DNA of 64,000 bases. It comes from Acetobacterium woodii (lineage in GTDB: Bacteria; Bacillota; Clostridia; Eubacteriales; Eubacteriaceae). This document shows, piece by piece, positions 1-64,000 of this stretch. Location: positions 186,001-250,000 of the forward strand of contig JACQZP010000019.1 of NCBI GenBank assembly GCA_016213825.1, read 5' to 3'. A model generated the notes under the pieces. It was not told the origin of the DNA and did not search any database. It was given only the letters and a program-made list of their open reading frames with translations. The position numbers and the translations under genes were made by a program. Within the stretch, counting starts at the first letter, position 1; each line of letters opens with the position of its first letter.

Positions 1-1241
1 GAGCCAGCGATAAGCTGCGACAAACCATCCTGGATGTTCAGGAACGGTTTAATCCTAAAGCGATTTTTATTTCGATGTCTTGCTCCACCGCTATCATTGG
101 AGAAGATATCGAAAGTATAGCTGATGAAATGGAAGATGAACTGGGAATTCCGGTGATACCATTGTTTTGTGAAGGGTTTAGAAGTAAGCATTGGAGCACC
201 GGCTTTGATATTTCCCAGCATGGGATTATGCGCCAGATTGTGAATAAAAATCCGATCAAACAAGAAGATCTGATTAACATCATTGCATTATGGGGAACCG
301 ACTATTTTACGGAGATTCTAAAACCGCTGGGACTCCGGGTTAACTATATGATTGATATGGCCAGTTTTGATGAATTAGCGCAGGCTTCTGAAGCGGCACT
401 GACAGCGACATTCTGCCATACGCTGGGATCATACATGGCCACCGCTTTGGAAAATGAATATGGGGTACCACAAGTTGATGCCGGTCAACCATATGGGCTT
501 AAAGGAACTGATGATTGGCTGCGCTCAATTGCTAAGCTAATGGGCAAGGAAGACATTATCGAGGATTATATAAAAAGTGAACATGAGCGCGTTTTACCAA
601 AAATTGAAGAATTGCGGAAGAAATTAAGTGGGGTAAAAGGTTTTGTCGCCACTGGTTCTTCTTATGCCCATGGCATGATCTCTGTTATTCGGGAGCTGGG
701 AATACTGGTTGACGGTTCCATTGTTTTCCATCACGATCCGGTGTACGACAGTGGGAAAGCAGAGCAGGATACACTAAAAGATCTGATCGATACCTATGGT
801 AATATTGATCATTTCACTGTCAGTAAAACACAGCAATTCCAATTTTATGGGCTGTTAAAACGGGTCGATCCAGACTTTATTATTATCAGACATAATGGCT
901 TGGCACCACTGGCTGCTAAAATTGGAATTCCAGCGTTTGCCATGGGTGATGAGCATTTCCCTGTCGGATATGATGGCATCATTCGGGTAGGCGAAGCCTT
1001 AATTGAAATACTGGCGCGGAAGAAATTTGGTCAGGTATTGCAAAGACATGTAAAACTTCCCTACTCAGATTGGTGGCTGAGCCAGGAAGATCCATTTATT
1101 CTGGCTAAACATCCAGAAATTTTGGATGAGATCGTCTCAGAAGACAGCACAGTAGCAGAAATAGGAGTAGAAACCGTAATAAAACCGGAAAAAAAGGTCT
1201 CAAAATCAAAAAAAGCAACTGCTAAAAGCAAAAGTGCATAG
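1..1241 (+). CDS. Nitrogenase-like component 1 alpha subunit (NifD-like), 5' end outside window
   Basis: Catalytic alpha subunit of a nitrogenase-like reductase, cytoplasmic. The reading frame is open from base 3 and the residues before the first ATG (base 75) read as conserved NifD sequence (NPKAIFIS before MSCSTAIIGEDI), so the gene enters the window already started. Visible NifD features: the P-cluster-type Cys in SCSTAIIGED, the CEGFR block followed by SKHWSTGFD, a Cys at bases 414-416 in the position of the NifD cofactor-ligand Cys275, and GDEHFPVGYDG where NifD has its cofactor His. The tail is Lys/Ser-rich (about 25 residues) and probably disordered. NifK-like and NifH-like genes follow, with no nifE, nifN or nifB in view. 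The sequence is too divergent for true nitrogenase. A methylthio-alkane reductase (MarD) or another group IV/VI relative fits better, and the choice rests mainly on the methionine genes downstream. Confidence 0.85.
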   Translation, partial: ASDKLRQTILDVQERFNPKAIFISMSCSTAIIGEDIESIADEMEDELGIPVIPLFCEGFRSKHWSTGFDISQHGIMRQIVNKNPIKQEDLINIIALWGTDYFTEILKPLGLRVNYMIDMASFDELAQASEAALTATFCHTLGSYMATALENEYGVPQVDAGQPYGLKGTDDWLRSIAKLMGKEDIIEDYIKSEHERVLPKIEELRKKLSGVKGFVATGSSYAHGMISVIRELGILVDGSIVFHHDPVYDSGKAEQDTLKDLIDTYGNIDHFTVSKTQQFQFYGLLKRVDPDFIIIRHNGLAPLAAKIGIPAFAMGDEHFPVGYDGIIRVGEALIEILARKKFGQVLQRHVKLPYSDWWLSQEDPFILAKHPEILDEIVSEDSTVAEIGVETVIKPEKKVSKSKKATAKSKSA

Positions 1242-1280
1242 ATGAAAATGTGATAAAGAAAAATTTTGAAAGGAAAAAAA

Positions 1281-2627
1281 ATGACAGAAATCAATCAATC
1301 AATACAATCCAATACAATTGTGCATCCACGCTATGGATGCGCAATTGGTGCCGTTAACACCGTTGCAGCAATTCCCAGAGGAATACCAATTGCAAATTGT
1401 GGACCAGGTTGTGCCGATAAGCAGTACTTTATGCTTTCATTTTCAAATGGTTTTCAAGGAGCTGGCTATAGCGGCGGCGGGGCAGTGCCCAGTTCAAATG
1501 TCGGTGAAAATGAAATTGTCTTCGGGGGACATAAAAAGCTGGATGAGTTAATCAAAGCCTCGCTTAAAATCATGGATGGCGATATCTTTGTCGTCCTCAC
1601 CGGCTGCGCCGTTGAATTAATCGGAGATGATGTTGGTGCTATCGTAAAAGAGTACCAACAAAAAGGTTACCCTGTTGTTCATGCTGAAGCAGCCGGATTT
1701 AAAGGCAATAATTTAGTCGGCCACGAAACCGTTGTTAAAGCAATCGTCGATCAATATGTAGGAGAGTATAAAGGCCGCAAGAAAAAAGGTCTGATTAATC
1801 TCTGGTTTGATGTTCCCTACTATCACGCCAACTGGCGGGGTAATAATATTGAACTTAAACGGGTTTTAGAAGGTGCCGGATTTAAGGTAAATATTTTATT
1901 TGGTTCAGAATCAGCCGGTACCAGTGAATGGAAAGAGATTCCCAAAGCTCAATTTAATCTGGTTGTTTCTCCCTGGGTTGGATTGGACATTGCCCAGCAT
2001 CTGGAAGCAAAGTATAAACAGCCGTTTTTACATGTGCCGATTATTCCTATCGGCGAAGAAGCCACGACCGAATTTATCCGTAATGTTGTGGCGTTTGCCG
2101 GTATTGATAATAAAAAAGCTGAGGACTTTATTAAAGTTGAAGCAGAACGTTATTATTATTTTCTTGAGCACTTTTCGGAGTTCTTTTCAGAATACTGGTT
2201 TGGCCTCCCTGCGAGATTTGTGTCAGTTGGGGAAGCCGCTTATAATCTGGCCATCACCAAATACCTGACCGATCAGATTGGTTTGATTCCGGCTAAGCAG
2301 ATTATTACTGACAATACCCCTGAAAAACATCGAAATAATATTCGGGAGTTGTTCCATGGTATTTCTGATGAGTTTCCCTTGGACGTTGAATTTATTGAAG
2401 ATGGTTATTTAATTGAACAACAGGTGAAGAATGTTGACTATGGTTCCAGTGTCCCCTTGATTCTGGGATCATCATGGGAATCGGATGTGGCCAAAGAACT
2501 AAATGGTCTGCTTATTCCGATTAGTACTCCAATCGTTTCAGAAGTCGTAATTAACCGTACCTATGTTGGTTATACGGGCGCTCTGACATTGTTGGAAAAA
2601 ATTTACTCAGAAACAGTTAGAGGCTAG
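1281..2627 (+). CDS. Nitrogenase-like component 1 beta subunit (NifK-like)
   Basis: Partner of the NifD-like protein, 448 aa. Three Cys in the positions of NifK P-cluster ligands are visible: YGCAIGA, GPGCADK and TGCAVELIGDD, so an inter-subunit iron-sulfur cluster is likely retained. Start: an in-frame TTG lies at 1266, but AAAGGA sits just upstream of the ATG at 1281, which is chosen. It begins 39 bases after the alpha subunit stop, so the two are almost certainly cotranscribed. The length is shorter than a typical NifK (about 510-520 aa), as seen in nitrogenase-like families. The substrate cannot be read from this sequence; the neighbouring metY and metA suggest organosulfur reduction rather than dinitrogen. 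Confidence 0.85.
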   Translation: MTEINQSIQSNTIVHPRYGCAIGAVNTVAAIPRGIPIANCGPGCADKQYFMLSFSNGFQGAGYSGGGAVPSSNVGENEIVFGGHKKLDELIKASLKIMDGDIFVVLTGCAVELIGDDVGAIVKEYQQKGYPVVHAEAAGFKGNNLVGHETVVKAIVDQYVGEYKGRKKKGLINLWFDVPYYHANWRGNNIELKRVLEGAGFKVNILFGSESAGTSEWKEIPKAQFNLVVSPWVGLDIAQHLEAKYKQPFLHVPIIPIGEEATTEFIRNVVAFAGIDNKKAEDFIKVEAERYYYFLEHFSEFFSEYWFGLPARFVSVGEAAYNLAITKYLTDQIGLIPAKQIITDNTPEKHRNNIRELFHGISDEFPLDVEFIEDGYLIEQQVKNVDYGSSVPLILGSSWESDVAKELNGLLIPISTPIVSEVVINRTYVGYTGALTLLEKIYSETVRG

Positions 2628-2640
2628 TAATAAATTTTAG

Positions 2641-2654
2641 TTCGAGTAACCGAA
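2641..2654. promoter_or_regulatory. Imperfect palindrome TTCG...CGAA upstream of nifH-like gene
   Basis: The 14-bp element TTCGAGTAACCGAA lies in the 81-base gap between the NifK-like and NifH-like genes. A close relative (TTCGATAACTCGAA, in the opposite orientation relative to the centre) lies at 3654-3667 after the NifH-like gene. Two near-identical palindromes flanking one gene suggest a shared regulator site, but no binding protein is identified. Confidence 0.35.
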
Positions 2655-2669
2655 ATTATCTAAATATAA

Positions 2670-3560
<891 letters not shown>

Positions 3561-3595
3561 AACCGATTGATAGCTATGAGAATTAGTCAGTAAAT

Positions 3596-3640
3596 AAAAA
3601 CCAGCAGACTCAAATTATTTTGATAGCGCTGGTTTTATTT
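3596..3640 (+). terminator. Rho-independent terminator after nifH-like gene
   Basis: Arms AAAAACCAGC (3596-3605) and GCTGGTTTT (3628-3636) with a long AT-rich loop, followed by a T-rich run. It separates the nitrogenase-like genes from the cysteine-leader/metY transcript. Confidence 0.7.
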
Positions 3641-3652
3641 ATAAAATTTTGA

Positions 3653-3668
3653 TTTCGATAACTCGAAA
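3653..3668. promoter_or_regulatory. TTTCGA-N4-TCGAAA palindrome upstream of the metY promoter
   Basis: Perfect 6-bp arms spaced by TAAC, followed at once by a related half (TTTCGGATAATCGG). It lies about 55 bases upstream of the -35 box at 3721 and resembles the palindrome at 2641-2654. It is a candidate operator or activator site. Confidence 0.4.
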
Positions 3669-3720
3669 AATTTCGGATAATCGGGAACACAAAAAAATTA
3701 AAAAAACAATAGAAAAAATG

Positions 3721-3749
3721 TTGACAAATAAATAATGATCATGTATCAT
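3721..3749 (+). promoter_or_regulatory. Sigma-A promoter for the leader peptide/metY unit
   Basis: TTGACA (3721-3726), 17-base spacer, TATCAT (3744-3749). The palindromic string ATGAT-CATGT-ATCAT overlaps the -10 box and could be an operator. The transcript would carry a 5' leader of about 210 bases before metY that contains the cysteine-rich ORF. Confidence 0.7.
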
Positions 3750-3808
3750 ATAAAACATATCAAACATATAGGAAATATATGCAATAAAAACTTAGGAGGC
3801 AGAGCAAT

Positions 3809-3901
3809 ATGTTAAACAGTGAATTGTGCATTTCAAATGAGAGAGTCTTATGCATGTGTTGCAGCAGAAATGGTTATCTGTATTCTTGCATATCAAAATG
3901 A
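3809..3901 (+). CDS. Cysteine-rich leader peptide (30 aa), candidate Cys-sensing attenuator
   Basis: An ATG at 3809 is preceded by a strong AGGAGG at 3794-3799 and opens a 30-codon ORF ending in TGA at 3899-3901. Five of its 30 codons are Cys (positions 7, 15, 17, 18 and 27), including the cluster LCMCCSR in the middle. The last codons and the stop lie in a predicted hairpin, with TGCATATC at 3887-3894 pairing with GATATTGCA at 3902-3910 (one bulge). It sits between a good promoter and metY, 69 bases before the metY start. Cysteine-coding leader ORFs that attenuate sulfur genes are known in other bacteria; that this one senses Cys-tRNA is inference. It is too short for standard gene callers. 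Confidence 0.7.
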   Translation: MLNSELCISNERVLCMCCSRNGYLYSCISK

Positions 3902-3970
3902 GATATTGCATTTGTCATTAAAATGAGAATTTATTTCAGGTGAATATTATTTAGGAGAGGGGTTGCATCT

Positions 3971-5371
3971 TTGAGCAAATCAAATAAAGGGTTCTTTAAA
4001 AGAGTATTCAAAAACAATAAAAATGGTAATAATGAAAACAACATAGAAAACAATCAAAATAAAGAAAGAAATGAGAGGTTGACAAACGTGAGCGAAAGAA
4101 AATTAGGATTCGATACTTTACAGGTACATGCAGGACAGACCCCAGATCCAGTAACCGGAGCAAGAGCAGTTCCAATTTATCAAACAACATCTTATGTATT
4201 TAAAGATACGGCAGAAGCAGAAGGACGTTTCGCATTGACAAACGCCGGTAATATTTATTCACGACTGACAAATCCTACGACTGATGCCTTCGAGCAACGG
4301 GTAGCAGCTCTTGAAGGTGGTTCAGCCGGTTTGGCAACAGCTTCTGGTGCAGCAGCGATTACTTATTCAATTCAGAATGTTGCCAGTGCAGGCGATGAAA
4401 TTGTCGCAGCGAGTACACTGTATGGCGGAACCTATCATTTGTTTGCAGAAACTCTGCCCAAATTTGGTATCACAACAATTTTTGTTGATCCTGATGATCC
4501 GGAGAATTTCAGAAAAGCAATTACTGATAAAACTAAAGCAATCTTTATTGAAACGCTTGGTAATCCTGGTATCAACATTATCGACTTTGATGCAGTTGGA
4601 AAAATTGCAGCTGAAAATAAAGTGCCATTGATTGTTGATAACACCTTTGCAACCCCTTACTTATTTAAACCATTAGAACATGGCGCAAACGTGGTTGTTC
4701 ATTCAGCTACTAAATTCATCGGCGGCCATGGTACATCGATTGGTGGCATCATTGTTGATGGTGGAAACTTTGACTGGACCAGCGGACGATTCCCAGATTT
4801 TACAACTCCAGATAAAAGCTATAATGGCATTACCTATTCTGATTTGGGCCCAGTTGCTTATGCAGTTAAGATCAGAGCCCAACTTTTAAGAGATACTGGC
4901 GCAAGTTTAGCACCACTTAATTCATTCCTATTTTTACAAGGTCTGGAATCATTATCGCTACGAGTGCAAAAACATGTTGCCAATACGAAAAAAGTTGTCG
5001 AATTTTTAGAAAACAGTCCTAAAGTCAAGAAAGTAAATTACCCAGGACTTAAATCAAATGAATATTATGAGCTTGGACAAAAATATCTGCCTTTGGGTTC
5101 TGGTTCAATTTTCACATTTTCAATTAATGGAACAATTGATCAGGCGAAGAAGTTCATTGATAGCTTGGAAATTTTCTCTCAATTGGCGAATGTTGCAGAT
5201 GCAAAATCCCTAGTTATTCATCCTGCTTCTACTACTCATCAACAATTGAGTCCTGAGGAACAAGCAGCTGCTGGATTCCCACCAGAAGTAATTCGTTTGT
5301 CCATCGGTGTTGAAGATGTCGATGATTTAATCTATGATATTGATCAGGCGTTAAACAAAGCAATAAACTAA
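3971..5371 (+). CDS. metY: O-acetylhomoserine sulfhydrylase (aminocarboxypropyltransferase)
   Basis: PLP enzyme that condenses O-acetylhomoserine with sulfide or methanethiol to give homocysteine or methionine. Diagnostic MetY sequence is present: [15 protein letters not shown] near the start, [20 protein letters not shown], and the PLP-lysine segment [12 protein letters not shown]. Start: TTG 3971 has AGGAGAGG ten bases upstream and gives 466 aa with an unusual Asn/Lys-rich N-terminal tail of 39 residues. GTG 4088 has a weaker AGAGG and gives the usual length of about 427 aa. Both may be used. The gene lies directly behind the cysteine leader and is followed by a strong terminator and metA. 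Together with the nitrogenase-like genes upstream it could trap released methanethiol as methionine. Confidence 0.92.
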
Positions 5372-5402
5372 AAGAATAATATATATAATGTAGTCAAATT
5401 TG

Positions 5403-5441
5403 AAACATCTGCTGTTAATGGCAAAGCAGCAGATGTTTTCT
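5403..5441 (+). terminator. Rho-independent terminator after metY
   Basis: Stem AAACATCTGCTG (5403-5414) with CAGCAGATGTTT (5427-5438), then TTTTC and more T. Long, near-perfect stem. Confidence 0.85.
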
Positions 5442-5533
5442 TTTCGGGCAGGCATCATTCTAAGCAAAGTTATTTAGGTGCAGCCCCAAATTATAAATTC
5501 ATAAAACATTCTTGGAGAATTAGAGGTGTTATT

Positions 5534-6454
5534 ATGCCAATATGTGTTAAAGAAGGTTTGCCTGCCATTGAGACCTTAGCCAATGAAAATATCTTTATAA
5601 TGACAGAAAGTCGTGCAAAACATCAGGATATCCGGGCTTTGAATATATTAATTGTCAATTTAATGCCCACTGTCATTGCAACTGAAACCCAGCTATTGCG
5701 TCTTCTCAGCAATACGTCTTTGCAGGTCAAGGTTGAGTTCCTGAAGATTTCATCTGATATCACGCAAGCAAATGTATTGGAGCATTTACAGCAATTTTAT
5801 CTGACATTTTCTGAAATTAAGAATAAAACCTATGATGGCATTATCATTACCGGTGCTCCGGTTGAGAAGAATCAATTCAAAGAAGTCGATTACTGGGATG
5901 AATTATGTGAAGTCATGGAATGGGCCAAAAGTCATGTTTACGCATCTTTATACATTTGTTGGGGAGCCCAGGCGGCGTTGTACTATCATTACGGCCTGGA
6001 AAAATCCAATCTTCAAGAAAAAATGTCAGGAGTCTATGCGCATTCGGTAAACAATCGAAAACACCCCATTGTCAGAGGGTTTGACGACATTTTTTTTGCT
6101 CCGCATTCGCGTTATACTTCAATTGATAAGAAAGATCTGTTAAAAATTTCTGAGCTTGAACTGTTGGCAGAATCAGAAGAAGCAGGGGTTTATCTGATCG
6201 CGGATAAAAATAATCGACAGCTTTTCGTAACTGGTCATTGCGAATTTGACCGAGTGACCTTAAAAACGGAGTATGTTCGTGATTTTTTAAATGGACTGCA
6301 TCCACAAGTTCCCAAGAATTATGATTTAAAGGGTGAGATTAGTTATTCAGATCAAACCAGTTGGAGCAGTCATGCATCACTATTGTTTACCAATTGGTTA
6401 AATTATTATGTCTATCAGCAAACACCCTATCATTTAAAGGAGTTGATTTCTTGA
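5534..6454 (+). CDS. metA: Homoserine O-acetyltransferase (MetA family)
   Basis: Activates homoserine for methionine synthesis, 306 aa. The MetA catalytic residues are in place: Cys142 in YICWGAQA, and His235 and Glu237 in GHCEFD. Residue 111 is Glu (GAPVEKNQF). In the MetA family Glu111 marks acetyl-CoA users and Gly111 succinyl-CoA users, so the product should be O-acetylhomoserine, matching the MetY substrate just upstream. The ATG at 5534 lies behind AGAGGTG. The stop overlaps the next gene's TTG start by four bases, so translation is probably coupled. The preceding gap (5442-5533) holds no obvious riboswitch. Confidence 0.93.
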   Translation: MPICVKEGLPAIETLANENIFIMTESRAKHQDIRALNILIVNLMPTVIATETQLLRLLSNTSLQVKVEFLKISSDITQANVLEHLQQFYLTFSEIKNKTYDGIIITGAPVEKNQFKEVDYWDELCEVMEWAKSHVYASLYICWGAQAALYYHYGLEKSNLQEKMSGVYAHSVNNRKHPIVRGFDDIFFAPHSRYTSIDKKDLLKISELELLAESEEAGVYLIADKNNRQLFVTGHCEFDRVTLKTEYVRDFLNGLHPQVPKNYDLKGEISYSDQTSWSSHASLLFTNWLNYYVYQQTPYHLKELIS

Positions 6455-7482
6455 CGCATAAAGAGATATTACTATCAGGGATCGCATTAAAAGAAACGCC
6501 ACGGTTGCCAGCTATGATTCTTTCCAGTGGCGTCTGGACTGTTTATCGAAATGGCTTAACCTTACAAAATGTTCTGGAGGATTCACCTGAAAAAATAGCC
6601 GACTGCATCATCAATGACAATAAAAAAGTGGAATCGGATGTAGTTTGGGTCGGTGCCGATTGCAGCAATGTGGTGCTTCGTGCGCTGGGGGCAAAATGCA
6701 CCTTCAATCTTTTGGGTGAAGCCTCCACCATGGATGAACCATTGATCACAAAACCATCGGATGTTGATAAGCTAAACATCGATGATTTAGAAAAATCAGC
6801 TGAGATAGCGAATATTCTAAATATCGCAAAAATTGTATCGACAAAAATTGGGGATGAATACCTTGTAGCAGTCAGTCAATGGGGACCATTTACATTGGCC
6901 GGCCAGATGTTGGGCATGGATAAAATGATGGTAACCGCCTTAAAAGACAAACCGGGATTACACCATATCATGGAATTTACGGAGAGACTCCTCTTGAAAT
7001 ATTGGAATTTGTTCATAGATGCCGGAGTGGAAATGGTCAATCAGGCTGAACCGCTTTCTTCGGGAGATGTTATTTCGGCACGTTTATTTAAGGAAATGTC
7101 GTTCCCGCATATTAAATCAGCAAATCAGGCTATTGAAGGCCGGGTTAAGGCAAAGACATTGCATATTTGCGGCAACACCACCAAGGTTCTTGATTTAATC
7201 CCGCTGACCGAGACCGATTTATTCTCAATGGATTACAAGGTTGATTTAAAAATTGCCAACGAAAAGTTGGCTGGCAAGGTTGCTTTTGGCGGCCAGTTGG
7301 ATCCCACCACTGTTTTACTGGAAGGAACGCCAGAAGAGATTGAGGCAGCATCGTTAGCATGCATCAAAGATGCCGGACAGCAGGGATATGTATTGATGCC
7401 GGGTTGCGACATTCCGCCGCAAACAAAAATGGAAAATGTTCAGGCGATGATCAAAACTGCGCATAATTATAAAGTCAATTAA
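6451..7482 (+). CDS. UroD/MtaA-family zinc methyltransferase
   Basis: Uroporphyrinogen decarboxylase-fold protein of 343 aa. The motif LHICGNTTK together with Cys in LMPGCDIPP gives the H-x-C-xn-C zinc site of methylcobamide:thiol methyltransferases (MtaA/MtbA/CmuA type), which argues against a heme-pathway UroD. It would bind a thiol through zinc and move a methyl group to or from a corrinoid protein. Start: TTG 6451 overlaps the metA stop (TTGA) and follows AAAGGAG; an upstream GTG/ATG extension would run inside metA. No corrinoid protein is encoded nearby. Given metY, metA and the nitrogenase-like genes, methyl transfer from or to methylated sulfur compounds is plausible but unproven. Confidence 0.78.
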   Translation: MTHKEILLSGIALKETPRLPAMILSSGVWTVYRNGLTLQNVLEDSPEKIADCIINDNKKVESDVVWVGADCSNVVLRALGAKCTFNLLGEASTMDEPLITKPSDVDKLNIDDLEKSAEIANILNIAKIVSTKIGDEYLVAVSQWGPFTLAGQMLGMDKMMVTALKDKPGLHHIMEFTERLLLKYWNLFIDAGVEMVNQAEPLSSGDVISARLFKEMSFPHIKSANQAIEGRVKAKTLHICGNTTKVLDLIPLTETDLFSMDYKVDLKIANEKLAGKVAFGGQLDPTTVLLEGTPEEIEAASLACIKDAGQQGYVLMPGCDIPPQTKMENVQAMIKTAHNYKVN

Positions 7483-7515
7483 GACAAATAATGAATAAGA
7501 TGAAGGAGCATAAAC

Positions 7516-8676
7516 ATGAGTAAATACAGCAATTTGAATTCTAAATTGATCCATGGAGGAATAGATGGAGATGAAAAGACCGGGGCCGTTAATGTGCCGA
7601 TTTTCCAAACCTCAACCTATAAACAGGATGGCTTGGGCAAAGACCGGGGTTATGAATATTCCCGATCCGGAAATCCTACCAGAGAAGCTCTGGAATCTTT
7701 AATTGCAGAACTGGAAGAAGGGGTAGCAGGGTTTGCGTTTGCATCTGGAATGGCGGCAACCACTGCAGTACTCAGTCTTTTTAAAACCGGCGATAAGATT
7801 ATTATTTCCAGCAATGTTTATGGGGGAACCTTCAGAGTTTTGGATAAGGTCTTTAATAATTTTGGCATTACCTATGAAATTGTCGAAACATCAGATTTGG
7901 AACTTCTGGAAAAAAGCCTGACCGAAGATGTTAAGGCTATTTTTATCGAAAGCCCGGCCAACCCAATTTTAACCATTACAGATATCAGGGCAGTGGCTGA
8001 AATTGCCAAAAAACATGGTGTTTTAACGATTGTCGATAATACCTTTATGACCCCTTATTTACAGCGGCCGATTCCATTAGGGGTAGATATTGTTGTTCAC
8101 AGTGCGACCAAATATTTGGGCGGACACAGTGATCTAATCGCCGGTCTGGCTGTTGTCAACAGCAAGGAACTGGCCGAGCGACTTTGGTTTGTCCAAAATT
8201 CTACCGGCGGGGTCTTGCAGCCATTTGACAGCTTTCTGCTGACCCGGGGCATCAAGACGCTTGGCATCCGCATGGATCGTCATATTGAAAATGCGACCTT
8301 TATCGCTGAAGCGCTGAAAAACTATGCTGGTGTTAAAGCCATTTATTATCCCGGTTTACCAGACAGTCAGGGATATGAAATCAATCAAAAACAAGCTGAC
8401 GGCCCGGGTGGGATGCTCTCCTTTGAGCTGGATGAAAAATATAATATTAAAACGTTCTTTGAATCGCTGGAATTAATTACGTTGGCGGAAAGCCTGGGTG
8501 GGGTGGAGTCACTTATTTGTCATCCATCCAGTATGACCCATGCATCGATTCCCTATGAAATACGACAAAAAGTCGGGATCGTTGAAAATCTGATCAGGAT
8601 CTCTGTTGGTATTGAAGATAAAAACGATATATTGAGTGATTTGGAACAAGCATTTTTAAAGAGTTTTGAGGGGTAA
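7516..8676 (+). CDS. mccB: Cystathionine gamma-lyase / homocysteine gamma-lyase (MccB-like)
   Basis: Gamma-family Cys/Met PLP enzyme of 386 aa. Visible: YEYSRSGNPTREALE, FASGMAAT, SNVYGGTFR with the active Tyr, VDNTFMTPYLQ, and the PLP-lysine VHSATKYLGGHSD. It is followed one base later by an MccA-like beta-synthase, the arrangement of the Bacillus mccA-mccB reverse transsulfuration pair in which cystathionine is cleaved to cysteine. Methionine gamma-lyase activity cannot be excluded from sequence and would release methanethiol. It is one of four gamma-family paralogues in the first 18.5 kb. Confidence 0.85.
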   Translation: MSKYSNLNSKLIHGGIDGDEKTGAVNVPIFQTSTYKQDGLGKDRGYEYSRSGNPTREALESLIAELEEGVAGFAFASGMAATTAVLSLFKTGDKIIISSNVYGGTFRVLDKVFNNFGITYEIVETSDLELLEKSLTEDVKAIFIESPANPILTITDIRAVAEIAKKHGVLTIVDNTFMTPYLQRPIPLGVDIVVHSATKYLGGHSDLIAGLAVVNSKELAERLWFVQNSTGGVLQPFDSFLLTRGIKTLGIRMDRHIENATFIAEALKNYAGVKAIYYPGLPDSQGYEINQKQADGPGGMLSFELDEKYNIKTFFESLELITLAESLGGVESLICHPSSMTHASIPYEIRQKVGIVENLIRISVGIEDKNDILSDLEQAFLKSFEG

Positions 8677-8677
8677 A

Positions 8678-9589
8678 ATGGCTTATTATAATGATATCAG
8701 AGAATTAATTGGCAATACGCCAATGGTCAAGCTCAATCAATTTAATGTCAAAGAAAAAGTAAATATTTTTGCTAAGTTGGAGCTTTGGAACCCGGGCGGA
8801 AGCGTCAAAGATCGAATTGGTGTGGCAATGATTAAAGATGCCGAAGAAAAAGGACTGCTCAAACCCGGCTATACCATCATTGAAGGTACCGCTGGAAATA
8901 CCGGGCTTGGCGTGGCGTTAGCGGCAATCAACAAAGGCTATCGAGTTATTTTTGTAGTACCGACAAAATTCTCCATTGAAAAACAAACACTGATGCGGGC
9001 TTATGGAGGTGAAATTGTCAATACGCCAAGAGAGCTTGGGATGCTGGGCGCAACGGCAAAAGCTCAGGAGTTATTAAAAACTATTCCTAATTCTATTTCG
9101 CTTAAGCAGTTTGACAATCCAGCCAACCCATCCATTCATTATGAAACGACCGGACCGGAAATCTATGCCGATTTAGATGGAAAAATCGATTATGTGGTGG
9201 CGGGCGCCGGTAGCGGCGGGACGTACAGTGGGGTGCTGCGCTATTTAAAAGAAAGAAATCCCGATATCAAAGGGATTTTGGCTGACCCAGAAGGTTCAAT
9301 TATGGGCGGCGGTGCTTCCGGGTGTTATGATATTGAAGGTATTGGGAACGATTTTATTGCCGGGACAATGGATATGAGTTTAGTGGATGAAGTCATTAAA
9401 GTGGATGATAAAAATGCTTTTGAACTGGCCAAACTATTAGCCAGTAAAGAAGGGATCATTGCTGGTACTTCTTCCGGGGCGGCTTTATATGCGTCACTTA
9501 AATTGGCGGAAAAAATAGACAGCGGTAATATTGTCACCATTTTCCCAGATCGGGGCGATCGGTATTTCAGTAAAAGTATCTATGACTGA
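8678..9589 (+). CDS. mccA: O-acetylserine-dependent cystathionine beta-synthase / cysteine synthase (MccA-like)
   Basis: Fold-type II PLP enzyme of 303 aa, cytoplasmic. The PLP lysine lies in GGSVKDRIG. The substrate loop reads EGTAGNTGLG rather than the CysK form EPTSGNTG, and the phosphate loop is GAGSGGTYSG, both typical of MccA/YrhA proteins that join homocysteine to O-acetylserine. The ATG at 8678 follows GAGGGG inside the end of mccB. The TTG at 8666 would overlap mccB and is not favoured. With mccB it makes cysteine from homocysteine. A strong bidirectional hairpin terminates the unit. Confidence 0.87.
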   Translation: MAYYNDIRELIGNTPMVKLNQFNVKEKVNIFAKLELWNPGGSVKDRIGVAMIKDAEEKGLLKPGYTIIEGTAGNTGLGVALAAINKGYRVIFVVPTKFSIEKQTLMRAYGGEIVNTPRELGMLGATAKAQELLKTIPNSISLKQFDNPANPSIHYETTGPEIYADLDGKIDYVVAGAGSGGTYSGVLRYLKERNPDIKGILADPEGSIMGGGASGCYDIEGIGNDFIAGTMDMSLVDEVIKVDDKNAFELAKLLASKEGIIAGTSSGAALYASLKLAEKIDSGNIVTIFPDRGDRYFSKSIYD

Positions 9590-9637
9590 GATCATTTTAA
9601 TAAAAATCTATTAAATAAAAAAGTTTTAATAAAAAAG

Positions 9638-9675
9638 AACACCGCAGTTGAAATTTTAACTGCGGTGTTTTGATT
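9638..9675. terminator. Bidirectional terminator between mccA and the DUF2325 gene
   Basis: AACACCGCAGTT (9638-9649) pairs with AACTGCGGTGTT (9658-9669). T-rich on the plus side and preceded by an A-run that serves the minus strand. It lies between convergent genes. Confidence 0.9.
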
Positions 9676-9718
9676 TTTGATGAATTTTTAAATCTAAATG
9701 ATTCAGATAGGCAATTCT

Positions 9719-10000
9719 TTAAGAACAATATTCAGACAAGATTTTATTCAAGGCACAAGCGCTGCTGCTGTGTGAACGGATAATTTCAGCTCCGGTTTTT
9801 TCGCCGCTTTTTAGGGCATTATGAATCATCTTATGTGATACAGTGTTTGTGAAAAGAACAAGAAGATCCGGACTACCGATCATATTTTTCATATCGCCCG
9901 GCATTTGGGTGAAAACCTTCACTTTGCATTTATAATTCTTACAAATCTCTTTATATTTGCATACCATGCGATCGTGCCCTCCAATAATTACAATACCCAT
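9719..10000 (-). CDS. DUF2325 family protein
   Basis: Small cytoplasmic protein of 93 aa beginning MGIVIIGGHDRM, the hallmark of DUF2325. Members often sit near metal, iron-sulfur or redox genes; the function is not established. The ATG at 10000 follows GAAGGAGGACG on the minus strand. A longer frame to 10069 lacks a ribosome site and is rejected. Four or five Cys (CKYKEICKNYKC and one near the C-terminus) could bind metal. It has its own promoter (10054-10082). Confidence 0.8.
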   Translation of the reverse strand: MGIVIIGGHDRMVCKYKEICKNYKCKVKVFTQMPGDMKNMIGSPDLLVLFTNTVSHKMIHNALKSGEKTGAEIIRSHSSSACALNKILSEYCS

Positions 10001-10053
10001 CTTTTCGTCCTCCTTCTTTAATTTATAAAACATAGTAAATATATATGTATAGT

Positions 10054-10082
10054 ATAATATCATAAGCAAGGAGAAAGGTCAA
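10054..10082 (-). promoter_or_regulatory. Promoter for DUF2325 gene
   Basis: Minus strand: TTGACC (10082-10077), 17-base spacer, TATTAT (10059-10054), about 55 bases from the start codon. Confidence 0.6.
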
Positions 10083-10125
10083 CATAACAATTCATTTTAT
10101 TTTCAACCAGATTTTTTCGAAAATC

Positions 10126-10151
10126 AAAAAAAGAGCTGATAAAAGCTCTTT
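10126..10151 (-). terminator. Terminator after the XdhC-like gene
   Basis: On the minus strand AAAGAGCT pairs with AGCTCTTT (10151-10130) and is followed by a T-run. It ends the NifU-E1/XdhC unit. Confidence 0.75.
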
Positions 10152-10164
10152 AAATAATGTGGAA

Positions 10165-11247
10165 TTATTCAAAATACTCGATGATAACGTCCATGATTCC
10201 GCCACAGGCCATGCCTTCATCTTCAGCAACAACACCGGTCATGTCTACTCTTTGGAATTGATACCCGCCGTTTGCAATGACATCCCGAGCATTGGTGATC
10301 ACCGCACCTTCGCTGCAGCCGCCGCCAATACTTCCCAGCAGTTTTCCAAAAGGCCAGACAATCATTTTGGCGCCTTCTTTTCGGGGAACGGAACCTTTTG
10401 TACCAACAATGGTAATAATCGCTTTTGGGGAATCATCCGGTTTTGACAGCTCATAAATAACATCCGGATCGTATTCTGGCCAATTTTGTTTTTTATTAAT
10501 TGAATTTTCTTTTTTATAGTTAGAAAAACGGCGGTAACTGATCACCTCAGCGATAATTGAGAATGCAATTTCATCAGGTGTTACGGCTCCGATTGAAAAT
10601 CCGATGGGGGAGTTAACAGAATCCAGTTTCTCCTGGGAAACCCCTTCTTCACGCATTTTTTCCATCACGCCTTTAACTCGTCGCTTGGAACCGATCATCC
10701 CGGTATAAGCGGTTTTATAGTTCAAAATCTGTCTCAGGCAGTCCATATCATGACGATGACCGCGGGTGACAATGACAATAAAGGTTAAGGGATGGATATT
10801 GATACGGTCAAAACACTTTTCGAAGCTTTCGCAGATTACTTTTTGGGCAGTGGGAAACCGCGATTCGTTGGCAAAAGAGGGGCGATCATCGATAACTGTT
10901 ACTGAAAAACCAGCTCGGCTGCCAAATTCAGCCAATGGTACCGCAATATGACCGGCACCGAAAATAATCAATTGCGGTTCGGGAAAATAAGGTTCGATTA
11001 AAAAGTCTTCATCATTTATCTGAACAAATTCAAGCATCCCGGTTTCAAGGGTTTGCGATGCTTTTTCATAGACTTGTTTAGAAAGCTTGTCATCAAAAAT
11101 CTCATTTTGCAGAGCTTCTTCGGTAATCAGGAACTTTTCGGGAATATCCTTGGTTTGATTGGTTTTATTGTTCAATGCAGTAATGAGCACTGATTTATTA
11201 CCAAGACTCATTTGATCAAATAGATTTTTATAAATTTCATTGTTCAT
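10165..11247 (-). CDS. XdhC/CoxI family protein with unusual domain order
   Basis: Protein of 360 aa related to XdhC, which handles and sulfurates the molybdenum cofactor for xanthine-dehydrogenase-type hydroxylases. A Rossmann domain (XdhC_C) spans about residues 90-245, with IIFGAGHIAVPLA near residue 97. A CoxI-type domain with GTKGSVPRKEGAKM and GSIGGGCSEGAV lies C-terminal at about 265-350. The first 90 residues look like a degenerate CoxI half, so the order is degenerate CoxI, Rossmann, CoxI. ATG 11247 follows GAGGAGGC. It overlaps the upstream NifU-E1 gene by 11 bases, implying coupled translation. No molybdenum hydroxylase is in the window, so the client is unknown. Confidence 0.82.
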   Translation of the reverse strand: MNNEIYKNLFDQMSLGNKSVLITALNNKTNQTKDIPEKFLITEEALQNEIFDDKLSKQVYEKASQTLETGMLEFVQINDEDFLIEPYFPEPQLIIFGAGHIAVPLAEFGSRAGFSVTVIDDRPSFANESRFPTAQKVICESFEKCFDRINIHPLTFIVIVTRGHRHDMDCLRQILNYKTAYTGMIGSKRRVKGVMEKMREEGVSQEKLDSVNSPIGFSIGAVTPDEIAFSIIAEVISYRRFSNYKKENSINKKQNWPEYDPDVIYELSKPDDSPKAIITIVGTKGSVPRKEGAKMIVWPFGKLLGSIGGGCSEGAVITNARDVIANGGYQFQRVDMTGVVAEDEGMACGGIMDVIIEYFE

Positions 11248-13120
11248 TTTTTGCCTCCTCGCAAACAAAAGTGAAATCACCAAGTTCATGGATGGTGGGA
11301 TGTTGACCGCAAAGCGGGCAGTCATCAAATTTCCTGAAAGTAAAGGTGTCAAAAGAGGTTTCCAGCACATCAATCATTAAAAGCTTACCTTTTAAAGTTG
11401 TCGGAATGCCGACAATTAGCTTAATTGCTTCAACAGCCTCCAGCACCCCCATTAATCCAGGGACTGGTCCTAAAACACCGGTTTCAGAACAACTCCCGAC
11501 AGTTTGATTATTGGTTTCGGGAAACAGGCAGCGAAAACATGGTCCCTCATCAGGCACAATGGTGGTCACTTGTCCATAATATGCTAAAGCGCCTGCTTCG
11601 ACAAGCGGTTTTTTTTCAAAATAGCAGGCATCATTTAACAGGTAACGGGTGGGTAAGTTATCCAGACCATCAATGACCAGATCATGTTTTTGGATGATTT
11701 CCCGGGCATTTTCTTTTGAAAAAGCACCAGAATAGGTGGTGACCAGGAGATCTGGATTTATCGCTTCCAGCGCACGTTTGGCTGATTCTACCTTCATTAG
11801 TCCAATTGTCGAAGTTAAATGGAGAATTTGACGGTTCAAGTTACTGATTTCAACATGGTCAAAATCAATCAGACTCAGTTTTTCTACACCGGCAAGAGCC
11901 AGTACCAAATTAGCTGGACAACCAAGACCACCGGCACCGATGGTTAATACGGTTGCATCTTTTAGTGAATTTTTTATTTCATAACCAGATAAATCAAAAT
12001 CCGAGTAAGTCAGATCACTATTTGAAAACTGATTGTCAAACGAGTGGTTGATTAAATCAAAATAAAAAATATCAGTTACTAAAACACCAATTTTAAGTCG
12101 GGATTTTACCAATTCAGCAACCAATAAGGTTCCTGAAAAACAAGCACTCAGCAGACAACCCAGATTTTCAGAAAAATCAGGTTGATGGAATATCTTTTCA
12201 GCAGCGAAGCCTTTATTTTTAATATTATTGAGAAATTCAGTTAATTCAGCTCGGCAATTACACAAGGCAAAACAGCCTTGCCAGGATTCATTAATCGAAA
12301 TATAGATCGGTGAAATTTCTGAATAGGGTGAATTTGCAAAGCGTGTCGCCATTTGAGTTGAAAAGAGAGTATTCCCAATAATAATAGTAAAGTCAGCATT
12401 AGTAAAATCTTCACTTAGTCGAAAGACCACATCAGGATTGAGATCAGATAATGTTTCCAGCGCTAATTCCCATCCAAGCTTGCTTTCAAAAAAACAATCG
12501 ATATGACCAATACCAATGGCAGTAAGATAGCGGATCAGCAGATCACAGCTTTCAACGTGTGATGCGCAGAGAAGAATGCGGGTCTCTAAAAGTTTTTTTT
12601 GTCCAGCTCCGCCAATGTCAGGCATAATAATATGACGCAAATAGCGTTTAATTTGATTTGCGTCAGTTAAGTCTTCAATTTTCTCAGAAAGAATAATTTT
12701 TGGATTTTCAGTTTTAGATAGAATTGAGTCAGAAGGCTGATTGTCAGTTAGATTTTTATTTTTATTGGTATAATCACGAATAGCAGCATGTAAGGCATCG
12801 GCGGCTATGTTTGAACAGAGAAGTTTCTGCTCAGGAAGACCGCCTAAAGCCTCAGCCACATCGTCATTGGTTATTTTTGAAGCTTCAGCCAACGTTTTGC
12901 CAGTGGCAAGTACCGTCAGCATGCTGCTTGCTGCAATGGCAGCCCCGCAACCAAAGGTTTTAAATTTAACATCGGTTAAGACATTTTGCTGAACTTTTAT
13001 ATAAATAGTTATTTTATCTCCATCAACAGGATTTCCGGATATCCCGATTCCGTCTGCATCTGGGATACTGCCGACATTTCTGGGGTTGGCAAAATGGTCG
13101 AGAACTGTATCATTGTACAT
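11237..13120 (-). CDS. NifU/IscU scaffold - pseudo-E1 - ThiF/MoeB-type E1 fusion
   Basis: Three-part protein of 627 aa. Residues 1-115 are an IscU/NifU-N scaffold: Cys58 (FKTFGCGAAI) and Cys102 (KLLCSNIAAD) are kept, but the first ligand Cys of the usual CGD motif is Asp33 (GNPVDGD). Residues about 155-345 begin like MoeB (RYLRHIIMPDIGGAGQKK) but lack the ATP loop, a degenerate E1 half. Residues about 383-627 are an intact ThiF/MoeB/HesA adenylyltransferase with GAGGLG (395-400), zinc pairs CFRC (528-531) and CPLC, and Cys544 in SCSETGVLGP. The role is inferred: activation of a sulfur carrier coupled to a persulfide or Fe-S scaffold. ATG 13120 has GGAGGTG upstream; longer frames do not. Confidence 0.85.
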   Translation of the reverse strand: MYNDTVLDHFANPRNVGSIPDADGIGISGNPVDGDKITIYIKVQQNVLTDVKFKTFGCGAAIAASSMLTVLATGKTLAEASKITNDDVAEALGGLPEQKLLCSNIAADALHAAIRDYTNKNKNLTDNQPSDSILSKTENPKIILSEKIEDLTDANQIKRYLRHIIMPDIGGAGQKKLLETRILLCASHVESCDLLIRYLTAIGIGHIDCFFESKLGWELALETLSDLNPDVVFRLSEDFTNADFTIIIGNTLFSTQMATRFANSPYSEISPIYISINESWQGCFALCNCRAELTEFLNNIKNKGFAAEKIFHQPDFSENLGCLLSACFSGTLLVAELVKSRLKIGVLVTDIFYFDLINHSFDNQFSNSDLTYSDFDLSGYEIKNSLKDATVLTIGAGGLGCPANLVLALAGVEKLSLIDFDHVEISNLNRQILHLTSTIGLMKVESAKRALEAINPDLLVTTYSGAFSKENAREIIQKHDLVIDGLDNLPTRYLLNDACYFEKKPLVEAGALAYYGQVTTIVPDEGPCFRCLFPETNNQTVGSCSETGVLGPVPGLMGVLEAVEAIKLIVGIPTTLKGKLLMIDVLETSFDTFTFRKFDDCPLCGQHPTIHELGDFTFVCEEAKNEQ

Positions 13121-13146
13121 AGGGCACCTCCGCATAAGATAACACA

Positions 13147-13176
13147 ATTATACTATGGAATTAATATGAAATACAA
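13147..13176 (-). promoter_or_regulatory. Promoter for NifU-E1 gene
   Basis: Minus strand: TTGTAT (13176-13171), 18-base spacer, TATAAT (13152-13147). A small palindrome GAACAT-GGAA-ATGTTC lies further upstream at 13210-13225. The remainder of the 292-base divergent gap is AT-rich, with no gene seen. Confidence 0.5.
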
Positions 13177-13331
13177 CCAGGATCTGAATTTTAAGACTAG
13201 CTTCAACTGGAACATGGAAATGTTCAAATATTTAACAAAATTAGAATAATAGATTTTGAAACATTAATACTGTTGGGCTCAATAAATGGTGGTAGATATG
13301 ATATAATCTTGTTTAAATAGAAAAGGTAAAC

Positions 13332-13360
13332 TTGACAAAAAAATATAGTTCAGGTAGTAT
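13332..13360 (+). promoter_or_regulatory. Promoter for cystathionine gamma-synthase/patB unit
   Basis: TTGACA (13332-13337), 17-base spacer, TAGTAT (13355-13360). AGTAT and ATACT form a short dyad over and after the -10 box (13356-13374), a possible operator. Confidence 0.65.
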
Positions 13361-13412
13361 TTATTAAACATACTGGACGACTATGAAATTAACTCAGAAA
13401 TGGAGAAAAAAT

Positions 13413-14552
13413 ATGGATTTTAGCACCCTTTGCATACATGGAAATAAAGAAAAATACGATAATACCGGAGCAGTCAGTGTTCCGATTTTTCAATCGGCAA
13501 CCTTTGCTCACCCTGCTGTGGGTGAAAGCACGGGTTATGATTATACCAGACAACAAAACCCAACTCGGGAGCATTTGGAGAATGTGATGATGAAACTTGA
13601 AGGGGGCGTGGATGCCATTGCCTTTGCCACTGGGATGGCGGCTATCGGTGCGGTCATGGAACTGTTTTCACCAGGTGATCATATCATCGCTTCAGATGAT
13701 CTTTATGGAGGATCTCATAGATTATTTCATCACATTTGCATGAAAAATGGAATTAGTTTTAACCTGGTTAATACATCAGAACTTTCTTTAATCGAGCCAT
13801 TAATCCAGTCAAATACAAAAGCACTCTTTGTTGAAACGCCAACGAACCCGATGATGCAGGTAACTGATATTGCCGGGGTGGCAGAAATTGCAAAAAAACA
13901 CCAATTGACGCTAATTGTTGATAATACTTTTTTAACTCCGTATTTTCAACAACCGCTTAAATTAGGTGCAGACATCGTTATCCACAGTGGTACCAAGTAC
14001 TTAGGTGGACATAATGATACTCTGGCGGGTTTTGCAGTTATGAAAGATAAGGAAATCGCTGAAAAACTACGATTTATTTATAAAACTACCGGGGCCTGTC
14101 TGTCACCTTTTGACAGTTGGCTTTTAATTCGGGGCATAAAAACCCTGCCAATCCGAATGGATAAGCAACAGGAAAATGCAGAAAAAATTGCTGATTGGCT
14201 ATGTCAGCAGGAGAAAATCAAAGCAGTCCACTATGTGGGGCTTTCATCCCATGAAGGTCATGAAATTTCAAAACGCCAATCCACTGGTTTTGGCGGTATG
14301 ATTTCTTTTGAAGTAGATAGTGAAGAAACGGCCATCCATATTTTAGAAGGAGTTTCAATTATCCAATATGCTGAAAGTCTGGGCGGGGTGGAAACCTTAA
14401 TCACTTATCCAATGTTGCAGACTCATGGCGATATCCCAGAAGAAGAACGGGAAGCAAAAGGAATTAATAATCGTTTGTTGAGATTGTCGGTTGGAATTGA
14501 AAGTGCCCAGGATTTAATTACTGAATTATCCAGGGTGATAAAGGGGGAATAA
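13413..14552 (+). CDS. Cystathionine gamma-synthase / gamma-family PLP enzyme (MetI-like)
   Basis: Cys/Met metabolism PLP enzyme of 379 aa. Seen: YDYTRQQNPTREHLE (the YTRxxNPTR form typical of MetI-type synthases), SDDLYGGSHRLF, VDNTFLTPYFQ and PLP-lysine IHSGTKYLGGHND. It is followed four bases later by a PatB/MalY beta-lyase, so forward transsulfuration (cysteine to homocysteine) is the natural reading. ATG 13413 has TGGAG seven bases upstream; ATG 13383 has no ribosome site. Methionine or homocysteine gamma-lyase activity remains possible because motifs do not separate these reliably. Confidence 0.83.
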   Translation: MDFSTLCIHGNKEKYDNTGAVSVPIFQSATFAHPAVGESTGYDYTRQQNPTREHLENVMMKLEGGVDAIAFATGMAAIGAVMELFSPGDHIIASDDLYGGSHRLFHHICMKNGISFNLVNTSELSLIEPLIQSNTKALFVETPTNPMMQVTDIAGVAEIAKKHQLTLIVDNTFLTPYFQQPLKLGADIVIHSGTKYLGGHNDTLAGFAVMKDKEIAEKLRFIYKTTGACLSPFDSWLLIRGIKTLPIRMDKQQENAEKIADWLCQQEKIKAVHYVGLSSHEGHEISKRQSTGFGGMISFEVDSEETAIHILEGVSIIQYAESLGGVETLITYPMLQTHGDIPEEEREAKGINNRLLRLSVGIESAQDLITELSRVIKGE

Positions 14553-14555
14553 GAC

Positions 14556-15734
14556 TTGAAATATAATTTTAATGATATTGTTCAACGGGATAACACCAAT
14601 TCCATCAAATACGATTTTGCCAATCGACGGGGAAAACCGGAGGGGCTGTTGCCGCTGTGGGTAGCGGATATGGATTTTAAAACGCCGGCACCGGTGGTCG
14701 ATGCCCTGGTGGAGAAAAGCAAACATGGTATATTTGGCTACTCTGAAAGCGGGCAGGATTATTTCTTTATATTAAAGGATTGGTTCAAAACCCGGTTTAA
14801 CTGGAACATCCAACCAGAATGGCTGGTCACGACGCCCGGGGTGGTATATGCCATTGCTACCGCGATACGAGGACTTACCAAAGAAGGGGATAGTATTATC
14901 ATTCAGCAGCCGGTATACTATCCCTTTGCCGATACCGTCGCCATTAACGATCGCAAGCTGGTTGTGAACCAGCTTGTCTATGCGAATGGGCAATATTCGA
15001 TTGACTTTGATGATTTCGAAAATAAAATAATTGATAATAGTGTTAAGTTATTTATTCTCTGTAGTCCCCACAACCCGGTCGGCAGGGTTTGGAAACGAGA
15101 AGAACTGGTTCGTCTAGGTGATATTTGTCTAAAGCATGGCGTTATCGTTGTTTCTGATGAAATCCATCAGGATTTTATCTACCCCGGACATAAACATCTG
15201 GTTTTTGCAGATTTAAAACCAGAATTTTTGGGGATAACCATTACCTGTACTGCCCCGAGCAAAACTTTTAATCTGGCAGGGCTTCAGGTTTCCAACATCT
15301 TTATTGAAAATAAAGAAATAAAGAGAAAGTTCAAAAAAGAAATGAGAAAAGGTGGTTATAATGAGATTAACATTATGGGTATCGTCGCCTGTACTGCTGC
15401 CTATTCAAAAGGCCGTAAATGGTTGGAGGAATTAAGAGTTTATCTTGGCGAAAATTTGGATTTTATCAGGACTTTTTTGAATGAGCAATTACCTCAGGTC
15501 AAGCTCATCGAGCCGGAAGGAACCTATCTGATCTGGTTGGATTTTAGCGAATTGGGATTGAATGAGGAAGCGTTAGAAGACTTAATTATTAACAAAGCCG
15601 GTCTCTGGCTGGATGCCGGAACCATGTTTGGTGCCGGCGGAGAAGGTTTTCAGCGAATTAATATTGCAGCCCCAAGACTGATACTGGAGCAGGCATTGGC
15701 CCAGTTGGAACGGGCTGTTAATAGCCAGGAGTAA
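14556..15734 (+). CDS. patB: PatB/MalY-type cystathionine beta-lyase (C-S lyase)
   Basis: Fold-type I aminotransferase-like C-S lyase of 392 aa that cleaves cystathionine to homocysteine, pyruvate and ammonia. Features: N-terminal KYDFANRRG, LPLWVADMDF, VTTPGVVYAI, SPHNPVGRVW, VSDEIHQDF and PLP lysine in SKTFNLAGLQ. Start TTG 14556 gives MKYNFND, matching relatives, and follows AAAGGGGGA. It forms a two-gene unit with the preceding synthase. A weak hairpin is found downstream. Confidence 0.9.
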   Translation: MKYNFNDIVQRDNTNSIKYDFANRRGKPEGLLPLWVADMDFKTPAPVVDALVEKSKHGIFGYSESGQDYFFILKDWFKTRFNWNIQPEWLVTTPGVVYAIATAIRGLTKEGDSIIIQQPVYYPFADTVAINDRKLVVNQLVYANGQYSIDFDDFENKIIDNSVKLFILCSPHNPVGRVWKREELVRLGDICLKHGVIVVSDEIHQDFIYPGHKHLVFADLKPEFLGITITCTAPSKTFNLAGLQVSNIFIENKEIKRKFKKEMRKGGYNEINIMGIVACTAAYSKGRKWLEELRVYLGENLDFIRTFLNEQLPQVKLIEPEGTYLIWLDFSELGLNEEALEDLIINKAGLWLDAGTMFGAGGEGFQRINIAAPRLILEQALAQLERAVNSQE

Positions 15735-15757
15735 AAAAATCAGATTAATTGAAATTT

Positions 15758-15818
15758 CGGCGTTCATTTCCCAGATGGTCATTCTTTGACAAGGGTTAAA
15801 TGTATGCCGGATTTTTTT
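15758..15818 (+). terminator. Possible terminator after patB
   Basis: Imperfect arms CGGCGTTCAT (15758-15767) and ATGTATGCCG (15800-15809), followed by a seven-T run. The loop is large, so this is tentative. Confidence 0.4.
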
Positions 15819-15914
15819 GTTTAAAAACAGTCACACTTATTGTATTTCAAAAATAAATGTTTTTTTTACTCTAATGGGGGGTATAAAAGCTGTAAATGAA
15901 TTTAAGGAGATAGG

Positions 15915-16244
15915 GTGATTGATATGAATACTGAATATGCAGTTAGCGTTGATAATGAAGTAATAGAGTATATGAACAAATTGGATAAAAAAGAACTGAA
16001 GCTGGATATCATCTTAACGGGTGGCGGATGCTGTCCATACTTTGATGTTTCTGAGATTGATTTTGGAAAACCTGATCAACCGGATCTGTATGATGTGTAT
16101 GAGCAAGATGATATTAAACTTAATATCAGTAAAAAAACAAAGGTAATAGAACCGACCCTCCAGTTCAAATTAAAAGAAATATTTGGCGGAGAAATGATTT
16201 ATGTTGAAGGCATCGATGTAAAACAACAATATTTTGACGAATAA
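15915..16244 (+). CDS. HesB-like small protein with Cys-Cys motif ((seleno)protein family type)
   Basis: Acidic protein of 109 aa with the motif LTGGGCCPYFDV. It resembles the HesB-like group in which one of the paired Cys is selenocysteine in some species. Here both positions are ordinary Cys codons (TGC TGT), and no in-frame TGA is read through. GTG 15915 is five bases after AAGGAG; ATG 15924 is the alternative and would lose three residues. The role is unknown. A link to Fe-S or sulfur handling is suggested by the family and by neighbouring NifU-E1 and Cys/Met genes. It stands alone between a weak and a strong terminator. Confidence 0.65.
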   Translation: MIDMNTEYAVSVDNEVIEYMNKLDKKELKLDIILTGGGCCPYFDVSEIDFGKPDQPDLYDVYEQDDIKLNISKKTKVIEPTLQFKLKEIFGGEMIYVEGIDVKQQYFDE

Positions 16245-16290
16245 AAATTAGAGCAACTGGCGTAAAAACCAGGTGCTCTAATTTATTTAA
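16245..16290 (+). terminator. Terminator after the Cys-Cys protein gene
   Basis: AAATTAGAGCA (16245-16255) pairs with TGCTCTAATTT (16274-16284), with T-rich flank; the inner ACTGG/CCAGG can extend the stem. Confidence 0.8.
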
Positions 16291-16406
16291 TGTGAAGTTT
16301 AATAAAATTTTTCTAAATGGGAGGGTAATTGTTTTTAGGATGTTTTATTTTTTGTTTTAGAGAGTTTAATTTCAGATAAAAAAAATACATAAAATTTATT
16401 ATTTTT

Positions 16407-16448
16407 AGGGTTATTGCTGTTGACAATAACCCTTCTTTCGTTTAAAAT
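16407..16448 (+). promoter_or_regulatory. Promoter with a 27-bp operator dyad for the six-gene operon
   Basis: A perfect 10-bp inverted repeat AGGGTTATTG (16407-16416) / CAATAACCCT (16424-16433) with a 7-base spacer covers the -35 box TTGACA (16420-16425). After a 17-base spacer the -10 box is TAAAAT (16443-16448). A repressor bound here would block polymerase. The hairpin could also be read as a terminator, but no U-run follows. No adjacent regulator gene is present. Confidence 0.7.
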
Positions 16449-16506
16449 ATAAATCATATAGGAAAAGTATGAATGAATAATAACTTTTATTGTAGGAGGA
16501 ACAGTT

Positions 16507-17208
16507 ATGAAAAAACTACTCATTATAAAGACCGGATCATCAGATCAACATGTGATCAATAAATGTGGAGATTGCGACGTGCGTATTGCTCAATGTGTTG
16601 GAATCCCATATGAAGATGTCCGTGTGATTTCAGTCTATGAAAATGCAGTACCGATCCTTCCAGATGATATTGCTGGCATAATCATTACTGGTTCCCCTTC
16701 TATGGTAACGAATTTAGAACCCTGGGGAGTTGCTACTTCCCAATGGCTAAAGCAGGTTGTTGAGAAAAATATCCCGGTTTTAGGTATCTGCTTTGGACAT
16801 CAATTGCTGGCCCATACCTTTGGCGGAGTGGTTGACTATCATGAACTGGGGGAAGAAAAGGGTGAGGTTGAAATCCGGCTTACTGAAGCAGGCAAAAAAG
16901 ATCCCTTGCTGGGGGTATTACCTGAACAATTTAGCGCTTATGCATCCCACTTTCAAACCGTTACCATGCCACCAAAAAATGCCGGTGTTTTAGCCGAAAA
17001 TGATTTCGAATCGACCCATGCGTTGCGATTTAAAGAGAATGTTTGGGGCGTTCAGTTTCACCCGGAATGCATCGGGGATTTATTCTGCGAAACCCAAGAA
17101 CACAAAACATACGGCATGGCTTTACTAAAACGTTTTTACGAATTAGCAACGATTGATGCCAGTGCGACAAGTGCAAGTGCAAATGAATATGCAACAGCAG
17201 TTTTATAA
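16507..17208 (+). CDS. Class I glutamine amidotransferase (GMP synthase-like domain)
   Basis: Stand-alone amidotransferase of 233 aa. Nucleophile Cys95 in GICFGHQLLA and the His-Glu pair in FHPECIG complete the triad; TGSPSMV is the oxyanion strand. No synthase domain is attached, so it either hydrolyses a gamma-glutamyl compound or supplies ammonia to a partner. First gene of a tightly packed operon (ATG after GGAGGAAC). The C-terminal 20 residues (Ser/Ala-rich) are atypical. The substrate is unknown. Association with a gamma-family PLP enzyme hints at a glutamyl- or sulfur-amino-acid derivative. Confidence 0.82.
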   Translation: MKKLLIIKTGSSDQHVINKCGDCDVRIAQCVGIPYEDVRVISVYENAVPILPDDIAGIIITGSPSMVTNLEPWGVATSQWLKQVVEKNIPVLGICFGHQLLAHTFGGVVDYHELGEEKGEVEIRLTEAGKKDPLLGVLPEQFSAYASHFQTVTMPPKNAGVLAENDFESTHALRFKENVWGVQFHPECIGDLFCETQEHKTYGMALLKRFYELATIDASATSASANEYATAVL

Positions 17209-17254
17209 TTAGTGCAGATATACGTTAGAAATGACAAAATGGGAGGAGGCAGAA

Positions 17255-18451
17255 GTGGAAAAACGAAAATACGGCAGTGAATTTGGTTTTCAAACCCGAG
17301 CTGTCCATACTGGGAATGATGTGGATCTGGATTCTGGGGCCATAAAGCGGCCGATCACAATGGCCAATAGTTATGAATTACCCTATGATCCCACTGACAT
17401 AAACTGGAGCAGCTCTGATAAAAGTTTATATACGCGCAACGGTGGAACAAATCAGAAATATCTGGAAGAAAAGATCGCAGCTTTTGAAAATAGCGAAGAT
17501 TGTATCGTTTTGGCTTCCGGGGTGGCGGCGCTCTCAGGTCTGTTCTTTGCACTTTTGGAAACGGGCGATCATGTTGTTTTTTCAAATGTAACCTATGTAG
17601 CGGCATATCGACTTTTAAATGAATTATTAAATAATAAATTCAAAGTGGAAACAACCATTATTGATACAACTGATTTAACTGCAGTAAAAGCGGCGATTAG
17701 ACCAACTACAAAGCTGATCCATATCGAAACACCCGGAAATCCGACGATTCAAATTTCTGATATTGAAAAAATCGCCAAGCTGGCTCATGAAAGTGGTGCG
17801 CTGTTATCGGTAGATAACACCTTTGCTTCACCATATAATCAAAGGCCCATCGAGCTGGGAGCAGATTTTTCAATTGAAAGTCTGACTAAATTCATCAATG
17901 GACATGGCGATGCAATGGGGGGAGCCATTGCTGGAAAAAAAGAGCATCTGGACAAAATCCGGTTTCAATCTCAGGTGAATCTTGGCGGCACCATTAGTCC
18001 TTTTAATGCCTGGCTGATTATGCGAGGCGCAGTCACTTTTCCCCTCCGCATGAAACAACATAATGAAAATGCCTTGAAAGCTGCTCAGTTTTTAGAAAAT
18101 TTGGATGCAGTCAGTTTTGTAGCATATCCGGGACTGCCCAGCAACAAAGGGCATGAAATTGCTAAAAAACAGATGAACAAAGGCTATGGTGGGGTGCTGT
18201 CCTTTGGGTTAAATGCGACCCATGCTCAACATAATGAATTTGTCAGTTATTTGAAAGTAATTACTTCAGCAGTTTCATTGGGGCATGATGAAAGTTTAAT
18301 TGTTTTTCTTGGCGAAAATGATGAACGGCAATATCTCTATCCAGAAGAATTTAGTAAGGGTTTTTTTAGATTCAGTGTGGGCATCGAAGATATCGAAGAT
18401 ATTATAGCCGATTTGGAACGGGCCTTGTTAAAAACAGGATTACAAATATAA
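17255..18451 (+). CDS. Divergent Cys/Met metabolism PLP enzyme (gamma-lyase/synthase family)
   Basis: Fold-type I PLP enzyme of 398 aa. The PLP lysine lies in SIESLTKFINGHGD, where typical members have SATKYxGGH; the first active-site loop is YTRNGGTNQKYLE in place of YSRxGNPTR; and YVAAYR replaces YGGT. These changes in substrate-contacting loops suggest a different substrate from MetB, MetY or MGL. Start GTG 17255 follows GGGAGGAGG; the upstream ATG 17231 overlaps that ribosome site and is rejected. Second gene of the operon. It could be a lyase acting on a modified Cys or Met derivative; no firm substrate can be given. Confidence 0.8.
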   Translation: MEKRKYGSEFGFQTRAVHTGNDVDLDSGAIKRPITMANSYELPYDPTDINWSSSDKSLYTRNGGTNQKYLEEKIAAFENSEDCIVLASGVAALSGLFFALLETGDHVVFSNVTYVAAYRLLNELLNNKFKVETTIIDTTDLTAVKAAIRPTTKLIHIETPGNPTIQISDIEKIAKLAHESGALLSVDNTFASPYNQRPIELGADFSIESLTKFINGHGDAMGGAIAGKKEHLDKIRFQSQVNLGGTISPFNAWLIMRGAVTFPLRMKQHNENALKAAQFLENLDAVSFVAYPGLPSNKGHEIAKKQMNKGYGGVLSFGLNATHAQHNEFVSYLKVITSAVSLGHDESLIVFLGENDERQYLYPEEFSKGFFRFSVGIEDIEDIIADLERALLKTGLQI

Positions 18452-18466
18452 AAATAAAGAGGTAAA

Positions 18467-18952
18467 ATGATGGGACTATTAACGAATGAAATTAAAGATG
18501 CATTAAAAGTAGTGGGTAAAGGCGGGTCGGTTGTACATCTGGCGACCAGCAGTATTGATGGCAAACCGAATATTGTTGCCGAGCGGTTTGTAACCAGTTA
18601 TTTGGATGATTATATCTTAATTGCTGATATGTTTGCACAAAAGACAAAAGTTAATCTCAATGAAAATCCTCAGGCATCCATTTCGATTGCGCATCCGATT
18701 GGTTCTCACGCCTGGGTTTTCAGGGGACCGGCAACAGTGATCAATATTGGGGCCGTTTCAACCGAAAAATGGTATGACATTAATGTCGGTCAAGTCCTGG
18801 CAGAGTGGGGTGATTGGGCCGCAAAAGAGCCGCCTTTAGAAGTCCCCCCAGATATTGCACCACCCAAAGTCGCCCAACGTGGATTAATTGTTTTAAAAGT
18901 GGAAGAAATCATATCATCAGAACTTGAAAATTCTGGTAATAAGATTGCATAG
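18467..18952 (+). CDS. Pyridoxamine 5'-phosphate oxidase-like FMN-binding protein
   Basis: Protein of 161 aa with a split beta-barrel pattern: VVHLATSSIDGKPNIVAERF at the start of the barrel, then YILIADMFAQKTKVNLNENPQASI, typical of FMN-binding PNPOx-fold proteins. Probably a dimeric flavoprotein or a related FMN/F420/heme-binding protein. The start codon is the first of two adjacent ATGs after AGAGGTAAA. The Pro-rich loop near residues 120-130 (PPLEVPPDIAPP) is unusual. Third gene of the operon, 15 bases after the PLP enzyme. Confidence 0.72.
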   Translation: MMGLLTNEIKDALKVVGKGGSVVHLATSSIDGKPNIVAERFVTSYLDDYILIADMFAQKTKVNLNENPQASISIAHPIGSHAWVFRGPATVINIGAVSTEKWYDINVGQVLAEWGDWAAKEPPLEVPPDIAPPKVAQRGLIVLKVEEIISSELENSGNKIA

Positions 18953-18961
18953 GAGAAAATT

Positions 18962-19372
18962 ATGAAATTAACACCAAGAATTAAAAGTTGGATCGAAAGC
19001 TTTGGCGTGCATGTAGCCCTGTCAGACGAAAAAGGTCAAATTACAATTATTGTAGCAGAGAGAACCTCCGTTGATGAAGATGTCGTTACCATTGATCTAT
19101 CCGAACAGCAAAGAAATCAAATTGAAGAAATTTTGTTGAAAAATGATTATGTCGCCCTGGCTCCTGGCCAACTTGGCGCGATTCGGGCACCCTACCAATT
19201 AAAAGGCAGTGCTCGGCTCTTAAATGGTTATTTGGAAGTTGAAATCTCTGAAATATATTGCACAAAACCGGGGCCTGAGGCTGGCATTCGACTGGATGTT
19301 TTGGGCTATGACGACATGAAACATTATGATGAAAGTCGGTGGACTGATTTGGCGCCCGTTAACCCAAGTTAA
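18962..19372 (+). CDS. Small conserved protein, possibly split-barrel fold
   Basis: Protein of 136 aa, not firmly recognised. The C-terminal part reads LGAIRAPYQLKGSARL and then EIYCTKPGPEAGIRLDVLG, a pattern seen in flavin split-barrel proteins, which would make it a partner of the preceding gene. One Cys (YCTKPGPEAG) is the only obvious reactive residue. ATG 18962 follows AGGAGAAAAT. It is nine bases after its upstream neighbour and two bases before the ferredoxin gene, so it is surely cotranscribed. Confidence 0.6.
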   Translation: MKLTPRIKSWIESFGVHVALSDEKGQITIIVAERTSVDEDVVTIDLSEQQRNQIEEILLKNDYVALAPGQLGAIRAPYQLKGSARLLNGYLEVEISEIYCTKPGPEAGIRLDVLGYDDMKHYDESRWTDLAPVNPS

Positions 19373-19374
19373 TA

Positions 19375-19671
19375 ATGAAAATTCCAGATAAATTACCGTG
19401 GACAATCCCTGTTTTATGTGATGGTTGCGCCAGTTGTTTAAATGCCTGCCCTTTAAACATCATTAGCATGGTGCAAACAGAATATCAAGGATTTTCCATA
19501 CCCATCCTGAAAAACTATGAAGTGTGTATTGGCTGTGGAAAATGTGCCAATGCCTGCGCCATGGGGGGAATAGCAATGACAGCTTACGTGAACGACGCAC
19601 TAGAGAAATGCAAACGTGACAGGGAAAAATATCTTATTTCAGAAAATTGTTTATTAAAGGGGGAAAAGTGA
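19375..19671 (+). CDS. 2[4Fe-4S] ferredoxin-like protein
   Basis: Protein of 98 aa with two cluster motifs: CDGCASCLNACP at about residues 15-26 and CIGCGKCANACAMGG at about 52-66. The second lacks the usual Pro after its last Cys (Ala instead). The N-terminus starts KIPDKLPWTIPVLC, so the first cluster begins almost at once. It likely feeds electrons to the flavoprotein(s) encoded just upstream. A short Lys/Glu-rich tail follows the second cluster. The ribosome site is weak, consistent with coupling to the preceding stop two bases away. Confidence 0.87.
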   Translation: MKIPDKLPWTIPVLCDGCASCLNACPLNIISMVQTEYQGFSIPILKNYEVCIGCGKCANACAMGGIAMTAYVNDALEKCKRDREKYLISENCLLKGEK

Positions 19672-20421
19672 ATGGGAGAATTATTATGGGATCATACCAT
19701 TCATTATATAAATGATCTGCGACAGGCCGAGGCTATTTTTAAAAAGAATGGATTAAGAGCCAAGCATGGTGGTAGTCATGAAGGTTTTGGAACCTGCAAT
19801 TCACTCAGCTATTTTTGGGCTTCCTATGTCGAGTTTCTGGCGATTGAAGATAGAGAAGTCAATAAAAATCCAATCGAAGATATTCTGATTTTCTCAGATG
19901 CCTCCAAAATTCTTCCTGAAAACGAGGCTTTTGGCCGCATTGGTTTAAGAACCCATGATATCGTGGCTTTAAGAAACAAACTGTCTAAAAAGAATCTGAA
20001 TTTGTCTGAAATTTTCTCTGGGAATCGCACGACACCTGATGGTGAAAGCCTCACCTGGAAGTTACTGATGATCAATGGCGACTATGACGGGCTGCCATAT
20101 CCTTTTATCATTGATTGGGAAATAACAGAAGAACAGCGATTTCATCAGCTTAAAGCAAAAGGCTTGATTAATCAACATCCATTGGGTCAGTTGTTTCTTT
20201 ATGAAGGCGTTTTTAAAGTTGAAAACCCAAAAGCGACCGCTGCCCACTGGGCGGATATTTTTGATCTTGCCGCCAAAAATGAAAACACTCTGATTATCGG
20301 ACAGCAACTCTTTCGCTTCGAAAAGGGAACCGAAAATCGTCTGGTGGAACTTGATTTTTTAAGCGATGGAGAAAAGGCCTTTGATTTTAAAATCGGTAAA
20401 GGACATTATCGCAGTTTATAA
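19672..20421 (+). CDS. Glyoxalase-like domain protein (VOC superfamily, Glyoxalase_3 type)
   Basis: Protein of 249 aa beginning WDHTIHYINDL with HGGSHEGFGTCNSLSYFW and YVEFLAIED, the pattern of the glyoxalase-like PF13468 group. His in DHT and Glu in EFL could bind a metal. The second half (WADIFDLAAKN onward) is a second, more degenerate VOC half. The ATG directly abuts the ferredoxin stop. Last gene of the operon before a strong bidirectional terminator. The substrate is unknown. Confidence 0.72.
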   Translation: MGELLWDHTIHYINDLRQAEAIFKKNGLRAKHGGSHEGFGTCNSLSYFWASYVEFLAIEDREVNKNPIEDILIFSDASKILPENEAFGRIGLRTHDIVALRNKLSKKNLNLSEIFSGNRTTPDGESLTWKLLMINGDYDGLPYPFIIDWEITEEQRFHQLKAKGLINQHPLGQLFLYEGVFKVENPKATAAHWADIFDLAAKNENTLIIGQQLFRFEKGTENRLVELDFLSDGEKAFDFKIGKGHYRSL

Positions 20422-20422
20422 A

Positions 20423-20467
20423 AAAATGACTTAATAAAACATTTCGTTTTATTAAGTCATTTTTTTA
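20423..20467. terminator. Bidirectional terminator between the operon and larE
   Basis: An 18-base arm AAAATGACTTAATAAAAC (20423-20440) pairs with its exact complement (20446-20463) around ATTTC, with T-runs on both sides. Confidence 0.92.
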
Positions 20468-20482
20468 TCTCCTAATGCCGGA

Positions 20483-21289
20483 TTACAAGGTTTCGTTCAT
20501 GCTGCCGGTTCGGTATCCTTTTAAATCAAGACCGATATAGGTAAAACCAATGGTTTTAAAACGATCATGGATTTTATTACGGGTATCCTTATTCAGTAAG
20601 GCATCAAAACCGGTTTCATCAGTTTCGATCCGAGCCAGATTACCATGGTAGCGGACGCGAACCTGATGGAAGCCCAGATCAAGAAGATATTGTTCGGCCT
20701 GGTCGATCATGTGTAAGCGATCAGGGGTGATGTTCTCGCCATATGGGAATCGGGAAGACAGACAGGCAAAGGACTGTTTATTCCAGGTTGGCAGGTTCAA
20801 TTCCTTCGAAAGCTGACGGATTTCATCCTTTGAAAGTTCGGCGAACCGCAATGGACTTTTTATTCCCAATTCGGTTACCGCTAAAAGCCCCGGGCGGTAA
20901 TCCCCATTGTCATCGGTGTTGGAACCCTCAACAACATAGTTTAATTTCTGAATTGTGGCAATTTCTTTGATTTTGGTAAAAAGTTCGGATTTACATAAGT
21001 AACAGCGGTTCTTGGGATTATGGGAAAAACCCTCAATATCCAGTTCTTCCGAATCAATAATAAAGTGATCGGCGCCCAATTCTTCAGCATAAGTGGTAGC
21101 TTCGAGCAATTCTCGCTTAGGAAAACTTTCCGATCGGGCTGTCACAGCAACAGCATTTTTTCCTAAAACATCGTAGGCAACCTTTAGTAAAAAAGTCGAA
21201 TCAACGCCACCTGAAAAGGCCACGGCGACACTTTCCAGTTCGGCTAAGTAGTCTTTCAAAGCTTGATATTTATTAGTCAGGCTATCCAT
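20483..21289 (-). CDS. larE: LarE-type sulfur transferase for nickel-pincer cofactor
   Basis: PP-loop enzyme of 268 aa that adenylates and sulfurates pyridinium dicarboxylate mononucleotide. SGGVDS is at residues 26-31. Cys96, Cys99 (RCYLCK) and Cys176 (SFACLSSR) are present. In the sacrificial LarE of Lactiplantibacillus only Cys176 exists; the three-Cys form is known to carry a [4Fe-4S] cluster and to act catalytically, so this is probably that type. ATG 21289 follows AAGGAG. It lies 4 kb from larC and larB on the same strand, behind a 41-bp dyad. Confidence 0.92.
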   Translation of the reverse strand: MDSLTNKYQALKDYLAELESVAVAFSGGVDSTFLLKVAYDVLGKNAVAVTARSESFPKRELLEATTYAEELGADHFIIDSEELDIEGFSHNPKNRCYLCKSELFTKIKEIATIQKLNYVVEGSNTDDNGDYRPGLLAVTELGIKSPLRFAELSKDEIRQLSKELNLPTWNKQSFACLSSRFPYGENITPDRLHMIDQAEQYLLDLGFHQVRVRYHGNLARIETDETGFDALLNKDTRNKIHDRFKTIGFTYIGLDLKGYRTGSMNETL

Positions 21290-21300
21290 AACACACTCCT

Positions 21301-21341
21301 TAAAATATTAATCATATATAGTTACTATGATTAATATTTTA
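21301..21341 (-). promoter_or_regulatory. Perfect 16-bp inverted repeat upstream of larE
   Basis: TAAAATATTAATCATA (21301-21316) and its exact complement (21326-21341) with a 9-base spacer, touching the larE ribosome site. It is either a dimeric repressor operator or an RNA hairpin occluding translation. The gap on to 21538 holds no gene. Confidence 0.6.
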
Positions 21342-21538
21342 TGCTATTTTCAACCCATTGTCAAGCGTGATTATCGGGAATATATGGCATAAATCAGGGA
21401 ATTACTTTACTTTGAAGCCAGACCTTAGAGAGCGGATAGAGAAACTGGCAATGGTAATAATTACCATTGATTTATATTGTTTGAGATCGATTTTTTTAGT
21501 AGGATCAATTTGAATGGTCTTGAATTTCTTTCCCGATG

Positions 21539-21596
21539 TTGAAAAAAATACTGAATCATGTATACTGTTAATAATGGTTTAATGAATTAAACCATT
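21539..21596 (+). promoter_or_regulatory. Promoter and 24-bp operator for the ArsR-family gene
   Basis: TTGAAA (21539-21544), 16-base spacer, TATACT (21561-21566). Just downstream AATGGTTTAAT (21573-21583) and ATTAAACCATT (21586-21596) make a perfect dyad across the transcription start, a classic position for ArsR autorepression. Confidence 0.7.
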
Positions 21597-21612
21597 GAAC
21601 GGAGGATCGGTT

Positions 21613-21954
21613 TTGAAAGAAATGATCAACGAGCAGAAAGCACTCATCGAAATGTTTAAAGACTGCCAACCATTACTGACCGCCATCGGTGACGAAACAC
21701 GGCAGTTAATTATTGTAGCAATTATGGAAAGCGGGTGTTATCCCGGAATTCGGGTAGGTGAAATTACAAAAAAAGTCAATCTGTCCCGACCGGCGGTATC
21801 TCATCATATTAAAATTCTTATGGATGCAAAAATTGTTAACGTCAATAAGCAGGGAACGATGAATTTTTATTATCTGGATCCAGGAAAAAGCAGGTTACTT
21901 CACTTAAAAAAATTAGTAGAACATATCGACCTTTTAATGGGTCAGTGCAAATAA
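21613..21954 (+). CDS. ArsR-family winged-helix transcriptional regulator
   Basis: DNA-binding protein of 113 aa. The recognition helix region reads VGEITKKVNLSRPAVSHHIKILMDAKIV, followed by a wing VNVNKQGTMNFYYL. No CxC metal motif of the ArsR/SmtB type is seen in helix 3, so the signal may be redox or another ligand; Cys residues are at about 17, 43 and near the C-terminus. TTG 21613 lies seven bases after GGAGG; an upstream in-frame TTG (21595) is inside the operator. It probably controls itself and the EFR1 gene 30 bases downstream. Confidence 0.85.
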   Translation: MKEMINEQKALIEMFKDCQPLLTAIGDETRQLIIVAIMESGCYPGIRVGEITKKVNLSRPAVSHHIKILMDAKIVNVNKQGTMNFYYLDPGKSRLLHLKKLVEHIDLLMGQCK

Positions 21955-21984
21955 GTTATAGAATAAAAAATAAAGGAGAAGAAT

Positions 21985-22752
21985 ATGATATTTTATTTTA
22001 CAGGAACTGGTAATTCGTTGTATGCAGCAAAAAAGATTGGAGATGAGTTGGGAGAATCTCTTATCGACATAACGGCGGCGATGAAAGAGAAATCGTTTAG
22101 TTATACACTTTCAGATGATGAGAAGATTGGCTTTGTTTTCCCCGTTTATTTTTATGGGGTGCCTTCAATTGTGGTGGATTTCATTGCTGAACTGAAAATT
22201 GAACAAAATCTGGAAGCTGTGTTAAAACCTTATGTATTTGGAGTGGTGACATGTGGTGGCGGGATGGGCGGAACACCGAAAATGCTGGAAGCCTTGTTGG
22301 AAAAACAGGGCTTACCGCTCAGTGCATCATTTGAACTCAAGATGGCCAGCAATTATATAATGATGTATCAGCCAACGGGACCAGATCTGCAAAAGAAAAT
22401 TCAGATCTCAACAGATAAAAAATTAGTCGATATTATTACTGGCATTTCAAAAAATAAGAAAGATGATGAAAGCAAGCGAAAAAAATCATTTTTGACCAGC
22501 GTGGCCTATCCACTTTATAGACATGGCCGGAAAACCAGACTTTTTTATGCTGATGAAAAATGTAATGGCTGTGGGAAGTGCGCTAGAGTCTGTCCGGTTA
22601 CTGCGATTACAATGGAGGCCAACAAGCCGGTTTGGACCAAGAAACAATGTACCCACTGTACTGCCTGTATCAATCGCTGTCCCCAGGAAGCTATCCAATA
22701 TGGAAAGAAAACCTTAAAGTGGCGACGATTTGAAAATCCAATCCTAAAATAA
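21985..22752 (+). CDS. EFR1-family flavodoxin-ferredoxin fusion
   Basis: Protein of 255 aa with a flavodoxin-like N-terminus (FYFTGTGNSLYAAKKIG binds the FMN phosphate) and a C-terminal 2[4Fe-4S] domain: CNGCGKCARVCP and CTHCTACINRCP. Typical length for the EFR1 family. It likely shuttles low-potential electrons in the cytoplasm; its partner is unknown. It follows the ArsR gene and is probably under its control. Confidence 0.88.
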   Translation: MIFYFTGTGNSLYAAKKIGDELGESLIDITAAMKEKSFSYTLSDDEKIGFVFPVYFYGVPSIVVDFIAELKIEQNLEAVLKPYVFGVVTCGGGMGGTPKMLEALLEKQGLPLSASFELKMASNYIMMYQPTGPDLQKKIQISTDKKLVDIITGISKNKKDDESKRKKSFLTSVAYPLYRHGRKTRLFYADEKCNGCGKCARVCPVTAITMEANKPVWTKKQCTHCTACINRCPQEAIQYGKKTLKWRRFENPILK

Positions 22753-22783
22753 TTAAGATTTGTCGAAATATTCGTCTTCTTTC

Positions 22784-22812
22784 TTGACAGTTTGAGTCAA
22801 TACCAATAAAAT
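22784..22812 (+). promoter_or_regulatory. Promoter for the DUF2786 gene
   Basis: TTGACA (22784-22789), 17-base spacer, TAAAAT (22807-22812), giving a leader of about 110 bases. Confidence 0.65.
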
Positions 22813-22926
22813 AAGAGATATAGAATAAAATGACATTAAAGTAAGATTGATTCTATAATGAAGGTTTTTGGATAACAGTAGATGTTTTTTTAGCAAAAAA
22901 ACGGAAAGTTCAAAACGAGGAAAAAG

Positions 22927-23640
22927 ATGGAAACGAATATTAAAGATCGAATCAAAAAACTGTTAGCCCTTGGCACAAGTCCCAATCCCAATGAAGCGAA
23001 TTATGCTATTTTAAAAGCAAAAAAACTCATGGTAGAATATAAATTGACGGATCGGGATTTATTAAGATATGATGAAAAACCAATTAAAGTCGATAGTAAT
23101 ATTTATTACACTACCCGCCGGGAACATTGGATGACTGGTCTGGCGGATGTTATTTCAGAAAATAATTGTTGTGTTTTTTATATGGTAACGCCACCCGGTA
23201 CCCAACGGCACTATATTATTTTTCATGGATATGAAGAAGATGCGCTGATTTGCAGCAGTATCTTTGCTTATGCGGTTGATTGTGTCCGCTCCCAGTTGAA
23301 GGCAATAAAAAAGGTGATGAAACTGGATGAAAAGCCAAATACAATTATTAACGAAGCCTGTGAAACCTATGGTAAAGGATTTTATGAGGGTTTGGACGAT
23401 GCTTATACAGTTCAGGATTTTGAGCATCAGGAATGGGGATTGGTGATGACTGTGCCACCAGAAGTCAAAGAAATTCTCAAGCCAATGGAGCATGCCCAAC
23501 ATAAAGAAAAGAACCATGAAGACCACTATTCTTTTTATGCCCAAGGCTATCGTGAAGGAAAAATATTCACTGCTCAAAATAAATTGGCAGAAATTAAAGC
23601 GGAAGCTAACGAAAATGAAGTTAACCAAGAAGCTGTTTAA
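22927..23640 (+). CDS. DUF2786 domain protein
   Basis: Protein of 237 aa whose first 45 residues (IKKLLALGTSPNPNEANYAILKAKKLM) are the DUF2786 helical domain found in phage-related and Firmicute proteins. The rest, with an acidic/Lys-rich C-terminus after about residue 190, is of unknown function and may bind nucleic acid or zinc (HEDHYSFYAQGYREG). ATG 22927 follows CGAGGAAAAAG. A single-gene unit with its own promoter and terminator; no phage genes lie nearby. Confidence 0.75.
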   Translation: METNIKDRIKKLLALGTSPNPNEANYAILKAKKLMVEYKLTDRDLLRYDEKPIKVDSNIYYTTRREHWMTGLADVISENNCCVFYMVTPPGTQRHYIIFHGYEEDALICSSIFAYAVDCVRSQLKAIKKVMKLDEKPNTIINEACETYGKGFYEGLDDAYTVQDFEHQEWGLVMTVPPEVKEILKPMEHAQHKEKNHEDHYSFYAQGYREGKIFTAQNKLAEIKAEANENEVNQEAV

Positions 23641-23660
23641 CAATAAACACAATCAAGCGA

Positions 23661-23702
23661 AAAACCGGCAACTCGTCTAATGACAAGTCGCCGGTTTTTT
23701 TT
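23661..23702 (+). terminator. Terminator after DUF2786 gene
   Basis: AAAACCGGC pairs with GCCGGTTTT across an inner GACTTGTC-like stem, followed by an eight-T run. Confidence 0.85.
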
Positions 23703-23817
23703 CTTGATGCTTGTGAATGTTATGTTAAAATAGAATAAAATAGACAGATATTAGTATCAACTATGAACTGGTAAGCTCTGCAAAGTTTGATCACAAAAAA
23801 TGGAAGGAGAATTTAAA

Positions 23818-24702
23818 ATGAAACAAAAGATTATTCCTCACCTATGGTTTGACAAAGAAGCAGAAGAGGCGGCAGTATTCTATATGTCCTTATTTAAGGA
23901 ATCTAAACTGAAAGATAAAACCATTCTGAACGATACACCGTCTGGAACAGCAACGATGCTTACTATCGAATTGGCGGGACAGGACTTTATGCTGATTTCA
24001 GCAGGTCCGTTTTTCAAATTCACACCAGCCGTATCGTTTTTAATCGCCTGTGATTCTCAAGAAGAAGTTGAAGTTTTTTGGGAAAAATTAATCGTGGACG
24101 GCGAAGAGATGATGCCCCTTGGTGCTTATCCGTTTAGTGAAAAATACGGATGGGTGGCTGATCGATATGGTCTCTCATGGCAAATTATGTATATGGGCAA
24201 TCAGCAAATTACCCAGAAGATTACCCCAACCCTGATGTTTGTTGGTGACCAATGCGGAAAGGCGGAGGAAGCGATTAACTATTATGTGTCCTTATTTGAA
24301 GATTCTGAGGTTGGTGATATTCTAAGATATGGTGAGAATGCAGCGCCTGATAAACCGGAGTCGATTCGACACGTTGAATTCAGCCTTGCCAAGCAAAGAT
24401 TTGCTGCCATGGACAGTGCTTATGATCATCAGTTTACCTTTAATGAAGCCATTTCTTTTGTGGTCAACTGTGATAATCAGGAAGAAATCGATCGTTTTTG
24501 GGATGCCCTTTCAGCTGTCCCAGAAGCCGAACAATGCGGTTGGTTAAAAGACCGTTATGGGTTTTCCTGGCAGATTGTCCCGACCATCATGGCGGAGATG
24601 ATGAAAGACGATGATCCGGAGAAGTTGGCGAAAGTGACTGCAGCGTTTCTCAAAATGAAAAAGTTTGATATTGAGGAATTGACCAAAGCCTGGAATTCGT
24701 AA
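23818..24702 (+). CDS. Tandem VOC / PhnB-like protein
   Basis: Protein of 294 aa with two PhnB/3-demethylubiquinone-methyltransferase-like VOC domains. The first spans about 1-125 (KIIPHLWFDKEAEEAAVFY to YGLSWQIMY) and the second about 130-265 (KITPTLMFVGDQCGKAEEA to YGFSWQIVP). Such proteins are not methyltransferases despite the name; they are metal-dependent or ligand-binding VOC proteins of uncertain role. ATG 23818 follows GGAAGGAG. Confidence 0.82.
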   Translation: MKQKIIPHLWFDKEAEEAAVFYMSLFKESKLKDKTILNDTPSGTATMLTIELAGQDFMLISAGPFFKFTPAVSFLIACDSQEEVEVFWEKLIVDGEEMMPLGAYPFSEKYGWVADRYGLSWQIMYMGNQQITQKITPTLMFVGDQCGKAEEAINYYVSLFEDSEVGDILRYGENAAPDKPESIRHVEFSLAKQRFAAMDSAYDHQFTFNEAISFVVNCDNQEEIDRFWDALSAVPEAEQCGWLKDRYGFSWQIVPTIMAEMMKDDDPEKLAKVTAAFLKMKKFDIEELTKAWNS

Positions 24703-24724
24703 AATAAATATCTAAACCCTGATA

Positions 24725-24765
24725 GCATCAAAAGAATCTGTTCGGTGGAATAGGTTCTTTTGCAT
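24725..24765 (+). terminator. Possible terminator after VOC gene
   Basis: GCATCAAAAGAATC pairs imperfectly with GGTTCTTTTGC (24753-24763). There is only a short T-run after it, so it is tentative. The rest of the gap to 24914 shows no gene. Confidence 0.4.
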
Positions 24766-24914
24766 TTAAGCTTGAAGGAAATGTTGGGTATGATAAAATA
24801 AGAAAACATGATTAAAAATGTGTTCAAAGTCAATGAACGAATGCAGAGATATGAAATCCCAAAGAACCAAACGGTCAGTTGTCGGATCAGAAAAATAATT
24901 AGCGGAGAAAAAAG

Positions 24915-25556
24915 ATGAAGAAAAATAAGAAAGGCAGTGATGTTTTTAAAAAGACGCGCCTCCCTAATCTTATGGACACATTAATTGTACTGTTTGGTGA
25001 AATTAAAGGACGGTTTTATTACAATAGAGCGGTCACTATTTTAGAGCAGGAACTGCAAAGCATCGATGACAGGGGAAATAAGACGATAGGCAAACATTTA
25101 AGAACGTCTATATTACCCGGTTATGCCTGTTATCAAGCCCTTATTGAATGCGGACTTGCCTGGGAAGTGGCTTTCGCCATTGTTGAAAAAGAAATTGCCG
25201 ATTCAGCTTTGCCGATGCGGAAAGTATCGGAAATAGTCAATGAGCTGCCGTTTGCTTATGTCTTATTTAAACTAGTCATCAAACCAATGTTGAAACACAG
25301 TTATCCAAAAGAAGGGTGGACCATTAACTGGAAAGAGTTTAGCCGGGATCGGGTATATTTTCATATCACCTTCTGCTTGTATTGTGAAGAACTTTCAAAA
25401 AGAGATGCGTTGGCACTTTGTCGGGCGTTCTGTAACTCAGACCATGTTGCCTATGATCCTTTAGCCCCACGGGTTATTTTTCAACGGAAGTGGACCCTGG
25501 CGGCCGGGAATGAGTTGTGTGATTTCTGTTTTAAAAATGGAAAACGCTTGCGTTAA
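24915..25556 (+). CDS. L-2-amino-thiazoline-4-carboxylate hydrolase-like protein
   Basis: Protein of 213 aa. The C-terminal half matches the ATC hydrolase family pattern: YFHITFCLYCEELSKRD, then AFCNSDHVAYDPLAPRVIFQRKWTLAAGNELCDFCF, with paired Cys and the conserved His/Asp. The founding member opens the thiazoline ring on the route to L-cysteine, which fits the sulfur-amino-acid theme of this window, but many Firmicute relatives have no tested activity. ATG 24915 follows GCGGAGAAAA. A bidirectional terminator follows. Confidence 0.75.
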   Translation: MKKNKKGSDVFKKTRLPNLMDTLIVLFGEIKGRFYYNRAVTILEQELQSIDDRGNKTIGKHLRTSILPGYACYQALIECGLAWEVAFAIVEKEIADSALPMRKVSEIVNELPFAYVLFKLVIKPMLKHSYPKEGWTINWKEFSRDRVYFHITFCLYCEELSKRDALALCRAFCNSDHVAYDPLAPRVIFQRKWTLAAGNELCDFCFKNGKRLR

Positions 25557-25593
25557 ACTGTAGTAGATCAGTTTGATTTAATGGTATATAAAT

Positions 25594-25629
25594 AAAAAAG
25601 GCTCAGGAATTAAAATCCTGAGTCTTTTT
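25594..25629. terminator. Bidirectional terminator between ATC hydrolase-like gene and larC
   Basis: GGCTCAGGA (25600-25608) pairs with TCCTGAGTC (25616-25624) with A-run before and T-run after. Confidence 0.85.
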
Positions 25630-25651
25630 GCATAATGAAATGGTTCCAAAA

Positions 25652-26803
25652 TTATTTTAATTTCTCAACCATTTCCAGTACTTCCCAAAGCGATTTCCCC
25701 GATTCCTGAGCGATTTTTTTGACATCTTCATATTCTGGGGTAGCGCGTTTAATATCACCATGCTGGGATATTTTAATGGTCACTTCACCGAGGGGCGTAT
25801 CGATTTTCTTGAAATGCCGGTGCATGCAGGTGCGTTCCACCGGATATTTGCGAATCCCGATGGTGGAGGTTTCTTTTAAAATAAGTTCCTCAATCAGCGG
25901 CAGTTTGGCTTCACTGGATAAGACCGTCAGATGAATGCCGGGACGGTTCTTCTTCATGTAAACCGGGGTATAAAAGGCATCCAGGGCACCGTTTTGCAGT
26001 AATATTTCCAACACATAACCAGCCATTTCCCCAGTCATATCATCCACATTGGTTTCCACAACCATAATGGTGTTGGATTCAGATTTGCGTCCCTGAATAA
26101 TCCGCAGAGCATTTAAAACCCCGAAGTCTTTACCGCCAAAGCCATAACCGGTTTTTTCAGGGATAAAACTAGGCGTATTGGGGGAGTAGGTGGCCAGTTC
26201 AGCGAGAATTGCCACCCCGGTGGGGGTGGCCGATTCGCCGTCGATGGCTTTGGAATACATTTCAAAATTAGACTCACAAAGAATTTCAGCCGTGGCCGGA
26301 GCTGGCACTGGCAGGAGTCCATGGGCACAGCGAACCCAGCCGCTGCCGACATTTATTTTGGAACCATAGACCAGCTCTGGTTTCAGTGCGTGGTAACAGA
26401 TGGCGGCACCGACGATATCAACGATAGAATCCAGCGCGCCAACCTCATGGAAATGAACCCGTTCCACTGGAACATTATGAACCTTGCCTTCAGCCACGGC
26501 CACCCGCATAAAAATGGCCAGGGCTGTTGTTTTAACCTCATCGGAAAGGGTTGATTTTTCGATGATTTCCTTGATATCATTAAAGTGTCGGTGGTGATGG
26601 CGGTCAGCTTCCAGAACGACATGACAGCGGGTCCCGGAAATCCCTTTTTTCATGGTGGACTCGGCTTCGATGCGAAAGCCAGTGAGATTCAACTTTTGGA
26701 GTTCAGCGCTGAGATACGCCGGGTCAATCCCTAAATCAATAAAGGCCCCTAAAACCATATCGCCGCTAATACCGGAAAAACAATCGAAAAATAAAACCTT
26801 CAT
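25652..26803 (-). CDS. larC: Nickel insertion protein for the pincer cofactor (LarC)
   Basis: CTP-dependent nickel insertase of 383 aa. The N-terminus FFDCFSGISGDMVLGAF, the HHHRHF histidine run (about residues 70-75), ERVHFHEVGALDSIVDI and GESATPTGVA are LarC signatures. In Lactiplantibacillus larC is split into two frames joined by programmed frameshifting; here it is one uninterrupted frame. ATG 26803 follows GAAGGAGATT. Last gene of the block downstream of larB. Confidence 0.94.
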   Translation of the reverse strand: MKVLFFDCFSGISGDMVLGAFIDLGIDPAYLSAELQKLNLTGFRIEAESTMKKGISGTRCHVVLEADRHHHRHFNDIKEIIEKSTLSDEVKTTALAIFMRVAVAEGKVHNVPVERVHFHEVGALDSIVDIVGAAICYHALKPELVYGSKINVGSGWVRCAHGLLPVPAPATAEILCESNFEMYSKAIDGESATPTGVAILAELATYSPNTPSFIPEKTGYGFGGKDFGVLNALRIIQGRKSESNTIMVVETNVDDMTGEMAGYVLEILLQNGALDAFYTPVYMKKNRPGIHLTVLSSEAKLPLIEELILKETSTIGIRKYPVERTCMHRHFKKIDTPLGEVTIKISQHGDIKRATPEYEDVKKIAQESGKSLWEVLEMVEKLK

Positions 26804-26868
26804 GGGATAATCTCCTTCTTTGGGCCACGCCCTGATGAAATGCTATTATGTAATATTTTTTAAAAAAT

Positions 26869-27618
26869 CTACAATTTATTAATCTTTGAAGCCATACAGG
26901 CAGCGCCAAAACCGTTGTCGATATTGACAACACCAATCCCACTGGCGCAAGAGGTCAGCATCCCCAGCAACGCTGAAATGCCGCCAAAACTGGCGCCGTA
27001 GCCGATACTGGTGGGAACGGCGACGATCGGTTTATCGGTCAGCCCGCCAACAACCGAAGCCAGCGCCCCTTCCATGCCGGCCACCACAATAATGACCTTG
27101 GCGTGATTGATAATCGGCACGTTGCCAAGCAGTCGATGAATACCGGCCACGCCGACGTCATAGAGCCGCTTAACCTGATTACCCATAACCATGGCAGTGA
27201 TGGCAGCCTCTTCAGCTACCGGAATGTCCGAGGTACCGGCAGTGACAACGAGAATGTAGTCTTCGGTGGTTTTATATTCTTCCCGTTTGACGACGACGGA
27301 ACGGGCTTCTTCATAATAAATGGCATCAGGTGTAATGGATTTAATGGTGTCGAAGACATCGCGTTCAGCCCGGGAAGCGAGGATGTTTCCGGTGGAGCGC
27401 TCCAGCATATTTTCGACAATTCCCTTGATCTGGTTTAATGATTTTCCTGGACTGTAAATCACTTCCGGATAACCGTTTCGCAGTTCCCGGTGATGGTCCA
27501 CCTTGGCATAAGTGAGATCTTCGTAGGGCAAGGTTTTGAGCAGCTCCAGCGCCGTATTGACCTCACATTCCTGGTTCTTGACGTCTTCTAATAGTTTTGT
27601 TAATTGATCTACATTCAT
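26869..27618 (-). CDS. larB: Nicotinate adenine dinucleotide carboxylase/hydrolase (LarB)
   Basis: PurE-like enzyme of 249 aa that makes pyridinium-3,5-biscarboxylate mononucleotide, the first step of nickel-pincer cofactor synthesis. The C-terminal PurE-like core is clear: VVTAGTSDIPVAEEAA, DVGVAGIHRLLG, VVAGMEGALASVVGGL, VPTSIGYGASFGG. ATG 27618 has GGAG six bases upstream; the ATG at 27630 contains that ribosome site and is rejected. It lies 48 bases after the AMP-ligase gene and 65 before larC, same strand. Confidence 0.94.
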   Translation of the reverse strand: MNVDQLTKLLEDVKNQECEVNTALELLKTLPYEDLTYAKVDHHRELRNGYPEVIYSPGKSLNQIKGIVENMLERSTGNILASRAERDVFDTIKSITPDAIYYEEARSVVVKREEYKTTEDYILVVTAGTSDIPVAEEAAITAMVMGNQVKRLYDVGVAGIHRLLGNVPIINHAKVIIVVAGMEGALASVVGGLTDKPIVAVPTSIGYGASFGGISALLGMLTSCASGIGVVNIDNGFGAACMASKINKL

Positions 27619-27666
27619 AATTGTCTCCATTACTGCTGATAAGTCAGCTGAATATTATACGTTTTA

Positions 27667-29526
27667 TTAAAGTGTTTGGATGTAATTGGTCATTTCCTTT
27701 AAGGTCAGGCGGCTGCGGATCTGATCGGTTTGGATGGTGACGACATAAGCTTTTTCCAATTGGTGGAGCAGATCGATGAGGCCCAGGGAGTCTCCACCCA
27801 AATCAAAGACAAAATGGCTGTCCAGGGCGATCATCGCCGGAGAAATCTTCAGAATTTTTGACCAGTACGCGGCCATTTCCTGATAAGGTCCATCCAGCGA
27901 TGACTCGGAGGTGCTGCCCAGGTGAATCGCATGATCATAATTGTTGTAGTCGCCATTTTCCCAACCAATCGCCAGCGCCAGCCGATTGGTTTTTCCGGAG
28001 GTGGTTTTGGGTATTTCATCAATCATCACGCCCCATTGAATCGGGAGCTGCCAGGTTGCTGAAATGGCCTGCCCGGCCAGAGTCAAAGTTTCGGGATCTT
28101 TTGAATCGCTGAAAAGGATCAGACAATTTTCCTGAGTCAGGCCGTCTCTGCCTTGAACCAAAATAACATTGACGTTTTCTGAAAAAGCTTTTCGGCCGGT
28201 TTTTTCCAGATCGGAAACCAGATAATTCTCACCATTGACAATGATAATATCTTTATACCGGCCAAAGATATTGAGCCAGCCGTTGCGGAAGAAACCGAGA
28301 TCGCCGGTATTGAACCAGCCGTTTTCATCAAGTCCGGTGGCGGCATTGTTGTCTTTAGCATAATAACCCTTCATCACATTGGTTCCGCGGATATGAATCA
28401 GTCCCAAATATTCAGGGTCAAGGACGTTTCCGTCCAGATCTTTAATGACAACTTCGTTGCATTCATCCAAAACCCCCACTGACATCCGGCTGATGGTATC
28501 CTCGTCGGGGTCGCAGAAGAACAACTTTTCGCCGATGGCAATACCGCTGCCTAAAAAATGATCAACCTGGAAGGATGATCCATAGGGGGTATATGCCACG
28601 CCCATGGTTGTTTCGCTGAGGCCATAGGCCGGTTTTAAGGTGTTTGGAATCCAGCCCATCGGGGCCGCCTGCGACTCAAAAGCGGTTAGCGACAGGGGAT
28701 TGACGTCTTCGCCGCCGCAAAAACAGATATAAACGGTGGATAAATCCACGGCCCGGTTCTGTTTAATACCAACCTTCAGGAGGTGTTCAATGCCAAAGAG
28801 CGCTGCCCCGGTAACGGTGGCTGAAAACTGCGACAGCTTTTCCAGCCAGCGGTTGGGGTTCTGGATAAATTGCAGCGGACTCATTAAATACTGGGGAAAG
28901 TTATTAACGATGGGAACCAGATGATAGCCTACAAAACCAAAGCAGTGGGAGAGGGGCAGCCAGCTTAAATAGCGTTCCTGGATGTTTTCCCGGACAATGA
29001 TACTGCTGGCAATACCGCCTTCCCAGAGGTTTTTGGTGGTCAGTACGGCGCCCTTGGGGTCTGAGGAGGTGCCCGAGGTAAACTGAATCATTCCGGGATC
29101 GGTATCTTTTACTGTTACAATGGTTCCGACTGGGGACGACAGCAGTGCCCGGTACATCAGCAGGTTATTTTCAAAAAGCGTGGTAATGCCTTCCAGATCG
29201 CTGACAATGACGGGTTGATCCAGGGTGTCTAGGACGCTTTGCAGGTAAGCTCGGGATTTTTCATCCTGGGCAATGGGGAGGATAGATGGCACCATCCCGC
29301 CTAAAATTCCGGCCCAGAAACAGGTGATCTGGGCTTGAATGCTTTTGAGTTGTAAAACGAGCAAGGCTCCCTTTTTAAGTCCTTTTGACTGGAAACCGCC
29401 GAGGACTTTGGTGGCATTTTCGAAAAGTGCGGCGTAGGTCTGGGTCATTTCCTGACCGTCCGCTTCCAGATAAGTGATGGTGACATCACTGCTTCTTAAC
29501 TTCATAAATGAATCGTGTATATTCAT
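27667..29526 (-). CDS. Acyl-AMP ligase with C-terminal carrier domain
   Basis: ANL-family adenylating enzyme of 619 aa fused to a phosphopantetheine carrier domain. The P-loop motif QFTSGTSSDPKGAVLT (about residue 150), AYGLSETTMG (about 305), GWFNTGDLG and the catalytic-lysine segment PKTTSGKTNR (about 510) are intact. The carrier serine lies in DLGGDSLGLIDLL (about residue 582). It resembles fatty-acyl-AMP ligases more than peptide synthetase modules; there is no condensation or thioesterase domain. It would load an acid onto its own carrier for a neighbouring enzyme, perhaps the SDR. ATG 29526 follows GGAGACTCCC reversed as GAGGAGACT. The substrate is unknown. Confidence 0.85.
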   Translation of the reverse strand: MNIHDSFMKLRSSDVTITYLEADGQEMTQTYAALFENATKVLGGFQSKGLKKGALLVLQLKSIQAQITCFWAGILGGMVPSILPIAQDEKSRAYLQSVLDTLDQPVIVSDLEGITTLFENNLLMYRALLSSPVGTIVTVKDTDPGMIQFTSGTSSDPKGAVLTTKNLWEGGIASSIIVRENIQERYLSWLPLSHCFGFVGYHLVPIVNNFPQYLMSPLQFIQNPNRWLEKLSQFSATVTGAALFGIEHLLKVGIKQNRAVDLSTVYICFCGGEDVNPLSLTAFESQAAPMGWIPNTLKPAYGLSETTMGVAYTPYGSSFQVDHFLGSGIAIGEKLFFCDPDEDTISRMSVGVLDECNEVVIKDLDGNVLDPEYLGLIHIRGTNVMKGYYAKDNNAATGLDENGWFNTGDLGFFRNGWLNIFGRYKDIIIVNGENYLVSDLEKTGRKAFSENVNVILVQGRDGLTQENCLILFSDSKDPETLTLAGQAISATWQLPIQWGVMIDEIPKTTSGKTNRLALAIGWENGDYNNYDHAIHLGSTSESSLDGPYQEMAAYWSKILKISPAMIALDSHFVFDLGGDSLGLIDLLHQLEKAYVVTIQTDQIRSRLTLKEMTNYIQTL

Positions 29527-29570
29527 GGGAGTCTCCTCAAAAACTTTGTCAGTTTGGTTTAAATCATGAT

Positions 29571-30314
29571 TTATATCATCGTGTAGCCGCCATCAATGGC
29601 GATGGTCTGGCCGATGATGTAATCACTGCCTGATGAGCAGAGGAAAGAAATAATTCCAAAAAGGTCTTCTTCGGTACCCAGTCGGCCCGCCGGGGTATTT
29701 TTGGTGTGCTCGGTAAGGGCATATTTGGGGAAATTTGATTTAGCCATGTCGGTTTCAATAACTCCCGGGGCAATGGCATTGACCTGAATGTTAAGCCGGG
29801 CAGCTTCCCGGGCCAGAGCCTTGGTAAAGGCAATGACACCGCCTTTAGCAGCCGAATAATGGGTAAACCCAAGGCCGCCGACACGACCGGCGATAGAGGC
29901 CACATTAATAATTTTACCGCGTTTTTGTTTTTCTAATACCTTGTAAACCGCATGGGTAGCGATAAAGGTACCGGTTAAATCGATATCGATCACTGCTTTC
30001 CAGTCTTCCAGAGTCATCGCGCTGAAAGTTTTAACCGGGAAGATCCCGGCGTTGTTAATTAGTACGTCGATCTTGCCATAGGTTTCCATCACGATCTCGA
30101 CCATTTTAATGGCATCTGCTTCGGAAGAAATATCACATTGTACGGCAATGCATTTGGTGGGCAGTTTTTCGGCAGCGGCTTTAGCGGTTTCGATGTTCCG
30201 GCCGATGATGACAATGTTGGCGCCTTCATTGCTGAGATATTCGGCAAATGAATAACCAATCCCCCGGGATGAACCGGTGATGATGATAACCTTATCCTGA
30301 TGTATACCTGCCAT
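29571..30314 (-). CDS. Short-chain dehydrogenase/reductase (FabG-like)
   Basis: NAD(P)-dependent oxidoreductase of 247 aa. The cofactor loop TGSSRGIGYS, NNAG (about residue 88), and the catalytic Ser, Tyr and Lys (YSAAKGG) are all present; GGYTMI ends the protein as in FabG-type enzymes. ATG 30314 begins MAGIHQDK, four bases after the lipoyl protein stop; a longer frame into that gene is rejected. In this cluster it could reduce or oxidise a carrier-bound beta-keto or hydroxy acid. Confidence 0.9.
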   Translation of the reverse strand: MAGIHQDKVIIITGSSRGIGYSFAEYLSNEGANIVIIGRNIETAKAAAEKLPTKCIAVQCDISSEADAIKMVEIVMETYGKIDVLINNAGIFPVKTFSAMTLEDWKAVIDIDLTGTFIATHAVYKVLEKQKRGKIINVASIAGRVGGLGFTHYSAAKGGVIAFTKALAREAARLNIQVNAIAPGVIETDMAKSNFPKYALTEHTKNTPAGRLGTEEDLFGIISFLCSSGSDYIIGQTIAIDGGYTMI

Positions 30315-30318
30315 GGTC

Positions 30319-30555
30319 TTAACCCTCAATTTCGCCGATAATCTGGCCAACTAGAACGCGATCATCTTCTTGCGCCAGAAACGCAGAAATGACGCCATCA
30401 GCGGGGGCTTCAATATAGATGGAAATTTTATCGGTGGCGGCTTCAGCAATGTTGTCACCTTTTTTAACAGTATCGCCAACGGCGACCAGCCATTGTCGTA
30501 AATTAATTTCTTCAGCGCCTTCGGCAAATTCTGGGATAGCAATTTCGTATTTCAT
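30319..30555 (-). CDS. Stand-alone lipoyl/biotinyl domain protein
   Basis: Protein of 78 aa that is nothing but a lipoyl domain: EFAEGAEEINLRQWLVAVGD, then ATDKISIYIEAPADG with the modifiable Lys in TDKI, then VGQIIGEIEG. No E2 catalytic core is attached and no 2-oxoacid dehydrogenase genes are nearby. lipB lies 12 bases upstream, implying that this protein is its intended substrate. It would be a mobile swinging arm or sulfur/acyl carrier used in trans. ATG 30555 follows AAAGGAGAA. Confidence 0.88.
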   Translation of the reverse strand: MKYEIAIPEFAEGAEEINLRQWLVAVGDTVKKGDNIAEAATDKISIYIEAPADGVISAFLAQEDDRVLVGQIIGEIEG

Positions 30556-30567
30556 TTTATTTCTCCT

Positions 30568-31263
30568 TTAAATTTTATTCATTTCATCGATGTTATTTTT
30601 TGTAGTTTGAGTTCCAAACATGGCATCAAACGCCAGAATGAACTGATCCCGCAGTTCGGACAGGGTGACGGGGGGGCATCCACAGGTAGCCATGGAGGTT
30701 ACGCCCTTATCTTCAATACCGCAGGGGATGATGGTGCTAAAATGCTGGAGGTTGGGATTAACATTAATGGACATGCCATGAAGGGTAACGCCGTGAGACA
30801 CCGCAATCCCCAGGGCCGAGATTTTTTTATCCTCGCCAGTATTGGGGTCGACAATCCAGACGCCGCTCCGTCCTTTGATCCGCTTACCTTTTAAATGGTA
30901 GTGCGCCAAAAGATTGATGACGATCTGTTCCAGACAGCGCACGTACTGGTGGGCACCTTTGACATACTGGTCAAAATGCAGAATCGGTGAAACAATCAAT
31001 TGGCCGTTACCATGATAGGAAATATCACCACCTCGGCTGACCGATGTCAGCGTAATCCCCATAGCTGCCAGTTCTTCAGCTGAATGGAGCAGGTTTTTTT
31101 CCTGGGTTCCCCGCCCCAGGGTAATAACCGGATAGTTTTCCTGAAACAGCAGGGTGTCGGTTCCGGTGCCATCCACACATTTCTGGTGGATCTTTTCCTG
31201 AATAATAAAGGCGTCTTCATAGGTAATAAGTCCCAGGTCGATCCAATTGAGGTCTTTTTTCAT
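30568..31263 (-). CDS. lipB: Octanoyltransferase LipB
   Basis: Moves octanoate from ACP to a lipoyl-domain lysine; 231 aa. The hallmark RGGDISYHGNGQL (about residues 77-89), the Lys-containing KISALGIAV and the catalytic Cys in IIPCGIEDKGVTS are present. Start ATG 31263 lies two bases after the regulator stop. No lipA is in the window, so octanoyl to lipoyl conversion must be encoded elsewhere. Confidence 0.93.
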   Translation of the reverse strand: MKKDLNWIDLGLITYEDAFIIQEKIHQKCVDGTGTDTLLFQENYPVITLGRGTQEKNLLHSAEELAAMGITLTSVSRGGDISYHGNGQLIVSPILHFDQYVKGAHQYVRCLEQIVINLLAHYHLKGKRIKGRSGVWIVDPNTGEDKKISALGIAVSHGVTLHGMSINVNPNLQHFSTIIPCGIEDKGVTSMATCGCPPVTLSELRDQFILAFDAMFGTQTTKNNIDEMNKI

Positions 31264-31265
31264 GA

Positions 31266-33278
31266 CTAATCCTCCAGATGATACTGTTTCATTTTGCGGT
31301 AGAGAGTGCTTCGGGAGATACCCAGAAATTCGGCCGCTTTTTTACGTTCGGGAAAAAGCGAAAGCGCTTTTCTTATGGTTGTAAATTCCAGGTCTTTCAA
31401 ATCCACATTGGGTTTTTCAACAGTGGAAACAGCTGAAATTTTCTGCTGGGGCAGTAGTTCTTCAATGGGGGTGAGTTCTTCATTTAAATTCGGTAGATAA
31501 CTTGAGATGAAGTAGTCATCGATCCGATTGGTTTCAGTAAAATTTACAGCCTGCTCAATAGCATTTTTAAACTGCCGGACATTCCCCGGCCACTCATATT
31601 CTTGCATAGTGGCAATGGTGGAAGGATGTAGTGGTTCAATGAATTTGCCGCAAGACTGGGTAATCTCCTTAAGAAAAAAATCAGCCAGAATCGGAATATC
31701 TTTTTTTCGTTTCCGCAACGGGGGGATGTTGATCTGTAAAACATTCAGGCGATAATAAAGATCTTGTCGAAACCTCCCCTTTTTAACTTCTTCGGCAAGA
31801 TTTTTATTCGTGGCGGCAATGATTCTGACATCGATCGGGATATCCTTGTCGCCGCCAATCCGCTGGATATAGCGCTCCTGTAAGACGCGTAGCAGAATGG
31901 TCTGGGTATTCAAGGGCATTTCTCCGATTTCATCAAGAAAAATGGTGCCGTCTTTGGCCAATTCAAATTTTCCGATTTTTCCATGTTTACTGGCTCCGGT
32001 AAAGGAACCTTCTTCATAGCCAAAAAGCACACTCTCAATGAGACTTTCGGGAATCCCAGCACAGTTGATGGCGATAAATGGTTTATCCGATTGATTGGCG
32101 TTGTGGATGGCCTGGGCAAACATTTCCTTACCGGTTCCGCTTTCACCCTCCAACAGCACGGTAGCACTGCCTTTGGCGGCAATCTGAGAAAGATGGACAG
32201 AGCGTAGCAGATCAGAGCTTTCACCGATGATATCATCAAAGGTAAAACGAGTGCCTTTGCGCTTGGCCTTTTCAATAACATTAATTTTTAGATCCAGATC
32301 TTTGAGTGTTGCGACAGCACCGGCCACGGTACCATTTTCATGAAGAATCAGCTTGCTGTTAATCAGACAATTGATTTTTTTACTTTTAGTGATAATATGT
32401 TTATCTTTTTCTTCAAAGAAGGCAGGCGGAACATGGCCATTATGATCGAGAATGGTTTCTCCATCCATGATTTCCAGGATGTTTTTTCCATAGGACTCAA
32501 AGGTGGTGGTTTTTAAAATCTTCGCGCCCTGGGAATTAATACCGATAATTTTGCCTTGTACATCCACGGCCACCACGCCATCGGACATCGAGTCGATCAG
32601 GGTGCTGAGATAGTGGTTGGTTAAATCAATTTGGCGATTGGATGCGGCAACACAGAATTGTCGTGAGATCGCTTTGGTCGCAGCAACAACCATACCCAAG
32701 GTATGCGGGTAAGCCAGTTCTTTGGGTCCAGCCATATCCATTACCCCTAAAAGCTTGCCATTTTCATCAAGGATTGGGGCTGCCGAGCAGGTCAGATCAT
32801 GATAACATTCAAAATAATGCTCTGCCCCAATGACCTGAATGGGCTGCAACAGTTCAATTGCCAGTCCGGTAGCGTTGGTACCGGCCTTATGTTCGTTCCA
32901 GATGCTGCCACGAACCAGATTTTTAGTAAATGCTTCATTCAGAATCGATTGGTCACAGATCAATTCCAGAATCACTCCATTGGGATCGGTAAGGGTCGTT
33001 GAAAAGCCAGATTTGTTAACAAACTCCTGTAATTCAATCATAAACGGAATACTTACATCCAGCAGCAGTTTATTTTGTTCCAGTCGTTTGCTGAAATTTT
33101 CTTCACTGACGGAAGGCGCACGATTAACTGCCCACGGATTCAGCTTGGCTTGTTGACAACGCAACCAGGAATCAATGATTGGTTTGCGGAGCTGATTTCC
33201 AATGACGTTGGAAATGACAAAATCAGTCCATGTTTTTTTCATGACATCAAAGTCTGCAGATATCTTCAAAGCATTCAC
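31266..33278 (-). CDS. Sigma54-dependent activator of the AcoR type
   Basis: Enhancer-binding protein of 670 aa. A GAF-type sensor occupies about residues 60-200, a PAS domain about 220-330 and the AAA+ core about 345-575 with Walker A GESGTGKE and the sigma54 loop GSFTGA (usually GAFTGA). A Fis-type helix-turn-helix ends the protein (RKKAAEFLGISRSTLYRKM). GTG 33278 is used here, just after AAAGGAGC; TTG 33269 is an alternative with better spacing. It is the likely activator of the sigma54 promoter at 34754-34768, autoregulating its own operon; the GAF/PAS ligand is unknown. Confidence 0.92.
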   Translation of the reverse strand: MNALKISADFDVMKKTWTDFVISNVIGNQLRKPIIDSWLRCQQAKLNPWAVNRAPSVSEENFSKRLEQNKLLLDVSIPFMIELQEFVNKSGFSTTLTDPNGVILELICDQSILNEAFTKNLVRGSIWNEHKAGTNATGLAIELLQPIQVIGAEHYFECYHDLTCSAAPILDENGKLLGVMDMAGPKELAYPHTLGMVVAATKAISRQFCVAASNRQIDLTNHYLSTLIDSMSDGVVAVDVQGKIIGINSQGAKILKTTTFESYGKNILEIMDGETILDHNGHVPPAFFEEKDKHIITKSKKINCLINSKLILHENGTVAGAVATLKDLDLKINVIEKAKRKGTRFTFDDIIGESSDLLRSVHLSQIAAKGSATVLLEGESGTGKEMFAQAIHNANQSDKPFIAINCAGIPESLIESVLFGYEEGSFTGASKHGKIGKFELAKDGTIFLDEIGEMPLNTQTILLRVLQERYIQRIGGDKDIPIDVRIIAATNKNLAEEVKKGRFRQDLYYRLNVLQINIPPLRKRKKDIPILADFFLKEITQSCGKFIEPLHPSTIATMQEYEWPGNVRQFKNAIEQAVNFTETNRIDDYFISSYLPNLNEELTPIEELLPQQKISAVSTVEKPNVDLKDLEFTTIRKALSLFPERKKAAEFLGISRSTLYRKMKQYHLED

Positions 33279-33345
33279 GCTCCTTTAAAATATAATTGAT
33301 TTGACGAACTGGAAGGTGATTGCCTCAATCAGACAGACAAGAAAG

Positions 33346-33373
33346 GTGTATCAGGGGGCAGCCCCTGATACAC
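33346..33373 (-). terminator. Strong hairpin between DUF362 gene and the activator gene
   Basis: GTGTATCAGGGG (33346-33357) and CCCCTGATACAC (33362-33373) form a perfect 12-bp stem with a 4-base loop. On the minus strand it is followed only by a weak T-rich stretch (CTTTCTTG), so it may be a leaky terminator or an RNA-stability hairpin that keeps DUF362 mRNA more abundant than the downstream genes. Confidence 0.65.
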
Positions 33374-33384
33374 AAATGCATTAT

Positions 33385-34686
33385 CTATTTAGCCGCAGCC
33401 AGTTTTTGAAGATCAGCATTAAGTTGAGCAAAAATGTAAACGGGTGCGCAACCTGGGTAATAGGTTACTGATTTAGCGAGAGCGGCTGCTTCTTTAACCT
33501 TGTCTACTGATGGGAAAAGTTCCCAGCAATCACCGCAGATAAAGACGTTTTTACCGGCACAGAATTGCGGATCGATATCGGGTACACCACCTGAGATAAC
33601 AACGACTTCACCAGATTTTTCCAGGAATTTGTTCATGTCAATCCCGGAGATTGCAAATGAGTCCAAGGCGCCACGAACGTTGACAAAACAGCCTGGACAG
33701 GTTTGTTGCATGATACAGGTTAAACCGGCATACATACCAATGGGATCGCCACCAGGACGTTTGAAGTGTTTCATGACGGATGCGATGGAGTTACCAACCA
33801 CATCAATTTTTTCCAAATCGATTTCGCCCTGGCCTTCAGTTCCGGCACAGCGAATAGCGGGAATTTCCATCGGTTCGAAGCCCATGATTGAACAGGCAAC
33901 TGAGTCAACGGCGACCGTGTCGGTTCCAGCGACGATCAGGTTCATTTCGATTGGCGTACCAGCGTGAGGTCCTTGACCTTCCATCCCGATAACGGAGTCA
34001 ACAATGGTCAGATCAGCGTGTCGGATTCGATACATGTCAGCCATTTTCTGACCCAATTCAATACGGTGAGCACCCTGCTGTTGATCGTTTGGATGGCAGT
34101 TGGGGATAATCCCATTCCAGTTTTTAAGACCTAAGGTAACGGTACCGGCTAAATGCACTTTCATTTTTGGTAAGTTGATGACCACATCGGCATCCATAAA
34201 GGGTTTGAAAACCGTGGCATGTTTAAATAATTTTGCGCCTTCAATTTCTACTGGAACAACATCATGTTCGTCAAAATAGATGACTTCATCAGCGCCACCA
34301 AGTTTAGCAGCTTCTTCCATTTTCGAATCCTTAAAGGCTGGTTTGGCCCGGCCAACATGCATTCCTAAAGATGGGTTGTCGCCAACAACAACTTTTCCGG
34401 CTTTGGAGTTTTTCTTAACATAAGAAACAACAGCTTCAATGGTTCTCGGATCAACAACGGCATGGCTTTCTGGAGGTGCCTGGAAAGCAAGATTTGGTTT
34501 AATTAAGACGGTATCGCCTTCTTTGATGATGGTGTCAAGGGAACCAATGGCTAATTCAACTGCTTCGGCAACAGCGGCTTCAATTTTCCGGACATCCTCT
34601 TCAATACGAACATATTTTCCGCCCATGAATGAGGCATTGCCTTCTGGTTGTGCAACCTTAACAACAGATACTTTTGTTTTACTCAT
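33385..34686 (-). CDS. DUF362 protein, candidate nickel-pincer (LarA-like) enzyme
   Basis: Protein of 433 aa of the DUF362 family, for which no general function is established. The N-terminal half has LIKPNLAF, VDPRT, a GMH at His110, and LPKMKVHLAGTVTLGLK with His178 and Lys188. The C-terminal part is Cys-rich (MQQTCPGC, FICGDC, YYPGCAP), suggesting a metal or Fe-S site. His110, His178 and Lys188 are placed and spaced like the catalytic His108 and His174 and the cofactor-bound Lys184 of lactate racemase LarA; His198 or His207 could match the nickel ligand His200. With larB and larC in the same block, a nickel-pincer-dependent activity is plausible. That is inference. First gene after the sigma54 promoter; ATG 34686 follows AAGGAGAT. 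Confidence 0.85.
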   Translation of the reverse strand: MSKTKVSVVKVAQPEGNASFMGGKYVRIEEDVRKIEAAVAEAVELAIGSLDTIIKEGDTVLIKPNLAFQAPPESHAVVDPRTIEAVVSYVKKNSKAGKVVVGDNPSLGMHVGRAKPAFKDSKMEEAAKLGGADEVIYFDEHDVVPVEIEGAKLFKHATVFKPFMDADVVINLPKMKVHLAGTVTLGLKNWNGIIPNCHPNDQQQGAHRIELGQKMADMYRIRHADLTIVDSVIGMEGQGPHAGTPIEMNLIVAGTDTVAVDSVACSIMGFEPMEIPAIRCAGTEGQGEIDLEKIDVVGNSIASVMKHFKRPGGDPIGMYAGLTCIMQQTCPGCFVNVRGALDSFAISGIDMNKFLEKSGEVVVISGGVPDIDPQFCAGKNVFICGDCWELFPSVDKVKEAAALAKSVTYYPGCAPVYIFAQLNADLQKLAAAK

Positions 34687-34753
34687 GATAATCTCCTTTT
34701 GGTATAGTCACCATATATTTGTCCATAAGCATGGACGTGTAGTTATAATACCC

Positions 34754-34768
34754 GCAATTATCATGCCA
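34754..34768 (-). promoter_or_regulatory. Sigma54 (-24/-12) promoter
   Basis: On the minus strand TGGCAT-GATAA-TTGC (34768-34754) matches the TGGCAY-N5-TTGC consensus with GG and GC ten bases apart. It lies about 70 bases upstream of the DUF362 start and would drive the block down to larC. Confidence 0.85.
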
Positions 34769-34821
34769 AAACAAGGTGGCCCTTAAAAAACCAAAAACCA
34801 AGATTCTTGAGACATACGAAG

Positions 34822-34875
34822 TGTGTCATGTGTCAAAATGGGACATATTAATGTGTCATTATAACACGTGACACA
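34822..34875. promoter_or_regulatory. TGTGTCA upstream activator sites
   Basis: Four copies of TGTGTCA: 34822-34828, 34829-34835 and 34852-34858 direct, and 34869-34875 inverted (TGACACA). A further GGGACA (34840-34845) forms TGTC-N7-GACA with the second copy. They lie 55-120 bases upstream of the sigma54 -24 element, the usual place for enhancer-binding protein sites. Confidence 0.75.
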
Positions 34876-35006
34876 CAATTTAAGCCTTAATCTAAGAAAC
34901 TTTGCTAAACTACGATTATCAAATTATTAGGTGTTCGATCAAGATAATTTTTGTTATAATTCTAGAATATGAGGTACAATATAAGATGATAAGGAAACCT
35001 TGTCAT

Positions 35007-35052
35007 CAATTGCGCCCTTGTATCAAGAATTGGGCACCTATTTTTGCAATTG
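35007..35052 (+). promoter_or_regulatory. Structured 5' leader upstream of the flavodoxin fusion gene
   Basis: CAATTGC-GCCC (35007-35017) can pair with GGGC (35032-35035) and GCAATTG (35046-35052), giving two nested perfect stems. Upstream, TTGTTA (34951-34956) and TACAAT (34975-34980) make a weak promoter, also usable with TATAAT at 34955. The regulatory role is unproven. Confidence 0.35.
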
Positions 35053-35084
35053 CTTATTAATTATTTATAGAAAGTGAGGATAGT

Positions 35085-36740
35085 ATGAATAAAGTTTTAC
35101 TACTTAATGGTAGTCATAAAACCGGGAAAAGTTATACCATGCAAATAGCTGAACAATTTGTCTCAGGGTTGATTGAATTTGATGCTGAAACAATTGTTGA
35201 ATCAGTTCATTTAAAGGATCAGAATATTAACGCCTGTACCGGATGTTTCGCCTGTTGGACAACAACACCGGGTGAGTGTGTTTTTCAAGATGACATGACC
35301 GAGCTGTTCCAAAAATATGTGGATGCAGATATTGTTATTTGGGCGACCCCACTTTATCATTATGGAATTTCCAGCTCCATGAAAAAATTTATGGAGCGGA
35401 CCCAGCCGGCGCTGCTCCCTTTTATTGATCATGAGGGCGGTGGAACCTACGGACATCCGTTTAGGAACCCTGAAAAGATGGCGAATAAAAAGCATGTCCT
35501 GATCAGCACCTGCGGTTTTCCATCCGTTAAAAACAATTACGAGGGTGTTGAAGAACAGTTTAATAATCTTTTTGGAAGGGATAAATGGGAAAAGATTATC
35601 TGTGTGGAGGGTGAACTGCTGGGTATTCACCAATTGGACAACCTTACCGCTCCATATTTGGATCTGGTTAGGATGGCTGGCAAAGAATATGGTGAAAATT
35701 TAAGTATTTCTCTACATGTCCGGGAAGGTCTGTCAAAACCCTTTGTTGAAACGCCAACCTATTTACAGACCACCAACCTGAGTTGGGGCGTCGATGACAC
35801 CCGGATGAAGGATTCTGATGGGGGTCTGATTGCCTGGAACTATATGAAAGAGGTTCAGGCGGCTTTTAATCCCAAAATTCGTCCCAAAATGAATGCGGTC
35901 TTACAAATTGATTTCACCGACATCAAAGAGCGATACCAGTTTGTCATCAAAGATGAGACCTGTACCTTGTTGCGTAATGATTTTACCAGAGAGACAACGG
36001 CCATCAATATTAATCTGACGATGCTGGAGCGAATTTTGGAAGGGAAAATCGATGCGGCACAATCACTGATCGAGAAGAAATATTCAGTGGTTGGGGACAT
36101 GCGTCTGTTTAATGCCTTCCTGGACGGACTCTTTGGTCCAGTCATGTTGAATCCGGAAAAGAAGCGAAAGCTGGTTCCAATTAGTTTTAAAAACACGCCT
36201 TACTGGTTTTTTCTGACCATGTGCCCCTGGATTTTTTGTTTCCTTTTTGCGGAGTACAATCCCTTGTTGGGGGTCGTCATTCCGTTGATGATCAGTGGAG
36301 TCTTGTTCAGCATTAAGCGCGGAACCGATATTGTTTATTTTGAAAGAGGTACGCTGTTGGTCTTTGCCATCATGGGATCAATGGTGGTGACCTTTGGCGC
36401 CGAGTATCAGGGAAATACCTATGCCATTATTGGTTATATCGCATTGGCTTTGATCTGGGCGATCTCGACCCTAAACGCCGTGCCGTTATCAGCGGACTAT
36501 ACCCATTTTTACAATGGCCGCAATGCCCTTAAAAATGTCTTGTTTCTCAGGACAAATCGTTTATTATGTTATGTCTGGTCGATTGTCTTTTTGGTTCAGG
36601 CGGGAATTACAATGTGGCTGAACACGACCGTGCTGATTAATTTTGCGGCGATTCTGCCAATCGTGTTAAGTATTCCGACCTTTGTATTTTCGCTGTGGTT
36701 TTTAAAATGGTACCCCAAGGACAGCTCAAAACCAAAATAA
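35085..36740 (+). CDS. Flavodoxin-like reductase - SCP2 - six-helix membrane fusion protein
   Basis: Protein of 551 aa with three parts. Residues 1-200 are an NADPH-dependent FMN reductase/flavodoxin fold (LLNGSHKTGKSYTM, then CTGCFACWTTTPGECVFQDDM and WATPLYHYGISSSMK). Residues about 255-345 resemble an SCP2 sterol/lipid-binding domain (NLTMLERILEGKIDAAQSL, KKYSVVGDMRLF). Residues about 368-545 hold six predicted membrane helices. A lipid- or quinone-like substrate reduced at the membrane is a reasonable guess. Multiple Cys near residue 45 may bind a cluster or be redox active. ATG 35085 follows AAGTGAGGATAGT. I know no characterised protein with this architecture. Confidence 0.8.
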   Translation: MNKVLLLNGSHKTGKSYTMQIAEQFVSGLIEFDAETIVESVHLKDQNINACTGCFACWTTTPGECVFQDDMTELFQKYVDADIVIWATPLYHYGISSSMKKFMERTQPALLPFIDHEGGGTYGHPFRNPEKMANKKHVLISTCGFPSVKNNYEGVEEQFNNLFGRDKWEKIICVEGELLGIHQLDNLTAPYLDLVRMAGKEYGENLSISLHVREGLSKPFVETPTYLQTTNLSWGVDDTRMKDSDGGLIAWNYMKEVQAAFNPKIRPKMNAVLQIDFTDIKERYQFVIKDETCTLLRNDFTRETTAININLTMLERILEGKIDAAQSLIEKKYSVVGDMRLFNAFLDGLFGPVMLNPEKKRKLVPISFKNTPYWFFLTMCPWIFCFLFAEYNPLLGVVIPLMISGVLFSIKRGTDIVYFERGTLLVFAIMGSMVVTFGAEYQGNTYAIIGYIALALIWAISTLNAVPLSADYTHFYNGRNALKNVLFLRTNRLLCYVWSIVFLVQAGITMWLNTTVLINFAAILPIVLSIPTFVFSLWFLKWYPKDSSKPK

Positions 36741-36804
36741 AGACCAAAATAAAAATGGTCAGCATTAATTAATTCGACATCATTGGATTTGGATAGGAGA
36801 AAAA

Positions 36805-38001
36805 ATGTTAACACTGGATAAAATTTATCATGCGTCGTTTACGCTTAAAAAATATATACGTCCCACCGATTTGATCCACGCTCCTAAAATATGCCCGGAC
36901 AGCGATATCTATTTAAAAACGGAAAACCTGCAGATTACCGGGTCGTTTAAGGTACGGGGGGCCTGCTATAAAATTTCCCAGCTCAGCGAAGCGGAAAAAA
37001 CCAAGGGGGTGATTGCCTGTTCAGCTGGGAATCACGCTCAGGGGGTCGCCATGGCGGCGGCCATTAATCACATCAAAGCACTGATCTGTTTGCCGGACGG
37101 GGCCCCGATTTCCAAGGTTGAGGCGACTAAGGCATATGGTGCCGAGGTGTGTCTGGTAGAAGGCGGTTATGATGAAGCCTATGCCAAAGCGTTGGAGCTA
37201 CAGGCCGAAAAAGGATATACCTTTATTCATCCTTTTGATGACGAATATGTCATTGCTGGTCAGGGGACGATTGGTCTGGAACTCTTGGAGAGCCTGCCGG
37301 ATCTGGATGCGGTGATTGTCCCGGTTGGTGGTGGTGGGCTAATTGCCGGAATTGCCTATGTGCTCAAATCATTAAAACCGGATGTTAAAGTCTATGGCGT
37401 GCAAGCCTGTGGGGCACCTAGTATGGAACTCTCGTTAAAAGAAAATAAAATCTGCCGGTTGCCCCAGGTCTCCACCATCGCCGACGGGATTGCTGTTAAA
37501 GAACCGGGAGAACTGACCTTCAGTCTGTGCAGTGATTATGTGGATGAGATTGTTACAGTGACCGAAGATGAAATTTCGACCGCGATTCTGACCTTGATTG
37601 AACAGCAAAAACTGATTGCCGAAGGTGCCGGAGCGGTGGCGGTGGCGGCAGCGATGTTTGGAAAGCTACCGATCAAAGGGAAAAAGACGGTTTGTATTGT
37701 TTCCGGCGGGAATATTGATGTTACCATTCTATCCCGGATCATTAAGCGGGGTCTGTTAACCTCTGGCCGCACCTGTTCATTTAATATTGAACTGATTGAT
37801 AAACCGGGCCAACTGAAAAAAGTCTCACAGATCATTGCCGATTGGGGTGGAAATGTTATTTCAATCCATCATGAACGAAGTAATGAGGGGTCAGACATTA
37901 ACGGTTGCTTTTTAAGGATTGAGTTGGAAACTCGAAATTATGAGCATATCAGAGAAATCCGAGATGCTCTCATCGAAGGTGGCTTTAAATTACAAAATTA
38001 A
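36805..38001 (+). CDS. ilvA: Threonine dehydratase with ACT domain
   Basis: PLP enzyme of 398 aa that deaminates threonine to 2-oxobutyrate. The PLP lysine lies in GSFKVRGACYK, with SAGNHAQGVA and VPVGGGGLIAG as the other signatures. The last 75 residues (SFNIELIDKPGQLKKV) are an ACT regulatory domain, so isoleucine or valine control is possible. The single short ACT domain is typical of the 400-aa clostridial form. ATG 36805 follows TAGGAGAAAAA. The 269-base gap downstream shows no gene. Confidence 0.92.
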   Translation: MLTLDKIYHASFTLKKYIRPTDLIHAPKICPDSDIYLKTENLQITGSFKVRGACYKISQLSEAEKTKGVIACSAGNHAQGVAMAAAINHIKALICLPDGAPISKVEATKAYGAEVCLVEGGYDEAYAKALELQAEKGYTFIHPFDDEYVIAGQGTIGLELLESLPDLDAVIVPVGGGGLIAGIAYVLKSLKPDVKVYGVQACGAPSMELSLKENKICRLPQVSTIADGIAVKEPGELTFSLCSDYVDEIVTVTEDEISTAILTLIEQQKLIAEGAGAVAVAAAMFGKLPIKGKKTVCIVSGGNIDVTILSRIIKRGLLTSGRTCSFNIELIDKPGQLKKVSQIIADWGGNVISIHHERSNEGSDINGCFLRIELETRNYEHIREIRDALIEGGFKLQN

Positions 38002-38270
38002 TTAGCAAAAAACAGAATAATGTTGATTAATGATTGCGATGCCGGGTATAATCCAATCGATAAGTAAATTTTAACATCTGTTTATCGCATGTGTGCTTTA
38101 GAATAAATCGGCGCTGTCTGACTGAATCTGAAGCACACGGGGATAAATATTGGTATGGAATGGCCCAAAACTAAGAATGATCATTTGTTTTTCTGGCAAC
38201 TATGAAAGTGCCGTGAGATTAACGATCAATTTTACAAGGACCAGATTTGTTTTAAAACAGGAGGAGAAAA

Positions 38271-38645
38271 ATGTTAACCAATATTAGTGAAGATTTAAAG
38301 AAAATATTTTTGTTTGGCGTCGGTGCGGTGGCAGTCACGGCTGAAAAATCCAAGATTCTGATTGATGAGCTGGTAGAAAAAGGCGAAATCACGGTGGAAC
38401 AGGGAAAAATTCTCAATGAAGAATTAAAACACAATATCAAAGAAACCATCAGAGAAACGGTAACGGTGAATGTGGTTAAATCGGAAACTCCACCCTCGGC
38501 AGATGAAGTCGTGGACGGTCTGGATAAGATGACACCAGAAGAAATCCAGAAAATTAAAGATAAGCTTGAAGCGATGAGTGCTGAAAAACCGGCAGAGGAA
38601 GAAATCGTTGAAGTTGATGTAAAAGAAGACGTCGACGCAAAGTAA
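38271..38645 (+). CDS. Phasin-like coiled-coil protein
   Basis: Protein of 124 aa with an amphipathic helix start (NISEDLKKIFLFGVGAVAVTAEKSKILIDELVEKGEITVEQGK) like the phasin/polyhydroxyalkanoate regulator family, then a Glu/Lys/Val-rich acidic tail. In Firmicutes this small protein is commonly the partner of the UbiB-like kinase that follows four bases later, which points to a membrane-lipid function rather than to storage granules. ATG 38271 follows AGGAGGAGAA. Confidence 0.78.
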   Translation: MLTNISEDLKKIFLFGVGAVAVTAEKSKILIDELVEKGEITVEQGKILNEELKHNIKETIRETVTVNVVKSETPPSADEVVDGLDKMTPEEIQKIKDKLEAMSAEKPAEEEIVEVDVKEDVDAK

Positions 38646-38649
38646 ATCG

Positions 38650-40281
38650 ATGAACTTAAGTGATTCCGGCATAAAAGTAAAAGATATCAAAATAAATCCC
38701 ATGGAAACCAATGGGCGCCGATTGAAAAAAATTGTCTCTATTTTGGTAAAATATGAAATCACAAAAGGGTTGACTCCAGAAAAACTTCGACTGATTATCG
38801 AAGACCTGGGGCCAACCTTTATTAAAATTGGCCAGATTATGTCCATGCGTCGGGATATTTTTCCCAGTGAATATTGCATTGAACTGGAAAAACTGAGATC
38901 TCAGGTGACCCCCATGCCTTTTGATGAATTTATTAAAATCATCGAAGATGAGTATGACAGTCCGGTGGAAGATGTTTTTAAGTTTATCAATCAGGTACCC
39001 TTGGGTTCGGCCTCGATTGCCCAGGTTCATGCAGCGGATTTAATTGATGGTTCCAAGGTGGTGATTAAGGTCCAGCGTCCGGGGATCTACAAGGTGATGG
39101 CCCAGGATGTGGTGCTCTTAAACCGGGCTACTGGGATTCTCAACATTGCTAGCGGAATTGGCGATGTGGTCGATTTTAAAATGATCGTTGACGAAATGTG
39201 GAGCACCGCTCAGCAGGAAATGGATTTTTTGTTTGAAGCTAAAAATGCCCAGCTATTTAGCGAGTTAAACGCCGAGATTAAATACATTGGCTGTCCTAAA
39301 ATATACAATCAGTATACGACTTCCAAGGTTTTGGTGATGGAAGATATTGTTGGCATTGAAATTGACGAAAAGAGTGCCCTTTTGGAAGCCGGCTATGATC
39401 TGGAAGAAATTGGCGTTAAGTTGGCGGAAAATTACGTTAAACAGATTATTGACGATGGTTTTTTTCACGCCGATCCTCATCCCGGTAATATGTTTATCCG
39501 CAACGGACAAATTGTCTGGATCGACCTGGGAATGATGGGGAAATTGTCCAAGCGGGAGATGGGTTTGTTAAGACGGAGTGTGAAAGCGGTGGCAACCAGG
39601 GATGTGGAAAGTCTGGAAGTGGCGATTCTCTCACTGGGAGTACACAAAGGCCGACGAATTAATCATTCACTGTTATACGAAGCCATTGATCGGATGCTGG
39701 ATGTTTATGGAACTGAAGAACTCAGCAATATCAATATGGGTCGTTTTCTGGAAGAAATCCTGCGGATTGCCGCCGAAAATCATATCGGCATGCCCCGGGG
39801 CATCAGTATGCTCAGTCGTGGCATGATCACCATTGAAGGAGTGATTGCCGAAATCTCGCCAGATGCCAATTTTGTGCGGATTATGGCCAACCATATGGCC
39901 GGTCAACAAGTTGCCAATTTTGATCTGCAAAATTTTATGGAGACGAATCGACGGAAAATATTGATTTCCGGCGAAAAAGCAATCAGCATACCGGGACAGA
40001 TTTCGGATATTTTAAGTCTAGCCACCAAGGGACAATTAAAAGTAAATCTGGAAATATTGGGTTCGGATGAGCCACTGGCTGAAATCGATCAGATGGTTAA
40101 CAAGATCGTGATCTGTATTATTCTGGCGGCGCTGCTGATTGGCTCCAGCTTTATTGCCACCACTGATATGACCCCTCAGATTATGGGTATCCCGGCGCTG
40201 GGGGCACTGGGCTATTTTACCGCGATAATTCTAAGTCTGGCATTGATGATTTCGATTCATCGCAAGAAACGAAAGCGCTAA
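38650..40281 (+). CDS. UbiB/ABC1-family atypical kinase
   Basis: Membrane-anchored protein-kinase-like ATPase of 543 aa. The family KxGQ motif (FIKIGQIMSMR), the Ala-rich loop (PLGSASIAQVHAA), the VIKVQRPG lysine, DGFFHADPHPGNMF catalytic loop and WIDLGMMG are all seen. Two C-terminal membrane helices end the protein. UbiB proteins support ubiquinone synthesis in proteobacteria, but many quinone-poor Firmicutes have them with an unknown lipid role; here a prenyl/quinone-like gene set lies 1 kb downstream. The ATG is close to the phasin stop with no strong ribosome site, suggesting coupling. Confidence 0.9.
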   Translation: MNLSDSGIKVKDIKINPMETNGRRLKKIVSILVKYEITKGLTPEKLRLIIEDLGPTFIKIGQIMSMRRDIFPSEYCIELEKLRSQVTPMPFDEFIKIIEDEYDSPVEDVFKFINQVPLGSASIAQVHAADLIDGSKVVIKVQRPGIYKVMAQDVVLLNRATGILNIASGIGDVVDFKMIVDEMWSTAQQEMDFLFEAKNAQLFSELNAEIKYIGCPKIYNQYTTSKVLVMEDIVGIEIDEKSALLEAGYDLEEIGVKLAENYVKQIIDDGFFHADPHPGNMFIRNGQIVWIDLGMMGKLSKREMGLLRRSVKAVATRDVESLEVAILSLGVHKGRRINHSLLYEAIDRMLDVYGTEELSNINMGRFLEEILRIAAENHIGMPRGISMLSRGMITIEGVIAEISPDANFVRIMANHMAGQQVANFDLQNFMETNRRKILISGEKAISIPGQISDILSLATKGQLKVNLEILGSDEPLAEIDQMVNKIVICIILAALLIGSSFIATTDMTPQIMGIPALGALGYFTAIILSLALMISIHRKKRKR

Positions 40282-40451
40282 ATCAGGGTTGCTATTTTAA
40301 TGCCACCAATACTCTGGAATTTTATGGCAGCGATTAACAAAATAAAATTTCTTAATTTTTCAATTAATTTAGATTAGAATGATTTGTTTTGGGTAAATAA
40401 TAAACAAGCTTTGAGATAAGCTAATATACCAAAATGAAAAAGGAGAAGAAA

Positions 40452-41003
40452 ATGAAAAGAAATGTAGTTTTAGGAATGTTGCTTGTTCTTGCTATAGTGA
40501 TTTCTGGTTGTACGCAAACGCCGGCAACCAATCAAAAAACGGATTCAGAAACAAAGACGGACGTTGTGACTACCGCCTCGGTTGTTAATACGGAGGGCGC
40601 CTTTATTAAAGCAATCAGTAAGGATGGCACCTGGATCATTGCCACTCTCAATGATTTGAAAATTAATTCCGATCTGGTCCTGGATGGCACCTTTGTCAAT
40701 GGCAAGAAAGACGATGCCGGAAATGACATTGTGCAACGAAAGATTGGTCTTTATACGCAGGATGAAGCCCGAAATGTTACAGCCAGATTTACCTTGACCG
40801 CCCCAAAAATTACCATTAATAGTCCTAAAGCCAGCATTGAACATGGTACTTTTGTCGGTGATGTTTATGTAACAGCAACAGATTTCCAACTGAAAGATCA
40901 AAAAATTGAAGGGAATGTGTATTTCACGAATCCCGAAGCCCAAGCTACCTTCAAAATGGATGCAACAAGTTCAATTACTGGTGTTCAGGAATTAAAGCAG
41001 TAG
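40452..41003 (+). CDS. Predicted lipoprotein
   Basis: Exported lipoprotein of 183 aa: signal peptide KRNVVLGMLLVLAIVISGC with lipobox VISGC, then a Thr/Lys-rich linker and a beta-rich domain containing LKINSDLVLDGTFVNGKKDDAG. The body (INSPKASIEHGTFVGDVYVTA, IEGNVYFTNPEAQATF) has a polymer-forming/bactofilin-like repeat flavour, but no family was recognised. ATG 40452 follows AAGGAGAAGAA; an upstream ATG at 40434 contains that site and is rejected. Single gene followed by a strong terminator. Confidence 0.72.
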   Translation: MKRNVVLGMLLVLAIVISGCTQTPATNQKTDSETKTDVVTTASVVNTEGAFIKAISKDGTWIIATLNDLKINSDLVLDGTFVNGKKDDAGNDIVQRKIGLYTQDEARNVTARFTLTAPKITINSPKASIEHGTFVGDVYVTATDFQLKDQKIEGNVYFTNPEAQATFKMDATSSITGVQELKQ

Positions 41004-41042
41004 ATGTAATTGTTTGACATTTCACAATAAAGATTTTGGGAG

Positions 41043-41087
41043 CCTCTAAATTGAAGTGTGAAAGACATCAATTTAGAGGTTTTTATT
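41043..41087 (+). terminator. Terminator after lipoprotein gene
   Basis: CCTCTAAATTGA (41043-41054) pairs perfectly with TCAATTTAGAGG (41068-41079), followed by TTTTTATTT. Confidence 0.9.
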
Positions 41088-41202
41088 TATTAAAGCAGAA
41101 AATTGATGGTTAATAATAGGATAAAAAAGAGTTGTGAGATAAAAATTTGAATGCGAAAGCGATTCAGAATAAAACAAAAAAGTCAAAATCCGGAGGTGCA
41201 TT

Positions 41203-43134
41203 TTGGAAAAGAACGTTATTATATTAGGAGCCGGATATTCGGGGATTCTAATTGCAAAAAAACTTGCCAGGCGTTTAAAAAGCCAGACCGATGTTAAAAT
41301 AACCTTAATCAACAAAAAAAGCTACCATACCATGCTTACCGAGCTTCATGAGGTGGCCGCCAATCGGGTGGAAGAAGACAGTATCCGAATCAGTATTAAA
41401 CGCATTTTTGAAGGCCGAAATGTTGATGTAGTAGTGGATACGATCACCGAAATCGACTATGAAAAAAAACAATTAACTGGGAAAAAATCTAGCTACAGTT
41501 ACGATTATCTGGTAATGGCATCGGGTTCACAGCCATCGTTTTTTGGCATTTGTGGAGCGGAAGACTATACCTACAAACTGTGGTCTTATGAAGATGCCAT
41601 CAAGCTGAAGGGGCATATCTTTGAAATGTTCACAAAAGCGCTACAGGAAACCGATCCGGCCGAAAAACAGAAATTGCTTAGTTTTTATGTGCTGGGGGCC
41701 GGATTTACCGGCGTTGAGATGGCTGGCGAACTGGCTGAATGGGTCCCGATCCTCTGTAAAGAGTTTGAAATTGATCGCGAAGTGGTTAAGATCACACTGG
41801 TTGATATGATGGACCGAGTTGTCCCCAATTTATCCGAAGCGCTATCGGAAAAAGCGAAAAGACGACTGGAAAAAATGGGCGTAGAGGTCAGATTAAAAAC
41901 AGCCGTTGATTGCATTAGCGCCGATTCTATCGGTCTTAAACAAGCTGAACAACATCAGGAATTGCCAACCAATACGGTTGTCTGGGCGGCCGGCATTGAG
42001 AGTTCCGATATTGCCAATCAGGCGGTTCAACTTACCCAGGTTGGCCGCGGCCGCATTAAAACCGATGAATTTCTCAGAGCCGAAGGAAAAGAGGATGTTT
42101 TTATCGCCGGGGATAATATGTTTTATATTCCTGAGGGTGAATCAGCGCCGGTGCCCCAGATGGTTGAAAACTGCGAACAATCGGCGGATACAGTCGCTCA
42201 TAATCTAACCAGTGCCATTACCGAAACCGGAGCAATGGAAAAATATGCTCCTAAGTTCCACGGAGTAATGGTTAGTATCGGCGGGCGTTATGGTATTTCT
42301 TATGTCGGCACTGCCAAAAAGAAATTTGCCTTACCATCGTTCCTCTCGCAATTTGTGAAACATTTTATTAATATCATTTATTTTGTCCAAATTTTGGGAT
42401 GGAATAAGGTCTTTAGCTATATCCGGCATGAGTTTTTTACCATCCGCAATTGCCGCAGTTTTGTTGGTGGTCATTTTTCAAATCGAACCCTCAGTTTTTT
42501 ATTGGTACCGCTACGGGTTTTCTTAGGGGCCTTCTGGGTCTATGAGGGCATTAAGAAAGTCAATGAAGGCTGGCTTCAAAAGCCGATGCTGACGCCCTTT
42601 TTCAAAGGCGCCAACGATCTGTTTTATTCAATTCTCCAGGCTGGTACCGGTGGTGGAGGCGATGCCGTGTCAAGTGCCACCGCGGCAGGCCAGAGTACTG
42701 CAGCGGCCGGAACCCTGCTGATTAATTGGAATATCTTAGGTCTCTTTAAAATTATTGTGATTCAGACGACGGATATTGCCATTAAATTTCAGGTGGGCTT
42801 AATGGACTGGTTTAAGGATACTGTTATTTTAAGCAGCGGCGGGTCAGAGATATTTTTTCAGACCGTAATTGTCTATTCTGAAATAATCGTCGGGGTACTT
42901 CTGATCGTCGGTCTTTTTACCACCGTTTCCTCTTTGTATTCAATCGTTCTCCAGGCGATGTTTGTCGCAACTACCGGGCTTTACCTGAGTACCTGGTGGA
43001 TGATTTTTGCGGCAGTGGCGGTTATTTTTGGCGGAGGGAGCGTATTCGGACTTGATTATTATGCAATGCCCTGGTTAAAAGAACACTATAAGAATTTAAA
43101 AATCGTCCGAAAACTATATATTTATCATGATTAA
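41203..43134 (+). CDS. Type II NADH dehydrogenase fused to a DoxX-like membrane domain
   Basis: Protein of 643 aa. Residues 1-400 are an FAD oxidoreductase of the NDH-2 type: first nucleotide motif ILGAGYSGILIAKKL, second YVLGAGFTGVEMAGELAEW, and FIAGDN near residue 303. Residues about 415-640 contain several membrane helices of DoxX/DoxD type (LRVFLGAFWVYEGIKKVNEGW and later segments). It would oxidise NADH at the membrane and pass electrons to a quinone-like acceptor. Start TTG 41203 follows CGGAGGTGCATT. The polyprenyl synthase gene overlaps its end by eight bases. Confidence 0.88.
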   Translation: MEKNVIILGAGYSGILIAKKLARRLKSQTDVKITLINKKSYHTMLTELHEVAANRVEEDSIRISIKRIFEGRNVDVVVDTITEIDYEKKQLTGKKSSYSYDYLVMASGSQPSFFGICGAEDYTYKLWSYEDAIKLKGHIFEMFTKALQETDPAEKQKLLSFYVLGAGFTGVEMAGELAEWVPILCKEFEIDREVVKITLVDMMDRVVPNLSEALSEKAKRRLEKMGVEVRLKTAVDCISADSIGLKQAEQHQELPTNTVVWAAGIESSDIANQAVQLTQVGRGRIKTDEFLRAEGKEDVFIAGDNMFYIPEGESAPVPQMVENCEQSADTVAHNLTSAITETGAMEKYAPKFHGVMVSIGGRYGISYVGTAKKKFALPSFLSQFVKHFINIIYFVQILGWNKVFSYIRHEFFTIRNCRSFVGGHFSNRTLSFLLVPLRVFLGAFWVYEGIKKVNEGWLQKPMLTPFFKGANDLFYSILQAGTGGGGDAVSSATAAGQSTAAAGTLLINWNILGLFKIIVIQTTDIAIKFQVGLMDWFKDTVILSSGGSEIFFQTVIVYSEIIVGVLLIVGLFTTVSSLYSIVLQAMFVATTGLYLSTWWMIFAAVAVIFGGGSVFGLDYYAMPWLKEHYKNLKIVRKLYIYHD

Positions 43135-44101
43135 GAGTGAATTACCCCAAAGACTAGACTACCAGGCTGCCCTTGAAGCAGTCAGGCGATTGATAAAAGA
43201 AACCTTATTGGATACCGACGAATTAATCTTAGCGATGATGCAACACCTGACCTTGGGAACTGGCAAAAACTTGAGAGCCATGTTATTACTGGTGTCGGCA
43301 ATGGATGATGAAGGTCTTGTCCCAGCTGATGCGGTTGTTGCCGGAGCTGCCGTGGAAATTTTGCACCTGGCCACCCTGGTCCACGATGACATCATCGATG
43401 AGGCCGAAATCAGACGAGGACAGGCCAGTCTGCAAAAGAAGTTTGGCAAAAAAGAAGCGGTAATCTGTGGCGATTACCTCTTCTGCATTGCAATAGCGAT
43501 GGTGGCCGAAATTTCCAACCGTTATCCTGAAAAGCTGAAGGAATTTACCCAAGCTATGACAAAAATATGTTTAGGTGAACTGCGGCAATTTAAACACAAT
43601 TCAGACACCGATCTGAGTGTTCTGACTTACCTGAAAATAATTGCTGGCAAAACTTCGGCGCTATTTTCACTGGCGATGTATTCCGGCGCGATCATAAACG
43701 GCAGCAGTGATAAGGAAGCCCGTTTTATGGGGCGGATTGGCCACAATATGGGGTTGGCTTTTCAGATCCTGGATGATTGTGCGGATTATGAAGCAGATGT
43801 TGTGGTCACTAAAAAAACGGTTAAGCATGACCTGGCCGATGAAGTCATCACCTTGCCGTTAATTTTTGCTTTTTTAAAAAAGCCCGAACTTAAACAGCAG
43901 ATTCATCAGCAGCAATTGTCCGTGGCCGAAATTAACGAAATTATTGCAGAGGTGGTCAATCTCGGCGGTGTATCAATGGCCCATGATGTGGCCGAAAAAT
44001 ATTACCACAAGACCAAAAAAATGATCGATACCCTGCCGAATAAGCATCAGCGATTATTGATCGGTGAGATCCTGGGGAGAATCTGGAAAGTTGAGAATTA
44101 A
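43127..44101 (+). CDS. Polyprenyl diphosphate synthase (trans type)
   Basis: Isoprenoid chain elongation enzyme of 324 aa. The first Asp-rich motif is VHDDIIDEAEIRRG and the second reads ILDDCADYE; GTGKNLRAMLLL carries the usual K-R positions. Similar in size to HepT/IspB long-chain synthases. It overlaps the NADH dehydrogenase gene and is followed four bases later by a UbiA-type prenyltransferase, so its product is presumably the side chain attached to an aromatic head group. Confidence 0.9.
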   Translation: MIKSELPQRLDYQAALEAVRRLIKETLLDTDELILAMMQHLTLGTGKNLRAMLLLVSAMDDEGLVPADAVVAGAAVEILHLATLVHDDIIDEAEIRRGQASLQKKFGKKEAVICGDYLFCIAIAMVAEISNRYPEKLKEFTQAMTKICLGELRQFKHNSDTDLSVLTYLKIIAGKTSALFSLAMYSGAIINGSSDKEARFMGRIGHNMGLAFQILDDCADYEADVVVTKKTVKHDLADEVITLPLIFAFLKKPELKQQIHQQQLSVAEINEIIAEVVNLGGVSMAHDVAEKYYHKTKKMIDTLPNKHQRLLIGEILGRIWKVEN

Positions 44102-44104
44102 CCG

Positions 44105-45010
44105 ATGATTCAGCGATTTTTAAGTTATGTCGAGATTCGGACAAAAATAGCCAGTCTGCTGCCCTTTTTACTGGGTTTGACATATGTTCTATATGCCTAT
44201 CAACAGATAAATATTTTGAATACCCTGCTATTTTTCACTTCAATGCTGAGCTTTGATATGGCAACAACCGCCCTGAATAATTATATCGATGTGAGAACAA
44301 ATGATAAAATACTGGAATTTTCTGAGAAAACCGCCAAACAGATATTAATTTTTCTCTTGGTTCTGGCCACCTTATTGGGGCTGGCGCTCGTATTTTATAC
44401 TGGCGTGGTCGTTTTGGTTTTGGGAGCCCTTTGTTTTGGCGTGGGGATTTTCTATACCTTCGGGCCGGTACCGATTTCGCGAATGCCATTGGGTGAAATT
44501 TTCTCCGGGTTATTTATGGGTTTACTGATTCCCTTTCTAGTGGTTTTCATTAATGCACCGGAGCACAGTCTGATTTATTTTACTTTTACAAATTGGCTGC
44601 TGCAAGTGTCATTTAGCATTTTGGAGCTGCTCAAATTGGGCGTTGTGACCATTCCGGCGATTGCCGGAATTGCCAATATTATGCTGGCCAATAATATCTG
44701 CGATGTGGAAGATGATGTTAAAGTAAATCGCTTTACGCTGCCTTATTATACAGGGGTAAAAAATGCCCTGACTATGTTTGCCGCCCTTTACTATCTGGGA
44801 TATGCGGCTATTATTGTAATGGTGCTGTTTGGATTGGTGCCAATTTATGGATTAATCGTGATTGCGGGTTTAATCCCGGTTCAAAAAAATATTTCGAAAT
44901 TCAGAAAACAACAATCCAAGACCAAAACCTTTTCCTTGAGTGTGCAAAATCTAGTGATCTTATTATTCCCGCTAATCCTTGTTTTGACAATCGGCGCGAT
45001 CCTTAATTAA
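44105..45010 (+). CDS. UbiA-family prenyltransferase, MenA-like
   Basis: Integral membrane prenyltransferase of 301 aa with about eight helices. The first Asp-rich loop is ALNNYIDVRTNDK and the second NNICDVEDDVKVNRFTLP, closest to the second motif of MenA, which transfers polyprenyl groups to 1,4-dihydroxy-2-naphthoate. No menB-menF, mqn or ubi head-group genes are in the window. It could make a menaquinone-like or other prenylated electron carrier used by the adjacent NADH dehydrogenase. Confidence 0.82.
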   Translation: MIQRFLSYVEIRTKIASLLPFLLGLTYVLYAYQQINILNTLLFFTSMLSFDMATTALNNYIDVRTNDKILEFSEKTAKQILIFLLVLATLLGLALVFYTGVVVLVLGALCFGVGIFYTFGPVPISRMPLGEIFSGLFMGLLIPFLVVFINAPEHSLIYFTFTNWLLQVSFSILELLKLGVVTIPAIAGIANIMLANNICDVEDDVKVNRFTLPYYTGVKNALTMFAALYYLGYAAIIVMVLFGLVPIYGLIVIAGLIPVQKNISKFRKQQSKTKTFSLSVQNLVILLFPLILVLTIGAILN

Positions 45011-45197
45011 ACTAATTTAAGCGATAAATTTACATGATCTTAATCTAAACTTTCCAAACCGTTAACATATGGTAATACAACGCATGTTAGACTTTTAACA
45101 GCGATAGAGATAATCGGGAAACCTAGCATCTTTATCGCTGTTATTTAGTTTATCAGGTATCAATCATATAAAAAGCAGAAGATGGAGAGAAGTGTAA

Positions 45198-47822
45198 ATG
45201 AAATGGTTTTATAATTTAAAAATAGGCCGCAAAGTAATTTTAGGATATCTGATCATCGCCGCCATTGCCGGGGGGATTGGGGCCATGGGACTGGTGGGGA
45301 TCCAGAAAATCAGTCAGCAGGATGTCTATCTTTATGAGAAAATGGCCAAGCCGTTGGGCGAACTGGTTTATATTGTCGACTCCTTTCAGGGTATTATCGG
45401 CAAAGTTGACGATTTGACTGGGGCCACAACGCCGGAGGACATTGATGCCATTGAAAAAGAAATCCTTAAAAAAAATGCCCGCTTTGATTCCAACTTGAAA
45501 ACCTTTCAAACGACCCTGATGGATCCGAAAGCCATCAAAATAGCCGATGAAACCTATTTGCTCAAAGATCAGTTTGATGCCATGGTCACCGAAATGATTG
45601 ATCTGGTTCATCAGGGGAAATCGGCAGAAGCGGCTGTTTTAGCAAACAGCAGTGAGTTTGAAGCGATCTATACTCAAATCGAAGCCAACTACCGGGAAAT
45701 GATGGAGTTGAAATTGGCGATAGTCAAAGACACTGCCAAAAGCAATCAGGCCATTGCAGCATCTTCAACGCTGCTGACGATTATCTTACTGGTGGTGGGG
45801 GTGATTCTCTCACTGCTACTGGGTTTGCTGATTGCGTCAACGATTACCAAACCGATTGCCAGAATCAATCTGATGATCAAAGAAATGAGTTTGGGTCATC
45901 TGGGGATGCGGTTGAATATGGAGTACCAGGATGAGGTTGGTGAAATGGCGGCGGCCATGGATCATTTTGCCGATGATCTGCAGCATGTAGTCATTGAAAC
46001 CATGCAACAGATTTCAGCTGGCGATCTTTCAGCCGACATTGAACCCAAGGATGATCAGGATGAAATAATCCCGGCGCTAAAACAGACCATCGAAACCATT
46101 CGCAGCCTGATTGCCGAGTCGGTGATGTTGTCCCAGGCTGCTGTCGAAGGTCGATTGGAAATCCGCGGCAATGCCGACGCTTTTAACGGCGGCTTCCGAG
46201 AAATTTTGGTGGGCTTCAATAACACCCTGGAGGCTCTGGTAGTGCCTCTGAATGTGGCCGCGGAATGTGTCAGCCAGATTGGTTGCGGGATCATCCCGGA
46301 AAAAATCGAGGACACCTACTATGGCGATTTCGAAACTTTTAAAAACAGTATCAATGCCAGTATTGATGGTCTGGAAGCCCTGAAAGAGGGGAATGATGTG
46401 TTAGGTCTGATGAACCAAAATGATTTTTCCCAGTCAATTCAGGGTGATTATCTGGGGATTTATGCCGAAATTGCTGAGTCCATCAACGGGATTCGCCGAC
46501 TGCTGCTGACGATTACCAGGATTGCCGGCAATATCAGTCAGGGAGATCTCGGCGATTTGCCGGAGCTGCAGCGGGACGGCAAACGCAGCGAAAATGATCG
46601 GTTGATGCCAACCTTGGTGGCGATGATGGAAAATATTTACCGGCTGGTGGCCGAAACCGAAACCATGGCGCAGATTGCAGTAGAAGGGGACTTGAGTTAT
46701 CGCGGCGACAGCAGTAAGTTCAGTGGCGAGTATGCCACTGTCATTGACGGCTTTAATCAAACCTTGGATGCAGTGATCGAACCGGTCAAAGAAGCGTCCA
46801 GCGTGCTTCAGGAATTGGCCCAAGGTAACCTGCACACCATGGTGATGGGGGAATACCAGGGTGATCACGCCAAAATTAAAAAGGATCTCAACCAAACTAT
46901 CGTTTCCCTGGAAGCCTATGTGGGCGAAATTACTGGGACGCTGGTAGCAATGGGGCGGGGGAATCTCAATCAGGAAATTACCACCGAATTCCGGGGCGAT
47001 TTTTCAGCCATTAAAAAGTCCCTCAATGATATTAATATGCAGCTTAGCACTACTCTTTACGACATCGATGCGGTTTCTGCCCAGGTCGAAAGTGGTGCCA
47101 TCCAGATTTCTGACAGCGGCCAGGCGTTGGCTCAGGGTACCACCGAACAGGCCAGTTCGATCGAGGAACTGACCGCCTCCATCGAAGAGGTCGCAGATGA
47201 AACGAAACACAATGCCATCCGGGCGAATGAAGCGAATGAACGGGCGATGGCTGTGCGTGAGAATGCAGCAGTTGGCAACACCCAAATGGGGAAAATGGTT
47301 GCCGCCATGGCTGAGATCAACGAATCGTCCCAAAATATTTCTAAAATCATTAAGGTGATTGATGATATTGCTTTCCAAACTAATATTTTAGCGCTCAATG
47401 CGGCCGTTGAAGCGGCTCGAGCCGGGCAGCACGGCAAAGGCTTTGCCGTGGTTGCCCAGGAAGTCCGAAATCTGGCGGTTCGCAGCAGTGAAGCCGCCAA
47501 AGAAACCACCAGTCTGATTGAAGGCTCCATTGATAAGGTGGAAGTGGGCACCCGGATTGCCGATGAAACGGCAGTCAGTCTCAAAGAAATCTTAGCGGAG
47601 ATTGAAAAAGTAACCGACCTGGTTAAAAATATCGCCCAGGCATCCAGCGATCAGGCCCGGGAAATCGAACAGATTAATCAGGGTATTGATCAGGTTTCAA
47701 TGGTGGTTCAAACCAATTCGGCGACAGCCGAGCAAAGTGCCGCCGCCAGCGAAGAACTTTCCGGTCAGGCCCAAATGCTCAAACAAATGGTGGGCAAATT
47801 TGAAATCAGACCCCAGCGATAG
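45198..47822 (+). CDS. Methyl-accepting chemotaxis protein with extended HAMP-like array
   Basis: Chemoreceptor of 874 aa. Membrane helices at about residues 12-34 and 190-213 bracket a four-helix-bundle-type ligand domain. A HAMP domain follows, then about 300 residues of repeated HAMP-like segments (for example ETMQQISAGDLSADIEP, RIAGNISQGDLGDLP, SVLQELAQGNLHTMVMGEY, GTLVAMGRGNLNQEITTEF). The signalling tip DDIAFQTNILALNAAVEAAR is canonical. No C-terminal CheR tether pentapeptide is present. It is monocistronic, with a terminator after it. The ligand is unknown. Confidence 0.92.
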   Translation: MKWFYNLKIGRKVILGYLIIAAIAGGIGAMGLVGIQKISQQDVYLYEKMAKPLGELVYIVDSFQGIIGKVDDLTGATTPEDIDAIEKEILKKNARFDSNLKTFQTTLMDPKAIKIADETYLLKDQFDAMVTEMIDLVHQGKSAEAAVLANSSEFEAIYTQIEANYREMMELKLAIVKDTAKSNQAIAASSTLLTIILLVVGVILSLLLGLLIASTITKPIARINLMIKEMSLGHLGMRLNMEYQDEVGEMAAAMDHFADDLQHVVIETMQQISAGDLSADIEPKDDQDEIIPALKQTIETIRSLIAESVMLSQAAVEGRLEIRGNADAFNGGFREILVGFNNTLEALVVPLNVAAECVSQIGCGIIPEKIEDTYYGDFETFKNSINASIDGLEALKEGNDVLGLMNQNDFSQSIQGDYLGIYAEIAESINGIRRLLLTITRIAGNISQGDLGDLPELQRDGKRSENDRLMPTLVAMMENIYRLVAETETMAQIAVEGDLSYRGDSSKFSGEYATVIDGFNQTLDAVIEPVKEASSVLQELAQGNLHTMVMGEYQGDHAKIKKDLNQTIVSLEAYVGEITGTLVAMGRGNLNQEITTEFRGDFSAIKKSLNDINMQLSTTLYDIDAVSAQVESGAIQISDSGQALAQGTTEQASSIEELTASIEEVADETKHNAIRANEANERAMAVRENAAVGNTQMGKMVAAMAEINESSQNISKIIKVIDDIAFQTNILALNAAVEAARAGQHGKGFAVVAQEVRNLAVRSSEAAKETTSLIEGSIDKVEVGTRIADETAVSLKEILAEIEKVTDLVKNIAQASSDQAREIEQINQGIDQVSMVVQTNSATAEQSAAASEELSGQAQMLKQMVGKFEIRPQR

Positions 47823-47860
47823 TTACGAAATACAGAGTCTCAAATGTTTATTGACAACCG

Positions 47861-47887
47861 ATGAACCCTTTAGGGGTTCTTTTTTTG
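47861..47887 (+). terminator. Terminator after the chemoreceptor gene
   Basis: GAACCC (47863-47868) and GGGTTC (47874-47879) with a short loop and an eight-T run. Confidence 0.8.
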
Positions 47888-47898
47888 TTTAATAATCC

Positions 47899-47945
47899 TT
47901 GACAATTATTCAAGATAGTATTATTGTATTAAGTAAGTAATACAA
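47899..47945 (+). promoter_or_regulatory. Promoter and GntR operator of the ABC transporter unit
   Basis: TTGACA (47899-47904), 17-base spacer, TATTGT (47922-47927). Over the -10 box and start lies a perfect dyad TTGTATTA (47924-47931) / TAATACAA (47938-47945), with further TAATACA repeats before the ribosome site, as expected for a YtrA-type autorepressor. Confidence 0.75.
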
Positions 47946-47973
47946 CAATACAATAATACACAGGAGGACAGCA

Positions 47974-48363
47974 ATGAAATGGTACATCGATTCCGATCGG
48001 CCGATCTATAAACAGTTGGTTGAACAAATAGAGCTCCGCATCATCTCAGGATTTTATGCCCCGGGAGATAAACTTGAATCAGTACGGGAGCTGGCCATGG
48101 ATGCGGGAGTTAATCCCAATACCATGCAGAAATCGTTGGCGGAACTTGAACGCATGGGCCTTGTTTTTGCACAAAGAACAAGTGGCAGATTTATTACGGA
48201 GGATTTGAAAGTGATCGAGGAAGCAAAAAAAACAATAGCCGTTCAGGAAATTGGCGCTTTTCTGGAGAAAATGAAGAAGCTGGGACTGGATAAGCTGGAA
48301 ATATTGGCTTTAATGGAAAAAGTTGCGGAAGGGGAAAATCAGAATGACGATATTAAACGCTAA
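47974..48363 (+). CDS. GntR-family regulator, YtrA type
   Basis: Short GntR regulator of 129 aa. The winged helix holds IYKQLVEQIELRIISGFYAPGDKLESVRELAMDAGVNPNTMQKSL, and a short C-terminal helical tail replaces a ligand domain, as in YtrA proteins that sense through dimer changes or antibiotics. ATG 47974 follows CAGGAGGACAGCA. Its end overlaps the ABC ATPase start, so it is cotranscribed with and probably represses the transporter. Confidence 0.9.
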   Translation: MKWYIDSDRPIYKQLVEQIELRIISGFYAPGDKLESVRELAMDAGVNPNTMQKSLAELERMGLVFAQRTSGRFITEDLKVIEEAKKTIAVQEIGAFLEKMKKLGLDKLEILALMEKVAEGENQNDDIKR

Positions 48364-49039
48364 AAATCTGACCAAAACATTTGGCAAAAAGACCGCCCTG
48401 GCGCAAATTGACCTGGATATCCCCAGAGGCCGGATTATAGGTCTGCTTGGGCCAAATGGCAGCGGCAAGAGTACCTTTATCAAGCTGGCCACCGGACTGC
48501 TGGTGCCGACGGCTGGTGAAATTACTATTGATGGTGTGGCGCCGGGGGTTGACACTAAATCGAAAACCTCATACCTGTCCGAACGTACTTATCTTAACGG
48601 TTGGATGCGTGTGAACGAGCTGCTCGCTTTTTTTGAGGATTTTTATCAGGACTTTAACCGCATTAAGGCCGAAAATATGCTCAAGGATTTAAATATCAAC
48701 CCTAACGACCGCTTAAAGACCATGTCCAAGGGCACCAAAGAAAAGGTGCAGCTGATTTTAGTGATGAGCCGGTCAGCCGAGCTTTATCTACTGGATGAAC
48801 CGATTGGCGGCGTCGATCCGGCCGCCCGGGATTATATTCTCAATACGATTATTACCAATTATAAAGAAGATGCCTCGGTGATTATCTCAACCCACTTAAT
48901 TGCTGATATTGAACAAATATTGGACGATATTGTCTTTATCTCAAATGGGGAAATTACACTGACATCTTCAGTCGACGAAATAAGAGAAACACATAACCAG
49001 TCAGTGGATGGATTATTCAGGGAGGTTTTTAAATGCTAA
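48344..49039 (+). CDS. ABC transporter ATPase (YtrB/CcmA type)
   Basis: ATPase of 231 aa. Walker A GPNGSGKST, a Q-loop in the SYLSERTYL region, the signature shortened to MSKGTKEKVQL, Walker B LYLLDEPIGGVDP and the switch His in ISTHLI are present. The signature departs from LSGGQ, as is usual for this subfamily. ATG 48344 lies inside the regulator's end and after GGAAGGGG; the longer frame at 48323 is not favoured. Partner of the membrane protein that follows with seven bases of overlap. Confidence 0.9.
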   Translation: MTILNAKNLTKTFGKKTALAQIDLDIPRGRIIGLLGPNGSGKSTFIKLATGLLVPTAGEITIDGVAPGVDTKSKTSYLSERTYLNGWMRVNELLAFFEDFYQDFNRIKAENMLKDLNINPNDRLKTMSKGTKEKVQLILVMSRSAELYLLDEPIGGVDPAARDYILNTIITNYKEDASVIISTHLIADIEQILDDIVFISNGEITLTSSVDEIRETHNQSVDGLFREVFKC

Positions 49040-49863
49040 CAAAGTTACTCAAAAACGAAATAAAGGCCACAGGGAGAATTTTCCTTCCCTTATACGGAGC
49101 GCTACTGATTTTAACAATTGTTACAAAATTGGCATTGACTTTCGGTGCCCCCGATTTTTTTAGTGATAATGTGGCCACCAACCCATTTATGGAAGTGGTG
49201 ATCGGAATCAGTTTCACCCTTTATTTTATCGCCGTGGTGGCCTTATCAGTGATGACATTGGTGATGATTATTCAGCGGTTTTATAAAAATTTATTTACCG
49301 ACGAGGGCTATTTGATGTTTTCGTTACCGGTTAAGACCTGGGAACTGGTTATATCTAAACTACTAGTGGGACTGATGTGGTCAGCCGTCTGTACACTGAT
49401 GTTTGTGGTATCATTTTTTATTCTCTCTCTGGGTTCATTTACGATGATGGATCTGACCCAGGGTATTAGCGCCGCATACACGGATTATTCAAACACCTTT
49501 GGTGCGAGTCTCAATGTTTTGATTTTTGAAATCATTATTTTTGGGATTGTCAGTACCGTAGCTTCAATTCTGATGATTTACGTATCGATTGCGATTGGAC
49601 AATTATTTAATCAACACCGGATAGTGGCCTCGTTTGGAGCCTATATTGTCATTACCATTGCGATTCAGATTATCAGCTCAATCGTGATGGCCGTTTTTGC
49701 CATCAGCAATCTGGATACCGTGATTTCCCAAGGCAATGATATTCAGGCGATGGAGATGATGCATTGGATCATTAATGTTTCAACCTTTTTAAATGTGATT
49801 TTATGTGGCGCTTTTTATTTTGCCACCCAATATATTATGAAAAATCGTTTAAATCTGGAATAA
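49033..49863 (+). CDS. ABC-2 type permease
   Basis: Membrane protein of 276 aa with about six predicted helices (for example LYGALLILTIVTKLAL, VVIGISFTLYFIAVVALSVM, LMWSAVCTLMFVVSFFIL). It is encoded immediately after and overlapping the ATPase, so the two form an exporter in the GntR-controlled unit. The substrate is unknown; YtrA-type loci are often induced by cell-wall-active compounds. Confidence 0.85.
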   Translation: MLTKLLKNEIKATGRIFLPLYGALLILTIVTKLALTFGAPDFFSDNVATNPFMEVVIGISFTLYFIAVVALSVMTLVMIIQRFYKNLFTDEGYLMFSLPVKTWELVISKLLVGLMWSAVCTLMFVVSFFILSLGSFTMMDLTQGISAAYTDYSNTFGASLNVLIFEIIIFGIVSTVASILMIYVSIAIGQLFNQHRIVASFGAYIVITIAIQIISSIVMAVFAISNLDTVISQGNDIQAMEMMHWIINVSTFLNVILCGAFYFATQYIMKNRLNLE

Positions 49864-49937
49864 TTATTAGCTCATTTATGTTATAATAGTGAGCAACATA
49901 ATGTTAAGTAAATCATTAGGAAAGAGGGTCGATTTTA

Positions 49938-50618
49938 ATTTTTATCCAAGTCAGAGATTTGTACAAAGATTTTATGTTGGGGAAAGAAGACATCCACATC
50001 CTCAAGGGAATCAATTTGGACATTGAACAAGGGGAAATGGTGGCCCTTCTGGGTCCTTCGGGATCGGGAAAATCCACCTTTTTAAATGTCTTAGGGGGGC
50101 TGGTACCGCCCACATCCGGGGAAATCAAGATTCGCGATTATCTGATCAGCGAGATGACCGAGAACGAACTTTGTCTGTTCAGGCGGGAACACCTGGGTTT
50201 TATTTTTCAATCCTATAATCTAATCTCAACCATGACGGCGATGGAAAATGTGGCCTTGGCATTAACCTTTGCCGGAGTCAAAAAAGAAATCCGCCGGGAG
50301 CGAGCCAAAGAAGCTCTGGAAGTGGTGGGACTGGTCGACCGGATGGGCCACAAGCCCAGTGAACTGTCCGGCGGCCAGCAGCAACGGGTTAGTATTGCCC
50401 GAGCTCTGGTTAACCACCCGGAGATTATTCTGGCCGATGAACCAACCGGGAATCTGGATTCTAAAACCAGTGCCGATATTATGGAAATGATCACCCGGCT
50501 GAATCGGGAAGAAAATCAGACCTTTGTTATCGTCACCCATGATCCGGACACCACCAAATATTGCACCAAGGTCATCCATATGCAGGATGGCCTTATTGAA
50601 CGTTCAGTGAATCAATAA
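49938..50618 (+). CDS. MacB/LolD-type ABC ATPase, probable ATT start
   Basis: ATPase of 226 aa for a MacB-type system. Walker [10 protein letters not shown], signature LSGGQQQRV and Walker [14 protein letters not shown] are canonical. The frame is closed by TAG at 49917, and the only standard start before the core is TTG 49959, which would remove the first beta strand. Codons from ATT 49938 read [11 protein letters not shown], exactly the expected opening of this family, and AGGAAAGAGGG lies 9-19 bases upstream. I therefore favour an ATT start at 49938 (or ATT 49932), with TTG 49959 as the alternative. Confidence 0.85.
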
Positions 50619-50650
50619 CAGGAATTATAAAAATAGAAATGGAGAAGAAG

Positions 50651-51526
50651 ATGAAACCAAAAACAAAATTCGGGACCAAACCCAAAGCAATATTTTCCGC
50701 CGTGATGGTGGGTTTATTGCTATTGTTATGTTTTAGCCCAACGGCCTTGGCAGCCCCAGAGCAGCCCCTGCTGCAGATCAGTTCGGTGACCTTTAATCCG
50801 ACCACCGTATCGCCGGGAAAAGAATTTAAGATGATTGTAACCTTAACCAATCATGGAGATTACAATGCCCATAATGTGACCCTGGACGTCTTATCCCAAT
50901 CTGGAGTGGCTGATTTAGGCGTCTTTTCAATGGTGGGCAGCGGCAGTCATTTTTATTTGGAAAAAATTGCTTCAGGAGAGAGTGCTACTATCGAAATTCC
51001 GATGGTCTCATCACCCAACGCCGAAGCCAAGAACTATAATCTAAATCTGCAGTTAAACTGCGAAACCAGCGGCGGCGAAGCCTATAACTTCACTGAAACG
51101 GTGGGGGTAGTCATTAATGAAAGTGATTCGATGTCAATTATTGCCCCAGACCGTTTTGTGCTTAAAAAAAATGACAAAGGTGTCACCCCGGTGGCATTTG
51201 AAATTGCCAATTATGGTTCCAATCCGGTGCGCGGGGTGCAGGTGAGCATTTCCGCCGATGGGGTTGACTTCTCCAAAGACTATCAGTATTATGGGACCTT
51301 TGAAAAAGACGACAATGACGATTTTTCAGCCGATGTCACCACCGCCGAAACGGGCGAATTTCCTGGCAAGATAACGCTGAAATACATGGATAGTTTTAAT
51401 AATGAACGAACTCTTGAAAAAAATATTACCATTGTTTCGGAAGAATCCACCAAACAAGCGACTGACAGCGGAGATGAGAATATTTTCCAGAAATTTTTGC
51501 GGGTTGTTTTTGGAATTGGGGCATAG
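50651..51526 (+). CDS. Secreted CARDB/COG1361-like protein
   Basis: Exported protein of 291 aa. The signal peptide IFSAVMVGLLLLLCFSPTALAAPE ends in an AxA site. Two Ig-like CARDB/NEW3-type modules follow: ISSVTFNPTTVSPGKEFKMIV at about 40-150 and FVLKKNDKGVTPVAFEIANYGS at about 165-260. A short C-terminal hydrophobic stretch (FLRVVFGIGA) may anchor it. It sits between the MacB-type ATPase and permease, where a MacA-type adaptor is usually found, so it may be the extracytoplasmic partner. ATG 50651 follows TGGAGAAG. Confidence 0.8.
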   Translation: MKPKTKFGTKPKAIFSAVMVGLLLLLCFSPTALAAPEQPLLQISSVTFNPTTVSPGKEFKMIVTLTNHGDYNAHNVTLDVLSQSGVADLGVFSMVGSGSHFYLEKIASGESATIEIPMVSSPNAEAKNYNLNLQLNCETSGGEAYNFTETVGVVINESDSMSIIAPDRFVLKKNDKGVTPVAFEIANYGSNPVRGVQVSISADGVDFSKDYQYYGTFEKDDNDDFSADVTTAETGEFPGKITLKYMDSFNNERTLEKNITIVSEESTKQATDSGDENIFQKFLRVVFGIGA

Positions 51527-51538
51527 CGAGGTGATCGG

Positions 51539-52834
51539 GTGAATAAGCAAGAACTCCTGCGTCTATCCTGGGAGAATCTCTGGCGAATGAAATTTCGAAC
51601 TATTCTTACCATTATCGGGGTGGTCATCGGGACTTCCTCTATTATCGTCATGGTTTCCATTGGAAACGGCGCCCAAAAAAGCATTACCGACGAATTGTCC
51701 GGAGTTGGTTCGGTAACGACTCTGCAGGTCTATCAGGATTTGTCATCCATGGGGATGTCGGCAGTGAGCGGTGGAAAGCAAAAAGATAAGGTGATTCTTA
51801 ATGATGACGCCATCAAAGATATGAAGAAAATTGATGGCGTTGTAGCGGTAACTCCGGTTGTTAGTCTTAATGGTGGAGAAATTGAATTGAATCGTGACCA
51901 ATACGGTGTTTCTCTGATGGGAATTGACTATGGGGTCTTAAAAGACATGCGTTATGAAACCACCAGTGGTAAAAAACCCGGTGCCAATGACGATAATAGT
52001 GTGATTCTCGGGAAAGAGGCGCTGACCAGTTTTACCTTAACGGGGATCTCCGCTCAACCAGAAGCGAGCACAATCAACATGGAAGATCTGATTGGACAAA
52101 ACGTCAATTTGATTGTTAAGCGTACCAATGCCGCCGGGGAGGAAGAAATTCGCAGTCAAAAATTAAAGGTTGCTGGGATCCTGGAATCGACGGGTGGTAA
52201 CGAAGATTATTCCATCATTGCGGATTATCAACTGGTCACTGAACTGAATGAATGGCAAACTGGTGTCAAAAGCAATGTTAAAAAGAACGGCTATGCTGAG
52301 GCATTAGCGACAGTTGAGGATTCTTCTGTGGTTAACAGTGTCACCAGTGAAATTGAAGCGATGAAGTTTACTGTCTTTTCGATGCAGCAAATTCTGGATT
52401 CCATGGGCAGTGTCTTTCAGATGCTGCAGATTTTGTTGGGCGGTATTGGTGGCGTTGCTTTGCTGGTAGCATGCATTGGGATTGTCAATACCATGACCAT
52501 GTCTATTTATGAACGGACTAAAGAAATCGGGATTATGAAGGTTATTGGGGCATCGATATCGGATATCCGGAACATGTTTATTACCGAATCCACGATGATC
52601 GGTCTGATTGGGGGAATCGTTGGGATTATTATCAGTATCGCTCTATCGTTGCTGATTAATCTGATTGCCGGCTTTTTTATTGGTGGTGAAGGGAGCGTGA
52701 CAATCTCTTATATTACCCCGGGGCTGGTCATTTTTGCGCTCGTATTTTCAGCACTGGTAGGGATGCTGTCGGGAGTCCGGCCAGCGATTAAAGCGGCTAA
52801 CCTGAGTTCCCTGGATGCCATCAGAAGTGAATAA
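51539..52834 (+). CDS. MacB-type ABC permease (FtsX-like)
   Basis: Permease of 431 aa. The N-terminal helix (TILTIIGVVIGTSSIIVMVSIGNG) is followed by a large extracytoplasmic MacB-PCD domain (about 45-285) and three C-terminal helices of the FtsX type (LLGGIGGVALLVACIGIVNTM and others). Motif YERTKEIGIMKVIGA is the coupling helix. It works with the ATPase 1 kb upstream. GTG 51539 follows GAGGTGATC. The substrate is unknown: a peptide, lipid or mechanotransmission role is possible. Confidence 0.9.
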   Translation: MNKQELLRLSWENLWRMKFRTILTIIGVVIGTSSIIVMVSIGNGAQKSITDELSGVGSVTTLQVYQDLSSMGMSAVSGGKQKDKVILNDDAIKDMKKIDGVVAVTPVVSLNGGEIELNRDQYGVSLMGIDYGVLKDMRYETTSGKKPGANDDNSVILGKEALTSFTLTGISAQPEASTINMEDLIGQNVNLIVKRTNAAGEEEIRSQKLKVAGILESTGGNEDYSIIADYQLVTELNEWQTGVKSNVKKNGYAEALATVEDSSVVNSVTSEIEAMKFTVFSMQQILDSMGSVFQMLQILLGGIGGVALLVACIGIVNTMTMSIYERTKEIGIMKVIGASISDIRNMFITESTMIGLIGGIVGIIISIALSLLINLIAGFFIGGEGSVTISYITPGLVIFALVFSALVGMLSGVRPAIKAANLSSLDAIRSE

Positions 52835-52949
52835 TTATTAAAAAAAAGATAATTGCGAAACTGAACGCAAAGCAAGATGTATTTGATGTTTATTATTTTA
52901 CAATAAATTATTTTTAAAAACTGAAAATGACAAGAAACGAGGAGAAAAT

Positions 52950-53573
52950 ATGAACTATTTAAATTTGTTAATCCATCCGGTCAAATTCTTTAAGCAGGTG
53001 GCAGAAAAAGAAAAACTGTCCTTGCTGATCCCGATTCTCATTTTGGTGGTGATCGGATTAATATCTGGGGTGGCGGCTGCTAATTTGGTCAGTACCATGG
53101 ATCTTCCTACCGAGCAGGTCGGCATGGTGAAAACCGTCACTATCATTACCGCCATCATCTCAGGAATCGTTAGCTTGGGCGTCGCCCTGGTTATTAAGGC
53201 TGGCCTTTTTAACCTGGTGCTGAAAAAAATGGGCGGTGAAGGTTCCTTTAAAACCGCTGTTTATGTGATCGGGTTAAGCTATTTCCCCAAAATTATCCAG
53301 AGCATTCTGAATGTCTTTTTCCAAAAACCGATTGATATGACCAAGGTTTCGCAAATGGATTGGGTATCTTTTCTGGGGGGGATTTTCAGTGTTTTTAACA
53401 TCTGGCAAGTTGTCTTGACGATTATTGGACTGGCGGTTGTTTACGGAGTCTCTTACAAAAAAACAGCGATTCCGGTGCTTGGTTTTGAAGTTGTAATGGC
53501 CGGTTTGAGTCTGGGGATCACGCTTTTTTCACTGAATTCCATGGCGGCTTTAACAACGACAGCTGTTAGCTAG
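52950..53573 (+). CDS. Yip1-domain membrane protein
   Basis: Integral membrane protein of 207 aa with about five helices: LLIPILILVVIGLISGVAA, VTIITAIISGIVSLGVALVI, then IGLSYFPKIIQSILNVFF and two more. The start NYLNLLIHPVKFFKQVAEKEK is typical of bacterial YIP1-family proteins. It follows the MacB-like system and may be part of it. ATG 52950 follows CGAGGAGAAAAT. Function unknown. Confidence 0.78.
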   Translation: MNYLNLLIHPVKFFKQVAEKEKLSLLIPILILVVIGLISGVAAANLVSTMDLPTEQVGMVKTVTIITAIISGIVSLGVALVIKAGLFNLVLKKMGGEGSFKTAVYVIGLSYFPKIIQSILNVFFQKPIDMTKVSQMDWVSFLGGIFSVFNIWQVVLTIIGLAVVYGVSYKKTAIPVLGFEVVMAGLSLGITLFSLNSMAALTTTAVS

Positions 53574-53607
53574 AAAATTGTAATATCGAGGTTGTCAAGA
53601 AACGATC

Positions 53608-53675
53608 GTACCGACTAATGATTAATCCATTGCTCGCTTATGGCGGCAGACAATCAAATTAATCATTGGCGGTAC
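53608..53675. other. Long imperfect hairpin in intergenic region
   Basis: A 19-base left arm (53608-53626, GTACCGACTAATGATTAAT) pairs with an 18-base right arm (53658-53675) apart from a two- to three-base bulge; the 31-base loop holds a smaller CCAT/ATGG stem. No U-run follows, so it is not a normal terminator. It lies 62 bases upstream of the ROK gene. Confidence 0.6.
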
Positions 53676-53737
53676 TGGTTTATCCTATCAAAATCGTAAT
53701 CGTGTTCCAGTGGTAGGATCTAAAAAGGAGGAAAAGG

Positions 53738-54658
53738 ATGGGAATCGGAATCGATTTAGGCGGCACCGCCATAAAAGGTGGGATTGTAAATGATCAGGGT
53801 GAAATTCTGGTTGAACGTTTAATTAAAACCGAGAGCCACCGGGGTTATGCTCAGGTAGTTGATGATTTAGTCGCGCTGATTAAAGAACTACTTTGCTCAT
53901 CGCCAGAAGAAACAGTAGTCGGCATTGGGGCCCCCGGAATTCTTTCAAGTGACGGTAGTACGATTGTTTCCTGTCCCAACCTTCAATGGCAAAATGTGTC
54001 ATTAAAGCGTGATATTGAAAGCCAGGTTGCAGTCGAAGCGTTGCTAGTCAATGATGCCACCGCTGCCTGCATTGCTGAAGCAGCATTCGGCAGTACTCAG
54101 GGGAGTGCCAATTCAGTGATGTTCACCCTTGGCACCGGCGTTGGCGGTGGGGTAATCTTAAATAATCGGATTATTTCCGGAGCCCATGGAGTGGCTTCAG
54201 AATTTGGCCATATGTTGATGGCCGCGAATTTTTATGATTGTGCCTGTGGAAAAAACGGTTGTCTGGAGACTTTTTCTTCGGCAACGGCGATTATTCGCTA
54301 TTGCCGAATGCGTTTAGAAGAGGGCTATTCATCAATCCTGACAGCGACACCGAATTTCGATGGCAAGGCGATCATCGATGCCGCCAAAGCGAGTGACGCA
54401 TTGGCTGGGGAAGCAGTGAACCGCTTAGCTGAATACCTAGGTTGGGCCATTGCCAATATCAGTGACATCATCGATCCGGAAATTGTTACCATTGGTGGCG
54501 GTTTGTCCTATGCGGGCGAATATCTGCTGGATAAAATTAAACGAGAGACAATTAAGCGGTTGACCTATCCCGATTATGCCAGACCAGAAATTGTACTGGC
54601 CAAATTTAGAAATGAAGCTGGTTTGATCGGGGCGGCAAATCTCAAACGTTTTTTATAG
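53738..54658 (+). CDS. ROK-family sugar kinase (glucokinase-like)
   Basis: Kinase of 306 aa. ATP-binding GIGIDLGGTAIKGGIV at the N-terminus, catalytic Asp in LLVNDATAACIAEA, GTGVGGGVIL, and the ROK zinc motif CACGKNGCLET are all present. It probably phosphorylates glucose or a related hexose; ROK specificity cannot be fixed from sequence. ATG 53738 follows AAGGAGGAAAAGG. Single gene. Confidence 0.9.
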   Translation: MGIGIDLGGTAIKGGIVNDQGEILVERLIKTESHRGYAQVVDDLVALIKELLCSSPEETVVGIGAPGILSSDGSTIVSCPNLQWQNVSLKRDIESQVAVEALLVNDATAACIAEAAFGSTQGSANSVMFTLGTGVGGGVILNNRIISGAHGVASEFGHMLMAANFYDCACGKNGCLETFSSATAIIRYCRMRLEEGYSSILTATPNFDGKAIIDAAKASDALAGEAVNRLAEYLGWAIANISDIIDPEIVTIGGGLSYAGEYLLDKIKRETIKRLTYPDYARPEIVLAKFRNEAGLIGAANLKRFL

Positions 54659-54781
54659 TTAGGTAGTTGCGCAATTCATAAACATTGAACAATCGTTGCT
54701 TTGTGTTTTGTTTTCCCTAAAAAATTCAGGAACATTTTTGGTGTTAATTGAGGTAGAATTTTCGAATTATAAAAAAAATCA

Positions 54782-54809
54782 TTGTAATAATGCTTAGAAT
54801 GAATATAAT
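54782..54809 (+). promoter_or_regulatory. Promoter for rubredoxin gene
   Basis: TTGTAA (54782-54787), 16-base spacer, consensus TATAAT (54804-54809), about 35 bases before the start codon. Confidence 0.65.
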
Positions 54810-54843
54810 AGAGATAAGTCATACTAAATAAAGGAGAAATTCG

Positions 54844-55002
54844 ATGCAAAAATATGAATGTGATGTCTGTGGTTATATTTATGACCCAGAATTAGGTGAT
54901 CCAGACAACGGTGTAGCAGCAGGAACTGCGTTTGCGGATATCCCAGATGATTGGGTATGTCCTGAGTGTGGAGTTGACAAAGACAGTTTTTCTGAAGTAT
55001 AA
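54844..55002 (+). CDS. Rubredoxin
   Basis: Small iron protein of 52 aa. The two ligand pairs [10 protein letters not shown] (residues 6-15) and [11 protein letters not shown] (about 39-49) are canonical, as are the aromatic core residues and the DDW before the second pair. It carries single electrons, typically to superoxide/peroxide reductases or flavodiiron proteins in anaerobes; none of these is adjacent. ATG 54844 follows AAAGGAGAAATTCG. It has its own promoter and a strong terminator. Confidence 0.95.
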
Positions 55003-55048
55003 ATCCAATCAATAATCAAAAAATTAGCCTGCAACGGCTTTAATTTGG

Positions 55049-55097
55049 AAGTGTAAAATTTTGATCTGCGCTAGATCAAAGTTTTACACTTTTTTTG
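55049..55097 (+). terminator. Terminator after rubredoxin gene
   Basis: AAGTGTAAAA plus TTTTGATC (55049-55066) pairs with GATCAAAG plus TTTTACACTT (55074-55091), followed by a seven-T run. Confidence 0.88.
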
Positions 55098-55105
55098 CGC
55101 CTAAT

Positions 55106-55495
55106 TCTTATCTTGCAGCTGGCGACTCGGCATGTTGTTTTGCCAACACCGCCATGTTTTTAGCAGAAAAAGGATTTATCCCTCACGCATTTGCTGCCGT
55201 TATCAGGATTGCCGCAGTGCCAAGGGCTTTAGTGGCTTTTGAACAAAGCGCCGTTGGACCAAGCAAGGATTGTGCTTATGAAGGACCTTACCTCAAAGCG
55301 ATTACTGGCATGCCTATTTCCATGGAAGGAAAAACCGTAGCAGGGGCACATTTAAGCCATGTGGAAAAATTGCCGCAGCCGATACCTGGAGCAATGAATC
55401 CATTCAGCAAGTTAAGCTATTGTCAGAAATGGCACCTATGGTTGTGATGGAACAGTTAATTTATGATGTGCGCTTAATGAATGCAGCTACATTGA
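55106..55495 (+). pseudogene. Remnant of dimethylamine methyltransferase (mtbB-like)
   Basis: Only the C-terminal part of an MtbB-type dimethylamine:corrinoid methyltransferase remains. The first frame reads AGDSACCFANTAMFLAEKGF, FIPHAFAAVIR and YEGPYLKAITGMPISMEGK; near 55365 the frame changes and the next part reads GKIAAADTWSNESIQQVKLL then MAPMVVMEQLIYDVRLMNAA. The shift fits loss of one base in the G/A run after CATGTG. There is no start codon, promoter or ribosome site, and the remnant begins right after the rubredoxin terminator, so the 5' part was deleted. No in-frame TAG (pyrrolysine codon) lies in the surviving part. Confidence 0.82.
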
Positions 55496-55737
55496 ATGAT
55501 CAACAGGCACTAATTGATGATAGAACTGACCCGATTGTGATTATCAATGATGGTCTGATTGCCGGCATGAACATTGTTGCTCCCTTATTTAGAAGCGGCG
55601 AAATGTTTGTTCTGGAAGTTATGGAATCATTCGACACCATGAATGATAAATACAATAAAAGTCGACATTCGTACCGGCTTTTATTGCGCACTAGATTCCG
55701 AACAGGCTCTTCATCCATAAAAAAAGAATGGGCATAA
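55490..55737 (+). pseudogene. Remnant of a methyltransferase corrinoid protein (mtbC/mttC-like)
   Basis: Joined in frame to the mtbB remnant is a piece of the N-terminal cap domain of a methylamine corrinoid protein: DPIVIINDGLIAGMNIVAPL followed by FRSGEMFVLEVMESFDTMN. The cobalamin-binding DxHxxG domain is missing; after residue N the frame continues into unrelated sequence that runs into the convergent DUF554 gene. An internal deletion has fused two formerly separate genes. It cannot encode a working product. Confidence 0.75.
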
Positions 55738-56380
55738 AAACAGCAGGCAAAAGATTACCAACCTTGATTTCCTTAATCTTTAACATATTGATGCCAATGG
55801 CCATAATCAGCACGCCCCCCACAGCATTCATTTCGGTAATCATTTCTGGAGATAACAAGGTTTTAACCGAGCCGGCTAAAAGTGAAATACTGCCTTGATA
55901 GAGAAACACCGGAATGGCCGAAAAAATCACCCCAATCCCTAAAGTGGAGGCCAGAATTAAAGAAAAAATGCCATCCAGTAGCGACTTGCTCAAAAGAATG
56001 CTGAAGGTTCCGGTGAGTCCGTTTTCCAGCGCCCCCATAATGGCCATCGAGCCGGTGCAGAAAAGCAGCGATGCACTGACAAACCCCTGAGAGATATTAT
56101 TGTTATTGTTTTTCATCTTTACTTCTAGGGTATCACCGATCCGTTTTAACTGTTTTTCAATATTAATCAGTTCGCCGATGATCCCACCAAACAACAGGCT
56201 GAGCAGCATCAGCATAATGCTGGTGGTTTCGATGGTCATGGTGATGCCGATGACGACAACCCCCAAACCCAGTCCCTGAGTAATCGTCTCGCAGAGACGT
56301 TGGGGCAAGGCCCGTTTAAATAAAAGTCCGATAAAGCCGCAGACGAAGATGGCTGCGGCGTTAATAATGGTTCCAAGCAA
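55691..56380 (-). CDS. DUF554 family membrane protein
   Basis: Membrane protein of 229 aa with about six to seven helices, starting MLGTIINAAAIFVCGFIGLL and containing GLGLGVVVIGI, LFCTGSMAIMGALENG and NAVGGVLIMAIGINML, all typical of DUF554 (YdfK-like) transporters of unknown substrate. An Asn run (KMKNNNNNIS) sits in a loop. ATG 56380 follows AGGAGGTAAA. Its 3' end overlaps the tail of the methylamine-gene remnant by 47 bases on the other strand. Confidence 0.87.
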   Translation of the reverse strand: MLGTIINAAAIFVCGFIGLLFKRALPQRLCETITQGLGLGVVVIGITMTIETTSIMLMLLSLLFGGIIGELINIEKQLKRIGDTLEVKMKNNNNNISQGFVSASLLFCTGSMAIMGALENGLTGTFSILLSKSLLDGIFSLILASTLGIGVIFSAIPVFLYQGSISLLAGSVKTLLSPEMITEMNAVGGVLIMAIGINMLKIKEIKVGNLLPAVFMPILFLWMKSLFGI

Positions 56381-56565
56381 AGAATTTACCTCCTGAAGAT
56401 TGTGTTTTCTTTATTGTAACATAAAAGTAAATTCACTGAAATCATAACAACCATCTTGCCTCAAGTTATTACAAAAAAACAAAAAAATGAGTATTTGCGA
56501 TTAGTTTTAACATAAAAATTTCGTGAATTGTGTTAAAATAGAAAAAAGGATGTGAGGTGACTCTT

Positions 56566-58116
56566 ATGATAAAGCGGTTTTCAGTGATTTATATTGGTTC
56601 AATCCGATGTGAACTGATTGTCGGACAACGGGGCAAAGGTTGCATTAAAATATTGGACCGGGCCATGTTTCCCATTAATTTCGGAAGTCAGAGTTTCACG
56701 AAAGGTGAAATTTCATTTAAATCTGTTTATGCATTGTGCCAGACGATCAATGAATACATCGAGATGTCCAAAACTTATGATGTTGAATCCATCAAGATCT
56801 TTGGAACAACAGCCCTTCGTGAAGCACGAAATCGGCTTTATATTCTGGAACAGATTAAAATCAACACCGGTGGTTATGAGGTTGAGATTCTTGATAAGGA
56901 AGAAGAAACGCATCTCATCTATCGGCATATGATCTTAAAATGCGATCCGGAATTTAAGATCATCAGCGAATCCAAAGAAGACCAGATGCTGGCGTCGATA
57001 TCAAGTGGCAATGTTTCGGTAGCACTATTAAAAAATGGCATTATTGATTATCATCAGACTGCTGAACTGGGCTATCTGAAAATGAAAGAGATCCTGAAAT
57101 CCATCGAAGAGAATTCGGAGCGGTTTGAAACGCTGTTGATGGAGTTTATCTCGATCAATACCCAGGACATCGTTGAAAACATCCGCAAGCGTCAGATTAA
57201 AAAGCTGTTTGTTTCTTCCCATGAGGTCGATGTCATTGCCCAGCTGTGCGGCTATACCACGCGGCAGGATTATTATATTGTCAATGCTGAGGAATTCGGC
57301 AAGCTGTGTAAGATTGCTGGGGAGCTGACAGTCAATCAGCTACTTAAAAAATACCCGCTGTTGGATCAAAACGAAGCCGAAACCCTCAATCACACCTTAA
57401 TGCTTTATTTGAAACTGCTGGCTGAAACCGGCGTGGAAACCTTTATCCTGATTCCGATGCTGATTGGTGATGCCTTCTTAGATTTTGAATTTCAGGTTAC
57501 TAAAAAACAGCAACTGATCGACTGGATTGATGAAGGCAGCTATTTGTCGGCTAAAACCATTGGAAAAAAATATCATACCAGTCACCATCATTCGGAATTT
57601 GTGGAAAAAATCAGTTTAAAAATCTTTGACGCCCTAAAAAAATATCATCAGTTGGGAAAAAGGGAGCGCCAGCTACTTTCGATGCTCTGCTACCTAATGG
57701 AGGTAGGCAGTTTTATTGATCATAAGAATTTCTGGGTACAAAGCCATTATATTATCGAGACCACCGATATTATCGGGGTCACCCAGGAAGAAAAAGCGGT
57801 GATGGGGAAGGTTGCCGAGGCGGTTAAAACCAATTTTATCAAAGTGGAAGAAAAGGTTCATTCTTACGATGAAAAAGAGCAATTGCTGGTGGCCAAACTG
57901 GCGGCGATCCTCAAGGTAGCGATCGCTCTGGATAAGAGCTATCAACAAAAGATCCAGCACCTGCGTTGCCACGTGAAGGACGAAAAACTGGTCATTGATG
58001 TGACCACTGGCAAGAATTTTCAATTGGAAGAGTATTTTTTTAAGGCCAGCCGGACGACCATGGAAAAAGTTTATGGCGTTAAACCGTTACTAAAGATTAA
58101 GAGGGTTGAATCATGA
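56566..58116 (+). CDS. Degenerate Ppx/GppA-family protein (pseudoenzyme?)
   Basis: Protein of 516 aa with the length and two-domain layout of Ppx/GppA, but with both catalytic parts altered. The first phosphate motif, normally DIGSNSxxL, reads YIGSIRCEL; the second, normally DIGGGSTEF, reads ISSGNVSVAL; the C-terminal HD motif (HDVG in the paralogue at 60224) is LMEVG. ATG 56566 follows GAGGTGA; GTG 56557 overlaps that site. Its stop overlaps the ppk start by four bases. It is most likely a regulatory or scaffold paralogue for the polyphosphate enzymes, since a long frame with intact structure argues against decay. Confidence 0.82.
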   Translation: MIKRFSVIYIGSIRCELIVGQRGKGCIKILDRAMFPINFGSQSFTKGEISFKSVYALCQTINEYIEMSKTYDVESIKIFGTTALREARNRLYILEQIKINTGGYEVEILDKEEETHLIYRHMILKCDPEFKIISESKEDQMLASISSGNVSVALLKNGIIDYHQTAELGYLKMKEILKSIEENSERFETLLMEFISINTQDIVENIRKRQIKKLFVSSHEVDVIAQLCGYTTRQDYYIVNAEEFGKLCKIAGELTVNQLLKKYPLLDQNEAETLNHTLMLYLKLLAETGVETFILIPMLIGDAFLDFEFQVTKKQQLIDWIDEGSYLSAKTIGKKYHTSHHHSEFVEKISLKIFDALKKYHQLGKRERQLLSMLCYLMEVGSFIDHKNFWVQSHYIIETTDIIGVTQEEKAVMGKVAEAVKTNFIKVEEKVHSYDEKEQLLVAKLAAILKVAIALDKSYQQKIQHLRCHVKDEKLVIDVTTGKNFQLEEYFFKASRTTMEKVYGVKPLLKIKRVES

Positions 58117-60221
58117 AAAGTAAATTATTTATCAATCGGGAAATTAGTTGGTTGGATTTTAATTATCGGGTGCTGGACGAAGCCTATGATAAATGCAATT
58201 TGGTTATGGATCGGCTCAAATTCTTGGCTATTACGGCCTCTAACCTGGACGAGTTCTTTATGGTGCGGGTGGCCGGGATTATGGATCAGATCAATGTTGG
58301 CTACACGAAAAAAAGCGTCGACGGGTTAACTCCCCTGGAACAACTGGCTACCCTCAATAACATGACCCAGGAAATGATGAACCGGCAGTACACCTGTTTA
58401 ACAAAATCGATTTTACCAGAGCTTAATCACAACAATATTTTCTTCTTGAGATATGACGAACTGGATGATGAAGGTAAAGATTTTGCCCTCCACTATTTCC
58501 GACATGAGTGTTATCCGGTTTTGACCCCCCAGGCCATTGATAATAGCCGTCCCTTTCCGCTGGTTAAAAACAATCAGGTCTATTTGTGCATTATGCTGCA
58601 TGATACCGAAGCCAAGGTCAAGGATGAAAAAGATTTCATGGCGATTCTAGAAATCCCCAAGGTCCTGGATCGGATCATTGCCCTGCCGCGAGCCAAAGAC
58701 TCCAAGGCACTTAACTATATTTTTGTCGAAGATTTGATCAGTCCCTTTGTTAATGAACTGTTTACCGGTTATGATGTCAAGCAGGTTAATGAATTCCGAA
58801 TCACCAGAAATGGTGACTTGGCTATTGATGAAGACGAAGCCGAAGATTTGCTGATCGAAATCGAAAAGTCCATTCAACAGCGTAAATGGGGGGCCAGCAT
58901 CAAGCTGGAAGTCACCAAAGACATGAGCAAAAAAATGAAAAAATGGCTGATGCATGAACTGGAAATTGTTGAGAGTGAGCTGTATGAGCTTAAAGGTAAT
59001 CTTGATTTGACCTGCTATATGAAATTTCAGGGTCGCAACGAGTTTAATGAGTTGCGCGAACCGCGCTATACCCCACTGATCTCCAATGATTTTTATGAGG
59101 TTGATGATATTTTTGAAGTGATTCGAGAAAAAGACCGGTTACTGCACCACCCTTACCAGTCTTTTCAAACCGTGGTAGACTTTGTCCGGGCGGCCTCAAA
59201 ATGCCCGGATGTCTTGGCCATCAAGCAGACCTTATACCGGGTCAGTGGCGATTCGCCAATCATTGAAGCGCTGATTCAGGCCGCTCAAAACGGCAAACAG
59301 GTTACCGTGTTAGTCGAATTGAAGGCCCGGTTTGACGAGGCCAATAACATTGTTTGGGCCAAGAAATTGGAGCAGGCTGGCTGCCATGTAATTTATGGTT
59401 TGGCCGGGCTGAAAATTCACTGCAAAATGATTCTGGTGGTGCGCAAAGAATCCGATGGCATCCGCCGTTACGTCCATTTAGGTACGGGTAACTATAATGA
59501 TGTCACTGCTGGCTTGTATACCGATCTGGGAATGTTTACTGCCAAAGAAAACTACGGTTCTGATGTGTCGACGCTGTTCAACCTGCTGTCCGGGTATAGC
59601 CACTATACCTTATGGAAAAAGATTGAAGTCGCCCCGAAAACGATGCGGAATGCCTTTTACATCGCCATTGACCGAGAAATTGAAAATGTTCGGATGGGTG
59701 AAAAGGGCAAAATCATCGCTAAAATGAATGCCCTGGTGGATGAGGGGATTATCAACAAACTCTACGAAGCCTCCCAGGCCGGGGTTGAAATTGAGCTGAT
59801 TGTCAGGGGGATGTGTTCACTAATACCTGGTTTGCCTGGGATCAGCGAACATATCACCGTCCACAGCATTGTTGGGACCTTTCTGGAGCACAGCCGGATC
59901 TACTACTTCTACAATCAGGGCAAGGAAGATATCTTCCTTTCCAGTGCGGACTGGATGGAACGGAATCTAAACCGACGGATTGAAACCCTGTTTCCGGTGG
60001 AAGACGAAAGCCTGAAGAGCAAACTGAAACATATTATTGAAATCACTTTAAAAGATACCATCAAAACCCGGACGATGACCGAAACCGGCGAATACATCCG
60101 GATTGATAAGCGCGGTAAAGAGTTGCTGTCCTGTCAGGACTATTTCTGTGAAGAAGCAGAAAAAGAATTTGAACAGGCCAAAAGTACGGCCATTCTAAAA
60201 CAAAAACTTGGAGGAGAATAA
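58113..60221 (+). CDS. ppk1: Polyphosphate kinase 1
   Basis: Makes polyphosphate from ATP; 702 aa, the normal Ppk1 length. N-terminal FINREISWLDFNYRVLDEA, ASNLDEFFMVRVAG, and the phospholipase-D-type active site with KIHCKMILVV and RYVHLGTGNYN (phosphohistidine region), followed by LSSADWMERNLNRRIE. Membrane-associated in other bacteria. Coupled to the degenerate Ppx upstream (four-base overlap) and to the intact Ppx two bases downstream. Confidence 0.96.
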   Translation: MKSKLFINREISWLDFNYRVLDEAYDKCNLVMDRLKFLAITASNLDEFFMVRVAGIMDQINVGYTKKSVDGLTPLEQLATLNNMTQEMMNRQYTCLTKSILPELNHNNIFFLRYDELDDEGKDFALHYFRHECYPVLTPQAIDNSRPFPLVKNNQVYLCIMLHDTEAKVKDEKDFMAILEIPKVLDRIIALPRAKDSKALNYIFVEDLISPFVNELFTGYDVKQVNEFRITRNGDLAIDEDEAEDLLIEIEKSIQQRKWGASIKLEVTKDMSKKMKKWLMHELEIVESELYELKGNLDLTCYMKFQGRNEFNELREPRYTPLISNDFYEVDDIFEVIREKDRLLHHPYQSFQTVVDFVRAASKCPDVLAIKQTLYRVSGDSPIIEALIQAAQNGKQVTVLVELKARFDEANNIVWAKKLEQAGCHVIYGLAGLKIHCKMILVVRKESDGIRRYVHLGTGNYNDVTAGLYTDLGMFTAKENYGSDVSTLFNLLSGYSHYTLWKKIEVAPKTMRNAFYIAIDREIENVRMGEKGKIIAKMNALVDEGIINKLYEASQAGVEIELIVRGMCSLIPGLPGISEHITVHSIVGTFLEHSRIYYFYNQGKEDIFLSSADWMERNLNRRIETLFPVEDESLKSKLKHIIEITLKDTIKTRTMTETGEYIRIDKRGKELLSCQDYFCEEAEKEFEQAKSTAILKQKLGGE

Positions 60222-60223
60222 GA

Positions 60224-61759
60224 TTGGATAGACGAAATATTGGTGTCATCGACATTGGTTCAAATAGTGTGCATCTGGTCATTGGTGAATATTATAATAA
60301 TGAGTATTTTCAAATCATTGATGATGTGAAGGTAAACGTGCGGTTAAACGAGGGTTTGTCCGAAACCGGGGAGCTACAACCGGATCGGATGGACTTTGGC
60401 ATCGAAACTCTGGCGATGTTTCAGAGTATGTGTACAGCCTATGGCATTGAAAAGGTCATTGCCGTGGCCACCGCCGCGGTGCGTAAAGCCTCAAACGGCG
60501 GTGCCTATGTGGCCCGGATTAAAGATGAAATTGGCTTGGATGTCGAGATCATTCCCGGTGAAGTGGAAGCCTCGATGGACTATCTGGGCGCGATTAATAC
60601 CCTGGATATAAAAGATGCCCTGCTGATGGACATCGGCGGCGGTTCGACCGAATTTGTGCTAATCAAAGACCGCAAGAAGGTGGAAGCCGTCAGCCTACCC
60701 TTTGGTTCCATCGATCTGGCCGATAAATTTGACCTGACCGATGAGGTAACCGATAAAAATTTAAAAGCCTTGGATGACTTTCTGAAAAATGCTTTTGAAG
60801 AAACCCCGATTTTTAAAAAAGCTCAGGGGCTGCCATTGATTGGGGTGGGCGGAACGATTCGAAATGTCGGCCGGATTGATCGCAGCATGAATAATTATCC
60901 GATGGAAATTGCTCATAATTATCGGATGAAATCCCGGGAAGTGAAACGGATCTGCGAAATGGCAGCCAGCATGAACCTGGCTGAACGCGCCAATTTAAAA
61001 GGACTGTCCAAAGGACGAATTGATATTTTCGTCGGTTCCAGCCATACCCTGGAACGGGTGATGAAGCAGATCGATTCACCGGAACTGATCATCAGCAATG
61101 CCGGTTTGCGGGATGGGATTATCTACGATTACTTCGGATACAACGAGAATAATCTGGTTTATGATATTTTCGAGTTATCATTAGTCAATATCATGCTAAA
61201 CTTTAATGTCAATATTCCTCATGCCTACCATGTGCTGAAACTAACTGAAAACCTGTTTGAGCAGCTCAAACCGCTGCATGGCATCAAGCAGGATGTTCGC
61301 AAGATGATCCGGGCGGCGGCCATGCTTCATGATGTCGGCGTTAAGCTGGCTTTTGCCAATCACCATGAACACAGTTTTTATATTATCTTAAACTCTGGAC
61401 TTTTGGGGGTTGAGCAGAAAGAATTACTGATGAGTGCTTTTGTGGCGCTGAATCACCGCACCAATAAAAAAATCCATATTTCCGAAGAATACATTGGTCT
61501 GCTTCAGGACGAAGAACGACATCTGATCGATCAGCTCAGCCTATTCCTGCAGATTGCCGAATATTTGGATCGGAGTATGGACGGGGTTGTCAAAGATATC
61601 AACTGTGTGATTATGGAAAATGAAGTCCAGCTCAACGTGTTGACCACCGGTCATTCGGTGTTTGACAATATGATTATCAATGAATGCGGCAAGAAATTCA
61701 AACGGGTCTTTAATAAAACCCTGACGATTAAAAACAAGGTCATTATTGCCCGGCGATAA
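60224..61759 (+). CDS. ppx: Exopolyphosphatase / guanosine pentaphosphatase (Ppx/GppA)
   Basis: Hydrolase of 511 aa with intact motifs: VIDIGSNSVHLVIG near residue 8, MDIGGGSTEFVL near 138, GVGGTIRN, and a C-terminal HD domain (AAMLHDVGVKLAFANHHEH, ALNHRTNKK). It removes terminal phosphates from polyphosphate and possibly pppGpp. Start TTG 60224 follows GGAGGAG. With ppk1 it forms a synthesis/degradation pair. Confidence 0.92.
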   Translation: MDRRNIGVIDIGSNSVHLVIGEYYNNEYFQIIDDVKVNVRLNEGLSETGELQPDRMDFGIETLAMFQSMCTAYGIEKVIAVATAAVRKASNGGAYVARIKDEIGLDVEIIPGEVEASMDYLGAINTLDIKDALLMDIGGGSTEFVLIKDRKKVEAVSLPFGSIDLADKFDLTDEVTDKNLKALDDFLKNAFEETPIFKKAQGLPLIGVGGTIRNVGRIDRSMNNYPMEIAHNYRMKSREVKRICEMAASMNLAERANLKGLSKGRIDIFVGSSHTLERVMKQIDSPELIISNAGLRDGIIYDYFGYNENNLVYDIFELSLVNIMLNFNVNIPHAYHVLKLTENLFEQLKPLHGIKQDVRKMIRAAAMLHDVGVKLAFANHHEHSFYIILNSGLLGVEQKELLMSAFVALNHRTNKKIHISEEYIGLLQDEERHLIDQLSLFLQIAEYLDRSMDGVVKDINCVIMENEVQLNVLTTGHSVFDNMIINECGKKFKRVFNKTLTIKNKVIIARR

Positions 61760-61813
61760 CAGCTTCTATTGAACAAAAGCATCAAAGCATCAAAGCATTA
61801 TATTAAAATAGAA

Positions 61814-61860
61814 AAAAACAGCGACAATTATTACGAAAATAATTGCCGCTGTTTTTATTT
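61814..61860. terminator. Bidirectional terminator between ppx and livF
   Basis: AAAAACAGCG-A-CAATTATT (61814-61832) pairs with AATAATTG-C-CGCTGTTTTT (61838-61856), with one mismatch and T-runs on both sides. Confidence 0.88.
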
Positions 61861-61892
61861 TATAATCTTAGTAATGATTTTTTGGTTAGTTT

Positions 61893-62606
61893 TTATTTAT
61901 TGCGGTGACTTTTGCCCAGATAGGCTTCTTTAATGCTTTCATCCGCCAGTAATTCCCGGCCGGTGCCTTCTTTGGTAATTTTACCAGTTTCTAAAACATA
62001 GGCATAATCGGCAACCTTGAGCGCCATGTTAGCATTTTGCTCAATTAATAGAATCGTCATGCCCTCTTTATTTAGGGTTTCGATGATATCAAAAATACCC
62101 TGAACAACCAGTGGCGCCAGCCCCAGCGATGGTTCATCCATCATCAGCAGCTTGGGCTTGCTCATCATCGCCCGGCCCACTGCCAGCATTTGCTGTTCGC
62201 CGCCGGATAGGGTGCCGGCCGCTTGCCAGGAACGTTCTTCCAGGCGGGGGAAGAGACTATAAATGTGTTTAATGTCCGCATCGAGATTGTCTTTACGCAT
62301 GTAAGCGCCAATCTTGAGGTTCTCAAGCACTGTCAGGTCAGGGAAAACATGACGGCCTTCGGGAACCAGAGTGATGCCCTTATCGACCACCTTGGTGGTG
62401 TCCAGTCCCAGCAGTTCTTCACCATTATAGGTAATGCTGCCAGCCTTGGCTTTAACCAGATTGACGATCGCCCGGAGAGTGGTACTTTTACCGGCGCCAT
62501 TGGCGCCGATCAGGGTGACAATCTTGCCTTCCGGCACTTCCAGATCGATGCCCTTAACCGCTTCGATACCGCCATAGGCGACTTCTAAATTACTAATCTT
62601 CAACAT
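61893..62606 (-). CDS. livF: Branched-chain amino acid ABC transporter ATPase LivF
   Basis: ATPase of 237 aa. Walker A GANGAGKST, signature LSGGEQQML, Walker B LLMMDEPSLGLAP, and EGRHVFPDLTVLENL are typical of LivF. It overlaps livG by 14 bases. Part of the high-affinity leucine/isoleucine/valine importer with LivG and LivM; livH and the binding protein presumably lie outside the window. Confidence 0.94.
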   Translation of the reverse strand: MLKISNLEVAYGGIEAVKGIDLEVPEGKIVTLIGANGAGKSTTLRAIVNLVKAKAGSITYNGEELLGLDTTKVVDKGITLVPEGRHVFPDLTVLENLKIGAYMRKDNLDADIKHIYSLFPRLEERSWQAAGTLSGGEQQMLAVGRAMMSKPKLLMMDEPSLGLAPLVVQGIFDIIETLNKEGMTILLIEQNANMALKVADYAYVLETGKITKEGTGRELLADESIKEAYLGKSHRNK

Positions 62607-63396
62607 CAGCGTCTACCCCCAAATATGCTTCAATAACCTTCGGATTGTTTTGAATTTCATCCGGGGTTCCTTTGGCTATGGTACATCCAAAATCCAGCAC
62701 ATAAATATGATCGGAAATTTCCATAACCAGATCCATATGATGTTCAATCATAAAGATCGTCAAACCGAAATCGGTTTTAAGTTTAAAAATCAGATCGGTC
62801 AGCTCATCGGTTTCCTGGGGATTCATCCCGGCGGCCGGTTCATCCAGCAGCAGCAGCTGTGGTTTGGTGGCCAATGCTCGGGCAATTTCCAGATGTCGTT
62901 GCTGGCCATAGGGCAGCGATGAGGCCTTCTCATTGCGCAGGTCGATCAGTCCCAATCGTTCCAGTAAAAACTCACATTCGGCCTTAGCCTGCTTTTCGCC
63001 TTTACGGGCTTTGGGCGCTCGGAGAATAGCTGATAAGAAACTGTAGTCGGCATTTAAATGAGTGGCTACCTGAACATTTTCCATTACTGAAAGCTCTTTA
63101 AACAAGCGGATGTTCTGGAAGGTTCGAGCCACGCCCAGGCCGGTGATTTTATCGGGCTTTTTCCCGGTGATATCAATTTCGCCGCGATTGCCGTCGCTAT
63201 CGGTGGGGGTAATCAGGACCTTACCGCTGGTGGGGGTATAAACTCCGGTGATGACGTTAAAGGCGGTGGTTTTACCAGCCCCATTCGGGCCGATCAGGGC
63301 GGCCAGTTCGCCCTTTTTTATATCGATATTCAAGTCGTTGACGGCGACAACACCGCCAAACTGCATGATGACATTTTCGGTTTTTAAGAGACTCAT
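62593..63396 (-). CDS. livG: Branched-chain amino acid ABC transporter ATPase LivG
   Basis: ATPase of 267 aa. Walker A GPNGAGKTT, RTFQNIRLFKELSVMENV, signature region SLPYGQQRHLEIARAL and Walker B LLLLDEPAAGMNP are characteristic of LivG. An insert TDSDGNRGEIDITGKKPD near residues 63-80 is slightly longer than usual. It overlaps livM by four bases and livF by fourteen. Confidence 0.94.
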   Translation of the reverse strand: MSLLKTENVIMQFGGVVAVNDLNIDIKKGELAALIGPNGAGKTTAFNVITGVYTPTSGKVLITPTDSDGNRGEIDITGKKPDKITGLGVARTFQNIRLFKELSVMENVQVATHLNADYSFLSAILRAPKARKGEKQAKAECEFLLERLGLIDLRNEKASSLPYGQQRHLEIARALATKPQLLLLDEPAAGMNPQETDELTDLIFKLKTDFGLTIFMIEHHMDLVMEISDHIYVLDFGCTIAKGTPDEIQNNPKVIEAYLGVDADVED

Positions 63397-64000
63397 TTCT
63401 TGGCACCTCCCTCAGTTGCAGTCTTTTTGCCGCCCAGGCGTTTTTTGAGCGCCCGGTATTTTTCGGCCATGAAGTCCCAGGTGAGCTCATTGGTACCCAT
63501 TAAGCCTTTGCGATAGAAGAGTACAATGACCATCAGCAGGAAGGAGAAAACAACCATTCTTAAGCCAGGACGGAAAATCGGCAGATCCAGACCAAAGGCC
63601 ATCGGTTCGTCGAGAAAACGCAGGGCTTCCTGACCCAGGGTGACCACAAAGCTGGCAATAACCGTGCCCGAGATACTGCCCATACCACCCAAAACGATGA
63701 TTAACAGGAAGTTATAGGTCAAGGTGAAATAGAATTGTTTGGGGTCAACGGTGCCCAGTAGTGCGGCAAACAAACCGCCGCCGATCCCGGTAAAAAAAGC
63801 ACCAATTAGAAAGGAGGTCATCTTGGTTTTAAAGAGACCAACGCCCATCGCTTCGGCAGCGATTTCGTCCTCGCGGATGGACTTGAAAGCCCGGCCGTAG
63901 GTGGAATTAATCAGCAGCACGGTGGCGATAATAATGATTAACGCAATCCCGAAGGTCCACCACAAACTGCTGATGGTGGGGATGCTCTTGATTCCCAGGG
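63393..64000 (-). CDS. livM: Branched-chain amino acid ABC permease LivM, 5' end outside window
   Basis: C-terminal part of the LivM permease; the frame stays open to the window edge beyond the first possible start (TTG 63965). The EAA-like loop (INSTYGRAFKSIREDEIAAEAMGV), helices IIVLGGMGSISGTVIASFVV and the long Lys-rich C-terminus are LivM-like. It would pair with LivH in the membrane. Confidence 0.92.
   Translation of the reverse strand, partial: LGIKSIPTISSLWWTFGIALIIIIATVLLINSTYGRAFKSIREDEIAAEAMGVGLFKTKMTSFLIGAFFTGIGGGLFAALLGTVDPKQFYFTLTYNFLLIIVLGGMGSISGTVIASFVVTLGQEALRFLDEPMAFGLDLPIFRPGLRMVVFSFLLMVIVLFYRKGLMGTNELTWDFMAEKYRALKKRLGGKKTATEGGAKK

Follow-up and report, generated by a model that had tools for sequence, protein, structure and literature searches.

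A DUF362 protein with a LarA-like fold and a four-cysteine C-terminal pattern heads a conserved larB-larC gene cluster in Acetobacterium and relatives

Introduction

Among the closest described systems is lactate racemase LarA, which works with the nickel-pincer nucleotide (NPN). In the excerpted part of PMC7583248, R75, K184 and H200 of LarA are assigned to serving NPN, and D72, H108, H174 and K298 to serving catalysis. A kinship of LarA with DUF362 proteins has already been published as a fold relation, since the available portion of PMC11770544 groups DUF362 (PF04015) with DUF2088/Lar_N in Pfam clan CL0471. According to extracts of two other papers, Haloferax volcanii has larBCE homologues and may contain an NPN enzyme (PMC8305020), and NPN expression systems already exist, including a two-plasmid system (PMC11796402); a further source, also used in extract, is PMC12611868. 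In the literature searched, represented by such extracts, we found no published proposal of DUF362 as an NPN protein.

Here we describe a DUF362 gene in a 64,000-nucleotide stretch of Acetobacterium woodii DNA, referred to as the window. We computed the fold of its product, the residue alignment with LarA, the conservation of the cluster and of its promoter site, the alternation of larB with an ECF transporter gene, and a C-terminal cysteine pattern.

Results

The DUF362 protein has a LarA-like N-terminal domain

The gene at 33385..34686 is a 433-aa open reading frame on the minus strand, the plus-strand reading of the same interval being broken by many stops, and it is the first gene of its cluster. 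A preliminary description had called its product (P0001) a DUF362 protein, and Pfam agrees: PF04015 is the sole family found (E 3.1e-53, residues 60-265, 181.3 bits against a gathering cut-off of 24), with no match to Lar_N (PF09861) among Pfam profiles up to E 1. The top NCBIfam match was the Npun_F2552 family (E 7.9e-36, residues 38-297), whose name presumably points to Nostoc punctiforme; with 124 bits P0001 falls short of its cut-off of 500 and is not a member. The closest relatives found were from Acetobacterium. Elsewhere in the source genome, outside the window, there are two Lar_N proteins, a second larB and larE, and three other DUF362 proteins.

The suggestion that P0001 shares the LarA fold was borne out by computed fold comparison. 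The N-terminal domain (33763..34659, minus strand, about residues 10-308) adopts the LarA fold in the predicted structure, in which pLDDT falls below 50 at residues 198-205. Profile-profile comparison of DUF362 (118 rows) with Lar_N (40 rows) likewise gave a clear hhalign match, with a probability of 93.5 and an E value of 2.3e-7.

Active-site residues compared with LarA

All residues singled out beforehand, namely R81 in VDPRT, H110 in GMH, H178 in LPKMKVH, K188, H198 and H207, were found at the numbers assigned to them. In the profile alignment, H110 (codon 34357..34359), H178 (34153..34155) and K188 (34123..34125), all encoded on the minus strand, fall on the catalytic H108, the catalytic H174 and the NPN-tethering K184 of LarA, respectively, so that the proposed correspondence of these three holds at the sequence level. 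H110 is fixed in the clade, and H178 and K188 are invariant in all DUF362 rows read. H207 (34066..34068, minus strand) is a possible counterpart of the nickel ligand H200: most runs paired H200 with Q203, and a single global run, made with the 88-row set, paired it with H207. Judged from the alignment, P0001 thus appears to share three or four key LarA active-site residues. The pairing of R81 with LarA R75 did not survive this comparison: Q69 aligns with R75, L66 (beside N65) aligns with D72, and we found no equivalent of either LarA residue in the profile alignment. R81 and N65 may be spatial substitutes for R75 and D72. The stretch aligned in the default runs does not include LarA K298.

The near-coincidence of residue numbers with LarA was dropped as evidence. 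All 24 clade rows and 64/64 non-orthologous DUF362 rows share H178, K188 and K176 (L073 and L126 being one gene, as are L074 and L127). The ten-residue distance from H178 to K188 is therefore inherited with the family, not peculiar to P0001. A histidine follows the lysine at +19 in 24/24 clade rows as against +15 in 64/64 other DUF362 rows. It lies at +16, as in LarA, in 29/29 anchored rows (30 in all, L192 not being anchorable) of the DUF362 type with an inserted ferredoxin, for which we take COG2768 to be the name; the spacings of 10 and 16 within the His-Lys-His (H-K-H) triad of this type equal those of LarA. Altogether a histidine stands 15-19 residues past the lysine in 117/117 anchored rows (118 given), and the triad is kept in LarB-less genomes, in 9/9 generic and 4/4 anchored COG2768-type rows. 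No clade row that covers R81, H110, H198, H207 or H241 departs from these residues (23/23 for H110), and other DUF362 rows mostly differ at these columns, for H207 partly through a loop-shift effect.

A four-cysteine C-terminal domain

A feature new here is that the C-terminal domain of P0001 (33388..33732, minus strand, residues 319-433) has the four-cysteine pattern CxxC ... C ... GCxP, which we take to be the motif of NuoB and [NiFe]-hydrogenase small subunits. C330, C333, C387 and C413 are present in 15/15 rows, and the pattern is common to three distant relatives. A profile built from six C-terminal ends, searched against the PDB, retrieved the NuoB/hydrogenase small-subunit group alone (29/29 matches with E <= 10; best E 0.0075), and a clade-only C-terminal profile gave no matches to this group. 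Modelling of the C-terminal 115 residues yielded a flavodoxin-like sheet bearing the four fixed cysteines, whose structural match to NuoB or the hydrogenase small subunit was weak, tied with flavodoxins. We consider it probable that this is a [4Fe-4S] domain like that of NuoB or the hydrogenase small subunit. The pattern suggests a possible route for electrons out of the pocket, in contrast to LarA.

The gene heads a sigma-54-type unit with its own larB and larC

P0001 is followed on the minus strand by genes for a sigma-54-dependent activator with GAF/PAS, AAA and Fis-type HTH domains (31266..33278), a LipB-type octanoyl/lipoyl transferase (30568..31263; NF010925 and TIGR00214 above cut-off), a FabG-like short-chain dehydrogenase (SDR; 29571..30350), a fatty acyl-AMP ligase-like enzyme with a C-terminal phosphopantetheine carrier domain (27667..29526), a cluster-specific larB (26869..27630; NF033503, E 5.7e-88) and a larC comprising LarC1 and LarC2 (25652..26803; TIGR00299 and NF052512). 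The larB and larC products exceed NCBIfam equivalog cut-offs. A larE lies apart from the cluster (20483..21289, minus strand; TIGR00268, E 1.1e-100), so the window holds a complete cofactor biosynthesis set. The gene had earlier been placed in the same transcription block as larB and larC; the common strand and gaps of 2-217 bp agree with this, but the description was not exact, the activator, lipB, SDR and ligase genes standing in between. The association with larB-larC itself is confirmed as conserved and cluster-specific: the cluster LarB shares 50% identity with the other LarB of the genome and 74% with that of the Eubacterium barkeri cluster.

A sigma-54 (-24/-12) type site, TGGCATGATAATTGC, occupies 34753..34768 on the minus strand and begins 82 bp upstream of the DUF362 start codon. 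In 14/14 loci of the Acetobacterium/Eubacteriaceae/E. barkeri type, TGGCATNNNNNTTGC lies upstream of DUF362, beginning 72-84 bp from its start, and it was found in 0/7 loci with upstream sequence of the Erysipelotrichaceae/Clostridia type; its presence tracks that of the activator gene. Further upstream, at 34815-34878, TGTGTCA / TGACACA is repeated, and from their sequence these repeats are possible activator binding sites. A 12-bp hairpin with no clear T-run (33346..33373, minus strand) lies just past the DUF362 stop. A hairpin in this place occurs in many but not all loci and may give a higher level of DUF362 mRNA than of downstream mRNA. On the other side, at 35085-36740, lies a divergently oriented gene whose product is of flavodoxin-like / SCP2 type; it adjoins the DUF362 gene in Acetobacterium-type loci. 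In the same genome, a Lar_N gene and lipA lie within about 8 kb on one strand (G000:C7 54076-63118, L128).

Orthologous loci alternate between larB and an ECF component

Exact peptide patterns, which more divergent orthologues could escape, were run against a collection of genomes from 84,980 species and gave 24 loci, of which 21 are orthologous (70-99% identity). Their hosts are Acetobacterium and Eubacteriaceae, E. barkeri, Erysipelotrichaceae-type MAGs (including L115 and L120, whose titles say no more than Firmicutes) and a single MAG from Clostridia. The order DUF362 - activator - lipB - SDR - ligase - larB - larC recurs in 12/12 far-reaching loci of the Acetobacterium/Eubacteriaceae/E. 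barkeri type, counting the window and G276 (L102, L110 and L111 end too early), with larE inserted between ligase and larB in E. barkeri. Among themselves the cluster LarB proteins share 72-98% identity, against 46-55% with the second LarB lineage. It is also new here that the gene of this clade stands at the head of a conserved unit of sigma-54 type that carries a divergent larB and larC of its own.

The Erysipelotrichaceae-type loci have the order DUF362 - lipB - SDR - LarC1-type gene - ECF S component in 6/6 readable cases, with families scanned in L117 and assigned by similarity in the others (L118 ends too early); no acyl-AMP ligase was found in these clusters. In the Clostridia locus, L119, an ECF component follows DUF362, and no lar gene, lipB, SDR or ligase was found beside it. 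An ECF vitamin-type S component is thus present in 7/7 readable LarB-less loci (46% identity between L117 and L119), and no ECF gene was found in the other sequences of the 26 searched (L102-L126 and the window). This replacement of LarB by an ECF S component in LarB-less clusters, likewise new here, suggests that uptake stands in for synthesis. In comparative genomics, a loss of synthesis genes with an ECF vitamin transporter in their place classically points to cofactor salvage, and the cargo here would be NPN or a precursor.

LarC1-sized genes adjoin the ECF S component in L114, L116, L117, L120 and L122, and no neighbouring LarC2 was seen; L115 carries a LarC1 stretch in two frames (6368-7121). 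The genomes of L114-L117, L120 and L122 have no LarB or LarE over cut-off alongside these LarC1-sized genes. Upstream of the L117 cluster, on the same strand, are genes for a CdaR-type regulator, a GntP permease and a glycerate kinase (5196-9065), and L114 and L116 have genes of like size; these neighbours hint at a glycerate-like hydroxy acid context.

lar genes in orthologue genomes and across the phylum

LarB was over cut-off in 9/17 and LarE in 4/12 orthologue-bearing genomes. The same eight genomes, possibly incomplete MAGs of 1.1-2.6 Mb with more distant orthologues, lacked both over cut-off (8/8); their orthologues show 70-80% identity and keep the key residues as far as covered, and the cluster LarC of this group is LarC1-sized or absent. 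Lar_N occurs in 9/17 orthologue genomes, one of them (G346) from the LarB-less group, with D, K, H, N, K, H and S at the seven LarA sites. G342, by comparison, has the DUF362 cluster, two LarB and one LarE, and no Lar_N match in its genome. LipA was over cut-off in 4/18 genomes, which places the cluster LipB outside any complete lipoate pathway in most.

In a phylum sample of 199 genomes at least 90% complete, LarB was over cut-off in 111, DUF362 (E <= 1e-3) present in 157 and Lar_N in 132. Stricter sets retained DUF362 in 154 (three weak dropped) and Lar_N, with E below 1e-20, in 104 (28 weak dropped). DUF362 was found in 103/111 LarB-positive versus 51/88 LarB-negative genomes (odds ratio 9.3) and, among genomes without strong Lar_N, in 34/40 versus 22/55. 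With one genome per family (96 families), 49 LarB-positive genomes had and 6 lacked DUF362, against 24 and 17 LarB-negative ones (odds ratio 5.8, p 7e-4). Such an association can arise when genomes have an anaerobic lifestyle in common. We rejected the idea that every DUF362 protein strictly depends on LarB, given the 51/88 LarB-negative carriers and, in the nine taxonomic families with both LarB states, 13/18. The COG2768 type as a strict LarB partner was rejected too: 44/47 genomes were LarB-positive among the long matches listed, a count superseded by the full search (E <= 1e-30), in which 75 LarB-positive genomes had and 36 lacked it, against 20 and 68 LarB-negative ones.

COG2768-type genes adjoin larC-larB in L220 (7754-8857), lie close to larB-larC in L219 (7157-8284), adjoin a Lar_N gene in L221 (6931-8082), L222 (9356-10543) and L223 (8618-9769), and stand one gene from a Lar_N gene in L227 (7995-9146).

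As a control, strong Lar_N was present in 33/88 LarB-negative genomes. Five of the six Lar_N proteins read from LarB-less genomes (L047, L049, L060, L061 and L064) keep the NPN and catalytic residues D72, R75, H108, H174, K184 and H200, so a missing LarB alone does not exclude NPN use. For these five, cofactor salvage or an unrecognised LarB is possible.

Discussion

The reading we favour, to which we give somewhat less than an even chance, is that P0001 is an enzyme of the LarA fold that transfers hydride by means of a pincer cofactor, has an Fe-S outlet and draws on its own larB-larC for the cofactor supply; its use of the nickel-pincer cofactor we regard, to about the same degree, as plausible. 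We infer the identity of the cofactor, its tether, the nickel ligand, the electron path, the substrate and the mode of induction as follows. The LarA-fold pocket would hold NPN or a closely related pincer compound, with K188 as its tether and H207 as the likely nickel ligand. LarB and LarC of the cluster, with LarE, would make the cofactor, and lineages lacking LarB and LarE would obtain it or a precursor through the cluster ECF transporter. H110 and H178 would act as acid and base for hydride transfer at a hydroxy substrate, and electrons would exit through the C-terminal Fe-S cluster, unlike in the redox-neutral racemase LarA. The protein would then be an oxidoreductase induced from the sigma-54 promoter.

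Several results speak against NPN use: the orthologues in eight genomes without LarB or LarE over cut-off, the lack of D72 and R75 equivalents, the DUF362 carriers among LarB-negative genomes (51/88), an H-K-H triad that is DUF362-wide, rows from LarB-less genomes included, the LarC1-sized or absent cluster LarC of the eight genomes, and the 13/18 LarB-negative carriers in families with both LarB states. The first three, together with the extra family-wide lysine K176 and the two Lar_N proteins of the window genome, favour the main rival, which we hold to be somewhat unlikely: the kinship with LarA would be one of descent and fold only, the universal lysine and histidines would bind another cofactor, a metal or an anionic substrate in an Fe-S redox protein, and larB and larC would belong to the cluster since its signal also creates a demand for NPN, which the LarA proteins encoded at other genomic sites would use. 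The weight of the missing LarB and LarE is softened by the ECF gene in the seven readable LarB-less loci and by the NPN residues kept in 5/6 LarB-less Lar_N proteins. Against kinship by descent alone, moreover, the cluster larB forms a separate lineage beside a second larB-larC of the same genome, G342 has the cluster without a Lar_N match, and a LarC1-type gene is still linked in 6/6 readable Erysipelotrichaceae-type loci although LarB has been lost.

The linkage of larC or LarC1 in 18/19 far-readable loci (12 and 6, the exception being L119) would also suit a cofactor carrier, a chaperone or a late maturation step whose LarA-like pocket holds NPN for another client, and so would the retained triad and the L119 gene accompanied by an ECF component alone. 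Against this role, the catalytic-type pair H110/H178 and the probable Fe-S domain are retained, the gene stands first behind the sigma-54-type site, as for a main enzyme, and another client is not obvious among the cluster genes; we judge it very unlikely. Least credible to us is a cluster core formed by an acyl-carrier pathway (acyl-AMP ligase-carrier, SDR and LipB) that modifies a protein or lipid, in which case DUF362 and the lar genes would play an auxiliary part and a lipoate-like compound would enter through the ECF component. LipB and SDR are indeed common to both cluster types, and LipB is there although LipA is over cut-off in just 4/18 genomes, but the ligase was not found in Erysipelotrichaceae-type clusters, and L119 retains DUF362 and ECF with no lipB, SDR or ligase found beside them.

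P0001 is a concrete candidate for one of the missing NPN users, with its own larB-larC, a LarA fold and a predicted Fe-S electron exit. Should it prove to be one, the nickel-pincer cofactor serves net redox chemistry besides racemisation, and LarB-less organisms may import it. A broader proposal, which we consider unlikely, is that DUF362 is the missing second nickel-pincer family, combining the LarA fold, a universal His-Lys-His cofactor site and hydride chemistry coupled to Fe-S domains for net redox. In the control lines, DUF362 without Lar_N was found for H. volcanii, Synechococcus elongatus and Bacteroides ihuae, which fits this proposal. It would account for a large part of the genomes, reported to be roughly 15%, that have larB, larC and larE but no larA.

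Compared with the LarA / Lar_N superfamily (PF09861), for which the references are Lactiplantibacillus plantarum LarA (5huq), the malate racemase Mar2 (7s91) and Isosphaera LarA (9eia), P0001 differs in having no Lar_N profile match, no D72 or R75, a Cys-rich C-terminal domain, and acyl-carrier genes and sigma-54-type control at its locus. It resembles DUF362 (PF04015) as a profile member with K176, H178, K188 and the downstream histidine found in all rows read, whereas its clade stands apart from other DUF362 proteins by the fixed R81, H110, H198 and H241 and by a NuoB-like end in place of the ferredoxin that common DUF362 proteins carry. That end, although set apart from complex I NuoB/NdhK and [NiFe]-hydrogenase small subunits by a weak profile E value (0.0075) and a structural tie with flavodoxins, is like them in its CxxC ... 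C ... GCxP pattern.
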